Shown here: one piece after another, positions 1 through 64,000 of the stretch
Position numbering within the stretch: position 1 is the first letter of the stretch
How the letters are laid out: each line of letters begins with the position of its first letter
NCBI GenBank assembly: GCA_016490735.1
Contig: JAEMWC010001449.1
Location: 1-64,000, forward strand
DNA: 64,000 nt
Reading direction: 5' to 3'
Origin: Pachyseris speciosa
Taxonomy: Eukaryota; Cnidaria; Anthozoa; Scleractinia; Pachyseridae
Notes under the pieces: generated by a model
The model's input: the letters and a program-made list of their open reading frames with translations, nothing else
Told to the model about the DNA's origin: nothing
Databases searched by the model: none
Position numbers and translations under genes: made by a program

Positions 1-12599: not shown

Positions 12600-13890
12600 A
12601 TATATTTCAACCAATATTTCGGGAGGCACAGCCTTCCTTCATCAGGGTGTTACAGATTATGATCCTAAGGTAAAACGACGTTACGTTACAATTTAAAATA
12701 AATTGTTGATATAATATGATACTATAGTAAAGGTAAACAATATAACGTAACATAAAAAAAAAAACGTTACAGTTTGAAACCTAAGGGTTCCTTTGACCTC
12801 TATCCCCCCACCACCCCCGGCCCTCTATCAATAAGATATGCTTCTCTGGCTTAACGAACACCATCACGATTAGATCGGGAGATTTCTAGTGGAATGAGTT
12901 GCATGCAGGTACTGATACTGCAGTGGGTTTAGAGCTGTTGATTTGTCTGTCAACTGTTCTGCGATGTTCGTTGAAACGGTTCTTCGATCATCTTTTAATT
13001 AGTTTTGCCTATGTATACAGTGTTTTCACGTGACGTCACGGCACCCATGTTGGTGTCCCAAAACAAAGAAACGGCGGCCTTGTTGGTGTCCCAAACTAAA
13101 CCTCTGGGAATTGAATTCTATTTTTATACAAAATTAATACTTTCTTTTGTTTCAATAAACCAATATGGACGATAGTCACGTGAATGAAAATCTATTGTTT
13201 GTGACAGTAATTGCATTGTACCATGTATATGACATTAGGGAGTTTTAGCAAAGAAGACGGCGACGGCAACGAAAACGTATCAAAATCTAACTTCTCGATT
13301 TTAACGCTTTCGCTATTATTCCAATTTATTTAATTTGGAAAATACTGGCGAACTACTGAGGGACTAGTTAAAGTAAGGAAAAAGAAAGACAACGTTTAAT
13401 TTGCAGTCACACGCTGACGTTCTCGAGAAAACCTAAAATTTGGTCATTTCACGCTGTTGTTTTGCAGAGGACGGCAAAGAAATGTACCAAAAATTAATGT
13501 AAAACGCACATGCAGAACGATTGTTTCTGCTCATTAAGCCTATTGTTTTGTGACGTACTCGTCGCCGTCGTCGTTGCTAAAGCTCCCTATTTTTAGAATT
13601 GCAGTCAATGTGATGTTTAATTAATCTAGTTTCGCCGGTAGAATGAAGAGTGTAGGTTGTAAGTCCGTCAGTTATGTAGTTGCATGTCAAACAGTTGTGG
13701 CCACATCGAAAGGCACCAGGGGGTTGATTATTTTTAGCAGGTTTACGTAGTTCAGCGCTGAGCAATAGTAAAGGTTGGAAAGCAACAAGAGGGGCAGCCT
13801 TAAAAACGTTAGCGCAGCGGGGAGATGAAGATAACTGATGTTGAAGTGTTTCTGAATAATTTGTGACCCGTGACTTCTCCAGGTTTCCAC
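12600..13890 (-). mobile_element. Penelope-like element remnant, minus strand
   Basis: On the minus strand, 13765-13577 encodes the Cys/His segment preceding the GIY-YIG domain (FRCGHNCLTCNYITDGL and STGETRLIKHHIDC). Further 3', a hammerhead-like motif lies at 12645-12617. The order matches one minus-strand Penelope copy with a degraded interior. The middle part (12700-13550) also contains a host-type repeat beginning TTTTCACGTGACGTCACGGC. Confidence 0.6.
12617..12645 (-). ncRNA. Hammerhead-ribozyme-like motif, minus strand
   Basis: Read on the minus strand: CTGATGA, then a GGAAGGC/GCCTCC stem with one bulged base and a TGT loop, then GAAA. It has the same architecture and the same extra A as the motif at 12067. 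Confidence 0.4.
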
Positions 13891-14049
13891 CAGTTCGAGG
13901 AAATTCTTCCTCGATGAAATATAATAATTATTTTATAATAAATTGTGAAAGGACTAATGAGATACTGAATAAAAAGCTCTAGAATATTTACATAGGAACA
14001 ATACGTGAACTAATGATAGAAACGCTAAACAACAATAAGAAATATAAGG

Positions 14050-14345
14050 TGAAATAATCACAGGCAAACAACTTCGCACCTAACGGGTGGAGTCACATTG
14101 TTTGTTCAGTTTTGGTTTTAGTCGAGTTTTTTCTGACACTTTTTCAGGATTTTAAAATTGCTTGTAATGGTCTCTGGATCCTTTCCATGCTTTTCCTTTA
14201 CATGATTGCCGATTGTTTATCGCTTGTGTTCCTCCAAACGTTGATGTAAGTGTCGACCCGTGTAGCCCACATAGTCTGCATCGCACAGACAACACTTGAA
14301 GTATAATAAACAACGTTTTGTTGATTCACAATTGGAGGTTTATGT
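14050..14345 (-). mobile_element. Penelope-like GIY-YIG fragment, minus strand
   Basis: The minus-strand translation contains YFKCCLCDADYVGYTGRHLH followed by QRLEEHK, then NHVKEKHGKDPETI. This is the GIY-YIG core of a second Penelope subfamily. No intact frame or reverse transcriptase remains. Confidence 0.65.
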
Positions 14346-14445
14346 TCCTTTGGTTTGATTTCTCTCTTGATCTCGTGACTTGTGTAAACAAGATGAACCG
14401 TCGGGCGGTCGAAAAGTCGTTCGTTCTTAACGTTAATTTTTATAG

Positions 14446-14591
14446 TGAAATGATGATGACGATGATGATGACGATGACGATGACGATGGTGATGACGATG
14501 ACGATGGTGATGGTGATGGTGATGGTGATGGTGATGGTGATGGTGATGGTGATGGTGATGGTGATGGTGATGGTGATGATGATGATGATGT

Positions 14592-14649
<58 letters not shown>

Positions 14650-14650
14650 A
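14446..14650. repeat. Minisatellite/microsatellite (GATGGT)n then (GAT)n
   Basis: About 200 bp of GATGAC, GATGGT and GAT repeats. Long open frames on both strands here (poly-Met, poly-Ser/Pro) are artefacts of the repeat. Confidence 0.95.
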
Positions 14651-14654
14651 AAGA

Positions 14655-14960
14655 AATAGAAAAGAAAAGCAAGTACAAAGACCTGGAATTAGAGAAATAC
14701 AGAGATTGTGGAGATGAAAACCGAAGTGATCCCCGTGGTTGTTGGTGCGCTTGGTACAGTAAAAAAGGGGATGGTAGAAAACATCAAGAGAGTTTCAGAG
14801 AAAGCTACTGTGACAGAGACTCAAAAGATCAGCATGCTGCGATCTGCACGAATCCTCATGAAGGTGCTTAATGTATGAACAGAATGAATGACTGTACCCG
14901 GGGGATGCACGAAAAGAACACCAGCAAAGTCTGACAGAAGAGATAATAACAATAATCATA
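14655..14960 (+). mobile_element. Non-LTR retrotransposon 3' end (ORF2 C-terminus), decayed
   Basis: Read with frameshifts, this stretch encodes SKYKDLE..., then ALGTVKKGMVENI, then LRSARILMKVLNV. This is the C-terminal tail shared by a family of invertebrate LINE ORFs. A related copy lies at 15600-16460. It ends in an AT-rich simple tail near 14945. Confidence 0.6.
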
Positions 14961-15425
14961 ATCATTAAAAAAAGAAAATTTTATTTACAAATCATCGAAT
15001 AGTTACAAAACAATAAAATATTGGAAAAATTATTAAGTTAGGAATTAAAAGTTTCACTAAGGCTGGGTGACTACAAATATTATTTAGATGTAGTACAAAA
15101 ATTTACACTTAAAATATGATATACAAATATAGAAGAAATAAGAAATTCAATAATACATGGTAATACATAGTTTGAAAAAATTTGGTCAGTTCTCTGTATA
15201 ACATTAAATAAAAAGTTTTTCAGGAAATGGCTTCTTCACTAATTTCAATATCTAGGTCAATGTTAAGAATGTCACACACAGCTCCTCTATATCTCACCAC
15301 TACAGTGCCTCTAGAACATAGTAATGCAGATCTCAGCAATGAAAACGAGGTTTTGGCCCGGATCCATGAGATCGTTTGAGAATAACGTTCTCCCTTCTTA
15401 ATGGCGATCAATTCGGCATTACAAC

Positions 15426-15468
<43 letters not shown>

Positions 15469-15600
15469 TCCAAGGATGGAAAGAGATGCCATTATATGGG
15501 CAATTTGCGAGATAGAGCGAAGATCAAAGAAACGATAAAACATGGATTTGGTTGAAAGTAGGAAGGCTTAAAAGAGAAACGGAGTCTCAGCACAAGATCA
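14961..15600. other. Non-coding stretch with an (AAT)n microsatellite
   Basis: AT-rich sequence without a supported gene. A perfect (AAT)n run occupies about 15427-15468. It may be the boundary between two LINE copies. Confidence 0.6.
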
Positions 15601-16460
15601 AGCAATAAGAACAAATTACATAAAAGCAACGATCGACAGGTCACAGGCTGATACCAAATGCAGAATGCGCAAACAAAACAAAGAGACCATCAGCCATATT
15701 ATAAGTGGGTTCCCAAAACTGGCGAAAAAAGAATACAAAAAGAGACATGACAATGTAGCTAGGGCGGTTCATTGGGACCTGTCAGGAAAATATGGGTTTG
15801 AGCGAAATGAGAGGTGGTATCACCATGTTCCGGACAGTGTACTTGAAAATGAGGAGTACAAGATTGTGTAGGAATGAGATTGAGGCTAGGAGACCGGGAC
15901 AAAAGAGAGAAGGACTGCCATATTATAGACGCGGCAAACCCGGGAGATGGAAGGGTGAGAGCAAAGAAGACGAGAAAGTAGAAAGATATCAAGATCTTGC
16001 GAGAGACATTCAAAAGATGTGGGGAGTAAGGACAAAGGTGATACTCAGATCGATGGGGCATTGGGAACAATACCACTGAGGTTAAAAGAAAATCTGAGGA
16101 CCATAGGTGTGGATACATCAGTGAACTGATTCAGAGATCTGTACTGTTGGGGTCGGCAAGGATCCTTAGGAAAGTGCTGGAGATATAGGCAGGAGAGGAA
16201 AGTAACGATGAAAGACGGTTCTTGGTTTCCCAGGACAGCTGGTTGCTGCCCGGAGCCAATGAGAACCAGATTTGATCTGAGATTATAAGCAAAAATAATA
16301 ATACTGAATGCGATGCGGGCCCAATCTGATATACATGCGATATACCAACAAGCCGGAAAGGAGTTCCGTTAGTTTCAAACCCTCCGATTTTGTTACGCTT
16401 TCCCTTAAATGTCAACCAGACAGCTGATTCTAGTTCCTGTTGTAGGAAAAGCTAAGAAAA
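15600..16460 (+). mobile_element. Non-LTR retrotransposon C-terminal fragment, decayed
   Basis: Frames at 15665-15871 and 15792-16200 together encode the typical tail: ETISHIISGFPKLAKKEYKK, RHDNVARAVHWDL, a degraded middle, then YQDLARDIQKMWGVRTKVI and LKENLRTIGVDTSVN. Several frameshifts and stops show an old 5'-truncated copy of the same family as 14655-14960. Confidence 0.65.
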
Positions 16461-16501
16461 TAAAAGATGGTTAATCTGACTTATTTTATTACTATGTGAT
16501 T

Positions 16502-16558
16502 ATGGGGATGATGATGATGGTGATGATGATAATGATGATGATGATGATGATGATGATG
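16502..16558. repeat. (GAT)n microsatellite
   Basis: GATGATGATGGTGATGATGATAATGATGATG and so on; it sits directly after the LINE fragment and may be its tail. Confidence 0.9.
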
Positions 16559-16559
16559 T

Positions 16560-18482
16560 TCAAGTTTCTCACACCACAGGTTGCTGCTGCACTGGCTGTT
16601 AAATCCACTAGGAGGAGTAAAACCAATTCTCTAAGCCTAGCAAATGAGAAATCTTTGCAAGGTGTATGCGGAAGCCAGCTGGACTGCTGTCTTTTGCAGG
16701 TTGTTACCACGACAATCGGTCTCGAACAATGGCTTGGTCTTCAGTTAACGGAAAATTGCTGTTCTCTTACATGCACTGCGGGCGCTTATCATGAGCGTGG
16801 GCGCTTATTCGAGGAAATGGAGACCTTAAGGGGGACTAACTTAACTACAGACTTGGCGTTGTTGCCAAGGGATTTTTGCGGACTGTATTTGTAAAACACA
16901 GTTTTTCGGTGTTTTTGCCACTGTATTGGTGAAACGTGCGAGGAGGAGAACATGTAAAATTAATAAATTGCTATTGCGCATGCGTAACTTGCCTCAGGCC
17001 CCAACCGCGCCTTAGAGAGAAAAATCCCTAAAACTTGGAGAAAATTATGTGAAGTTCCGATTTTTTTTGCCAATCGGAGATATTCCAACCTTCTTTACAA
17101 GTCTACGTAAGCAATTGTTGTTAACGTACATAACTGCAATGATAATGACGAAATGGTATGAATTTGCGTGCTTATGACGTCACAAATCTCAGAAAAATGC
17201 GAATTTCCAAAAATCGATACGTAGAGTTTTGCACCTTGGCGATTGTTAACCATTGGCACCATTTTCGATATCCAGAACTGTACGCTACTCGAGTTTTAGG
17301 CCTTTTTCTGTTCTGGTCACGTGACTTACCAAATATGGTTGTGACTCGAAAATCTTGTAAACCTTTTTGATTGTAAAAACATAGCCAGACAGCTTGCCTG
17401 TGCAAGTTAGGGTTTCCAAGATATGAGCGTTGGGAACTTTCCATAGCAACAATGTTAGCTCATTTTGTAGTTAAGTTAGTCCCCCCTTAAGATTGATGTT
17501 TTTCGGCATTTCCCGCGAACCGCGAAGGTCAAGACGTCACGGGACCAGTGCCTTGCCGTCAGGTTTGCGGTTTGAGGTTCACGTTTGTACGGCAAGACCA
17601 CGCTCTAGAGGTAAATGGTATACCGCAAGGTTTTTTGCACCCTAAAACATCACAATCCCACGTTTGAGAGGAAATACTACTTTTTAGAACTCTTTCGCCT
17701 ATTAATTATCGAATTCTTTTGCATAGAAACGTTATTTTTAAGACGATTTCTCAGCTAACATAGAAGTGAACGAATGAATGAAAACAAACAAGGCGGCCGG
17801 CTATTTGTTACCCGCGAATATGGGCAGACAGCTCAGTAACGTGAAACCGCTAACCGTTTGCGGTAAGGTGGCCAAACCTCGATCTTATTAAAGGCCTCTA
17901 ATATGTAGTTCCAACTGCACGCGGAAAAGAGCGACGTCCCTTTTCCGCGTGCAAAAAAAGAAATAGGAGACGTCTGCACGCAGGCTAGTTCCAACTTCGC
18001 AAAACCTGCGAAACAATTCACAAGAGAAACAATGGCCAGCTTACTTGATTTTAAAATACACTTGGAATGTTTTCCGAGAAGCCAGACTTGTTTTGTTTCG
18101 CCGAAAAATTGGACATATCTGTTCATCGTGATATACTCTGACAATAATCCAATAATTCATTGATTTGACCTGTATTGAATTAGGAACGTCGTTTAGTCTT
18201 TCACCAGAAAAGCCTCTTGGCGAACCGGCGATGATAAGCAACAAACAGAAAACATTAAAATGTCCCTGCAATAAAACACACTTAGTTTTCTTTAATCAAA
18301 CTGGTTTTAAAACAAAGTAGAGGTCAAATAAACAGCTGCATTAAACGACAACAACTAATATGATCAAAAATGAACTTTAATCGTTTTGTTTCCTTTGTAC
18401 GTTTTATAGGCTCATTTGCGTAAGCTGACACAGCCCCAGTGCACACATCTATCTACTCGGATACTTTAAGCTCACAATTTAA
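16560..18482. other. Gene-free stretch
   Basis: No supported coding sequence. A perfect 13-bp stem hairpin (GCACGCGGAAAAG and its complement) spans 17918-17953. Short phrases typical of regional repeats (TTATGACGTCACAAATCTC, GTCACGTGACTTACC) occur at 17170-17335. Confidence 0.5.
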
Positions 18483-18922
18483 CAGGGGCACCCAACGACA
18501 GGTTTCGCTAGGTATCTGTTCGGTGGAGGGTAATTCGCCTTCGGCGTTGATTAAAGAGTGCACTCGGATTTTCGTAGCTAAAACGTGGCCTAAAAGATTC
18601 GCAATTGGGAAAACATAGCCCCTGAGGTTTTCGGAAAGGTCGCACTTGCTGATTTTGGCAGTAAAAAACGTCAACTAGCATTTTCGGAAAGGAAATAGTT
18701 CTCTAGAAAGTTCGTGGAAAGTTCATTTCAGCTCGCATTTTCTCAAAGGAAGATTTTGTTCCCTAACATTTTCGGGCAATTAAAATTTCAGCTAGGGAAT
18801 CCAAACAAATGAACTTCTTCTAGCTAATGAAAACATCACTTTAAACAGACTTCAAACACTATAAGGTACTTAAAAATGCCTTTCTACAGCTTTTGGTTGA
18901 TTTGAGTCGTTGGGTGCCCCTG
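18483..18922. mobile_element. Non-autonomous DNA transposon (MITE), 440 bp
   Basis: The terminal inverted repeat CAGGGGCACCCAACGAC is perfect at both ends. The element is flanked by ATTTAA direct repeats (18477-18482 and 18923-18928), a likely target-site duplication. The interior has degenerate direct repeats of a GCATTTTCGGAAAGG phrase and no coding capacity. The CAGGGG terminus recalls hAT-type ends, although hAT duplications are normally 8 bp. Confidence 0.75.
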
Positions 18923-19112
18923 ATTTAAGCGCAGAACATATTTCGCGGAAGCCATCTTCCGGATGATTGCCTTACGGAAATGCTAACAGACCTTATTTGA
19001 TGCTACTAGTGATGCACATGCACAACATAGAAATCGCTCAGTGCGTTAATTTCCCGCGCTGGCTCGAAATAGACACGAGGCATCAAAACCTAAACTCGTT
19101 GGAGTTGAGACA

Positions 19113-19257
19113 GCCGTGCTGTGCTGTGCTGTCCTGTGCTGTGCTGCGCTGCGCTGTGCTGTGCTGTTCTGTGCTGTGCTGTGCTGTGCTGTGCTGTGTT
19201 GTGCTGTGCTGTGCTGTGCTGTGCTGTGCTGTGCTGTGCTGTGCTGTACTGTACTGT
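19113..19257. repeat. (CTGTG)n minisatellite
   Basis: About 29 tandem pentamers with occasional C or T substitutions. Cys/Val/Leu open frames here are artefacts. Confidence 0.95.
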
Positions 19258-19559
19258 GAAAAGCCGGTATATCAGCTATGAACTGTATCGAAGGACTACG
19301 GATAGCTATCAGAACTTTTTGAAACTAGCTATGAAATGCAAGTCAGACTCTGCTTAAGGAAAGCGAAAATCTTTGTATAAAAAACTATTTAGCTATATCT
19401 CTGGGAATCATAGTCTTAAGCCATGACCTTTTAAGCGAAAGAAGAAGACACTGTCTACGGTGCAATAACGTGCTCTTCGTTTAATCCATTTTGCTCCATA
19501 CAGATCTCATTCGATCCCGCTATTCAACCAATATAATATCTTCCCGCTGAACTTTCAAT

Positions 19560-19737
19560 ACTGCAAGTCAGTTTGCGCTATTATGCATGAAGTTTCTAAC
19601 AATTTTTCGCTGGCAAACATTTCTAACTTATTTCTTCATCCTACACAAGTACATAGCTATCATACTAGATTTTCAGAGACTGGTAGTCTTAACATTAAAT
19701 ATTCCAGGACAAATCCGTTAAAACATTCTTTTTCTAA

Positions 19738-19780
<43 letters not shown>

Positions 19781-20175
19781 GTACTCCCTAAGCACAAATT
19801 TATGGTTTCTCTACATCAGCTCCTTTTACATATTTTGGAATCAGAGGATACTTATGTTGACACACCTACTTTAGTTAATAAATTAAGCAAGATGTCATGA
19901 AATCTAATATAAGCTTGTAATTTTGTAAAGTTGAATTGTAATAATTCTAGTTCATTTTTTTGTATCGATTATATAGATTTATCTTCCTTCTCCTTTCCTT
20001 TTCTTTCCTTTTTATAATCTCTTCCTACTGAATCACCTTATGTTTGGTTTCCTCTGCCCGCCTCGATTAGCTAAGCTATATGCGAGCAGAGGAGGTTGAT
20101 ATGTGTGTTTATGTATAATTTTTTTTATTTATTTTGTAACTCTTACCTGAATATCAATAAACAGAAAACAGAAAA
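19560..20175 (+). mobile_element. CR1/jockey-like LINE 3' end
   Basis: The 105-residue frame 19583-19900 is the C-terminus of a reverse-transcriptase ORF: SYHTRFSETGSLNIKYSRTN, then FGARIWNSIPQSIR, then LHQLLLHILESEDTYVD. A 3' UTR with GATTAGCTAAGCTATATGCG follows, and the element ends near TCAATAAACAGAAAACAGAAAA. A shorter copy with the same 3' UTR phrase is at 53880-54240. It is strongly 5'-truncated. Confidence 0.75.
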
Positions 20176-20416
20176 CGGTGAGCTGTACGCATTTTTCTTG
20201 CTGCGGGACATCAACTAATTAAGGCTACTTAGCCGGCCACAAGTCATTTACCGCCTAGCAAACCAATTAAGTATAATTTAAAAAACTACCAAACTCTGAC
20301 ATAGTGGCACTCTAGCAAAGTTCAGTTATTCAACTCAGCATCCACACTTGACTGTTTGCCTGATAAATCCCGAGGGGCCTCCCGACGGAGGTAATGCTTG
20401 AAGCTCAGGTTGTGAG

Positions 20417-21504
20417 TTATAGCCGAGCGTAACCGGCGGCCATAGTCTGCTGTGTTGTGCTGGTTCTGGCTTCCATCGGCTGTGGGAATGACTGAACACT
20501 GGCCACCGTCTGAACCATTCTTGCCAGTACCCGGCGGCGGTATCTGTAATATGGACACCATGGACAAAAGCAGCAAGACAAGATGGTGCTGATCAGTGCG
20601 ACAAGCAGCAAGCCGCCGATTACAAAGCCTACGATTACTCCGGTGTTAAAAAGATCGAGTGATTCCTACAAGTCATGCAGTTGCCACTAATGCAGCATTT
20701 GCTCGTGCTACATTCGGAATTGTACGAACAATTCTTGGTACAGCTCGCCGCTGAACAGTAGTCACTTCTGCCACAGCATTCTCCCGTGCCGCATTCAAAA
20801 TCGTACGAACAACTGATCTTGACACAACTCGATGTACAGTAGCCACTTCTGCCGCAGCATTCGCCCGTGCCGCATTCGGAATCGTACGAACAACTGATCT
20901 TGGCACAACTCGATACACAGTAGCCACTTCTGTCACAGCATTCTCCCGTGCCGCATTCAAAATCGTACGAACAGCTGATCTTGGCACAACTCGATGCACA
21001 GTAGCCACTTCTGCCACAGCATTCTCCCGTGCCGCATTCGAAATCGTAGGAACAACTGTTTTTGGCACAACTCGTTGTACAGTGGTCACTACTGCCACAG
21101 CATTCGCCCATGCTACATTGGGAATCGACCAAACACCTGCTGCAACCCTTTGTACAATAGCCACCGCTGCAGCATTCGCTCGCGCTACACTGGGAATCGG
21201 CCAAACAACTCTTGCTGCAACTCGTTGTACAGAAGCCAGCGCTGCAGCATTCGCCCGTGCTACATTGGAAATCGAACAAGCATCCAGTCTTGTTGCAACT
21301 CGTTGTACAGTAGCCCGCACCGCCGCAGCATTCGCCCGTGCTACACTGGGAATCGAACAAGCATCTCTTGCTGCAACTGCTTGTGCAGCGATTGCTACGG
21401 CAGCAATCTCCGTAAGAGCCGCATTGGTAATCGTCGTACAATACGTAGCACTTGCCACAGCGAGACAACAGAGTAGAAACACCAGAACTAAACCTTTGAA
21501 CGCC
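20417..21504 (-). CDS. Cysteine-rich repeat type I membrane protein, parts in three frames
   Basis: On the minus strand a signal peptide (MAFKGLVLVFLLCCLAVASA, ATG at 21504-21502) is followed by about nine repeats of roughly 28 residues. The repeat pattern is CSYDxECGTGECCGRSGYCxxSC, spanning 21468-20635. Then comes a membrane segment (VIVGFVIGGLLLVALIST) with a short tail CCFCPWCPYYRYRR, ending at 20417. I do not recognise the family; it looks like a secreted or cell-surface disulphide-rich protein. The signal peptide, the Cys repeats and the membrane/tail part lie in three different reading frames, each step being a -1 (or +2) shift, with no clear intron signal between them. Either introns hide inside the repeats, or this copy carries two indels and is a pseudogene. 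The alternative Ala-rich frame continuing the signal peptide (21569-20673) is open but has no recognisable character. Confidence 0.55.
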
Positions 21505-21569
21505 ATTCCTGAAACAGACACTGATCCGAGTGGAAGGCGAGAGACGCTACGACATGTGATAAGCCACAA

Positions 21570-22109
21570 TTGTCACTTTGGGTGGTGTCCAACTTGGGTC
21601 AATGCTGAGATTAAGAAATTCCGAGAAATGCCAGTTCAGCTGTTTGCTATAAATAACCCTTAGTGGTCACAGGGTTATGTCTTGGACGGATTGGCTAACG
21701 AGGGTACAAAGTTCCACTGTGTATCAGATACAAGGAACCTTTTCAGATACAAGGGAACCAATAGCGACGGTGGTGACAATGAGAGTCAGTTACATGTAAC
21801 ACCCGCTGCTGCCTCCTCATCATGCAGTGGAAAAAAGCACGTGCGTAACATGTTTCAAATCAAAAACGCGCGCGCCGATTTGGGTGTGTTTGTTGAAAGC
21901 TTCAAATAAAGTCGAACTCATTGTTAAGGCCTCCTGGATGAAAAGTCTGATGCCGGAAGACGAGTTTGGCCTCAAAACGGCGCCTCTTCAAGGTACTCTG
22001 GAAGTCAGAACGGACAACGGAAACAAACATATCATTAGCGGAGTGATCAGGTGATACAAAATGGCGCCCACGGGCAGGCCTGTCACCTTTGATTTGTTAT
22101 TCTAGTTTA
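21570..22109. other. Intergenic, upstream of the cysteine-rich gene
   Basis: No supported gene. This is the presumed promoter side of the minus-strand cysteine-rich gene. Short frames (21682-21909, 21827-22054) show no domain. Confidence 0.4.
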
Positions 22110-22215
22110 ACGCAAATGCCCCCTGCCATCTACACGTCTCACCAATGTAAAGTTTCTGACAAACACGGCATTTGATGACGTATACAACGTTTCTAGTGGT
22201 ACAAAATAAGGCCCA
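22110..22215 (-). mobile_element. Penelope-like GIY-YIG start fragment, minus strand
   Basis: The minus strand encodes RNVVYVIKCRVCQKLYIGET followed by CR, the beginning of a Penelope GIY-YIG domain. It is truncated on both sides. Confidence 0.6.
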
Positions 22216-22340
22216 AGACTCTATTGTTAAACAGTCCCTTCCAACGTCAATTGATTTTCATTCTAATGGCAAAAGTAGCTTTTACTCCAATCTCATAAAC
22301 ATTTATCATCACTATGATCTCCCTGACTCCGATCATAGCG

Positions 22341-22541
22341 AATAGACCTCTTTAGCTTGTATGTTTTGTTTTCCCAATGTAGGTCATGTGATGTTACCCT
22401 AGAGAACTGTTTCTTTGAAATTTCGTCTTGTTCACGTGCATATGTACGCATAATTTATGAAAAGACAAAAGGCAAATTGCCTTGGGAACATCACATGACC
22501 TACATTGGGAAAACAAAGGGTACAAGCTAAAGAGGTCTATT
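22341..22541. mobile_element. Foldback MITE, 201 bp, family member 1
   Basis: About 55 bp at each end are near-perfect inverted repeats starting AATAGACCTCTTTAGCTTGT and including TTTTCCCAATGTAGGTCATG. A second member of the family is at 48187-48335. Confidence 0.75.
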
Positions 22542-22544
22542 AGA

Positions 22545-22951
22545 TAACACTATGATTAAGCGCCATTTGGACGTCATGAAAAAGAAATATATCGATCATT
22601 GGAAACATACCCCTGAGCATTAAAAAAAACTAGAATTTTATAGCACTTTCCAAAACAACTATGCACCCTCAATTTATTTAGATATGACCAGGAAAAACTG
22701 TAATAGAAAAACGTTAGTGAGACTGAGAATTGGTAATCATAAACTTAAAATTGAAACCAGTAGGTATGATGATATCCCTAGATGTGAAAGACTTTGCAGT
22801 CTTTGTGCTATGAATGAGATTGAAGATGAAACCCACTTTCTGTTTCGTTGTCCAAAGTATTCATCCATCAGAAATACCTTTTATGATGAAATAGTTAATA
22901 GAATACCGAATATTAATGAACTGTGATGATAATATTATTAATATGAAGTTT
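22545..22951 (+). mobile_element. Non-LTR retrotransposon C-terminal fragment split by the Polinton
   Basis: Bases 22684-22926 encode LVRLRIGNHKLKIETSRYDD, then CERLCSLC and DETHFLFRCPKYSSIRN. This is the Cys/His knuckle tail common at the C-terminus of LINE polymerase ORFs. Its coding similarity runs up to the Polinton junction at 22951 and resumes after the right junction at 43725. This shows that the virus-like element inserted into an existing LINE copy. Confidence 0.65.
22946..22951. repeat. Target-site duplication, left (AAGTTT)
   Basis: AAGTTT lies directly outside the left TIR (22946-22951) and is repeated directly outside the right TIR (43719-43724). Six-base duplications are diagnostic of Polinton integrase. 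Confidence 0.92.
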
Positions 22952-23232
22952 AGTAGTATAGTGTTTGGGTGAGCTAGCGCATTTTCCATATAATGGCTGC
23001 TAAGGTCAAGGTCATTGAATTGTCAAGGTCAAGATCATCGAATTGTCAAGGTCACGTGACCCCATTGATGGTTGCCAAGGTCAAGGTCATCTCTTTAAGT
23101 ACCCTGGAATGTGAAAAACTCTTAAAGACATGTCGCTTTAGGTTTTTATGGAGAATAAAGAAAGAAGTCTCCGGGCCTCGGAAAAGCCCAATCAAATCAG
23201 ATCAGGTAGCCAGATGGTAAATGATCTGAGTG
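22952..23232. repeat. Polinton left terminal inverted repeat
   Basis: 281 bp, matched without gaps to the complement of 43438-43718 with about four substitutions counted by eye. It contains four TCAAGGTCA motifs and one palindrome GGTCACGTGACC. An ATG-initiated frame (from 23148) crosses the inner boundary into the first gene. Confidence 0.93.
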
Positions 23233-23801
23233 TAAATAATTGTAATTCAGATATTCATGAATATTTATCTGAAACAGAAAATTATATAACATGTCCTTTT
23301 TGTGATCTGAAAATAGCAGAACATAGTGTTAAAAAAGAGGAACCGTGTTGTGATAATCAGAAAATGTTTAACGATGATGGTGAAAATGTTTGTCTAAATT
23401 GTGGTTCAGTCCACAGCTATGACTACTGTAAGGAGTATGTTGATTTTCATAATAATATGTATAAAATACAGCGAAAATCTGTATATCATCGGAAGTACCA
23501 TATTGAAAATGTGATAAATGGTGTATGTAGAAAGAATGGATTTCAAATTTCTGTAAAAGACAAGGATAAAATATTGAAAATATTCAAAGAGATAGACAAA
23601 GTGCTTCCCTTGGTGAATAAGAATCGTAAAAGGATGATTAGCACTAAATTTATGCTTAAGCGAATATTTTTAATGCTTGATCTTCCATTTGATGAAATAA
23701 TAGTTACTAGATCAAAAAAGACTCTTAAATTTTATGATCAATATTGGGTTGAGATTCTACTGTTGAGATTTGATAAGATTATTCGTATTATCAAGCAGTG
23801 A
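23148..23801 (+). CDS. Zinc-ribbon protein, VLTF3/TFIIB-like (tentative)
   Basis: This is the leftmost Polinton gene, transcribed inward from the TIR. The frame opens at ATG 23148 inside the TIR, and a later ATG at 23214 is equally possible. Counting from 23214, it has CxxC at residues 27-30, CC at 45-46 and CLNCG at 60-64, the spacing of a zinc ribbon. A segment KSVYHRKYHIENVI then recalls the YxRxxHF signature of poxvirus late transcription factor 3-like proteins. The rest is helical and Lys/Ile-rich. A role as a transcription factor for the element's own genes, perhaps through the TCTAA motifs, is an inference. Its 3' end overlaps the convergent gene by 11 bases. Confidence 0.5.
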   Translation: MENKERSLRASEKPNQIRSGSQMVNDLSVNNCNSDIHEYLSETENYITCPFCDLKIAEHSVKKEEPCCDNQKMFNDDGENVCLNCGSVHSYDYCKEYVDFHNNMYKIQRKSVYHRKYHIENVINGVCRKNGFQISVKDKDKILKIFKEIDKVLPLVNKNRKRMISTKFMLKRIFLMLDLPFDEIIVTRSKKTLKFYDQYWVEILLLRFDKIIRIIKQ

Positions 23802-24276
23802 AGTTTTCATCATATTTCAGTAGGTACGTATCAATAATTGGACTATTATCAGTCACATAATCATCGATATTCTTCATTGAGATTTGTATACTTGAAGCAT
23901 CAAAATCACCACTTCTCAAGTTGTCTTTTATTGAATTGAGTAGATGTTGATAGCTTTGATAAGCATATGTGCAATTTTGGATTTTCAAATCTAGGTTTTT
24001 ATGCTTCATCCACCCTTGTATCAAAAGTGCTGCTGTACTGATGGCTACCAAACTAACACCACCTGTTGCCACACTTGTGGCGAGACCCCCAGTTGCAAAG
24101 ATGATGGACAAGGAATTCCCCAGTAATTTCCATTTTTTAAACCGTTTAACAGCCTGTTTATGAGCCCAACACTTTCTGTGATATGTTCGGTAATAGGATT
24201 TTAATTCATTTACCTGATCTTCTGTTAATTCACCTGAAATATGGTTCCAGCTGAATATGCTTTTACGCTCTTTCAT
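23791..24276 (-). CDS. Two-transmembrane SLATT-like protein
   Basis: 161 residues. An amphipathic basic N-terminal helix (YYRTYHRKCWAHKQAVKRFK) precedes two closely spaced hydrophobic segments at about residues 53-72 and 73-89 (SIIFATGGLATSVATGG, VSLVAISTAALLIQGW). A soluble helical tail follows. This architecture matches SLATT-type proteins, which in prokaryotes are predicted pore-forming effectors of conflict systems. Assignment rests on layout only. In a virus-like element it could be a viroporin or egress protein. The ATG lies ten bases beyond the 3' end of the next gene, implying shared transcription with 24286-24708. Confidence 0.55.
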   Translation of the reverse strand: MKERKSIFSWNHISGELTEDQVNELKSYYRTYHRKCWAHKQAVKRFKKWKLLGNSLSIIFATGGLATSVATGGVSLVAISTAALLIQGWMKHKNLDLKIQNCTYAYQSYQHLLNSIKDNLRSGDFDASSIQISMKNIDDYVTDNSPIIDTYLLKYDENFTA

Positions 24277-24285
24277 ACATATATT

Positions 24286-24708
24286 TTATATAACTATTCT
24301 CTTGAATATGCAATAAAGTATTCCAGAGATCTGACCACATAATGGAGATCTTTTCATCAATCTTGATGTTGCATTCTCTGACAAAGCATATGTGTACCCT
24401 CGATCAAGTGAATAATAATCATAGAATCTACCGAAAGCATCATGTAGAATACCATGTGAGTTCAATACATCAATCCAACCAAGTGTTCTTTCAAGAAATC
24501 GTGTAATACAACCACTCCCGGGGCCAATAAGACCAATATCCTTGTGAACATGTAATATGTTTTCAACTGTATGCAATTTATTGCAATGCTTATGATACAG
24601 AAACTGGTATACAAGAGATGATTTAAGTATCGAGTCATCAACATAAGGATACTGTTTTTTGGTTTCTTCGAATGAATGTTCAACATATTTTATTATGTCT
24701 TCTATCAT
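24286..24708 (-). CDS. Small protein with HD motif, possibly PLA2-like
   Basis: 140 residues. The central part contains GPGSG, then LNSHGILHDAFGRFYDYY, then SPLCGQISG. A glycine-rich turn followed by an HD pair resembles the calcium loop and His-Asp catalytic pair of secreted phospholipase A2-like folds. The canonical cysteines and the full consensus are missing, so this is tentative. The start codon overlaps the stop of the upstream fibre gene (24705-24708), indicating an operon-like minus-strand block. An otherwise unrecognised accessory protein is the safer statement. Confidence 0.45.
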   Translation of the reverse strand: MIEDIIKYVEHSFEETKKQYPYVDDSILKSSLVYQFLYHKHCNKLHTVENILHVHKDIGLIGPGSGCITRFLERTLGWIDVLNSHGILHDAFGRFYDYYSLDRGYTYALSENATSRLMKRSPLCGQISGILYCIFKRIVI

Positions 24709-25727
24709 ATACTATATCGTTGGATTAAAACTCGATGATGGTCTAAAATTGTTTTATCATCCAATATAATATCCAAATAGACACAGAAGAAAGCAATGGA
24801 GCCATCCAATGGTGCTATGGAGCTTGGATTCAAATCACCGAAAGTCATTTGTGTGCTACCAGTTCTGTTAGCCGCTGTAAAATCTGCCATATGTTTTCCA
24901 TTCCAATAGATCTTGCTGGTATTGGTATTTGGAGAAGATAAATTATCCCAATGAACGGACAAGCAGTGCCAAACATTAATCTGCCCCAAGTTATTTGAGA
25001 AATAATCTGATATCTTTCTGAAGTTCTGTATGGAAGCATCAGGACCGAAATACACACAATTCTTTTCATCAACACCACTTATTGCTAAATTTGAACCATT
25101 GTAATAGCTGACAAACTTATCATAACCCCCATCATCATGACCAAAAAGTCCATTTTTCCATGGATTTCCACCTGTATTTGAATTTAATTTATAAACAATG
25201 AAGATATTGACAGCATTATTATTTAAATTGATTTGACTTATCATTCTCTGTGATCCATCAAACTTCAAAAAATAACGTCCATTAAGTTTCTCAGCCTTGG
25301 TACAAACAGTGGGTCTTATGTTTAAAGTTGATTGAGTTGCATCATTTTCTTCATTTGATAGATCGTATAATGTTTCAACTTTTCTGTTTGCATTCATGTT
25401 TACAAAATTATTATTCGCTCTGTCGATTTGATAAACACATTTTGAGTACAATCTAATGAATTCAGAAACCCATAAATCCAAAAAACTATCTCTGACAATA
25501 TCTGAAACTTGTGATTTGATTACAACATGATCAGAATCGTTGCCTGCTTTTACATTAGTCAAATGTTTGTTTCCAAGATCATAGTGACCATCTTGTGTTA
25601 ATGTAAAACCAATTCCTTTGTCACCTCTATCACCTTTAGGACCAATTGCACCAGTATCACCTTTGGGACCAACAGCACCAGTATCACCTTTATTGTCTTG
25701 ATTTTGTGGAGAATTAAAAACTCCCAT
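24705..25727 (-). CDS. Collagen-shaft fibre protein with LamG/ConA-like head
   Basis: 340 residues. The N-terminus MGVFNSPQNQD is shared with the larger fibre gene upstream. A Gly-X-Y segment of about eight triplets follows (GDTGAVGPKGDTGAIGPKGD). Next is a single fibre-repeat-like piece (DLGNKHLTNV), then a roughly 220-residue beta-rich domain with FLKFDGSQRM, IFIVYKLN, WHCLSVHWD and FGDLNP, typical of LamG/concanavalin-like jelly rolls. The collagen part would trimerise and the jelly roll would be a receptor-binding head. It is preceded by TCTAAA in the promoter position (minus strand, 25744-25739). The common N-terminus with the second fibre suggests both plug into the same capsid site. 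Confidence 0.7.
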   Translation of the reverse strand: MGVFNSPQNQDNKGDTGAVGPKGDTGAIGPKGDRGDKGIGFTLTQDGHYDLGNKHLTNVKAGNDSDHVVIKSQVSDIVRDSFLDLWVSEFIRLYSKCVYQIDRANNNFVNMNANRKVETLYDLSNEENDATQSTLNIRPTVCTKAEKLNGRYFLKFDGSQRMISQINLNNNAVNIFIVYKLNSNTGGNPWKNGLFGHDDGGYDKFVSYYNGSNLAISGVDEKNCVYFGPDASIQNFRKISDYFSNNLGQINVWHCLSVHWDNLSSPNTNTSKIYWNGKHMADFTAANRTGSTQMTFGDLNPSSIAPLDGSIAFFCVYLDIILDDKTILDHHRVLIQRYSI

Positions 25728-25744
25728 TATAATATTAATTTAGA

Positions 25745-28522
25745 TCAATTCATAATTACTTCAAGTGTGAATGCTGTATCAAATGCTCCACTATTGGGAT
25801 GTGAATAGTCAATTATAAAATAACCTCTCGATAATGATTTATTGACTGTAACTGTTCTTATGTTTCTACTCAAAGAAGGAATTCTATATTCGAAAATAGT
25901 TGCTGGTAATGGCAATGGCCCAGCACCTTCAGCTTTTTTCTTGAAATAAAACATCCCCCGCTTCGTTCCTTGTAATATATACATATTCTTAATATAAAAG
26001 TTATTGTTATGAATAACTAAAAATTCAGAGCCATTTATCAATACAGGCTTTAAAGTATTCTTATTATGCCCTTGACTGGCTTTAACAAAGCAATTTAAAT
26101 ATGGTATTTGACCAATTATTCCATTCCCATTCAAATCTAGATCACCTCCTAATTTTGGCTGATAGAGAGCAAATCCACCCAAATCGAAAGCTGTTTCCAT
26201 AATTACACCTGTAACGCTTGAACGAAATAGTTTCAAACCATTATTATGAATTCTATAGCCATTCATATTTAAATCACCACCAAGTTTAGCCTCTTTTATT
26301 AAATAGCTGTTCATATTAATATTATTTAGCATTGTCAATTCACCATTGTCTCCACCAAACAACCAATTTTCATTTTCTTTCACATCAAAACCATTCAAAT
26401 CTAAATCAGTTTGTAATTGTATTTTTTCATTCACGATTTTATAAGCTTCAGTAAAGTCGTAAACACTTGATGGAACGTCTACAGCTTCAAAATCAATACC
26501 ATATGCAACACAATGAACTTTGTACTTATTTGGATAAGTTGGGTTAGCATTAATATGTATTGTACAATATAAATATTCAGGTGGTGAACTTACTGAAGGT
26601 TTTTCAATCCATAATAAATATCTCGAATGATCTTCATTTCTGTTATCAAATTTTCTCCCTACAGTTCTATGAATTGTAATTCCACCAGTTGCACTGAATG
26701 TTACACTACTAAAACTCATTCCTTCATAATCAGGAAATAGCCATTCAAGAATGAAAGTGTATTTTCCATCTTTTATTGTGTACATATTAAATCCAATTCT
26801 AGCTCTGTAAATATGATTAGCTTCTTTATTCAAGTCTACATCAATGACCTTTTTTAAAATCAAATGCGGTGAACGAGGTAAATTGACATATCCATTAACT
26901 TTCAAGCCATATTCAGTACTGACTTCATCGATATCATTCATCAAATATTTGAAAGCATTCTTTGGATTAGAAGCAGATGAAATATGACTTTTTTCTAATT
27001 GATCTAAATTTACAGCATCGGTTTTATTTGTTCCTTCTTTTAAGTTAATGATTTTATGCCCTCCAAGTTTTAAGTCTGCTGCCATCGCATTTGTTCCATT
27101 CAATAATAAAGTGTTCGCTCTAATAGCTATTCCAGCTTGATTTAAAACTCTAAAGTTCACTGCATCAGTTTCATTCACCACATCACCTACATTCGTCACT
27201 CTATTTCCACCCATGTTCAAATTACCATACATTGCAGTTGAACCTTCTCTTCGAAGAAAATATTCGTCAGTATATCTTTTCGTCGCCGCATCGTCTGCGT
27301 TGACGGGTGGAGCAAGATCAGTAATGGCATTGTTGTTCATATTTAGATTTTGTTGTGCAATCGTATCGAGTTTGGTTTGCAACCTCTGGTCCACATAACT
27401 TTTGTTTACAGCATCTTGTGGGTTTGTGGGGGTATCCTGCAGGTTGATGATTTTGTTCAATTTCATGTCAATATTACTACCAAACGCAACATGGCCGTTT
27501 TCAATTTCATAAGCTGGGTCATGGAGAAAGTAAGACAAGTTGGTATGAAAGCCATAAGCTCCATAAACAATGATATGTGTTTTGGTGTCAGACGCGGGAG
27601 CTGTGCTAAAAAGTAAAACCTCAATTGACGCTTGACCGCCACCAGTTTTTTCGATTCGGAAAAGCTTCTTCATATAACCATCAACATACGGGGTTTTGAG
27701 AAAAGGTTTTTGAAATGGCTGTCCGACGTCACGTATGTTCAATGTGCGAAGATCGAGCCCAATTGTAGCTTGGCGTGGGTCTGATGGTGAGTAAAACTCA
27801 GTAACAAATGTGTACCGTCCTTTTCTCAATGATGAAACATCAAAACGAATTGTGGATGTAAAGTTACCACTATGTGAAATGATAAAAGACAATGAGGACT
27901 TATTTATGTGGTATGGTGATCTATCAAAATTCTCAATTTGAAGGTTTGTTGCATCACTAACTGCTGAAGACTTGGATATGTCTTTTAACAGAAAAGCGAA
28001 TGGGTTGCGTTGAGTACCAGATGCTGATAAAATAAGGTCATCAACATACTTTTTGTTGGCAGAATCTTTATCAGAGTTTGGAGATCCAACATTTGTTATT
28101 TTATTGTCACCCATGTCAAGATCACCAGTCATTGCAACACTTCCATCCTTTTTCAAATAAGGAGAAAAATCAATGGATGGCACATGATCATCAACATATT
28201 TTTTATTGGCAGCATCTTTGTCAGAAGTCGGAGATCCAACATTTGTTATTTTATTGTCACCAATGTCAAGATCACCAGTCATTGCAACACTTCCATCCTT
28301 TTTCAAATAAGGAGAAAGGTCCACACTCAATGGAAAAAATGTCCTTTCAACAAATGAGAACATTGCTTCAAGTTCGTGATCAGTCAGAGATCTGTTCCAA
28401 GAATAAAAGGCGTAATATTCCATGTCAGCCAAATCATGAATCACCCCAGGTGATAAGGCACAACCAAAAACAATGCGATTTGCTATGCCTAAAACATTTG
28501 ATGATATTACAATCAAAAACAT
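25745..28522 (-). pseudogene. Large fibre protein, C-terminal part (cut off by a Penelope insertion)
   Basis: This open frame of about 920 codons is the downstream part of the gene that starts at 31176. Its true sequence begins just after the insertion's target duplication (28496-28508); codons before that belong to the transposon. It contains LamG-like ends (LADMEYYAFYSWNRSLTDHE). At least six copies follow of a unit like DLDIGDNKITNVGSPTSDKD followed by AANKKYVDD, the same design as tail-fibre repeats of tailed phages. Large beta-rich domains with SPYHINKSSLSFIISHSGN lie between them. No start codon of its own fits the Polinton promoter pattern. It would be produced only if upstream coding were continuous, which it no longer is. 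Confidence 0.75.
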
Positions 28523-28599
28523 TTGTTTCCTGCTCCGGAAACATAATAAAAGTTAAAAGTTTTACAAACTCGGAGCTAAAAGTTAAAACTTATGAAATA

Positions 28600-28632
28600 T
28601 TTCGTCCGTTTTTTTCAACCGGACTTCATCAG
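28600..28632 (-). ncRNA. Hammerhead-like motif in the left Penelope arm
   Basis: On the minus strand: CTGATGA, an extra A, a GTCCG/CGGAC stem and GAAA. It mirrors the motif at 29470-29502. Confidence 0.45.
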
Positions 28633-28674
28633 TCAATGATATGAATGTTAAAAAGATGAATTTTAAAAAGGGTT

Positions 28675-28983
28675 TTAACGCCTCTTGGGGGTTAGAATTG
28701 CGTCATAGATAGCTGCTAATTCGTAACCATTGTCTCTGTTTAACGCCGGTTTCGTAAGTTTAATTTGAATAGCTTCTTTTATCCTGCGTTTGAAGGTGTT
28801 ACCTTCGGTTGATAGTACTTTTGTCTTATTTGGGTCCACCGAGTGGCCCTCCAGGCGACAATGCTCGTGAATAGCTGATGAACTTCTTGATTGGTGTTCT
28901 TTCACTCTGATTTCCAGAGAGCGGGCCGTTTCGCCAACGTACTCCTTGTCAAAATGAGAAGAAAATCTATGCATCAACGCCAT
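28675..28983 (-). pseudogene. GIY-YIG endonuclease fragment (Penelope left arm)
   Basis: Minus-strand frame containing KEYVGETARSLEIRVKEHQS, then HEHCRLEGHSVDPNKTKV, and ending TPKRR. It lacks the reverse transcriptase and the first strand of the GIY-YIG fold. Its 5' end is fused to the centre of the inverted element. Confidence 0.7.
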
Positions 28984-29075
28984 ACATCAAAGGAATCTCG
29001 GAACGCCTGCAAAGAGCTTTCAAGGCACACGAGGTCACACTTATTCATAAGCCCGTCAATTCTCTAAGATCACAA

Positions 29076-29426
29076 TTGGTACGTGTCAAGGACACAACTG
29101 TCAATCTCAAGAAATGCGGTACTGTGTACCAGATCCATTGTGAGAAGTGTAACAAGGAGTACGTTGGCGAAACGGCCCGCTCTCTGGAAATCAGAGTGAA
29201 AGAACACCAATCAAGAAGTTCATCAGCTATTCACGAGCATTGTCGCCTGGAGGGCCACTCGGTGGACCCAAATAAGACAAAAGTACTATCAACCGAAGGT
29301 AACACCTTCAAACGCAGGATAAAAGAAGCTATTCAAATTAAACTTACGAAACCGGCGTTAAACAGAGACAATGGTTACGAATTAGCAGCTATCTATGACG
29401 CAATTCTAACCCCCAAGAGGCGTTAA
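29076..29426 (+). pseudogene. GIY-YIG endonuclease fragment (Penelope right arm)
   Basis: Includes the start of the domain, CGTVYQIHCEKCNKEYVGET, followed by the same sequence as the left arm through TPKRR. In Penelope-like elements this domain is the C-terminal endonuclease that nicks target DNA. There is no reverse transcriptase upstream, so it is a truncated copy. Confidence 0.75.
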
Positions 29427-29469
29427 AACCCCTTTTTAAATTTCATCTTTTTAACATTCATATCATTGA

Positions 29470-29502
29470 CTGATGAAGTCCGGTTGAAAAAAACGGACGA
29501 AA
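29470..29502 (+). ncRNA. Hammerhead-like motif in the right Penelope arm
   Basis: CTGATGA (29470-29476), an extra A, then GTCCG (29478-29482) pairing with CGGAC (29494-29498), then GAAA (29499-29502). It has the best stem of the five intact hammerhead-like motifs in the window. Helix I partners are not obvious. Confidence 0.5.
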
Positions 29503-29649
29503 TATTTCATAAGTTTTAACTTTTAGCTCCGAGTTTGTAAAACTTTTAACTTTTATTTGATGATATTGTTTTAGATCCAACGGGTGTAGTTGATGAAAAA
29601 CCTTCAAAAATTTCAAGGTTTGTACCATTAACACGGATTGTCCATACAT

Positions 29650-31176
29650 CTATTTGACCATATCCCCCCCTGGAACAGTCAAAGTGTCATTTCCGAATCG
29701 AAACAAGTAATTTCCGTTTGCCATCAGGCGTGTGGCACTGATAAGTGGTTCATTAAATCCGAATTGGAATTGTGTTTGTTGTAAATGATACTGAATTCTC
29801 CTGATTGTTCTGACGATGAAAATTGATGTGAATGTGTTTCCTGATGGACCAGCAATGTCAGAAATGGATTGCCATGAATCAAGTCTGTATCCGCCTCTTA
29901 AGGTTTTGATAGAAAATCTGTTGTTATTCTCATCAAAAACCAATTGGGGTATATCACCAGAACTAATATATTTACCGCTCAAAGGGTCTGTCAATCTGGT
30001 GACTCCATTTGGTGATTTCACGGTCACATTCGAAGGAGAAACAAACCAAGAAATGTAATTACCATCAGGAATTGGCAAACTTGGGACTGAATTGTTTTTC
30101 AAATAAGTTGTTGTATTTATCTTGGCGTCAAGTTGTTTTTTAGTCACACAGTCATTATCATCAGTACCTTCTCCGACATTGATGATTTTGTTGTCATTCA
30201 TGTCGATGTCAACACCAAAAGCAACATCACCATTTTCAATCTCAAAAATAGGATCATGAATGTGTGAAAAAATGATGTTGTGATATCCATAAACACCATA
30301 AACTATCACATGATGTTTGGTATTATTTGATAAATATGGTGAGATCAACAACATGTCTATTGATGTAGATCGTTGACTTTTTTTCTCAAGGAAGAAAATC
30401 CTCTTCATGTAACCATCAACGAGATGAGTTTTCTGGAATGCTCTTTTTATCGAATCATTTCCTTCAACCAAATTGGATGACAGATCATCATCATCCACAG
30501 TAAAAGAATTCGGATTGTCAGTGTAATATTCAACAACAAATGTGTATTTGGAGACTTCCAATTGTGTCAGATTGAAGCGGACAACTGTTGTAAGACTGGC
30601 TGTGGGGATAACAAAAGACAATGATTTTTTATTCAGAATGTAAGGGCTTTTATTATAGTCTTCCAATTGCAGATTGTTAGCATTTCTGATGACTGTTGTT
30701 TTAGACACATCTTCTAGAAGGAATTTGAATGGATTGACACGTGTTCCTTCAATCGACAAAAGGGCTTTGTCGACATACTCCCTGAAGTTAAGGTATGATG
30801 AAACAACAAGTTCATCTGCATAAACCTTTGTGGCAGCATCTTTGTCATCAGTTGGTTCTGCTACATTTCTCATTTTTTTGTTTTGGATGTCATAATCACC
30901 ATCTTGTGTAAATCTAATTCCAAAACCTGTATCACCTTTATCACCTTTTGGACCCCTTAGACCAGTATTACCTTTCTCACCTTTAAAACCAAATGGACCT
31001 CTAGCACCAGTATCACCCTTATCACCTTTATCACCTTTTGGACCGACAGGACCTGTATTACCTTTTGGACCTGTTTCACCTTTATCACCTTTGGGACCAA
31101 TTGGACCAGCAGGGCCTCTTTCACCAGTTCCAGTTTTTGTTTTATCTTGATCTTGTAGAGAATTGAAAACTCCCAT
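29650..31176 (-). pseudogene. Large fibre protein, N-terminal part (collagen shaft)
   Basis: 508 residues starting MGVFNSLQDQD, matching the N-terminus of the smaller fibre. About 25 Gly-X-Y triplets follow (for example GPAGPIGPKGDKGETGPKGN), then RFTQDGDYDIQNKKMRNVAE, a phage-like fibre repeat with DAATKVYADE. Then comes a roughly 200-residue beta-rich module that recurs in the C-terminal part (SPYILNKKSLSFVI here, SPYHINKSSLSFII there), and a second fibre repeat (DIDMNDNKIINVGEG). The frame ends at 29650, just after a run of seven G on the coding strand (C7 at 29664-29670). Coding character continues in the -1 frame up to the Penelope insertion at 29555. It is preceded by TCTAAC (minus strand, 31193-31188). 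Confidence 0.75.
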
Positions 31177-31193
31177 TATATCATCTTGTTAGA

Positions 31194-31439
31194 TTAATTT
31201 TCTTCATCACTGCTTTCATCTTCCAAGAATTCAGGTGGTATGGTTTCATAGATGACAGGTAGTCTCTTATTGTTTTTCAATGCTTTTTGTGTCTTCTTGT
31301 ATACTTCCATTTTGATTTTTTCAGCGATTTCAGATGGTTCTTCGACATAATCGTCAGGTCTGGTCAAAGTCAATTTCTTGATTCTTTCTGTTCTGGGATT
31401 CTCGAGTTTTTCTGGATTTTGAAAATTGCTGATTGCCAT
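31194..31439 (-). CDS. Small conserved-type Polinton protein, unknown function
   Basis: 81 residues if started at MAISNFQNPEKL (ATG 31439), which sits in the standard promoter context (TCTAAT at 31455-31450, minus strand). An upstream ATG at 31469 would overlap the ATPase gene. It is charged, with an acidic end (EFLEDESSDEEN) and no recognisable fold. Position between ATPase and fibre genes suggests a virion or assembly role, which is an inference only. Confidence 0.55.
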   Translation of the reverse strand: MAISNFQNPEKLENPRTERIKKLTLTRPDDYVEEPSEIAEKIKMEVYKKTQKALKNNKRLPVIYETIPPEFLEDESSDEEN

Positions 31440-31455
31440 ATAATATTGGATTAGA

Positions 31456-32094
31456 TTAAACTGCACCATAAAAATTTCTCTTGATTGTCTTCATCGGCTT
31501 GTCAACATAACAGAAGGAATATGGTTTCTTGGTTGCTTCAATGTATTTCTTCTTGTCGATTCCAAGTTCTTGTGCAATCAAGTTCCTTTCTCTTGAGGAC
31601 GGGAAATCATAAATGCAGAAGTGACTGCAATTGAGTCTGATTGATTTTGGACAGCCATAGAATGATTGTGTGAGATATATGACTGAACAGTTCTTGTGTC
31701 TCCCCTGAATGAAATAGCTGATTATCTGATCTTGTTTCTTGTCAGTCACGAAATCATCAAAAACAACCAATCGCTGCAAATCTGTGTCTTTTATTTGTTC
31801 AACTGGCAATATCTCTTCTTGACTGCAAACTAAGGCAGGATATCCAATGTGACTGCTTATTTCATCCATGACTTTCCGCAGATATTGATACTTGTCTTGA
31901 TCCAAATTTTTTGCATAAAGATGTATCTGATCATAATAGACCAAAGGTTCCATAATCAGATGCATGAACAATGTTGTCTTTCCAGATCCAGAATTACCAG
32001 CCAATAACATTCTAAATGTATCTTTTGGCATATACGGATACAACTGTCTGAATGAATTCTTTGAACCCTGAATATCATAATTAGGGATTTCCAT
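31456..32094 (-). CDS. A32/FtsK-like DNA-packaging ATPase
   Basis: 212 residues. The Walker A motif GNSGSGKTT is at about residues 32-40 and Walker B LVVFDDF at about 112-118. A sensor-like YLTQSFYG follows. This is the HerA/FtsK-superfamily packaging ATPase found in Polintons, virophages and poxviruses (A32), which drives genome encapsidation. Length and order are typical. It is transcribed from the divergent promoter at 32095-32130, back to back with the plus-strand gene block. Confidence 0.9.
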   Translation of the reverse strand: MEIPNYDIQGSKNSFRQLYPYMPKDTFRMLLAGNSGSGKTTLFMHLIMEPLVYYDQIHLYAKNLDQDKYQYLRKVMDEISSHIGYPALVCSQEEILPVEQIKDTDLQRLVVFDDFVTDKKQDQIISYFIQGRHKNCSVIYLTQSFYGCPKSIRLNCSHFCIYDFPSSRERNLIAQELGIDKKKYIEATKKPYSFCYVDKPMKTIKRNFYGAV

Positions 32095-32130
32095 ATGTAA
32101 ATAGTTTAGATTAGTCTAACACAATTGTAT
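32095..32130. promoter_or_regulatory. Divergent promoter with TCTAA motifs on both strands
   Basis: Only 36 bases separate two divergent start codons. On the plus strand TCTAAC lies at 32115-32120, eleven bases before ATG 32131. On the minus strand TCTAAA lies at 32110-32105, eleven bases before ATG 32094. It is the clearest case of the element-wide motif. Confidence 0.6.
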
Positions 32131-32643
32131 ATGGATGTAGAACGTATGAAAAAGCTTCTTAAAAGTGGAATTGAAGCTGGAAATAAAACTAGAGAAGTTC
32201 GTGAGGTTATCAAGACTTATGAATACAGAAAACAGGATGCATATGATACAACATCAGAATTACTGAAACCCTCTATTGATGTCCAGAAGAGTGTGAAAGA
32301 AAGTGTAGACAAAAAACAGGATGAAGTCATTGAACAGTTGAAACAAAATCAAAAAGCCTTGACATCTGGTTTTGAAGATCTTATGCTATTAAACACGTTA
32401 CCTGAATCAGTACCTTTGAAAACAACATTACCAATTGATTACAAACCTAAAATGATGACTGAAACAGAAGCACCATATAAGTCAAATCTTGACAAAGGTT
32501 TCTCACTTGATGAGGTTAAGGTATTACAGGAATATGAATTGTCTCCACCAACAACAATTTTAAATAGGATAATGGATGGTACAATCGACATCGATGATTA
32601 CAAAAAGAAAATCGGAGATTTGACAAGGAAAGTTGGACGTTAA
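32131..32643 (+). CDS. Coiled-coil-type protein of unknown function, first part
   Basis: 171 residues from ATG 32131 (TCTAAC at 32115). Highly charged and helical (MKKLLKSGIEAGNKTREV, KQDEVIEQLKQNQKAL), probably coiled coil. It stops at TAA 32641-32643. The same frame then stays open to 32997, so the next ORF may be its C-terminal half separated by a nonsense codon. No family recognised. Position next to the capsid genes suggests a virion component. Confidence 0.6.
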   Translation: MDVERMKKLLKSGIEAGNKTREVREVIKTYEYRKQDAYDTTSELLKPSIDVQKSVKESVDKKQDEVIEQLKQNQKALTSGFEDLMLLNTLPESVPLKTTLPIDYKPKMMTETEAPYKSNLDKGFSLDEVKVLQEYELSPPTTILNRIMDGTIDIDDYKKKIGDLTRKVGR

Positions 32644-32997
32644 AAAGCTCATCTATCAACAACCAAAACAAACAGGGAAAAAAACAAAGAAAAGATATTC
32701 GAATTTGCTCAAAGGATCAAATTGCTGCAAAAGTACAGAAAAAGAATCGATGCTATTGAGGAAGGTGCACAAACTATTGGTTCAGGCATGGGAAGGAGAA
32801 GAGGTGCAATGGGTTCAAGGGATGCATTTTTGGCAGACATGCTTTCAAGACTGCAATTGCTTGGTGGATCTATTTCAGCCGGCAACAACAGCAAAAATGT
32901 TCAAAATGAATTCACAAAAATATTGCATACGTTGAACAGACTGGGAATCCTGAAAACCGGTGAGTTGAATAAAATAATGATGAAATATCTAATGTAA
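32644..32997 (+). CDS. In-frame continuation: basic protein of unknown function
   Basis: Directly after TAA 32641-32643 the same frame runs open for 117 codons (stop 32995-32997), with KIFEFAQRIKLLQKYRKRID, a Gly/Arg patch (GSGMGRRRGAMGS) and a helical end. The first ATG is late, at 32788; a TTG sits at 32722. It is either the C-terminal half of the preceding protein, now cut off by a stop, or a separate gene. The stop overlaps the TCTAA motif of the next gene (32988-32992). Confidence 0.5.
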   Translation, partial: KAHLSTTKTNREKNKEKIFEFAQRIKLLQKYRKRIDAIEEGAQTIGSGMGRRRGAMGSRDAFLADMLSRLQLLGGSISAGNNSKNVQNEFTKILHTLNRLGILKTGELNKIMMKYLM

Positions 32998-33003
32998 AAG
33001 TAT

Positions 33004-33789
33004 ATGACAGAAATTTCATTACGATTCAACAGTAAAAACAGAGACAAAATTGGTGTTAGTAAGAGTCATGATTTTGAAAAAAGATTCAATACACCTCTTA
33101 AATTAACGAATGATTTAAAATATGAAATGGCTGTGAATGTTATCAATATGACATACAGTTGGTACAATATCAGAGATATTTTTGAAAATAATCAAATGAA
33201 ATACAGCTATGACAAAGGTGTAAACTGGGAAACAATAACATTCGTTGACGGGATGTATTCATACGACGATATCAATAGTTACATTCATGAGTATATGAGA
33301 AAAAACAGCCATGTACTGAATCCATCTGAAACAGACAAATCAAAATTCATGTATGGTATTAACATGTATTTCGTTTTGTCAACATATCGCATTTTGATTG
33401 AACTTGATGAAAACTATCGAGTGGATCTGAGAAATCTTGATTTCAGAAAACTTATCGGTTTCAATTCAAAATTAGTTTCAGCCACAGAATATGGAACAAA
33501 TCTACCTGATATTACAAGAGGAGTAGATGAAATTTATATCAATTGTGATATGGTGATAGATAGCATTGTTGATGGAAATAGCACAAATACAATCGCAGTT
33601 ATACCAGTCACAGATCTCGTTAGAAGTTTACCTTTCACTTACAAACCTCGTTTTCTTTCATGGAATCCTGTCTCAACACATACAATCAGCTCAATACGCT
33701 TTTATGTCACAGACTCTTCTAGAGCTCCAGTCGATTTAAATGGGATAGATTGGTATATTGAGTTATTCTTGAGAGGGACAGAATTATAA
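33004..33789 (+). CDS. Minor capsid protein (penton-like, single jelly roll)
   Basis: 261 residues. The start ISLRFNSKNRDKIG..DFEKRFNTPLKL, then YEMAVNVINMTYSWYNI and YDKGVNWETITFVDGMYSY, is the recognisable profile of the Polinton minor capsid protein. That protein forms the pentons at the fivefold vertices of the icosahedral shell. It lies upstream of the major capsid gene as usual. Its promoter motif TCTAA at 32988 overlaps the preceding ORF's end. Confidence 0.85.
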   Translation: MTEISLRFNSKNRDKIGVSKSHDFEKRFNTPLKLTNDLKYEMAVNVINMTYSWYNIRDIFENNQMKYSYDKGVNWETITFVDGMYSYDDINSYIHEYMRKNSHVLNPSETDKSKFMYGINMYFVLSTYRILIELDENYRVDLRNLDFRKLIGFNSKLVSATEYGTNLPDITRGVDEIYINCDMVIDSIVDGNSTNTIAVIPVTDLVRSLPFTYKPRFLSWNPVSTHTISSIRFYVTDSSRAPVDLNGIDWYIELFLRGTEL

Positions 33790-33802
33790 AACCTAATAAT
33801 GT

Positions 33803-34056
33803 ATGAAACGGTTTGAGTTTAAGAAATATGAACAACATGGTGAAGGTGTCATGACTGACATTATCAAAACAGCTGGAAAAAAGCAGCAGAAAAAGCAGCC
33901 ACAACAATTGGTGAACATGCTGGCAAAAAAGCTGGTGACAAAATCATAGAACTTTTGAAAAAGAGAAAAAGTGGAAACAAGAGTGGAACTGAGAGTGTGA
34001 GCCAGACTGGTGGTTTAATCAAAAGAAAGAGAGGCCGACCGCGTAAAATCAAATGA
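33803..34056 (+). CDS. Small basic (pX-like) protein with an internal -1 shift site
   Basis: From ATG 33803 the zero frame encodes 48 residues (stop 33947-33949). At 33877-33883 the in-frame heptamer A_AAA_AAG occurs. The -1 frame from there is open to TGA 34054-34056 and encodes an Ala/Lys-rich helix followed by a KRKRGRPRK nuclear-localisation or AT-hook-like end. Small basic proteins of this kind accompany the major capsid gene in Polintons and adenoviruses and probably bind the packaged DNA. Either the longer product arises by frameshifting or one A was lost. No strong downstream stem is visible. Confidence 0.6.
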
Positions 34057-34086
34057 AAAACTAACTTTTATCTAACACAATAATAT

Positions 34087-35355
34087 ATGTCAAACTATCG
34101 TGACTCAAAATATATCGAAAGATATGAAGATGTAGTGTTCGAACTAGAGACAGCACTTAATACTGTAGTAGCAAACAATGCTCATCAGAGGAAAACAGGT
34201 TACCGTTTCGTTGTTGATAACAGTGGAGAGACTACACCATTTGACTGGTATAATGCCAGTTTTAATGTTATTTTCAAAGAAAATAAGCTTGCAGATGGAG
34301 CTGACATTGCTGCTGCAGATCGAAATGGTATTGTTAATTCAGTTCACGCTCTTATTAACACCATTAATGTAAAAATGAATGGTCTTGATGTTTATGAATG
34401 CCGTGATGCAAACCAAGCCACAAATATTAAGTCATTGCTTGAGTATTCACAGGGTTATGCTGTAAGTCAGGGAACCAATGAGTTCTTCTATCTTGACACC
34501 AGCAGAGGTGCTGAAAACAGAGTGGCACAAGCTGCTTATAACAAAGGATTCTCAGATCGTAAAGCTTTGCTTAATGATGGTGGTGAAATAAATGCAGAGA
34601 TAGCATTGAACAGATACGGTTTTTTCAAGAGCTTTTGGGATGAACTCATGCCTAACTCAAAAGTAGAGGTGAACCTAACACTTGAGAGTGATGACAATTT
34701 GATTTGGCAAGCTACTGATGAATGTCGTGTGGTACTAACTAAATTCCAGCTAATTGTTAATTCTGCGGGAAAGTCATTATACATGAGCAAGTATCTTGAC
34801 AACAGAAAGTGGACTTACATGAGAGAAATGGTTGAGAGAGGCAATTCAACAAGACAACAGACTGCCAATTTCCGTATTTCCACAGGAATAAACAAACCCA
34901 GGCATGTCTTTGTATTCATCATCAATGATGCTAATGATTCGTCTCAGACAGCCAATCAATTTCTCTATAACACCTTTTCAGTTGCAAATAACCGAACTTT
35001 GACTGATTGTTATCTTGAAGTTGGCAATGGAAATGATTATCCAGAGGTTCATTATAAACCCTCAACAGAACCAACAAGAGTATTTAGAGATGTTTTGAAA
35101 TATGTTCAAGCTGTAAATGATTTCAGTGAAAGTACCCTTCTCACAAGAGGAAACTTTGGTACAATATTCCCTTTCATTTACTTTGATCTGACAAAACAGA
35201 AGCAGGACATAAAAGATGGAATGACAAAACTGACTTTCAAATACACTTTGAGTGATGGAACAAATGCTGATTACAGTGTGTATGCATTGGTCCTCTATGA
35301 GCAGGATATTGAGATGAAAAAGACTGATGGAAAATTAATTCTGAGATCAATGTAA
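34087..35355 (+). CDS. Major capsid protein (double jelly roll)
   Basis: 422 residues. The profile fits the Polinton hexon-like protein: YIERYEDVVFELETALNTVV near the start, TPFDWYNASFNVIF, FFKSFWDELMPNSKVEVNLT, and the final beta strands before LILRSM. Trimers of two jelly rolls build the T-number lattice of the capsid. An ideal promoter context is present (TCTAAC 34071-34076, then ATATATG). The frame is intact. Confidence 0.88.
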   Translation: MSNYRDSKYIERYEDVVFELETALNTVVANNAHQRKTGYRFVVDNSGETTPFDWYNASFNVIFKENKLADGADIAAADRNGIVNSVHALINTINVKMNGLDVYECRDANQATNIKSLLEYSQGYAVSQGTNEFFYLDTSRGAENRVAQAAYNKGFSDRKALLNDGGEINAEIALNRYGFFKSFWDELMPNSKVEVNLTLESDDNLIWQATDECRVVLTKFQLIVNSAGKSLYMSKYLDNRKWTYMREMVERGNSTRQQTANFRISTGINKPRHVFVFIINDANDSSQTANQFLYNTFSVANNRTLTDCYLEVGNGNDYPEVHYKPSTEPTRVFRDVLKYVQAVNDFSESTLLTRGNFGTIFPFIYFDLTKQKQDIKDGMTKLTFKYTLSDGTNADYSVYALVLYEQDIEMKKTDGKLILRSM

Positions 35356-35474
35356 ATGGAATAATTAAATTAAATTAAATAAATTAAATAAATAATTAAA
35401 TAAATTAAATAAATTAAATAATTAAATTAAATGATTGTTTGTATTAAATACAATTTAGTATAAACATATATTAT
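35356..35474. repeat. AT-rich intergenic repeat (TTAAATAAA)n
   Basis: About 70 bases of AAATTAAATAA repeats between the major capsid and protease genes. There is no TCTAA motif here; the protease gene instead has TATAAACATATATTATATG. Confidence 0.8.
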
Positions 35475-36701
35475 ATGACTACTTATCATCCTCATGGAGT
35501 GAAACTTTCACAGGGTCAGAAACAAAAGCTAGCAAAAGCTTATGCAACAAATTCGCCTGTAACAATCAGGTTGACACATAGTGAATTGTCTGGAAATGAT
35601 CAACTAATGTTGACTAAGACACAAATCAACAAACTGATGAAATCAAGAAGATCAGGAAAAGGTTCAGACATCAAGATATCAAAAAATCAAATCAGAAAAG
35701 CAGTTGTAGAAGGAGGCTCTCTTTGGTCCAGTCTTTATTCACTTGGAACAAGACTATTGCCTTATGCAGGTAAAGCAGTAGCTAAAGCGGCTCCAGCATT
35801 GGCTACAGGTGCTCTTTCTTCATTAGCAAGTCTCGGTGTTGATAAACTATTTGGGAAGAAAAAAAGTGGAGGATTTCTTATTCCTAATGCCAATTTATCC
35901 CAATTATTGAATGTAGGAAATTTATTGAATACGAGACAGATGGCAGATATTATTCAAAAAATGCAGTATGGTGGAGACGTTGTTATCAAACCAACAAAAG
36001 CGCAGACTGGAAAGGGTATTGGAACAATACTCGCCAGTATTGGAATTCCTTTGGCTATAGAAGCAATCAGAAAATTAACTGGAAAAGGTTTGCATGTTGA
36101 AAGCAGCCGTCCAAGACGGTCATTAGATGTTCACGTTCCAATCGGTTATGGAATGAAAAAAAAAAGACAAAAAAAAGGGAAAAGGGCTTCTGTTAGGCAA
36201 AGACAGTCCATTCAATTCAATCCCAATTCTGGGAACCATTTTGTAAACAAACCCTTATCCAACTTCGATTTAATCAATTGGGTTAAACAACTTGGAATAA
36301 AACATTTCAGAGGAGTATTTTCAAGAGACAATCTGCCGACGAGGAGACAAATCAAAAACAATGAATGTGGAATAGTCAATCTTGACAGTAAGATTGGACC
36401 TGGCACTCACTGGGTTTGTTATCGCAATGGGGGTAAATACTGTGAATACTTTGACTCATTTGGTTTAATGATGCCAACAGAAGTACAGAAATACATGGCT
36501 ACAAGTGGAAAACAACTTGAATACTCTGGAGATGAGATACAAGAAAGAGATTCAGTCTTGTGTGGATATTGGTGTTTGTACTATCTTCTCGAGAGACAGA
36601 ATGGTAAATCGATTCTGAACACAATACATAATGCTGATTTTGATCCCACAGACACAAGTGTCAATCACAGATTCATTATAGATTACTTCGAAAATATCTA
36701 A
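35475..36701 (+). CDS. Core protein fused to adenain-like cysteine protease
   Basis: 408 residues. The first 230 are basic, with a SHPHGVKLSQGQ-like start (YHPHGVKLSQGQKQKLAKAY). An Ala-rich amphipathic segment (GKAVAKAAPALATGALSSLA) and a GYGMKKKRQKKGKR patch follow, resembling adenovirus-type core/membrane-lytic minor proteins. The last 160 residues are a Ulp1/adenain-fold protease: catalytic His in GTHWVCY (about residue 312), Asp in YFDSFG (about 327) and Cys in CGYWC (about 363). The protease would mature the capsid and could release its own N-terminal half. The stop codon TAA is embedded in the next gene's TCTAAC motif (36697-36702). Confidence 0.85.
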   Translation: MTTYHPHGVKLSQGQKQKLAKAYATNSPVTIRLTHSELSGNDQLMLTKTQINKLMKSRRSGKGSDIKISKNQIRKAVVEGGSLWSSLYSLGTRLLPYAGKAVAKAAPALATGALSSLASLGVDKLFGKKKSGGFLIPNANLSQLLNVGNLLNTRQMADIIQKMQYGGDVVIKPTKAQTGKGIGTILASIGIPLAIEAIRKLTGKGLHVESSRPRRSLDVHVPIGYGMKKKRQKKGKRASVRQRQSIQFNPNSGNHFVNKPLSNFDLINWVKQLGIKHFRGVFSRDNLPTRRQIKNNECGIVNLDSKIGPGTHWVCYRNGGKYCEYFDSFGLMMPTEVQKYMATSGKQLEYSGDEIQERDSVLCGYWCLYYLLERQNGKSILNTIHNADFDPTDTSVNHRFIIDYFENI

Positions 36702-36710
36702 CTAAATTAT

Positions 36711-36851
36711 ATGGAAACAATTATTGTGCAAGTTGTTGGAACACCTGTTGTAGTTCGTAATGACAAGATAATGATAGTACTCAAGAACCAATTCGGCGAA
36801 GATGTTATAATAATATGTGAAGTGAAACAAGTTTTTAAAGAAAATATCTAA
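36711..36851 (+). CDS. 46-residue ORF of unknown function
   Basis: From ATG 36711 to TAA 36849-36851; beta-prone and valine/isoleucine-rich (METIIVQVVGTPVVV). It has the regular promoter context (TCTAAC 36697) and its stop again overlaps the next TCTAAC (36847-36852). Expression is plausible only from this context; there is no homology to invoke. Confidence 0.45.
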   Translation: METIIVQVVGTPVVVRNDKIMIVLKNQFGEDVIIICEVKQVFKENI

Positions 36852-36863
36852 CCAATATGTATA

Positions 36864-37022
36864 ATGGTAAAATCATATTGTGTGAAACAGAAGAAAGTCA
36901 CTGAATGTGTACCAGGAAGTGAAAGATATCAAAAGACAAAAAATGGTCGAACTGTGATGAAATGTACTTGTGCTGAATGTGGAATCACAAAGACTAAATT
37001 TGTCAGAAATCGGGGAAACTAA
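36864..37022 (+). CDS. 52-residue zinc-type protein (DUF5679-like), first ORF of a frameshift cassette
   Basis: ATG 36864, stop TAA 37020-37022. The profile is YCVK..., then KTKNGRTVMKCTCAECG, then TKFV, close to the short YCVKC...CPVCG zinc proteins found in viruses. Here the second cysteine of the first pair is Gln (CVKQ) while CAEC is intact. TCTAAC at 36847 lies upstream. The last three sense bases read G_GGA_AAC directly before the stop, a canonical -1 slippery heptamer, with a hairpin beyond. Frameshifting would join it to the phospholipase A2 frame. Confidence 0.6.
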   Translation: MVKSYCVKQKKVTECVPGSERYQKTKNGRTVMKCTCAECGITKTKFVRNRGN

Positions 37023-37045
37023 TTAGCCCGTCTGAAGGGGCGGGC
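37013..37045 (+). promoter_or_regulatory. Predicted -1 frameshift signal 1 (G_GGA_AAC + hairpin)
   Basis: The slippery heptamer is at 37013-37019 in the zero frame of the 36864 ORF, immediately followed by the stop TAA. After a six-base spacer an 8-bp hairpin spans 37026-37045: stem 26-33 with 38-45, six GC and two GU pairs, four-base loop GAAG. The -1 frame starting at 37019 is open without interruption into the PLA2 ORF. The GC-rich patch is conspicuous in AT-rich surroundings. Confidence 0.7.
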
Positions 37046-37066
37046 ATACTAGATTCGGCCGCAGAT

Positions 37067-37705
37067 ATGGCACTAACAGGATTTTTGGAACATGGAGTCC
37101 CTTATTTAGCGAAGAAGGGTGTTGAAATGGGTAGATATTATGCATCAGAAGCAATGAGAAATCCAAAGCTGCAAAAGCAATTGATTAATAAAGGACTTTC
37201 CCTCACAAAGCCTATAATTACAAAGGTTGGGACTGAAGCTTTAAATCAACTGTCAACAAAAGTGAGACCAAACATTCGTTATAAAACAGATATCAAGGGA
37301 TTGGATTATGGCAAAGGTATTGACATTCACAAGATGATCGGCAAACTACCAAAACCCAAAGCTGGCTGGACACCAAGTAAATATAAATATATGGGACCTT
37401 ACAATCCATTGCATGAGCAGTTGGAATATGATCCAAATACTGGTGAGGTCTTGAAATGGAATGTACAACCTTATAACAAAGTGGATGAAATAGCAGCTTA
37501 CCATGATATTTGTTATGATATGGGAAAAAATAAAGGTGATTGTGATAGAACAATGGTCGAGTCACTAGATCAAATACCATATGGTGAGATGCCAAAATGG
37601 GGTCAAACAGCTAGATTCTTAATTGACAAAAAACAGAAATTAGGTCTTGGTGTTTCAAAAAACGGAAAAAGCCGTCGAGTGAAGAAAACTGGCAAGAAAA
37701 ACTAG
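37067..37705 (+). CDS. Phospholipase A2 (parvovirus-type) ORF
   Basis: 212 residues from ATG 37067, although the frame is open from 37019 and could be entered by frameshift instead. The Ca-binding loop YMGPYNPL is at about residues 108-115 and the catalytic pair in AAYHDICYD has His at about 146. The rest of the active region KNKGDCDRTMV follows. This matches the virion PLA2 domain of parvovirus VP1 and of some Polintons, used to breach endosomal membranes. The N-terminal third is Lys-rich and of unknown fold. There is no TCTAA motif before ATG 37067, unlike most neighbours. Near the 3' end lies A_AAA_AAC (37657-37663), a second slippery site leading into integrase. Confidence 0.82.
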   Translation: MALTGFLEHGVPYLAKKGVEMGRYYASEAMRNPKLQKQLINKGLSLTKPIITKVGTEALNQLSTKVRPNIRYKTDIKGLDYGKGIDIHKMIGKLPKPKAGWTPSKYKYMGPYNPLHEQLEYDPNTGEVLKWNVQPYNKVDEIAAYHDICYDMGKNKGDCDRTMVESLDQIPYGEMPKWGQTARFLIDKKQKLGLGVSKNGKSRRVKKTGKKN

Positions 37706-37750
37706 CTGATGAATTACATGCACCCATAAAACGAAATTTCACTCGGCGGC
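37657..37750 (+). promoter_or_regulatory. Predicted -1 frameshift signal 2 (A_AAA_AAC + 13-bp stem)
   Basis: Heptamer A_AAA_AAC at 37657-37663 in the PLA2 frame, then a seven-base spacer GGAAAAA. A 13-bp stem follows: 37671-37683 pairs with 37738-37750, with twelve Watson-Crick pairs and one GU, closing a 54-base loop. The -1 frame from 37663 is the integrase frame. Spacing and geometry are those of retroviral frameshift signals; the long loop could form a pseudoknot. Confidence 0.75.
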
Positions 37751-38625
37751 GTGTGATTGTAAATACAATTGATGAAATATGGGCAAGTGATCTAGTTGAA
37801 ATGCAACAGTTCAGTAAATGGAATAATGGTTATCGATATCTTCTTATGGTTATTGATGTCTTCAGCAAATATGGTTGGATTGTCCCATTGAAGGATAAGA
37901 AAGGTGAATCTGTCACTGAAGCATTCAAATCAATATTCAAGGAAGGCAGAAAACCACAGTATTTATGGGTTGATAAAGGTAAAGAGTTTTACAACAAACA
38001 CTTGAAGGACTTGCTAGAGAAACATAGTGTACAGATGTACTCAACTGAGAATGAAGAGAAGTCATCAGTAGTTGAAAGATGGAATAGGACAATGAAGTCC
38101 AAAATGTGGAAGCAGTTCACTGTTCAAGGTAATACACAGTATTTAGACATGTTACCAAAATTAGTGAAACAGTACAACAACACAAAACATTTAAGCACAA
38201 AGATGACACCCGTTGAAGCATCTGATAAGAGGAATGAAGGAACTGTTTACTTCAATTTGTATGGTGATATGGAGCCATTAAAACAGAAACCGAAATTTAA
38301 AATAGGTGATAAGGTCCGAATATCCAAGTATAAACGGAATGTGTTCGACAAGGGTTACACTCCAAATTGGACTGAGGAAGTGTTCACAGTTGATAAGATT
38401 CAATACACTAATCCAATAACATACAAACTAAAAGATCACAACGATGAAGAAATACAAGGGAGTTTTTATGAACCTGAGTTATTAAAGGCTAAACAGGATG
38501 TATTCCGTATTGATAAAGTCATTCGCAGAGATTACAAGAAGAAACAAGCTTTGGTGAAGTGGAAGGGATATAGTGATGACTTCAACAGTTGGGTACCATT
38601 TAGGGATTTAAGGAATATTATCTAA
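37663..38625 (+). CDS. Retroviral-type integrase with C-terminal chromodomain, no ATG of its own
   Basis: The frame opens inside the PLA2 gene after a TGA near 37640 and contains no ATG before the conserved domain. NWQEKLADELHAPIKRNF leads into the rve core. Catalytic residues are D in WASDLVEM, D in WVDKGKEF, and E in VVERWNRTM about 34 residues later (DDE). An SH3-like strand region follows (KFKIGDKVRISKYK), and a chromodomain ends the protein (RIDKVIRRDYKKKQALVKWK, then GYSDDFNSWVPFRDL). The integrase cuts the 6-bp-staggered target, and the chromodomain may steer insertion to modified histones. Expression most simply requires -1 frameshifting from the PLA2 frame. A non-AUG start (GTG 37753) is possible but would cut conserved N-terminal sequence. 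Confidence 0.85.
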   Translation, partial: RKKPSSEENWQEKLADELHAPIKRNFTRRRVIVNTIDEIWASDLVEMQQFSKWNNGYRYLLMVIDVFSKYGWIVPLKDKKGESVTEAFKSIFKEGRKPQYLWVDKGKEFYNKHLKDLLEKHSVQMYSTENEEKSSVVERWNRTMKSKMWKQFTVQGNTQYLDMLPKLVKQYNNTKHLSTKMTPVEASDKRNEGTVYFNLYGDMEPLKQKPKFKIGDKVRISKYKRNVFDKGYTPNWTEEVFTVDKIQYTNPITYKLKDHNDEEIQGSFYEPELLKAKQDVFRIDKVIRRDYKKKQALVKWKGYSDDFNSWVPFRDLRNII

Positions 38626-38672
38626 CATATATATGTAGACCCTACAGTAAAAAGCTGTTATTTGCTAATGGT

Positions 38673-38698
38673 AGCCAAGAATATTATTATTCCTGACT
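38673..38698. terminator. Imperfect hairpin downstream of integrase
   Basis: AGCCAAGAATA pairs with TATTCCTGACT around TTAT. It is part of an ~85-bp segment repeated at 39598-39694. A transcript-end hairpin, as in some giant viruses, is one reading. Confidence 0.4.
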
Positions 38699-38754
38699 AT
38701 ATTTAAACACAGGTTGAAAATGAATTAAAGAATATTATCTAATGTATATAACAT

Positions 38755-39595
38755 ATGATGAGTATGCAAAAATATTCCTACGATAATAAAGAATTGGATG
38801 TATCAATAGATTGTTATCTTGATGATAAAAATGACGTTTGGTTCAGAGGAAGAGACATTGCTAAAATTCTTGACTACAAAAATCCACAAAGAGCAATTCA
38901 GAGATTATGTTGTATCGGATGATAAAATCTTAAGAGACCACAAAATCAGCATAAATTCACGGGGGACAAAAATGGTCCCTCGTGCTGAGACCACTGATTC
39001 ACGGGGGACAAAAATGGTCCCTCGTGCTGAGACCCCCGAAAAAACTTTCAAATGTTTCTTCATAAATGAATCTGGACTTTATTCACTAATACTGTCCTCT
39101 AAAAAACAGGAAGCAGTAAAATTCAAACATTGGGTTACATCGAAAGTATTACCATTAATCAGAAAACAAGGATATTACAAACAGTTCAATGATAGAAGCA
39201 ACAACATGATATTAATTGAAAGTGAAAATGATTTGCATTATAAGATTGTTTCATTCATCAGAAAGAAATATGAAGACGCATTAATGATAGCCGGTTTAGG
39301 TGAAAATCAAATAAGCTCAAATATGAGAATCAGAAGTTATAACAAAGGATATATGTCTGGACAATGTGATTTGATGTTAATGAATCCCACCAGAAAATAC
39401 AATGCTCTTTGTCTTGAATTCAAAAGTCCCACTGGTGTATACCAAGTGTCGGAAAAACAAACGATCATGAAGCAGATGTATGAAAAAAACAAGTGCAGAT
39501 ACATCATGAGCAATTGTTTTGAAGATTTGATTTATGAAATAACCAAACACATGGAAGAAAGCAAATTGTATTTATCACGTATAGGAAAAAACTAA
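38755..39595 (+). pseudogene. BRO-N domain protein with VRR-NUC-like nuclease domain, frame broken
   Basis: From ATG 38755 the first frame encodes 55 residues of a BRO-N domain (VWFRGRDIAKILDYKNPQRA), then meets TGA 38920-38922. The rest of the domain (VVSDDKILRDHK, then FINESGLYSLI and WVTSKVLPLIRKQG) is in the +1 frame, which runs to 39595. The break lies near 38898, where one extra base would explain it. The C-terminal half has LHYKIVSFIRKKYEDALMIA, GLGE, GQCDL and LEFKSPTG...SEKQ, the PD-(D/E)xK motifs of VRR-NUC-type nucleases. A 39-bp hairpin-forming unit is duplicated in frame inside BRO-N (38958-39035). The promoter motif TCTAA is at 38738. Confidence 0.7.
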
Positions 39596-39613
39596 CTTTT
39601 ATCTAACCTATAT

Positions 39614-39706
39614 ATGACAGAGAGGTCAGTATTTTTGAATAATACTGTATTTTGCTATTTTGGTAGCCAAGAATATTTTTATTCCTGGCTATTTATTTTG
39701 TGATGA
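39614..39706 (+). other. 30-codon ORF behind a promoter motif
   Basis: TCTAAC at 39602-39607 and then TATATATG give a perfect start context. The ORF is only 30 codons and runs through the hairpin into the end of the polymerase gene. It is probably a relic: the parallel copy at 38621-38635 has ATG followed at once by TAG. Confidence 0.3.
39665..39690. terminator. Hairpin between the convergent BRO and polymerase genes
   Basis: AGCCAAGAATA (39665-39675) pairs with TATTCCTGGCT (39680-39690) with one mismatch and a four-T loop. The polymerase stop codon (39681-39679, minus) lies inside it. It is symmetrical, so it could end transcripts from both sides. Confidence 0.45.
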
Positions 39707-42612
39707 CCATAAGCATAACTGTTGATTCCGTCTTTTGATATATATCTTTTGTCATCGAAGCAACTGAGTGATACTTTGTTGATTTCATAGCTTCCTAATT
39801 GATGGTTTTCACTTCTGATTGTTTTCATTTTATGATACATTTGTTTATCATTGAATAGAGTGTCTTTATAATTTTCATGCTTGATTTCATTTTTGATTGT
39901 GTTCTTTTTGATTCCTTTTGCTGTTTTTCGTCCTTTCTGATCATCTTTCATATAGCTATACATCTTCGATCTCAGTCCTACGAATTCATATATTGGGACT
40001 CCAGCAGCCTCATCTTTCATCTTACCAATCACTTTCTTATTGGTCTTATCGGAGAATGGCGAGCTTTCAGGATAGTCACTGTTATCGAATTTATCATTCC
40101 AGAAATCCCTATAGACATCTTCTGCCTCAATTTCATATGTCAAACTGTCCGTGTCAGTGAAGAGCAGCTTGGCCTTCTTCCCATACTTTTGTTTGATGTA
40201 GTTGTAATGGAAATCATACATGAGCGTCTTACTAAGATCTAGAATACACATTCCTACGTAAGCCGGCCTGTTCAAAGTTAATGTTTCTTTGATCTTGTGC
40301 ACTGCAACCAGATTTTCATTGAATATCTTACTGCTAACATAAGTTGGTTTACTGGTTAATTTCAATAGCTTCTTCTCATCTGTCACCAATCTGACATCTA
40401 CTCTCTTTCTGAGATTCTCCATAGTTTTGCCAAATACTGAGTTGTTCATTAACTTGAAGAAATCCTTCTCGAAAGCATTCTTAGCATTGGTTCTTTTCCG
40501 TGTATTGAAATCAATGTACTGTCTCAGCCAAGGTGATTGTTTGAACTCTAGCACTCTGTGGATTTTTGTTACCTTTAAACCCAAGTCTGTGTATAATTGG
40601 AGGTTCCTGTAATGCAGAACATACTTCTCTTTGTTGCTTAATGTTGGTATCAGTTTATGTACCAAACCAGTCGATATATTGTATTTCTCTGCTATGTCTT
40701 TACAGTAATCTGACAGCATGTCTCCAGTTACTTTCACCTTCTCTGGTCCAAGCGGGTAATCATTGTGCAGATCATGCAACTCCTGGGGATATTCCAGATC
40801 AACTTCCAGAATCAAACCCTTATTGCTGTCTTCTCTATACTTTGCCAGGTTGAGATTATTCATTTTATTCTCAGTCATCCATTTGAATCCACCAGTTGGG
40901 AGGTATTGGCTCATTGCCCATCCGTATAGATTGTTTGCATCAAGATACATGATGTACTTTGAGGGCGCCTTCTCATCATACTTCTTCATGTATTTATTAT
41001 TAGCTTTACCGTAACGGTTAGCAATATAGCTGATACCACCTCTCATACCCTTTTCAATGAACTGGAACATATCAATGTCAGTCATTAATTCTAATTTGAT
41101 ATCAGTCATCTTCAGCATAGCATCCCATGACAAACCAGGAGATGTGAAGTAGTGACACGGATCCAGTTTGTAGTACTCGAGACATGTTCTTCTGAAGTTC
41201 TCAAATACATCAGCCAACAGGAGTACGTCTGTTTTGAGGTACAGATCATGATACTCACCCATGTTGTTTAAGGAGAATGTATTCCAAACAGTCTGAGCAT
41301 GTGCATAGTCTTCATCTGATAAATGCGTATCACTCAGTATGCTGTAGAATTCTTCTTTTGAGGGTAGCTTCTGATTGAATTTATCGAAACTATCCATATA
41401 GTCATAGGGATAAACACCTTTCTGTGCCATCAGATTAAGATCCTTTCCCTTGAACTCTTGTGAGGTGTATTTTAAGGCTTCTTTTGGTAGATTGCCTACA
41501 AGTTTTTCCAAACTAGAGCTCATGAACTGGAAACTATCAAGAAATGTTAGGTGATTGCCAAGCATGAAAGCCATATACTTCTCCATGTTATTTGGGATAG
41601 CATTGATCGTCATTTGACAGTCTTCACCTTTTTTATTTGTGAAGGTGTGTTTCTTGACAATGGCTCCAATCTCCTGCATAATAAAATGACTATCATAACC
41701 TCTTAGATTGTGAAATATAACAGGTATCTTTATTTCTTCTGGATTGACTCTAAGTTTCAGGTTACATTCTTGATGAGCTGATCCTCTATACTGACCAGTA
41801 ATATGGCAGTGATCTCGTACCCGGATATCTTTGTCAGCGTATTTTTTATCACAAATGTGACATTCTTTGGCTTTTTTAAATTCCTTCTTATCTTCTTTTG
41901 TCATTTTCAATGGTTTGTTGAATGCTTTTTTTACAATCTTCTTGCAATATACAACTTCCTCCAACATAGCTTCCATGAATTTGTACACAGCTTTTTCACC
42001 CCTAAATATTGCTGCAGGTTTGCTGTATTTATCGTCATAACAACAAACAACCTTGTAACCGTATCCACAATCAGTATGCTTCTGATAGGCTTCAGTATAT
42101 GATTTATCATTGTTGGGTTGGCAACTGTGTATTTTCTCAGTTATAGCCTCAAAATCAGCATAGATCACAAATGGTACCTGCTGTTGTTTATGGAAGTTGT
42201 TGAATTTCAGTATGTTGTTATCTTTGTTTGGCATCTTTATTGCTTGTGTGCCATTAACTTGCATGCAGTTGTCCTTATGATCATTCAAGACCCTTTCTGA
42301 GCTGAAACATTGTAGACAGTGCATGCAGAAGTGTTTTCTTTCATTATGCTTCGTTATGTTGCGCATGAATCTGTTCAAATCTTTGATTAAAACGTAGTGT
42401 TTGTTTTCATTTTCTGTAATCAATAGAAGATTCAAACGGTCTTCATACTTTTCTTTTGAAACATAAATTGGATATGGTTGTTTGTTTTCATAACTGAATA
42501 CATTAATGTTGATCTCATTTTGTTTTTCTATTTTGTTGTACTGTTTGGTTGTGACAGGGAATTCAACACCCGAATAATCTAACGTATTAATATATTTTCT
42601 ATCAGATTTTTT
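39679..42612 (-). CDS. polB: Protein-primed family B DNA polymerase, main part
   Basis: Open for about 975 codons after a TAA at 42615-42613; there is no in-frame ATG at its beginning, so it continues from the upstream ORF. Positions below are counted from a TTG at 42435. A C2H2-like finger (FCMHCLQCFSSERVLNDH) is at about 37-60 and Exo I YADFE at 92-96. An HNH/endonuclease-VII-like module (CHICDKK...DHCHITGQYRGSAH) is at about 190-220, Exo II YDSH near 247 and Exo III YLKTD further on. Then come Pol A DANNLYGWAM near 500, Pol B NNSVFGKT near 665 and Pol C FTDTDSL near 760. These are the Polinton PolB hallmarks. The enzyme replicates the element from its protein-capped ends. Transcribed inward from the right TIR. 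Confidence 0.92.
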   Translation of the reverse strand, partial: KKSDRKYINTLDYSGVEFPVTTKQYNKIEKQNEININVFSYENKQPYPIYVSKEKYEDRLNLLLITENENKHYVLIKDLNRFMRNITKHNERKHFCMHCLQCFSSERVLNDHKDNCMQVNGTQAIKMPNKDNNILKFNNFHKQQQVPFVIYADFEAITEKIHSCQPNNDKSYTEAYQKHTDCGYGYKVVCCYDDKYSKPAAIFRGEKAVYKFMEAMLEEVVYCKKIVKKAFNKPLKMTKEDKKEFKKAKECHICDKKYADKDIRVRDHCHITGQYRGSAHQECNLKLRVNPEEIKIPVIFHNLRGYDSHFIMQEIGAIVKKHTFTNKKGEDCQMTINAIPNNMEKYMAFMLGNHLTFLDSFQFMSSSLEKLVGNLPKEALKYTSQEFKGKDLNLMAQKGVYPYDYMDSFDKFNQKLPSKEEFYSILSDTHLSDEDYAHAQTVWNTFSLNNMGEYHDLYLKTDVLLLADVFENFRRTCLEYYKLDPCHYFTSPGLSWDAMLKMTDIKLELMTDIDMFQFIEKGMRGGISYIANRYGKANNKYMKKYDEKAPSKYIMYLDANNLYGWAMSQYLPTGGFKWMTENKMNNLNLAKYREDSNKGLILEVDLEYPQELHDLHNDYPLGPEKVKVTGDMLSDYCKDIAEKYNISTGLVHKLIPTLSNKEKYVLHYRNLQLYTDLGLKVTKIHRVLEFKQSPWLRQYIDFNTRKRTNAKNAFEKDFFKLMNNSVFGKTMENLRKRVDVRLVTDEKKLLKLTSKPTYVSSKIFNENLVAVHKIKETLTLNRPAYVGMCILDLSKTLMYDFHYNYIKQKYGKKAKLLFTDTDSLTYEIEAEDVYRDFWNDKFDNSDYPESSPFSDKTNKKVIGKMKDEAAGVPIYEFVGLRSKMYSYMKDDQKGRKTAKGIKKNTIKNEIKHENYKDTLFNDKQMYHKMKTIRSENHQLGSYEINKVSLSCFDDKRYISKDGINSYAYGHHKINSQE

Positions 42613-43522
42613 TTATTCTCTGAGGGTCTTTAGCTTGCGGATTCAAGTGCCTGATATGACACCATCTGAAGCATTCATTGTCATTATTCTTCATGTTAAT
42701 CAATCCCTTCATTCCGTTCATTAATTCTTGAGGTAGTTTAATATATGATGAGCCTTTCATTGGCTGATATATTACAGCATTGAGATAATGTCCATCAACT
42801 GATTTCACAACCCAACCAGATCCTTCTGAAATCCAAACTGCAATCCTATTTAATATATTTTGTTTTGACACTTGAAGTGATTCACTAATCTCCAGATTAT
42901 TTATGATTGTTTGAGGTGGGCTGTTGAAAAAGACTGTTTTCTGTATTATTTCCCCATCAGACATTTTTTTGAATGTTACCTTCAGTGTTTCAACAGATTT
43001 GAGTCCTTTCATTGAATTCAGTAAACTCATAAGACGGTACGCGACAGTCTTTCTTGTGTTTTGCAGTTGTAATAGCGGGTCTTTGTTATTCTTAATATCT
43101 ATTTGAAATGATTTAGTATATCCTTTGAGAGCTTTATCCGTTTGCTCTATCTTGGTCCTTGGTTCTGGTATTGGTGCTGGTTTTTTAGTTCTTGGTGCTG
43201 GTACTGGTCTATCTCTAAATTCTGATGGTGGAAGAATCACATTGTCTTCATGATCTTGAACCATCTGCTTCACACCCTTGCGAGGTGTTGGAATTGGCTT
43301 CTGTTTTTTGATGTTATCAGCGAGACTAACTAATCGCCTCATCTCGCCAACATCCATTTGGCTTAATCTTTTCAATAATTCTTTGAAAATACTATTTTTA
43401 TTTTCCATGTCCATATTACTAGTATATATTATTTTTTCACTCAGATCATTTACCATCTGGCTACCTGATCTGATTCGATTGGGCTTTTCCGAGGCCCGGA
43501 GACTTCTTTCTTTATTCTCCAT
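42602..43522 (-). CDS. polB: Polymerase B N-terminal region, separated by a one-base break
   Basis: 306 codons from ATG 43522 inside the right TIR; a later ATG is at 43456. It contains a Pro-rich linker (KPIPTPRKGVKQMV, RPVPAPRTKKPAPIPEPRTK). A conserved alpha/beta region follows (YTKSFQIDIKNNKDPLLQLQ) with a C-terminal ECFRWCHIRHLNPQ, all typical of the N-terminal region of Polinton PolB. It ends at an eight-A run on the coding strand (42614-42607) where the main polymerase frame takes over one base further on. Loss of one A, slippage or +1 shifting would join the two; as it stands the gene is interrupted. Confidence 0.8.
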   Translation of the reverse strand: MENKERSLRASEKPNRIRSGSQMVNDLSEKIIYTSNMDMENKNSIFKELLKRLSQMDVGEMRRLVSLADNIKKQKPIPTPRKGVKQMVQDHEDNVILPPSEFRDRPVPAPRTKKPAPIPEPRTKIEQTDKALKGYTKSFQIDIKNNKDPLLQLQNTRKTVAYRLMSLLNSMKGLKSVETLKVTFKKMSDGEIIQKTVFFNSPPQTIINNLEISESLQVSKQNILNRIAVWISEGSGWVVKSVDGHYLNAVIYQPMKGSSYIKLPQELMNGMKGLINMKNNDNECFRWCHIRHLNPQAKDPQRIKKI

Positions 43523-43718
43523 AACAACCTAAAGCGACATGTCTTTAAGTGTTTTTCACATTCCAGGGTACTTAAAGAGATGACCTTGACCTTGGCAACT
43601 ATCAATGGGGTCACGTGACCTTGACAATTCGATGATCTTGACCTTGACAATTCAATGACCTTGACCTTAGCAGCCATTATATGGAAAATGCGCTAGCTCA
43701 CCCAAACACTATACTACT
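43438..43718. repeat. Polinton right terminal inverted repeat
   Basis: 281 bp, complement of 22952-23232 with about four substitutions, ending CTATACTACT. Flanked by AAGTTT at 43719-43724. It supplies the start region of the polymerase gene, as the left copy does for the zinc-ribbon gene. Confidence 0.93.
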
Positions 43719-43724
43719 AAGTTT

Positions 43725-43865
43725 GTTAAGTTTATTTCCGCGTGTTTTGATTTACGAAACAATCTGTTGTCAAACTAGTGTAGTTTAATTCTTGTTGCCA
43801 GCTTTCGCAATACTGTAATGTTTTACGGTCATGCAAATAAAGCTTGTTGTTGAGTGTTGAGTTCG
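43725..43865 (+). mobile_element. 3' remainder of the LINE interrupted by the Polinton
   Basis: Directly after the right duplication the + strand encodes VKFISACFDLRNNLLS, matching the expected continuation of the LINE tail left of the Polinton. A 3' UTR follows, with AAATAAAGCTTGTTGTTG as the polyadenylation region and simple tail. Confidence 0.55.
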
Positions 43866-44076
43866 TTAATTTGCTGGTGACAGTTAGACATCCCCCAGGG
43901 CTGTCAATAAATATAAATTCGTGCGTTCGTGTGAGCGCAAGTGGTGCAACGGGCCCGGCCACACGGAAATGTTCCACGGTCATCGCTGGCAGCGTTCGTG
44001 TCATAGAGCTTTCTACTCACAAGGGAATCACGCAAGTTGATAATCAGTCCTGGTCCTGGTTAGACTGCGAGTAGCC

Positions 44077-44202
44077 TCTAATTTCGGCGATAGATTGTGG
44101 GGCGGGCGAAAGACACGCGTGCGCGCGAGGCTGCGACGTGTCTCCTCGCAGCGCGCGCGCGCGTGTCTTTCGCACGCTCCACAATCTATCGCCGAAATTA
44201 GA
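44077..44202. repeat. Long GC-rich palindrome
   Basis: TCTAATTTCGGCGATAGATT at the left is the complement of the right end. The inner arms carry GCGAAAGACACGCG and its complement around a short centre. Cruciform-capable foldback element. Confidence 0.75.
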
Positions 44203-44334
44203 GACCATTCGGAGTCTAGGTCCTTGTCATTTCTTAATAGCGAAACCAGAGGAATGGTGGGGGCTTCAAAGGTCTGGAATAATTGTTAATTTCAAGTTAA
44301 CAGTCGCGCAACCAAACTTTTAACGGTTTTCACG

Positions 44335-44357
44335 CTGAAGAAGGGCTATGGCCGAAA
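44335..44357 (+). ncRNA. Hammerhead-like motif, isolated
   Basis: CTGAAGA, an extra A, a GGGC/GGCC stem with a TAT loop, then GAAA and CG. It is probably the only trace of a Penelope 3' end here. A more degraded relative is at 60379-60399, where GAAA is replaced by AGTA. Confidence 0.35.
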
Positions 44358-44402
44358 CGCTTGTGATTTTTCACAAGTTACGTACCCTTTGACACATTCT
44401 TC

Positions 44403-45203
44403 TCAATTAATTTCAATTTTCTTTTGAAATTTTTAACTCAACTCTCTGTCGGCTGCTCAGAGCTACCTCAACGAAAGCCTGTTGAAACACAGGCCTCGTA
44501 CGCCGAATCACTATCCTATGATAGCGAGGAATAAAATGTCTAGATTTTGAGCAATACTAGCTAACCTGGCAGGGACAAAGGGAGTCGGGCGGCACGCGTG
44601 TCGTTGCGCGGAGAGCTTTGGTTTCCCTTCCGCGCGCGTTGACCTCGTTTCTTGCGCGTTCTTCTGAGCAGACGCTCTCATGGCGAAAAGAAAATACAAG
44701 GGTGCCACACGACTAGAGTAGAAGTCAGGTTATGTGTGCAAATGGGACCACTTCAGACCCACTCTCCATTTAGAAATTCTCGTCTGTGAGAAAGGCTTTT
44801 TATCTTTCACAGTTTTCCTTACGTTGTCTTTCTGAGACTGAATTGGGAACTGTAGCACTGTCATAATCGCGCCTGCGAAATTTTAAATACTTGAAAAAGT
44901 AATCACACCCTATTGCGTCGTGGTAGTCTTTAGCACAGAGCGACACGGCCCGGCGCTCCTATCACTTTTGCCCGCCGCTAATTGGTCAACCATTAATTAA
45001 AAACAAAAGCGTTTGCTCGTATCGTCTGAACAAATGTCTTGACGACCAAATTGCATACAAGCGACTGGTGCTGACATTACAGTATAACGTCAAGCCGTTC
45101 GTAAAACATTTCCCGCTGATGAACCAACACTATATTCGCTGCCTTATTTAAATCTAAAAAGGATAGAAGAGCGTTAATCTCGCTTGGCTGCTTGGCTGTA
45201 AAA
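44403..45203. other. Gene-free stretch upstream of the next host gene
   Basis: No coding sequence supported. The part just before 45204 is the presumed promoter and 5' UTR of the next gene. Confidence 0.4.
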
Positions 45204-48200
45204 ATGCCGGAACCATTTCGCAATAGGTGAGTAAATTCCTGTGCTGCGTTGAATCATTTCAGTCACTTTTGTCGGTTGTTCGCGGGTCGTCGGGTTTTAA
45301 TAAACGCAATTCACTTGCAATGGTTTTATAAGGTCACACATGAAAGAAAATGTTTGGTGTCTACACAAAATCAGAATAGAATCCAATTTGATTTCCCCTG
45401 TGAAGACAATTTGTAATGCAATCCAAAGTAGACTGTCTTCGAGATGCTCGATTACAATGTTCATTATTAATTCGAGTGAACAGCAAATAAATACAGCGAC
45501 TCGGCAATCGAAACGCTTGAATATCCTGTCCCAATTTTGTTCATTTTCACTTGCATTTATGTATTTATGAACCAATATCGGTCGAACGTGGTTTTGTAAG
45601 CCAGCGCATTAAGTTTGATTGCCGTAGCGAAGAAAAAAATTCATCAACTTTCGAATTAATAGCAGACAGCTACAATTTTGTTTACATAAAGGTATAAACA
45701 GGCTTTCTGTAGAATGTACGGGATAAGTGAAAGTCATGCTTGCTGTTTCTATTCTTTCTTCCTTTCGTTGTCGCGAATGTACTCAACAAATCGTTGACCC
45801 ACAAGTTGTATCCAAACAAATATATTTTCTTTCTTTTCAATATATTGCTTCTTTTTCGGTTGATGAAAGGTCAAATCCTGTTCGATGACCACACTTCGAA
45901 GCTATTTTTCGTTGCGGACACATACGTAAGTTTGCGATTTGTTGACATTCACACAGGGAATAAGCGCAAAAAGGGAGTGTGATATAAAATCTGTGAAAGA
46001 GAATCGATTGATGCTTCTAATGTGTTGAGAATGAGAATTGCGTGACTACAAAGATGTCACATGTCATTACGAAGAGTGCACAATCTCACGCCATAGGCAG
46101 AACTTGGGATGGAACCCCCTCAAAACACGCAAGGAAGCTCAAGGAAGCAGCTACCGCATGTCTACTCAACAAGGGGTTGAATTTACTCGCTAATCTTCCT
46201 CTCGAAGACCTTAGCAAACCTCGACGACGAACTCGACACATGGTTGAAAAACACTTTTCTGTTTGAAAGAACCATGAAGAACAAACATTTATAAGTTCAG
46301 TTTTCAGCCTAGGGCCATTTACCTTGCGAGCAGAGGCCCTTCGATCTTCTTAGATAATAGGAAGATCGAAGGGCCTCTGCTCGCAGGGTAAGGGCCATTA
46401 GACTGTGGTACAGTTTTCTAGGCAGTGTCATTGCTATAAGCAGCAATACAGAAGCCTTTGAAGCTGCAGTCAAGCAAATGTAATTCTTCTTTGTCAATGC
46501 GCCGAGCACATTATATATACTACATAGTGTGAATGATATATGAAATAAATTATAGGTAGCACATGTAAATTAAAGTGAAGTGTAGTAAAGACATGGAATA
46601 CATGATGCAACAAGCCATGGGTGGCTTTCATAAACCTGGATAATTTTGTAGATATGAAATTGAATTGTATTCCCCAGGGGCCGGTTCCTGCGGCGGATTA
46701 GTGTAATAACTCTATTCAAAGGGATAAATCTGCCTTATTCCAACAGGTATTCCTGGAATAAGGCATATTTATCCCTGGAATAGAGTTATAACACCTTTCA
46801 GGAACCGGCCCTAGGAAGCTAACAGAGAATTAATTTACATTGAGCTCCATTATGGCCACTTGGCTCCGCCAGTAACAACGCGCACGGTCTTTGGCGGCAA
46901 TTTCTACACCTAGCGTGGAAGGCTCACACGCCTCGCGTTTCCACGTGGTTTGCAGTGCGCATGTTGCTCCGTGAATTTTAAGAATTTTAGATTTTTAAAT
47001 TTCTACTGTTTTCATTTTTGCCCTCAATTTAGAATGAAGTAAGACAGGCTGCGACGAGAGATGCAGGAGAAATATGAACGATCCTCAGTTACTCCAGTTG
47101 GATTGAAGACGTTTAGGCTGCAGCCATCAATTGACAACACCTCAATTTTGAAGGTAATTTACCGCAACTTTTAGCTTGTGACCACTTCTGTGTTAGTCTC
47201 TCTTCTCGGCCCGTTTTGAAATGAACCAAGCAACTGTAAGAAGTCATAGACTGCTTCACTGATTTTGTTTAAAACGCCATAACTTTAGTCTAATCCCGGC
47301 CTAAGCTGATTGATCGATGGTGCCATTCATTTGACATATTTCAACAGTGAGGGAGTGGGGTGGGGTGGGGCGAGGAGATAGTGTACATGTGACGGAAAAG
47401 ATGGCAGCTACCAGAGAGGGTGGACTTAGATAAGAGAAACAGACGATGATGATGATGAGGATGATGATTTGAACGAGTAACCACAGTAACACAGTAACCA
47501 GCGATTAACTGAAATGGAATAAACCATGGGATTTTAAAAGTTCATTCTTTGTCTCCGAAACCCTTCGTCCGAGAACTGTGCCTGTTCTTGACCAACACAA
47601 AAAACTGGACAACCGATGTTATGCGATCTATAACCTGCGACTCATTAATAACTTTGCTTTGTCAGTAGTGTGAACTGCTGGTTGAAAGACCTTAAAACGA
47701 TGATAGTCAAGCGCTATAAAAGTGGACAGTCCATTTTTTAACGGTTTTCGGCCATTCACATGAAAACCAAACGAAAACTTTTGAAAACACATTAGTCACT
47801 TATTCAAATGCTATTGTGGCCCGTCTATTGTGTCATCGTCAGTCTTGAAAACAACTGAAAATCGTTAACATTTGCTGTGGGCGAAGAACCAAAAATTCGT
47901 GGGAAAAATGCCCATTTCGCCACAGAAAATAAGAGGTAGAGGTGTACATTTTTGGTTGTGGTCCTTGTTTTCCATTAGTTAAACTTTTGGGCCTGCGTCA
48001 GGCTTGTTCACTATCCAGATATTTTTTTTCCACTGCGGACGTTGTGCGTGCAAAGCGGAAAAACGTTTTCTCTCGAATAGGAAAGTACAAAGTGGCGTCT
48101 TAAAAATTTCATGTCGTAAAAAATTGTTATTCACACGTCATTCAAGATGCCTTTAACAGAACAGCCTATGGAAAGACGTGTAAAGCAATAGACCTTATTC

Positions 48201-51106
48201 GCTTGTACATTTTGTTTTCCCAATAATAATGTGACGATACTCAGGAGATCAGGAGATTAGGAGACCAAATCCCCTGAGTATCATCACATGACCTGTATTG
48301 GGAAAACTGAAATGTACAAGCGAATACGGTCTATTTGTCCCAGCACGAGTCGTACTCGTGTAAATTGTCCGCATTAATTAAATTTAGGCCTACGGCTACT
48401 GTGCTTTGGATCCGTTTAAGTTCTGTACCGGATGGTACAGTTTTTACTCATTGACACCGTGGACTTCTGCGCCGTTTACGCTATACTCGATTTTGATTGC
48501 AGATTAAATTATTAATCAGGTGTCTTGTTTTGCAGTAAATATTTGGTGTAGTGAATCTGTGCCAGTTGTGTACCTATTCACATAGCATCGGAACTAGAAG
48601 GTTTGGGTTGCTCGAGTAGAATGTGACCCTAACCTTGCGTGTTCACACGCACCGATGTCCCATGAAAAAAAATTGAGGATGGATGGCGTCTGACACTGAA
48701 AATTTCGCCCAACTTAGAAGTGCCAATTGAAATGGCCCTTTGTCGCCAAGAATTAGTTTTTATATGTGATGTCATTATCTTTAAAATAACACAGGTGTTG
48801 ACTTTACAACCAGTTGTTAAGAGAATACACAATTCACAGTAAAGGATATAAGTGGTGTATCTCAAGTGCATGTTGATTTACAAGAGAAACACAACCAAAA
48901 TCTTTTCTTGCTGCGGTATCAACAAACTGTTCCTAAGCAACTGGTTGTAGTCTAGTTGAGGTTTTGTGATGTAAATTATCACTCGTTTAGCAATCACTTC
49001 TACGGATAAAATTGTTTTGTTAACAGTCATCGAACCATGCATTGTAGGCTCAAAGTTCTCGCTTTTTAATTAGCAAACTCCTCGGATGATTCGCTTCACA
49101 GAAAGGAAGAATTGTTAACAATGCAAATTTGTCACCCGTTCCCTGCTCTCGGTTACCGCCACCGGGTTACAAACTGCTGAAAAAAACGCGGCGTTTTCAG
49201 CTGGAAAAATGCGCGAAAACCTGGCTCCTGTGGAATGCATCATACGGGAGAAAAACGCGAATTTAGATGTGGAAGTTATACGTCGGGATCGCGCCATTAT
49301 ATACCGCGTTCAGCCGAGGAAAATTCTTACGGTTCGCAATGAAGCCTTGAAGTGGAAGCGTCCAGTAACCGAGGTTGAGGAATTGATCAATACCGCCTTG
49401 GAACGAAATGTCCCGCAGCCATATACAAAGGTTGTTTGTATAACATTTTAGTTTTTAATTTATGTCCTTGCAGTGGATAGGTCTAAGATGGACTAAATGA
49501 ACTCTCGTTGAAACTGTACAATGTTGCTCTCAATCTTTTGAGGCATTAATCGAAAATGCAAAGTGGAAATTATGTAATAATTGGCATCGTATTCCTTAGA
49601 GATACGATAAGTCTTACCGTGCCAACTTGCTGTTCCAGTCACACTTGTGGTAATGTAGAAAATATATATCAATGGTATGCACATCACGTACAAAATACGG
49701 GATTTATTTTATTGTAATGCAACATTTGAATCGATTACTTTATTTGCCTGGCTGTAAGAATTTCAATCAAAAAAGCGAATTGAGAGATCGTAAAATAAGT
49801 TGTGCCTTAAATCGCCAAGTTTTTAGACTTTATTCCGTGTTGTCTGATATGTTTCGCCAATGTGGCCAGTGATTGTGGCCAATGTCGTCCATATGCAAAT
49901 AACAGTGCCTAGTAAATCTTTGATTTTGAAGGGTTTCATATTTTACTAGCCTTAATTGTCCAGGGTTTTTTTTATGGCCTTGTAGGTGTAAATGAAAAGA
50001 AGCATATTTTCTGGAGCTCTTAATTAGTGTTTTTCGTCGTAATTGCCACCAAAGCTCGACAAAACAATTATAACGCATTGTGTTCAACAAGAAAAGCTTT
50101 GGTAAAGCAGACCCGAATGATTCCCGTGTGTTTGTACAAGAACTTTGTTTGGGTCATTTTAGATGGTATGCTTAACAATTATTCTACGGTTTTCCACAAT
50201 GGCCAGTTGCATGGATATAAGATAATAGCCACCAAGGCGCGTAGTGACGAGTTGACTATAATCATCTTACATCTAACAAATGCGACTGACCGTCTTATTG
50301 CCCATGTAGGCCCAAAGGTTTGGAATGGTTTGCCATTAGTAGATCGTCAGAGTGACTCTCTTGAATCCTTTGGGCTCAAGTCGAATGTGGACACATTTTT
50401 TCCTCAGGCGACACGATAATTAATATACCCACATTCTCTTTTCCTTGCTCTTAGTATCAGTCCAGACAGTCCAGTACTGCCTTGTCATCTGGCCAGTCAC
50501 CAAGGCACACTTCTACGCCCCGCACACCTGCACCTCCCGCTCAGAGGACCAGTAGCGCAGGGAGGACCAATGGAACAAGGACCCAAGCAACAAGGTCTAT
50601 TGGGACTCAGACCAGGTGTGTAACGAACTGCGAACTTGCAGGGCCCGCGAGTGGATTAGATGAATTGAAAATTCGGTCAAGAGTCGCTCCTGATTCTTTT
50701 GGTTACAGAACGCACGCGTCGCATGCCATGCGCGTATAGAGTACGCATGCGATTTGCCCTCTTCTCAGTATCTCTTTTTCTCTTTTCCATCGCACGCGAC
50801 AAACGCTCGTATGCGTATCTATCTCGCCGTTCCAAACCAAGGACACTTATATCATGTTTAGGCTTGGGGTTAGGTCGTTTAAGGGTTAGCCTTCTAAATT
50901 AATAGTTTTCGAATAAAGGTAAATATCGCTCTAAATTGACATTCCAAAGCGATGAAAAAATAAATAAATAAATAAAAGAAAGAAAGAAATTATAAAAGCA
51001 CCAAATAAAGAAAACAGCTTGTGGAATTCCAGCTTATAGTATCTGTTTGAAAGTTTGATACCAAATCGGCCGATATTTCTGTAACTAACTCTCAAGCTTG
51101 GTGAAT

Positions 51107-51140
<34 letters not shown>

Positions 51141-54100
51141 CTTTATTTAACGAGGGTGACACTTAATAGTTAAAAAAATAATAAACTCGTGGCCCTCCAT
51201 AAGCATTGTTACAATACTAGATAAATTATTTAAACCTAATTAAAAACTACAATGTACAACAGATCAAGAACTAACAGCAAAAGGTAACACGTTATGCTTA
51301 TATCATGCGATCTAAAAATAAATTATCTAAAAAAGGAGTAAAACTTTTATCCCTAAGCTGACTTAATTTAAAATGTTTATACAAAACATTCTTCAAAATA
51401 TTTACAGATTGAGAAGTGCGTAGCTTAATGGGGAGGCGACTCCAACATCTCGAAGTTGTAACAGAAAACATGCGGCCTCCCTCTTTCTCTCTAGTGTATT
51501 TCCTAGGTAGAATAGTAAAATTAGCACCTCGTGTATTTCTGCTGTGCTAGCTTTGTATAGAATGTTGTCGTGACTTCTGAACAAAGAGGTAAACGACTCG
51601 GCTTGAGATCCTTAACCATTGTCTCTCGTACTTATTTTCCCCACCATTTTTTGTAGCCTGGAGAGAGCAGCCAGCGCAGGCGCAGTAAGAGAAAAGCCAC
51701 CGGCTCCAAATCACAGACCAGGTCAGTTGCTCTCCAGAGGTGAACTGTGGTTGTACTGTTGTGACGTGCTTTCAGGTATCTAAGCTGGACGTTTCCCATG
51801 ATCAATACGTTTTTTATTTGTGTTTCACGTCCAAGGTTGTTCAAGGTTAGCCCTCTCATTCTTATTATTCGTAACTAAACGTAAGCGGAAATAAACTGGA
51901 GAAGACTTCTCGACTATCCTATAAGGGCCCAACCAATTGTGTAACAGCTTTTTCGACAAGCCCTTTCTAGATTTTGGGGTATAAACCCAAACTTGTTGAC
52001 CAACTTCAAACACAGGCTCTTGCATTTTGATCATAATATTCCTTCATTTTCTGCTGAGCTCGTGGTAAATTTTTTCTTGCCAAATTCTGTGCCAATTCTA
52101 CTTTTTCAACCACACGCTTACGATGTTTAAAAACCAATGCGGTAATATCGTCATCAACGGGGAGTAAGTATTTAACATCAACAGGAAAGCGAGGCTCACG
52201 ATCATAGAGAACATAAAAAGGAGAATCACCAATTGCATCTGAGACGGAAGTTCCATGGGCGAATAATACAAGCGGTACAAAATCGTCCCAATCTTTCTGG
52301 TGTCGGCAAATTTAGCATCACATTAAGAATTTTGTTACGTTGACAATAGCTGATTGATTGTTTGCTGATTGATTGTTTGTCCAATATTAATTTTCCGCAG
52401 ACATTTCAGAGGTAAACCACGTGGTTAAGCGAACCAATCAGAAACCACCCGGTGGTTTTTTTTCGCAATCAATGCTTGTGTAACTAGGAAAAAGGAAAAA
52501 GGGACAACAGAAAGTTGCTGAAGAGTTGAGAGCGAACGTGAATGCTGTAGGAACTAGGAGACCGTGATTATTGGAATAAAACGTGAAACCTCTATCTTAT
52601 CGTAACTTAAGTTGGAGAATACTGTTCTTGGAGATGGAAAATTCTTCAAACTGGTTCTTAGCAGCATACATGGAGAGTGAATTTAACACAAAGTGGAATT
52701 GAATATTTCAGTCTTCTTTCTGTCAAAATGCAGGGCGCAGTGTACGTTATCACGAGGAGCTCGCGTGACCTGGACTGCATTTAAATTGTAAATACTTATG
52801 TAGGGCGCAATGCTTGGCAGTAATAAGGCGTTCGCGTAGCTTAGGGTTATCAGGTTAAATTAAATGGTGTAGTGCTAGAGACTGGCGACGATTTCATGTA
52901 ACCTAAAATGTGTTGTCTTCAAATAAAGGGGATAAAGGTCACAGTGCCGGGAACTCGCGGGGAGTACCCCTACTCCTCATATGCACTTGAATAATACATG
53001 CGGTGATTTATGGGAGGCGCGAGGCTCGTACATCTTTAGTTTTAAACAAGGGCATGGGACAAGTTTAAAGAATGTTAGTCCCCGGCTAAATCACACCTAT
53101 GGCAGTTGAGACGCGTGTTCTAACTCGCTTGGATTCTACCGGTAGGTTGACATATAAACCTGAGAGGTGGCCTTACTCACCACCATTCTCCAAGAAGCTT
53201 AATGATTTGAGCATTCCATCTTTGTACGGAAGATCTCTAGTTCAGTTATTGCCGGGAACTCGGGCTCTTTTTGTCCCACGATCATGACATCACAGATGAT
53301 ACATCTTGTTTGAACTGAGATCTTTTTCTTGTTTACAGGTTCGTCTCTTAGCAACCATAGCATTACCTACACGTCGAGAAGCGCATCCTGCCAGCCCACT
53401 CGTCTGTACCAAAACGAAGATCTCCGAACTGCGGCGAAGCTGAACCGACCTCCGAGCAAGGTCTACTTCTGCCAGGAAGAACGCGATCGGGCGCGCTCGG
53501 CAGGGAGGGCGAAGTCTCCAGCGAGATTCGACGGAACCGCAGTGGAGTTACCAGGGTTTATGAAGAAAAACTACTACCTTCATCACGAAGATTTGGACAT
53601 GGGACAAAAACAGTACATATGGGGAGTGGCGCGGATTTACTCCGTGACCCAGCTGATGAGCTTGAAGCAAAGGCAGTACCAGAGTTTGTTGGATTATGAG
53701 TTTAGCAGAAGGATTCAAAATAAAGAGCTAAAGGAACATGAGCGGGTTAAGGAGTGGAAAGACTATCAGCGGTATTGCAGGTTTATCAAGAGATATGACC
53801 AGGTAATGGCTGCGGTAGATGAATTGAGATATATTACAAACGTGTTCGGAATGACAGAGCAAAACGTAGGTCCTAAATTTATTGTTCTCACTAGCGAAGA
53901 AATGAAAAGAGTACTATTTGACATTTTGAAAACTGAAGATAGTTACATTGAAATCGATAAAATAATATTTGATCTAAAGAAATTAGAGAAGACACAATTT
54001 CAATTACCTTTGGTATCTTAGTATCTCAAGCTCTTCCTCTCTCTCTCTTTTTGTTTTGTTTGTCCAATCTCGCACAAATACACTTATCTTTTTTTTCTCT

Positions 54101-55985
54101 TTTTTAATCCTGTACTGTAATATAATTGCCTCTGTTCAAGCTGGCCTGCCACGATTAGCTAAGCTACCTGTAGGTCAGTCTAAATTGTAATTTTTCTATC
54201 CATTTTATTTTTAATAAACCTTTATGAACCTTATGAACCACTGCTTTGCGTTATCTTAGGCCTTTCTTGTTGGCAAAAAAATGCTCAAAATTGAACGCTT
54301 CACTTTCTGCGGTATATGAATACATAGGAACTCTTCCAGGTGAGGGGTACTGAAAAGGTTTGCGGAAATAATTTCTGTTTCGTTGGGTGAAGAAATTTGC
54401 CTTAAAATTGATTTTAGTATAAATCTACAAGCGTTCTATCACGAATGCCGTTCTCTGATTGGCTAAGCTACTCGCTATCTATTCCGTGATAGACAGTGAG
54501 TAGCTATTGCCAATAAAATGGCTGCCGCTTCTTCGCGTTTTTGAAGTGTCTGCGCGGAGGATTTAGATAATTTACTTGTTTAGTTTTGAACGACTAGTAG
54601 ATTTATACTAAAACAATTAGATTATTCGCTCTCGATTTCTATGCGTGATAGCTAATTCGGGCTGCGCCCTCATCAGCTATCACGCGATAGAAATCTCGAG
54701 CTCGTAATCTAATTGTTAAATAGAAGATCTGTCTGAAGCCTTTCTTCTGCACCCCTCCCCCCTGGTTGATAATCGAAAAATTGCTCTGTCTTAACTGAGA
54801 TCGCAAAACCAAACCACGAATCTTACCCCCCCTCCCCATCCACCGTTACCTCCCAAATGTATGACATTGATGTGGCAGTCCTTCCATGGGTGTTATCATA
54901 TTCATTTGATTCTGATTGGTTATCCGGCGAGGAGTCGAGCTCCTGAAGTGGAGAAACTACCGTCAAGGTGGTCTAGCTTACGAGCGTTGGGAGGTAGCCC
55001 TCACCTTTACCTCTCCATTTTTGACAGAGAATTCCTCGGAACAAGTTGAACCATGTACGCTCGCCTTGCGAGGAAGCATCCCACGTTCACAAACACATGA
55101 TCAAAGGCTGGACGACAGATCCCAATGCAAACGAAGCTTACCGGCCATCAAGCAGAACAGGAAGCTATGGAGCCAGACAGCACCAATCATCACCCGAGTG
55201 CTATCAGTCCCTGAGTGGACAACACGACACCAGCAGTGAGAAGGAATCCGCTGACAGTGAAAAGGAAGAGTACAGGCTCAGGCTGGTTATTTTGCCCGGC
55301 AGCAGAGGGGAGAGTAGTGGTGAGAGTGTTGTAGGTAAGTCGCTAGGTTAACGTTTTAAATTGTCCTCATACTTACTTAGAATAAAACTTGCATCAGCTG
55401 GAGCCTTTGTAAATCACCCTGATTGGCATCCTATGGAGCGAGTTGAGCAGGTGAAGGGAAAACATTTTATAATCCACGCACCCTGAGCCCTGGGCCCTGA
55501 GGCCACCTTTATCCCTTACATGCTCCTTTTTACTGAATTTTAGTTGTTTTGACAATTTTAGAAGTAGAAGGAAAAGAACAGAAAACTTCGTCAGATGAGG
55601 AGGAAAAATCAGCCCAAGAAGACGTAACTAACGTTTCTCAAGGAGACAATGACGATGAAAAGGATTCTTACACCGAAACAGGTCAGTAGACTTCGAAAGA
55701 AGACATCGATTCCATCAAATTAATCGTCCGCGTTAATTGTCACAAGAAAAACGAAATTCCTGAAAATATGAGAGTGCAACAGGGCGTATGCCTTATTTCT
55801 TTTACACTATCGACACAACGACGGTAGAGCATGCAATTCGAAACATCAAATGAACGAAATACTTCTTTTTCCTGTACAGCTTTTGCATGACACTTCTGCT
55901 TTTAAGGTTATACGGAAAGAAATTTGACTGCTTATGTTGTAGGAGTGTTTTTCACCCGACGAAAAAATAGATGATGATGATGATC

Positions 55986-56073
<88 letters not shown>

Positions 56074-56558
56074 CCTCTTACTAACCGAGTTCGAGGTCCG
56101 TACTGTAAGTTACGGACCGAGTTTTTTCCCGTTGATTTATGGCCCAAGCGCGAAGCGCGCGGGCCATAAATTAATGGGAAAAAACGAGGATCCGTAACTT
56201 ACAGTACGGACCGAGAAAACGAGGTAAGTAAGATATTTATTATATCTCTAAGGTTAATTCGGCGCGCGGGAAAGAAACTAGTTGAAGTCAAGCGGGCCGT
56301 ACTGTAGAATACGGCCCGCAAAATTGACCAATCACAGCGCGCGTACTAAGTAAGAGCTATAATAATAAAACTTATATAGCGCCGATATCAATATCGCTAT
56401 ATAGTTTAATACCGTTAACTGAAGAAAACTGGCAGTTTTTCCACTATTGTAGCTTTTTGCCGGCTTCCTTGTACCCATCCTTTCTTTCTAATTGTGTTGC
56501 AGAGGTTAAAGAAGAACATGTGCAAGGACCCAGGAATGAGGAAGGAAACTTCCTTTAA
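45204..56558 (+). CDS. Host gene of unknown function, at least nine coding exons
   Basis: Exons with consistent phases: 45204-45226 (start MPEPFRN), 47048-47153, about 49201-49430, 50461-50615, 51657-51721, 53339-53802, 55028-55334, 55562-55681 and 56503-56558 (stop TAA 56556-56558). The second-to-third junction is out of phase, so a small exon is probably missed between 47153 and 49200. The protein begins basic, then has a compact charged segment ([20 protein letters not shown]), a Ser/Thr/Pro/Arg-rich linker, and a conserved-looking region in the largest exon ([20 protein letters not shown], then IWGVARIYS and Tyr/Gln/Arg-rich helices). The end is strongly acidic. I do not recognise the family. 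There is no signal peptide or membrane segment; an intracellular, possibly cytoskeletal or ciliary role is a guess. A polyadenylation signal AATAAA is near 57524. Confidence 0.6.
46042..46266 (+). other. Unassigned 74-codon ORF inside the first intron
   Basis: A basic ORF ([32 protein letters not shown]) lying between the first two exons of the host gene. There are no splice sites in matching phase and no known domain. It may be a relic of an insertion. Confidence 0.2.
46325..46385. repeat. Perfect 25-bp inverted repeat
   Basis: 46325-46349 is the exact complement of 46361-46385 (TGCGAGCAGAGGCCCTTCGA onward) around 11 bases. A related phrase GCAGAGGCC occurs in an inverted arrangement at 58000-58047. 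Confidence 0.8.
46678..46812. repeat. Foldback element, 135 bp
   Basis: GGGCCGGTTCCTG at the left is matched by its complement at the right. Inner arms AACTCTATTC.AAGGGATAAAT and complement continue almost to the centre. Confidence 0.75.
48187..48335. mobile_element. Foldback MITE, family member 2
   Basis: Starts AATAGACCTTATTCGCTTGT and ends with its complement; it contains TTTTGTTTTCCCAATA. Terminal regions match the element at 22341-22541, while the centre differs. Confidence 0.7.
50200..50420 (+). mobile_element. LINE reverse-transcriptase C-terminal remnant
   Basis: The frame ending at 50419 contains [20 protein letters not shown] followed by ESF, the near-universal C-terminal phrase of CR1/L2-type ORF2. 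It lies in an intron, with no other domain left. Confidence 0.55.
51105..51610 (-). mobile_element. LINE 3' end, minus strand, with (TTGA)n tail
   Basis: The (CAAT)n array at 51108-51139 is the complement of a TTGA-repeat tail, preceded on the minus strand by AAATAAAG. Upstream minus-strand sequence is degenerate ORF2 end. Same tail type as the LINE at 58243. Confidence 0.6.
51825..52330 (-). mobile_element. Gypsy-type LTR retrotransposon integrase remnant, minus strand
   Basis: The minus-strand frame 52034-51825 encodes the integrase C-terminus [20 protein letters not shown], then [13 protein letters not shown]. Further upstream, in another frame, are [13 protein letters not shown] and [20 protein letters not shown]. 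Several frameshifts and no LTRs: a solo fragment in an intron of the host gene. Confidence 0.75.
52331..53338. other. Intron sequence, no supported exon
   Basis: It contains GATTGATTGTTTG direct repeats (52350-52380) and an ATG-started 62-codon ORF at 53099-53287. That ORF could be an alternative first exon for the large exon at 53339, but it stops before any usable donor, so it is left unassigned. Confidence 0.35.
53880..54240 (+). mobile_element. LINE 3' end directly behind the large exon
   Basis: The frame running past the 53802 splice donor reads into [19 protein letters not shown], the same LINE ORF2 end as HQLLLHILESEDTYVD at 19850. The 3' UTR phrase CACGATTAGCTAAGCTA matches the element at 20060. 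It ends with AATAAACCTTTATGAACC and a duplicated CTTATGAACC tail. So the open frame to 54021 is not host coding beyond 53802. Confidence 0.65.
54413..54720. repeat. Nested foldback elements
   Basis: AGTATAAATCTAC (54417) is inverted at 54598. A second palindrome, 54612-54717, has arms AACAATTAGATTA and TTTCTATGCGTGATAGCT with their complements. Confidence 0.65.
55985..56070. repeat. (AAT)n microsatellite
   Basis: About 28 perfect trinucleotides; a poly-Tyr reverse frame here is an artefact. Confidence 0.97.
56096..56211. repeat. Foldback palindrome, 116 bp
   Basis: GTCCGTACTGTAAGTTACGG is inverted at the right end. Arms continue through TTTTTTCCC and ATTTATGGCCC to a GCGCGAAGCGCGC centre. 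Confidence 0.8.
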
Positions 56559-57325
56559 CAAAGCCTGGTCGGCTTTTCTTTCGAGTATTGCTGTCCACAC
56601 GAAGCCTGAGGAGGGAAATGACTGTCCGCACGAAGCCCGGAATGGGACGAGATTTCAAGGTCACCGGTGAATTCAACGACGAACGGTTTCGGTGATGGTA
56701 GAATCCAGGCCTAAACGAGGAGGGGAAGCGTAATGACTGGGCTACGTACGCTGTATGTTGAACGACCAGTTGACGAGAGCCTGTGCGTAAGATTGGGAAT
56801 GTTAGAGTTTTCGGTTTAGTACTCTGGATTTCTGAGATCAGCATTCTTGTTTTCGAGATTTAGTTAAGGCTGTGGTGTCAGTTTTCTCCTTTCTGAAAAT
56901 TTTGGTCTTGAAATTATGTGCATGTTTCTGGACATCATCTGTTCCGAGAAGCAAAGAGAGCACGAGAAAATCTTTAAGCTTCGAGGAACGGGTGATGTCC
57001 AATTATGGATTTTCGAGCGTATTTTTGAAAAAAAAAAAAAACGAAACAAAACAAAACATAAAACAAACAAACAAACAAAAAAGGAATGAAGTTTTGTATT
57101 TGTGCGTGTGTGTGTTTAATTTTCATTCAAACTTTTTGAACTACAAACGCGCGTACGGTGTTGTCTGAAAACGTGCGCAAAATGTTGAATTTTTAGCGCT
57201 CTTAGGCGCCGTTGTTGAGAAGTATGTGATTTTTCTTGTGAAAATTAAAGCGACCCCAGTAGATATCATTTAACATTTCCCAGTTTTAATTTGGTCACAA
57301 TGTATCACATGACACATTTTGTCCC

Positions 57326-57352
57326 GCAATGGGTCGGGTCGGGTCGGGTCGG
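57326..57352. repeat. Short GGGTC tandem repeat
   Basis: Four to five units of GGGTC in an otherwise ordinary stretch downstream of the host gene. Confidence 0.8.
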
Positions 57353-57539
57353 GACCAAATTGGATAGCAGATATTCAAACTTTCAGAGTGTAATATATAA
57401 TAACTTCTATGTCCTCTAATGTTTCGCATTACATCAAAGAGTGTCTTAAAATCAAGTGAGTGAAAATAATGGTATTTTAACGAGTATTTCAGTATGTTGA
57501 GAGTGCATGTATGAAATCTAACAAATAAAGTCTGAATTA

Positions 57540-58129
57540 CTGAGAAATAAAAGCTGTCTTTCTTTTCCGATCATTGTTAAGTGTGATAGTTTATTTATCA
57601 AGTACCAATAGCGAAAATGACGTTTTGTAAAAACGCCTCGGATTTGATAAGGCTCGACTATAACTTTTGTTTTTTGCCAAAGTTTCATTCGATACAATAA
57701 TCCTCCCAAGGCACTGCGTCATAATCCACGGATGTACCGCTGGATAGGGTATGGTTTTCGACTCCTCCGCCTTAAACCGGGTATATAATTTCAAGCGAGT
57801 TGTCCTGAAAAGGGTCTTGACCTGTCATAGACAGAGTATGGTTTCAAGACTGTCGTCGACTATTTAGCCTGCGAGATGGTTCTCCAGTTTTTTTGTTGCG
57901 GTGCGAGCGCAAGCTATCGACTATTAAGCGATTCGAACGGAATCTGAAATCTTAGACATTTATTTGTATTTATTCAGCGAGTCATTTCCCCGCTAGCAGA
58001 GGCCTCTTTTCCTTGTATTCAGCGTGCTGGAGAAAAGGGACCTCTGCCATTGGTCGAAACGGTCTGTTTTGAGCATGCGCCGCGGTTTCTTAACAACCGA
58101 ACCATCACGTGATGCTTTTTGTACATGAT
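57540..58129. other. Intergenic, no gene seen
   Basis: This is beyond the likely polyadenylation site of the preceding gene. Inverted phrases AGCAGAGGCCTCTTTTCC and GGAGAAAAGGGACCTCTGCC lie at 58000-58047. Confidence 0.45.
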
Positions 58130-58208
58130 TGGTCCGCAACCCGTGACCTCGCGATTACCGGTGCGATGCTCTAACCAACTGAGCATCGCACCGGTGCGAT
58201 GCTCAGTT
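58130..58208 (-). repeat. tRNA-derived SINE fragment with palindromic duplication
   Basis: The minus strand reads GCTCAGTTGGTTAGAGCATC and then GCACCGGTAATCGCGAGGTC, resembling a tRNA D-arm (box A) and anticodon region. The T-arm is poorly conserved, so it is not an intact tRNA. The first part is repeated inverted (58158-58208). Confidence 0.5.
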
Positions 58209-58242
58209 GAAAAAAATTATACGGGGAGGTTCCGCCCCGAGG

Positions 58243-59955
58243 TTTGATTGATTGATTGATAACTTTATTTTAACACGGTAAAATTCATCAGTAAAAACCA
58301 CAAAATCCTATGCCTCATTACAATTCTGTATAGGGATTAATTACTAAAAATAGACTGCTTTACATGAATGCCGTGTCTGAGAAAAGAGTACAATTGCTAA
58401 GTTTATACAGAAAAGCGTCAAGGGACTCTGCTTGCCGTATATCAGAAGGTAAGCTATTCCACAGTACCGCACCGCTATAGCTTAAACTGTTTTTGAGAAA
58501 ATTAGTGCGGGGCAATGGAACAGTAAGTTTGTTCACAGAGTCTCTCAGAGAATAGCTTACATCATTTCGTAATGTAAATAGATTGCTTAGATAGGCGGGA
58601 GTGAGACCATGTAGAGACTTAAATACCATTATGGCTTTCTGCATCTGCCTTTGAATGCTTAGTTTTCGCCAGCCAAGTTTGGCGAATAAATCATCCACAT
58701 TAGAGTCAAAGTTGGAAAAAGTCAACACACGAGCAGCGCGGTTTTGTAGTTTCTGCAATTTATTTGAGAGCGTTATATTACAGGAATCCCAAACAACACT
58801 GCAGTAATTGAAACGCGGCAAAACTAAGCTATTAAAGACAGAGTGCAGAGTCGCTGGAGGGACAAAAGAAAGGATACGTTTTAGTGCCAGATGAAATTTT
58901 CTTAGATAGCTGGTCAATGTGAGTATTCCAAGAGAGGTTTTCATCAATATAAACGCCAAGAGATTTTAAAGAGCTCACTTGATCAATTGGCACACCATCT
59001 AGGCAAAGGCAAGGCGCCCTTGGTAAAGTGCACAATCTTTGCCTCGATCCTATAAGCATAAATTCCGTTTGGGTGGTATTTAGTGTAAGCTTGTTGGAAA
59101 TAAGCCAGTTATTGACGAAATCAAGGTCCCTATTCATAGACTCATTAATGACATTTATATCGTTATGTGCAAAAGTCAAAAGCGTGTCATCCGCATACAT
59201 TCTCGGACAAGAACTAGACAGACAATTTGGCAAGTCGTTAATATAGAGTATAAATAACAGAGGGCCTAAACTGATTGTCCCTTGCGGAACACCGCAGTTA
59301 AGATTGCGCATATCAGATAGGGCGCCATTAACAAAGCATTTCTGTTGACGACAATCCAAATAAGAGTTAAACCAATCAAGTGATTTCCCACAGATACCAT
59401 AAAAACTAAATTTAGATAATAAAATTCCGTGGTCGACTGTATCAAATGCCTTTTTTAAGTCTAAGAAAACAACGGCACTTACATTTCCTTGGTCGATATT
59501 ATAAGCCCAACTATTTGTAGCCTCGAGCAAAGCTGTGGCTGTCGAATGAAGCGATCGAAAACCTGATTGATGAATAGAGATCAAGTGATTTTCAGAAAGG
59601 TATGCATAAAGTTGATCATAGATAATCCTTTCAAATACTTTAACCACAATGGGAATAATTGAAATTGGACGATAATTATTAATATCAGCTCGTTCGCCAT
59701 GTTTATACAAAGGAATAACTTTAGAACATTTCCACTCCTCAGGAAAATACCAGTCAATATTGATCGATTAAAAATTTCACAAAGAGAGTGTGAGATTAAA
59801 TCAGAGCACTCCCTAAGAAGCCTCGTAGATATTTTGTCCAAACCGGGAGTCCAAACCTGTTGCCTTTGATTTGCATAATTTGGACAAAAGAGAACGGACT
59901 TTTTTGTTGTCAGTAGGTCGAATTTCAAACATCTTACCCTTTTATATACCATTTT
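58243..59955 (-). mobile_element. 5'-truncated non-LTR retrotransposon (CR1/L2-like), minus strand
   Basis: The tail is a (TTGATTGA)n array at 58243-58260. The frame 59710-58832 encodes most of the reverse transcriptase: ADINNYRPISIIP, HQSGFRSLHSTATALLEATN, FLDLKKAFDTVDH, CGVPQGTISLGPLLFILYIN and MYADDT. The frame 58959-58360 continues with the thumb and C-terminus (LNRAARVL-type LQNRAARVLTF, AVLWNSLPSDIR). A third frame, 59952-59760, carries the segment before it (GLDKISTRLLRECSDLI). Two frameshifts make it inactive; the endonuclease domain is absent. Confidence 0.85.
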
Positions 59956-60059
59956 TGACAGAAAAGGTACCCTTTCGTATACTTTTCATTGACAAATGGT
60001 ACCCCTTTCATATACCTTCCACTGGAACAGTACAGTCATAAGGTATGCGTTCGTAATAT

Positions 60060-60150
60060 CAACCTCGTTCCCAGGGTCTCTCCTCTTCCCGCCCCCTGGA
60101 GCGAGAGAGAAAAGGGGACGGGAAGAGGAGAGACCCTGGGAACGAGGTTG
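60060..60150. repeat. Near-perfect 91-bp palindrome
   Basis: CAACCTCGTTCCCAGGGTCT at the left, its complement at the right, and CTCCTCTTCCCG arms inside. Confidence 0.8.
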
Positions 60151-60390
60151 TCGAAATATGTGAATGAAAGGCCCTTTTAAATACCTAAATGACAGATTTC
60201 CCTACCCTTTCATATACTTCGAGTCGTGAAATTCCTACGCTTTCATATACCTGAAGGGTGTAAAAAGGTATTCCTTTCGGGCCTCCCCGTATATTTTACA
60301 CTGTCAATCATTTTAGTTTTACGTGTTTCCGGTATATAACTATATAAACACCCCTTCCAATGTCAATTCTCATTGTACCTGAAGAAGGCT

Positions 60391-61400
60391 GGTTTGGCCA
60401 GTAGGCTTGAATAGATTGTGCTAGTAAATCCAGCAAAAGTTGCTTGAAAATACACCCAAAAGTTGCTCTTAAGTTGCTCAAAAATTTAAAAGTTGCCACC
60501 CACATTTAGAAAAGTTGCTTACTTTTGAAAGTCATTTGTTCTAGATTACTACTCAAAAAATGACGTTGTATGTGTAATTTAACATCATGTTGTGACCAAT
60601 ATAATCTTTAAGTTCAACGTAACTAATAATAGAAAGTATTTTCTAATGACGTTTCTAATGAGTAAACATCACAATGGTTGCTATAGACATCATAGTGCTG
60701 AGTACTAAACGTTGCCCCAGTGGCTATGGTAACCTCAATAGGGTCAATATCTGTATTATTTTCATTTTCCTCGTCAGACATTTCAGCTTCTAATTGTGAT
60801 GCCTCGCACTGCAGCAAATGCCAAGATGGCGGGCGGGAGGCTCTATTGTTGGAGCAATCTCGTACCCAGAGTCCTCAGGCTCTTTGGCCAGTGGTTAGTC
60901 GCCAGGGGAGACTCTAGGATAATGGACCGCCATTTTCCCAGAAAATCTGGGGTTAAACAATGGAAGCCGTTACGGGCCAGCCAATCAAAAAATTGATTTT
61001 TTTCCATTATCCCAGAGTCTCTCCTGGCGACTAACCGCTGGCCAAAGAGCCTGAGGACTCTGGGTACGAGATTGTTGTTGGAGCGAATAACCACTGGATC
61101 CACTGGATGAAGGCGCCCATTACATAGATAGCTGCTGTCCAGTTCGTGGGCGCACGTGTTATGTTATAAATTATTTGTAAGAACGTACGACATCCTTAGT
61201 CTTGACCAGTTTTAATAAAAACCTTTTAATAAAGATCTTTATGATGGTTTGGTCAGTTTTTAACTGTTTGTTGACTCAAAAGTTGCCAAGGAAGGCAAAA
61301 GTTGCTCTAGGTTGCTCGCAGTACAAAAAGTTGCTGAAAACGCTAAAAGTTGCTTAAAAGTTGCCGAGCACAATCTATTTATGCCTATTGGCCAGCCGAA
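60391..61400. mobile_element. ~1-kb foldback element with subterminal AAAAGTTGC repeats
   Basis: The ends GGCCAGTAGGCTTGAATAGA (60397) and the complement of TCTATTTATGCCTATTGGCC (61374) are inverted repeats joined by ATTGTGC. Just inside each end are five to six direct AAAAGTTGC repeats (60430-60517 and 61278-61364). A smaller MITE is nested inside. Confidence 0.6.
60856..61074. mobile_element. MITE, 219 bp, with 10-bp flanking duplication
   Basis: Inverted arms of about 65 bp start AATCTCGTACCCAGAGTCCT. TTGTTGGAGC flanks both sides (60846-60855 and 61075-61084), consistent with a target duplication. Confidence 0.75.
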
Positions 61401-61694
61401 ATATGGTACACAAAACTTAAAACCATTCTACGTTGTATCGGCCCTTGCTTTTATACTCTCTGTTGATTTTATTATGTCGATCAGATCACCAGTTTGATCC
61501 AACGTATACCAGCAGGATTATTGTCCACGGTTTGCTTGCTTGAACATTTGATACTCCCCGTATAGGCCATTATAGGGGGTACCCCATTCCCGGGCTACTA
61601 AGTAAGGTTGTTACTGTAATATTTATGAAAATAAAGCAAGATATTTTTGAGATATTTAGAACTTTTTCGAGATTTTTGCAAAAAAATCGGGAGC

Positions 61695-62133
61695 GCCTGC
61701 TACAGAAAAAGAACCCAGCAAATTTTATTTAGCGCAACATGTTATCTTTACAAATATCAGGACATCGGACAATCAATCTGGTTTTGACAGTTTTTCTTCG
61801 TAGTTGGAGATCTTGGGTGGTGAAAATTATTGAAAACCGGATAGTGCACGCAACAACAGCAACAACAGCTTATTACAGTATTCCTACGCGAGTAAATGGT
61901 ACTGATAAGGTTTAACCCGGCTGCAATGTATTTTATTTTTATACAACAAAATGTGAACGGCGGAATTCTGAAAAATATTTATCTCGTCCTAAAACCTCTG
62001 TATAAAATAAAGGACACGTTTTATAGTGCCTGCTACAGGAAATGAACCCAGCAAATTTTCTTTAGCGCGCCCATCGGGAAATCAATCTGGTTTTGATAGT
62101 TCTTCTTTGTTGTTGGAGGTCTTGGGTGGAATT
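61695..62133. repeat. Direct repeat pair of ~115 bp
   Basis: GCCTGCTACAG....GAACCCAGCAAATTTT through CAATCTGGTTTTGA and GGAG.TCTTGGGTGG occur at 61695-61823 and 62027-62133, with divergence and one gap. Confidence 0.7.
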
Positions 62134-62240
62134 ATCAAAATGAATGTCTCACAAATGCTTGTTTTTATTGCTAGGGGTGTCTCTCTTTATTTGTTGTTAG
62201 TTTTTCCTCTTTAACCGTTATTTAAATTGTATTTCGTTTA

Positions 62241-62243
<3 letters not shown>

Positions 62244-62303
<60 letters not shown>

Positions 62304-62310
62304 TTTTTCA
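62244..62310. repeat. (ATT)n microsatellite
   Basis: About 20 near-perfect units upstream of the RNF181-like gene. Confidence 0.95.
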
Positions 62311-62681
62311 TAATCACTTTTCTTTCCGCATTTTTCCATCCGCCATCCGCCATCTATCCGGACCTCTTTACAACCGTTGTAACCTGGTAACGAGATTATT
62401 GTTCCATTGGGCATACATGAAGTATAATTGTCGTGAAGGGGTTCAAAAGGAAGTCTGTTGTTTCAAAGTCGTCATCTACGAAATACCCTTTTCATTTCAC
62501 TGATATCAGAACTAACACAATTTCTCGCCTTTAACTCGGCCATCTGCCTACTATTGAAGCATAGAGGCTTTTTTTGGCCTCGGCCTCGGACGACTGAGTC
62601 TCTTTTCCTCTTCGAAGCTTCAGGCATCGTTGCTGAGTCATAAGCGAAAGTTTTGTTTAAATTGTAAAAATTGTTTATAAC

Positions 62682-63723
62682 ATGGCATCTTACTTTGACG
62701 AGCATGAACTCACGGACCGAACAACCGACCCGAATTTCTTTCTGGAGCTCGCAAGGTAGGAGATATCTCTGAATTACTGTGTCGGGGAGCTGGGTTATTT
62801 CTAAGAACTCGGAGTGATGAAACGACTGAAAAACGTTCAAACGTTCAGATAATTTACAGTTCAGTACGGATACAAATTTCATAGCTGGTCCAGGTTCTAA
62901 CCATTAATTTTCAGACGACAAACAGCTCGTGATTGCTTAAGAGCTGTGTTTTGTTTTTGTTTATTGTTGTTCGTTCGTCATAAAACTGCCAGTAGGAAGA
63001 ATGAGTTTCCCGCCAAGAGCGTGGAAGGTTTGGCTATCACAAATGAGTTATCTAAATTACAGTTCTTTTCTTTGTTACAGATTGCTTTTATCTCCCAGTG
63101 ACATGCTGGAAATTACAAGGTATATATTTCTACCTGACCGTCCCAACTGAGGCATTTGTACCACCTTTGTTTCAATGTTTGTTGCTTATTGTCACCATTC
63201 TATATACCTACCAACTTTTTCTGAGTCAAATGCGTGAGATTTTCGTCTCCTCATGACTGGTGATTTCCAAAAATGTTCCGGCGACCTCCGATGATTTCCT
63301 GAAGACTTCCTAACGTTACCAAAAATGTCCAAAGATGAGAGAGTTGGCAGGTATATATAGAAGACTGTTAACAAATATTAGATCAATCCTTGAAACTCCA
63401 TGGTAGGGGTGGTGAATGGAAAATTTGAGACTGTGCAAGACAGCAAGAGTAGTATATTTTCTGTGAGCCTGAGACTTTCTTAGCTGACATTCCAAGATGA
63501 CCTTGCGAAAACATCAAGATGGCTTGACAAAAATTCAGTGAGATGCATATTTTTTGAAGAACCATTCACCACCCCTTAGGTTGGTTTTTGGATACCACAT
63601 TTTATAACTTTTTTTTATCTTGAACGTCATACAGAGCAGCATTTGATATAATTCAAGCTCCACCTGCTTCTAAAGATGTTGTGGAATCTTTACCAACTGT
63701 GTTTATGACTGCAGAACACATGG
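62682..63723 (+). CDS. RNF181: RNF181-like RING E3 ubiquitin ligase, first three coding exons
   Basis: Exons 62682-62755, 63081-63119 and 63635-63723 join in phase (AG|A, AG|A). The start MASYFDEHELTDRT is the conserved beginning of RNF181, and a helical LELARLLL follows. Next is PPASKDVVESLPTVF, the segment that in RNF181 leads into the RING-H2 finger. The RING lies beyond the window. RNF181 is a small cytosolic E3 ligase. The donor after 63723 (GTGAGT) is strong, so at least one more exon follows. Two MITEs sit in the second intron. Confidence 0.8.
63202..63363. mobile_element. Small MITE in the RNF181-like intron
   Basis: CTATATACCTACCAACTTTT at the left is inverted at the right as GAGTTGGCAGGTATATATAG. 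The interior is non-coding. Confidence 0.6.
63402..63580. mobile_element. Second small MITE in the RNF181-like intron
   Basis: AGGGGTGGTGAATGG at 63404 is inverted as CCATTCACCACCCCTT at 63561. The right half resembles 1028-1165, so the family is dispersed. Confidence 0.65.
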
Positions 63724-63766
63724 GTGAGTGGTAATACTGTAATAATGAATTGAAGAAAACTGCCAT

Positions 63767-64000
63767 TTAGTGTGGTGTCATCAATATCTTGTGGCCTATT
63801 GCCATAGCCATAACAATCGTTGTCACCGTCATCATTGTTATCACCATCATCATTGTCATTATCATCATCACCATCACCATCATCAATGTCATCATCATAA
63901 TCATTGTCATCATCATCATCTTTGTCATCACCATTGTTGTCATCATCGTCATCACCATCATCAATGTAATCATCATAATCATTGTCATCATCATCACCGT
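63767..64000. repeat. CAT/CAC-rich minisatellite running off the window end
   Basis: CATCATCATCACCATCATTGTCATC-type repeats with an irregular period; it continues past base 64000. Confidence 0.95.

Follow-up and report, generated by a model that had tools for sequence, protein, structure and literature searches.

A serial three-frame cassette with two candidate -1 frameshift signals in a Polinton of Pachyseris speciosa

Results

Three serially overlapping frames

The window analysed here, a stretch of 64,000 nucleotides from contig JAEMWC010001449.1 of Pachyseris speciosa, carries a Polinton in which a zinc-type ORF, a phospholipase A2 (PLA2) frame and a DDE integrase frame overlap serially, each being -1 relative to the preceding one. 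In both overlaps a canonical slippery heptamer lies in the zero frame, and a strong helix stands downstream of it. We consider that the cassette is very probably translated by programmed double -1 ribosomal frameshifting, which would give a zinc protein, a zinc-PLA2 protein and a zinc-PLA2-integrase protein. Serial -1/-1 overlaps with heptamers had been proposed in an earlier sequence-only reading of this DNA; the frames, both heptamers and the helices were all located. The frames are as follows.

36864..37022, + strand: zinc-type ORF, 52 aa, zero frame, stop codon at 37020-37022; DUF5679, E 6.7e-4, below the cut-off
36998..37705, + strand: PLA2 frame, -1 to the zinc ORF; Phospholip_A2_4, 1.3e-7 (Pfam)
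37627..38625, + strand: integrase frame, -1 to PLA2; rve, 8.3e-10, and Chromo, 2.5e-7 (Pfam)

The PLA2 frame has its entry at 37016, its first ATG at 37067 and an HDxxY motif at 37502. The catalytic residues of the integrase, assigned by eye, lie at 37789, 37972 and 38074, and the first in-frame ATG (37801) is downstream of the first catalytic Asp. The matches of the integrase in the PDB are integrases (best 3e-7; foamy virus 2.9e-6), and PHROGs added only transposase-type and unnamed matches. No relatives turned up when viral contigs were scanned with the integrase itself or with alignments of integrase and of PLA2.

Each frame of the cassette is rich in synonymous changes among the variants shared by siblings. 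The zinc ORF variants common to at least two of the 29 siblings comprise 16 synonymous, 3 non-synonymous and 0 stop changes, and the shared PLA2 variants in 37067-37655 are 77 synonymous and 38 non-synonymous. The stretch from the zinc stop to the ATG at 37067 is not long enough for a decision; of its variants, 3 of the 5 shared and 2 of the 5 single ones are synonymous when read in the -1 frame.

The host element

22952..43718, strand not assigned: Polinton, 20.8 kb
22952-23236 and 43434-43718: TIRs, inverted repeat of 287 nt, 98% identity
22946-22951 and 43719-43724: TSD, 6 bp, AAGTTT, read directly at both element ends
31456..32115, - strand: packaging ATPase; Pox_A32, E 8.5e-17 (Pfam)
34084..35355, + strand: major capsid candidate; weak DJR-like match, E 0.028, under the cut-off
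35448..36701, + strand: ORF 5' of the cassette, with minor-capsid-like and cysteine-protease-like parts by eye, to which Pfam gave no support
36845..36852, + strand: TATCTAAC motif, 19 nt 5' of the zinc ATG

The hallmarks of Polinton/Maverick elements found here are the TIRs with a 6-bp TSD, the RVE integrase and the packaging ATPase. A minus-strand ORF of 977 aa matched Endonuclease_7 (1.1e-5) and no polymerase model in Pfam; it shows, by eye, what we take to be polymerase-like motifs, and this PolB candidate is split over two frames in the window copy. The TATCTAAC motif has seven plus-strand copies in the element, six of which sit 14-19 nt before an ATG, and it is possibly a late promoter or leader motif of the cassette. 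The motif (TATCTAAY) is absent between the three cassette ORFs, none standing before PLA2 or the integrase. Rfam gave eight weak matches in all, every one under the gathering score.

Slippery heptamers and downstream helices

37013..37019, + strand: slip site 1, G_GGA_AAC, zero frame, directly abutting the zinc stop
37020..37025, + strand: spacer 1, 6 nt, opening on the zinc stop codon; length identical in all 57 loci
37026..37045, + strand: hairpin 1, 8-bp stem and 4-nt loop; every pair kept in 55 of 57 loci
37657..37663, + strand: slip site 2, A_AAA_AAC, zero frame, 39 nt 5' of the PLA2 stop
37664..37670, + strand: spacer 2, 7 nt, from the helix scan and the locus comparison
37671..37684, + strand: 5' arm of stem 2, 14 bp with 37737-37750, 52-nt loop
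37737..37750, + strand: 3' arm of stem 2, pairing with 37671-37684

At both sites, an X_XXY_YYZ heptamer stands in the zero frame within the overlap, with structure at 6 nt and 7 nt, respectively. Folding of 37013-37056 gave a z of -3.25, equalled by 0 of 200 shuffles; the values were -2.19 (4 of 200) for 37020-37080 and -2.49 (3 of 200) for 37656-37760. Stem 1 as predicted closes a 4-nt loop, leaving an H-type pseudoknot little space.

Heptamers taken alone are not rare, with 197 on the two strands of the element and 7 in phase within the three ORFs, but the helices are. For this, 41,314 element positions on both strands were scanned for an uninterrupted helix at 5-9 nt downstream. A helix at least as strong as that of site 1 was found at 33 positions falling into six clusters, both sites among them, and one at least as strong as that of site 2 at only five, which form one cluster, site 2 itself. 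The two top helices within the cassette are those of the two slip sites.

Conservation among the copies in the genome

The copies are mutually related, so the locus counts are not independent. All 29 close siblings are without length change within 37013-37045 and 37657-37750, and several of them have length changes at other places in the cassette. The offsets, heptamers, spacers and hairpin 1 are common to siblings and divergent subfamilies.

The locus scan admitted three heptamers before hairpin 1 and was matched by 57 of the 68 region-bearing loci, with GGGAAAC in 54, GGGAAAA in 2 and TTTAAAC in 1; the TTTAAAC of locus L066 is in phase. Stem 1 is broken in two single copies (L004, L035). Five loci (L022, L034, L037, L042, L055) have the zinc stop 12 codons later, and the heptamer and hairpin 1 are still present. 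Across the genome there are 1,293 occurrences of hairpin 1 (control, 0), with GGGAAAC at exactly 6 nt in 1,170 occurrences, TTTAAAC in 55, AAAAAAC in 0 and 68 unclassified; heptamer and hairpin together thus occur 1,225 times.

At site 2, 62 of the 67 loci have an AAAAAAC whose phase matches the integrase frame. The heptamer is broken in the single copies L039 and L065, and L062 loses one pair of stem 2. Sequence variation at this site is low, yet not exceptional, and the third-position test showed no clear excess (12/17 vs 113/208).

The outgroup locus L031 is identical to the window at 63% in the zinc protein, 55% in PLA2 and 77% in the integrase. It has both -1 offsets, heptamer 1, the 6 nt and the 8-bp hairpin, and 7 of 7 third positions of hairpin 1 are those of the window, compared with 43-54% at other identical residues. 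At site 2 it has A_AAA_AAA and no stem. Conservation of the signal reaches the outgroup at site 1 and holds within the family at site 2. Because L031 is without stem 2, site 2 is less well supported than site 1 as a frameshift signal.

Copies with joined frames

Each of the remaining 11 of the 68 loci was inspected, and in 10 of them a single frame covers zinc and PLA2; L039 is of this in-frame type with one further frame break. The in-frame zinc-PLA2 copies are without heptamer 1 and hairpin 1. At the same threshold, a second zinc ORF was found upstream in 8 of 12 in-frame copies versus 0 of 56 frameshift copies. A PLA2 and integrase open frame of more than 400 aa was present in 1 of 124 and 6 of 125 scored copies in two scorings, and three loci (L040, L062, L063) have the two joined in one frame. 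Continuous zinc-PLA2 and even zinc-PLA2-integrase copies occur.

The sequence-only reading was to fall if the offsets proved unique to a decayed copy and siblings had single continuous genes. The comparison came out the opposite way for the offsets, which siblings and divergent subfamilies keep along with the signals of site 1 and both heptamers; continuous frames do exist, as a whole class at site 1 and as a minority at site 2.

Protein relatives in other genomes

The comparison across species was made at the protein level and fits other codons too. Among the best 120 of 553 zinc relatives listed, 48 stop exactly at GN and 56 read through the hairpin codons. Among the best 120 of 884 PLA2 relatives listed, KN or LN stands at the end in 102 of the 111 with a readable end; 9 are without the anchor and 9 have neither KN nor LN.

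Discussion

Proposed mechanism and its alternatives

We infer from these frames and signals that a single mRNA starting just 5' of 36864 would give three nested proteins. The majority of ribosomes would end after the 52-aa zinc protein. A fraction, stalled by the 8-bp hairpin 6 nt on, would slip -1 on G_GGA_AAC and make zinc-PLA2, and a fraction of those, stalled by the 14-bp stem 7 nt on, would slip -1 on A_AAA_AAC and make zinc-PLA2-integrase. The output would be a set ratio of free zinc protein, zinc-tagged PLA2 and a little zinc-PLA2-tagged integrase.

Four other explanations were weighed. Splitting of an ancestrally continuous gene through decay or assembly error would agree with the degeneracy of the window copy elsewhere, where PolB lies in two frames, and with the continuous copies described above. 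However, the PolB split seems private to the window copy, since in a comparison by net length 38 of 39 other scored copies (1,052 candidates) differ from it there. The cassette offsets are unlike this, being shared by L031; the slip sites are unchanged in length in every sibling, and the pairing of heptamer with hairpin 1 recurs throughout the genome. Decay or assembly error is hardly credible for the cassette, and for site 1 it is already refuted. Separate starts, by reinitiation or leaky scanning for PLA2 and by a non-AUG or leaky start for the integrase, are favoured by several -1-frame ATGs at which PLA2 could start: the one in the window at 37067, 44 nt past the zinc stop; one in L031, inside the zinc ORF and 15 codons before heptamer 1; and, in some gene models of the P0009 type from other genomes, one before the heptamer position. 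Moreover, in 8 of the 64 loci scored the integrase frame has an ATG ahead of its catalytic Asp, in 3 of them (L040, L062, L063) through joined frames, and L031 has an upstream in-frame ATG for its integrase. Against this, 56 of 57 loci have no -1-frame ATG 5' of heptamer 1, and the earliest one past it is at codon 18 or beyond, at codon 29 in five loci (L038, L041, L047, L048, L052); the integrase frame has no ATG before the Asp in the other 56 scored loci. Relatives join zinc to PLA2 in frame, no TATCTAAY precedes PLA2 or the integrase, and separate starts leave the heptamers and helices unexplained, so that we think them unlikely.

Short introns linking the frames would draw on GT/GC-AG pairs of the right phase, mostly kept in siblings, with a raw count of 8 at junction 1 and 10 at junction 2; many public gene models also bridge junction 2, at variable joins. 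Yet these models are mutually inconsistent, as predictors are when forced across a frameshift, and splicing explains neither the heptamer, spacer and hairpin nor the alternation of GGGAAAC with TTTAAAC. We hold introns to be highly improbable. RNA polymerase slippage at site 2, in place of ribosomal shifting, has a precedent in some bacterial IS elements according to the parts of PMC5009743 drawn on here. It would suit the A run of six in the window, or more in L031, where the run stands without a stem; but slippage would give the 14-bp stem at 7 nt no role and site 1 is without a long run, which makes it an unlikely source of the second shift.

Meaning of the proposed nested polyprotein

The chances are about even that these Polintons make, by double -1 frameshifting, a gag-pro-pol-like polyprotein whose fixed-ratio products would use a small virion protein to bring PLA2, a membrane-acting enzyme, and the integrase into the particle. 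By contrast, sister lineages would then reach free and PLA2-fused zinc proteins through a duplicated zinc gene, one copy of which is fused in frame. A DNA element and retroviruses would in that case have converged on one solution, and the cassette would be a sign that these Polintons make integrase-carrying particles. The particle question becomes testable, as a fixed product ratio and a zinc-tagged integrase are predicted. Double frameshifting would also explain why public gene models of these integrases end early or have bridges whose position varies. In the portions of the literature covered, the serial double -1 shift is a retroviral theme, and recoding would here be extended to a new kind of animal mobile element, one of DNA with polymerase and capsid candidates of its own.

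Comparison with known systems

In the parts of the Polinton literature consulted, the word 'frameshift' is absent, or denotes sequence that is degraded or in error, or names a setting of a search, and the accessible parts of open-licence PMC papers describe no frameshifting between Polinton zinc, PLA2 and integrase genes. The nearest proposal, in the sections consulted of the preprint PMC11071296, concerns adintoviruses: a -1 frameshift was suggested near the 3' end of Penton ORFs (KnotInFrame), and also Hexon-Adenain fusions. Our cassette is like that proposal in the suggested -1 frameshifting and the related element group; that proposal differs in being a prediction only, on other genes, and neither a double shift in series nor a cassette of zinc, PLA2 and integrase is described in the same sections (PMC11071296). 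Unlike the frameshifting of bacterial IS3-type transposases, the cassette has two proposed shifts, a eukaryotic host and a central PLA2.

In the gag-pro-pol of beta- and deltaretroviruses, the integrase is at the far end. As in those viruses (MMTV, MPMV, HTLV), the cassette would have two serial -1 shifts over overlapping frames; unlike them, it lies in a DNA element and its parts are a zinc-type protein, PLA2 and integrase. The retroviral heptamers given in the parts of PMC3835772 and PMC5009743 used here include GGGAAAC in MPMV and others and AAAAAAC in MMTV and HTLV, with spacers of 6-7 nt. The parallel drawn earlier with gag-pro-pol, including A_AAA_AAC, is borne out by these accounts in both layout and heptamers, whereas the viruses are listed there with pseudoknots and hairpin 1 of the cassette has a loop of 4 nt (PMC3835772, PMC5009743).

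The Cassette and Its Two Slip Signals

The window carries a Polinton of ~20.8 kb, bounded by terminal inverted repeats (287 nt, 98% complementary) and flanked at both ends by the 6-bp target duplication AAGTTT. Its coding content includes an rve integrase with a chromodomain, an ATPase of the Pox_A32 type, a PLA2 domain and a long ORF resembling a polymerase; its capsid candidate is a weak DJR-like match. The main features are as follows:

22952–43718, no strand assigned: Polinton with terminal inverted repeats and target duplication
36864–38625, plus strand: zinc-PLA2-integrase cassette
37013–37019, plus strand: slip site 1, G_GGA_AAC, abutting the zinc stop codon
37657–37663, plus strand: slip site 2, A_AAA_AAC, close to the PLA2 end

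Elsewhere in the element, large ORFs at 24705–31188 (minus strand), in which collagen-like GxxGxKGDKG repeats and repeated modules were seen by eye, probably encode fibre or surface proteins. A nested inverted-repeat insertion with GIY-YIG-like ORFs (28545–29557, by eye), perhaps of the Penelope type, adjoins the large fibre-like ORF at 25745–28552. An ORF pair at 32110–32997 (plus strand) shares one frame and is separated by one stop codon, which may reflect decay or be read through.

The cassette consists of three overlapping ORFs in series, each in the −1 frame relative to the preceding one: a 52-aa zinc-type ORF (frame 0), PLA2 and integrase. Hairpin 1, an 8-bp GC-rich stem with a 4-nt loop, starts 6 nt past G_GGA_AAC. 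The fold of 37013–37056 has a z of −3.25 (equally stable shuffles, 0/200) and that of 37020–37080 a z of −2.19 (4/200). Stem 2, a 14-bp helix with a 52-nt loop, starts 7 nt past A_AAA_AAC (z −2.49; 3/200). The two serial −1 signals noted in the sequence-only reading are both present, each with its heptamer and downstream helix. Slippery heptamers are frequent (the two strands of the element together hold 197, of which 7 are in phase within the three ORFs); unlike them, helices of such strength are uncommon. When the best uninterrupted helix starting 5–9 nt downstream was ranked for each of the 41,314 positions of the element, the site 2 helix came top, and 33 positions in 6 clusters, including both sites, reached the strength of the site 1 helix. 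The top two helices within the cassette are those of the two sites.

Conservation of the Frame Offsets

The offsets might have arisen through the decay of a single copy, and the window copy does contain a frame break in its putative PolB, which changes frame (two frames, 39679–43528, minus strand). The net length of this split stretch is unlike that of the window in 38 of the 39 other copies scored (1,052 candidates), so the break looks private to the window copy. The element is present in many copies in the 984-Mb host genome (40 scored of 1,866 candidates). Among 29 close siblings, 94–96% identical, no length change falls inside either slip signal; several siblings have length changes in the cassette outside both signals, and zinc or PLA2 is therefore broken in some of them. 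Counting only variants common to at least two siblings, we found 16 synonymous and 3 non-synonymous in the zinc ORF, 77 and 38 in the PLA2 frame, and 84 and 42 in the integrase frame, so that shared variants are synonymous-rich in all three frames (expected synonymous share, 25–27%). The zinc stop is TGA rather than TAA in 12 of the 29 siblings, a change that is silent in the −1 frame.

The divergent outgroup copy L031 has the same −1/−1 layout at an identity to the window of 63% in zinc, 55% in PLA2 (matched part) and 77% in integrase. Its site 1 retains GGGAAAC, the 6-nt spacer and the 8-bp stem of the window, with a GAAA loop; in the seven hairpin codons every third base equals that of the window, versus 43–54% elsewhere at identical residues. 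Points against come from the same copy: an ATG lies 15 codons upstream of heptamer 1 in its PLA2 frame and another upstream in its integrase frame, and at site 2 it has a run of A but no stem. The offsets, shared by close siblings and by L031, are not decay; had they been unique to a decayed copy, the earlier reading would by its own criterion have been refuted.

Every pair of the site 1 stem is kept in 55 of 57 loci, in one locus through a T-G to T-A change. Five loci (L022, L034, L037, L042 and L055) retain heptamer and hairpin although their zinc ORF ends 12 codons later. Across 67 loci, one pair of the site 2 stem is T-G in 63, T-A in 3 and C-G in 1, and another is G-C in 63 but G-T in 4; a pair is broken in a single locus. 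AAAAAAC is in phase at site 2 in 62 of these 67; the exceptions are L031 (A_AAA_AAA), L040 and L062 (frames joined), and L039 and L065 (heptamer broken).

A search of the whole genome for the hairpin 1 sequence, with one loop base free, gave 1,293 occurrences, and the reversed control sequence gave 0. At exactly 6 nt upstream stands GGGAAAC in 1,170 and TTTAAAC in 55 (together 1,225 of 1,293), and AAAAAAC in none; 68 hairpins were left outside these heptamer classes. The TTTAAAC copies have several differing spacers; in L066 this heptamer is in phase.

Start Codons and Upstream Motifs

In 56 of 57 loci the PLA2 frame is free of ATGs ahead of heptamer 1; past the heptamer, the first ATG comes at codon 18 (position 37067 of the window), at codon 29 in one subfamily and at codon 76 in L031. 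The integrase frame lacks an ATG before the first catalytic Asp in 56 of 64 scored loci, and in the window its first ATG (37801) lies past that residue (37789). One motif recurs before start codons:

32986, 34069, 36695, 36845, 38619, 38736 and 39600, plus strand: TATCTAAY, seven in the element

Six of these seven copies stand 14–19 nt before an ATG, that of zinc included, and some overlap the stop codon of the preceding ORF; none was found between the three cassette ORFs. The number of motifs in the whole window is unremarkable (9 against a shuffle mean of 5.3, with 10 of 100 shuffles reaching 9). TCTA-type late motifs exist in related viruses, and TATCTAAY, which is alike, is a possible late promoter motif.

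In-Frame Copies as a Natural Control

In L033, L043, L054, L061–L065, L067 and L068, zinc continues into PLA2 in a single frame, with no slip site, stop or hairpin; this class is common in the genome. An extra zinc ORF lies just upstream in 8 of the 12 in-frame loci with upstream DNA available (L033, L039, L043, L072, L073, L074, L076 and L077), versus 0 of 56 frameshift loci (L001–L060 minus four) within 0.6–1.5 kb of upstream DNA searched with an identical method and threshold (Fisher p = 7e-8, related copies being counted as independent). Most simply, the element would need zinc protein both free and fused to PLA2, with frameshifting and duplication as two routes to this; L054, L070, L071 and L075, whose upstream DNA was searched and contained no further zinc ORF, do not fit.

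The second zinc domains of L033, L043, L072–L074, L076 and L077 are found on varied partners, with N-terminal parts that look like coiled coils and C-terminal parts of other kinds; the domain may thus serve as a tag on several proteins of the element.

Relatives in Other Genomes

Protein searches, from which the best 120 each of 6,249, 884 (PLA2) and 553 (zinc) matches were taken, give hints at the protein level; Oculina patagonica (P0078) is among the sources. Among the best 120 of 553 zinc relatives, 48 have an exact Gly-Asn end, which fits GGA AAC, 2 end in LN, 1 in KN, and 56 read on through the hairpin codons (NGLARxxGRAY type). Of the best 120 of 884 PLA2 relatives, 111 could be read at their end, which has KN (84), LN (18) or neither (9). 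Continuous zinc-PLA2 models exist (P0141, P0165 and others), some PLA2 models (P0009 type) take as their start an ATG that lies within the zinc ORF in the −1 frame, and the join point of fused PLA2-integrase models varies.

In most of 51 readable PLA2 relatives (P0122–P0241), LDGxG or LDGGx directly precedes the PLA2 domain; the window variant is LDYGKGIDIH (37290–37330). We take this motif to resemble the cleavage consensus of adenovirus-type proteases, and at this candidate protease site the fusion may be cut after assembly.

Proposed Mechanism and Known Systems

Double −1 programmed frameshifting is the likely way in which the cassette works. Besides its anatomy, its conservation and the alternative architecture, which are observed, we infer ribosome slipping on a single message and, with it, the ratios of the products, which would be zinc, zinc-PLA2 and zinc-PLA2-integrase. 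The zinc part would then deliver PLA2 and integrase into particles.

No description of a zinc-PLA2-integrase frameshift cassette was found in the parts of the open-licence literature examined. For adintoviruses, a preprint suggests −1 frameshifting at the end of Penton ORFs, as well as for Hexon-Adenain fusions (PMC11071296). The parallel with a retroviral double shift drawn in the sequence-only reading holds for layout and heptamers; beta- and deltaretroviruses have such double shifts (PMC3835772, PMC5009743).
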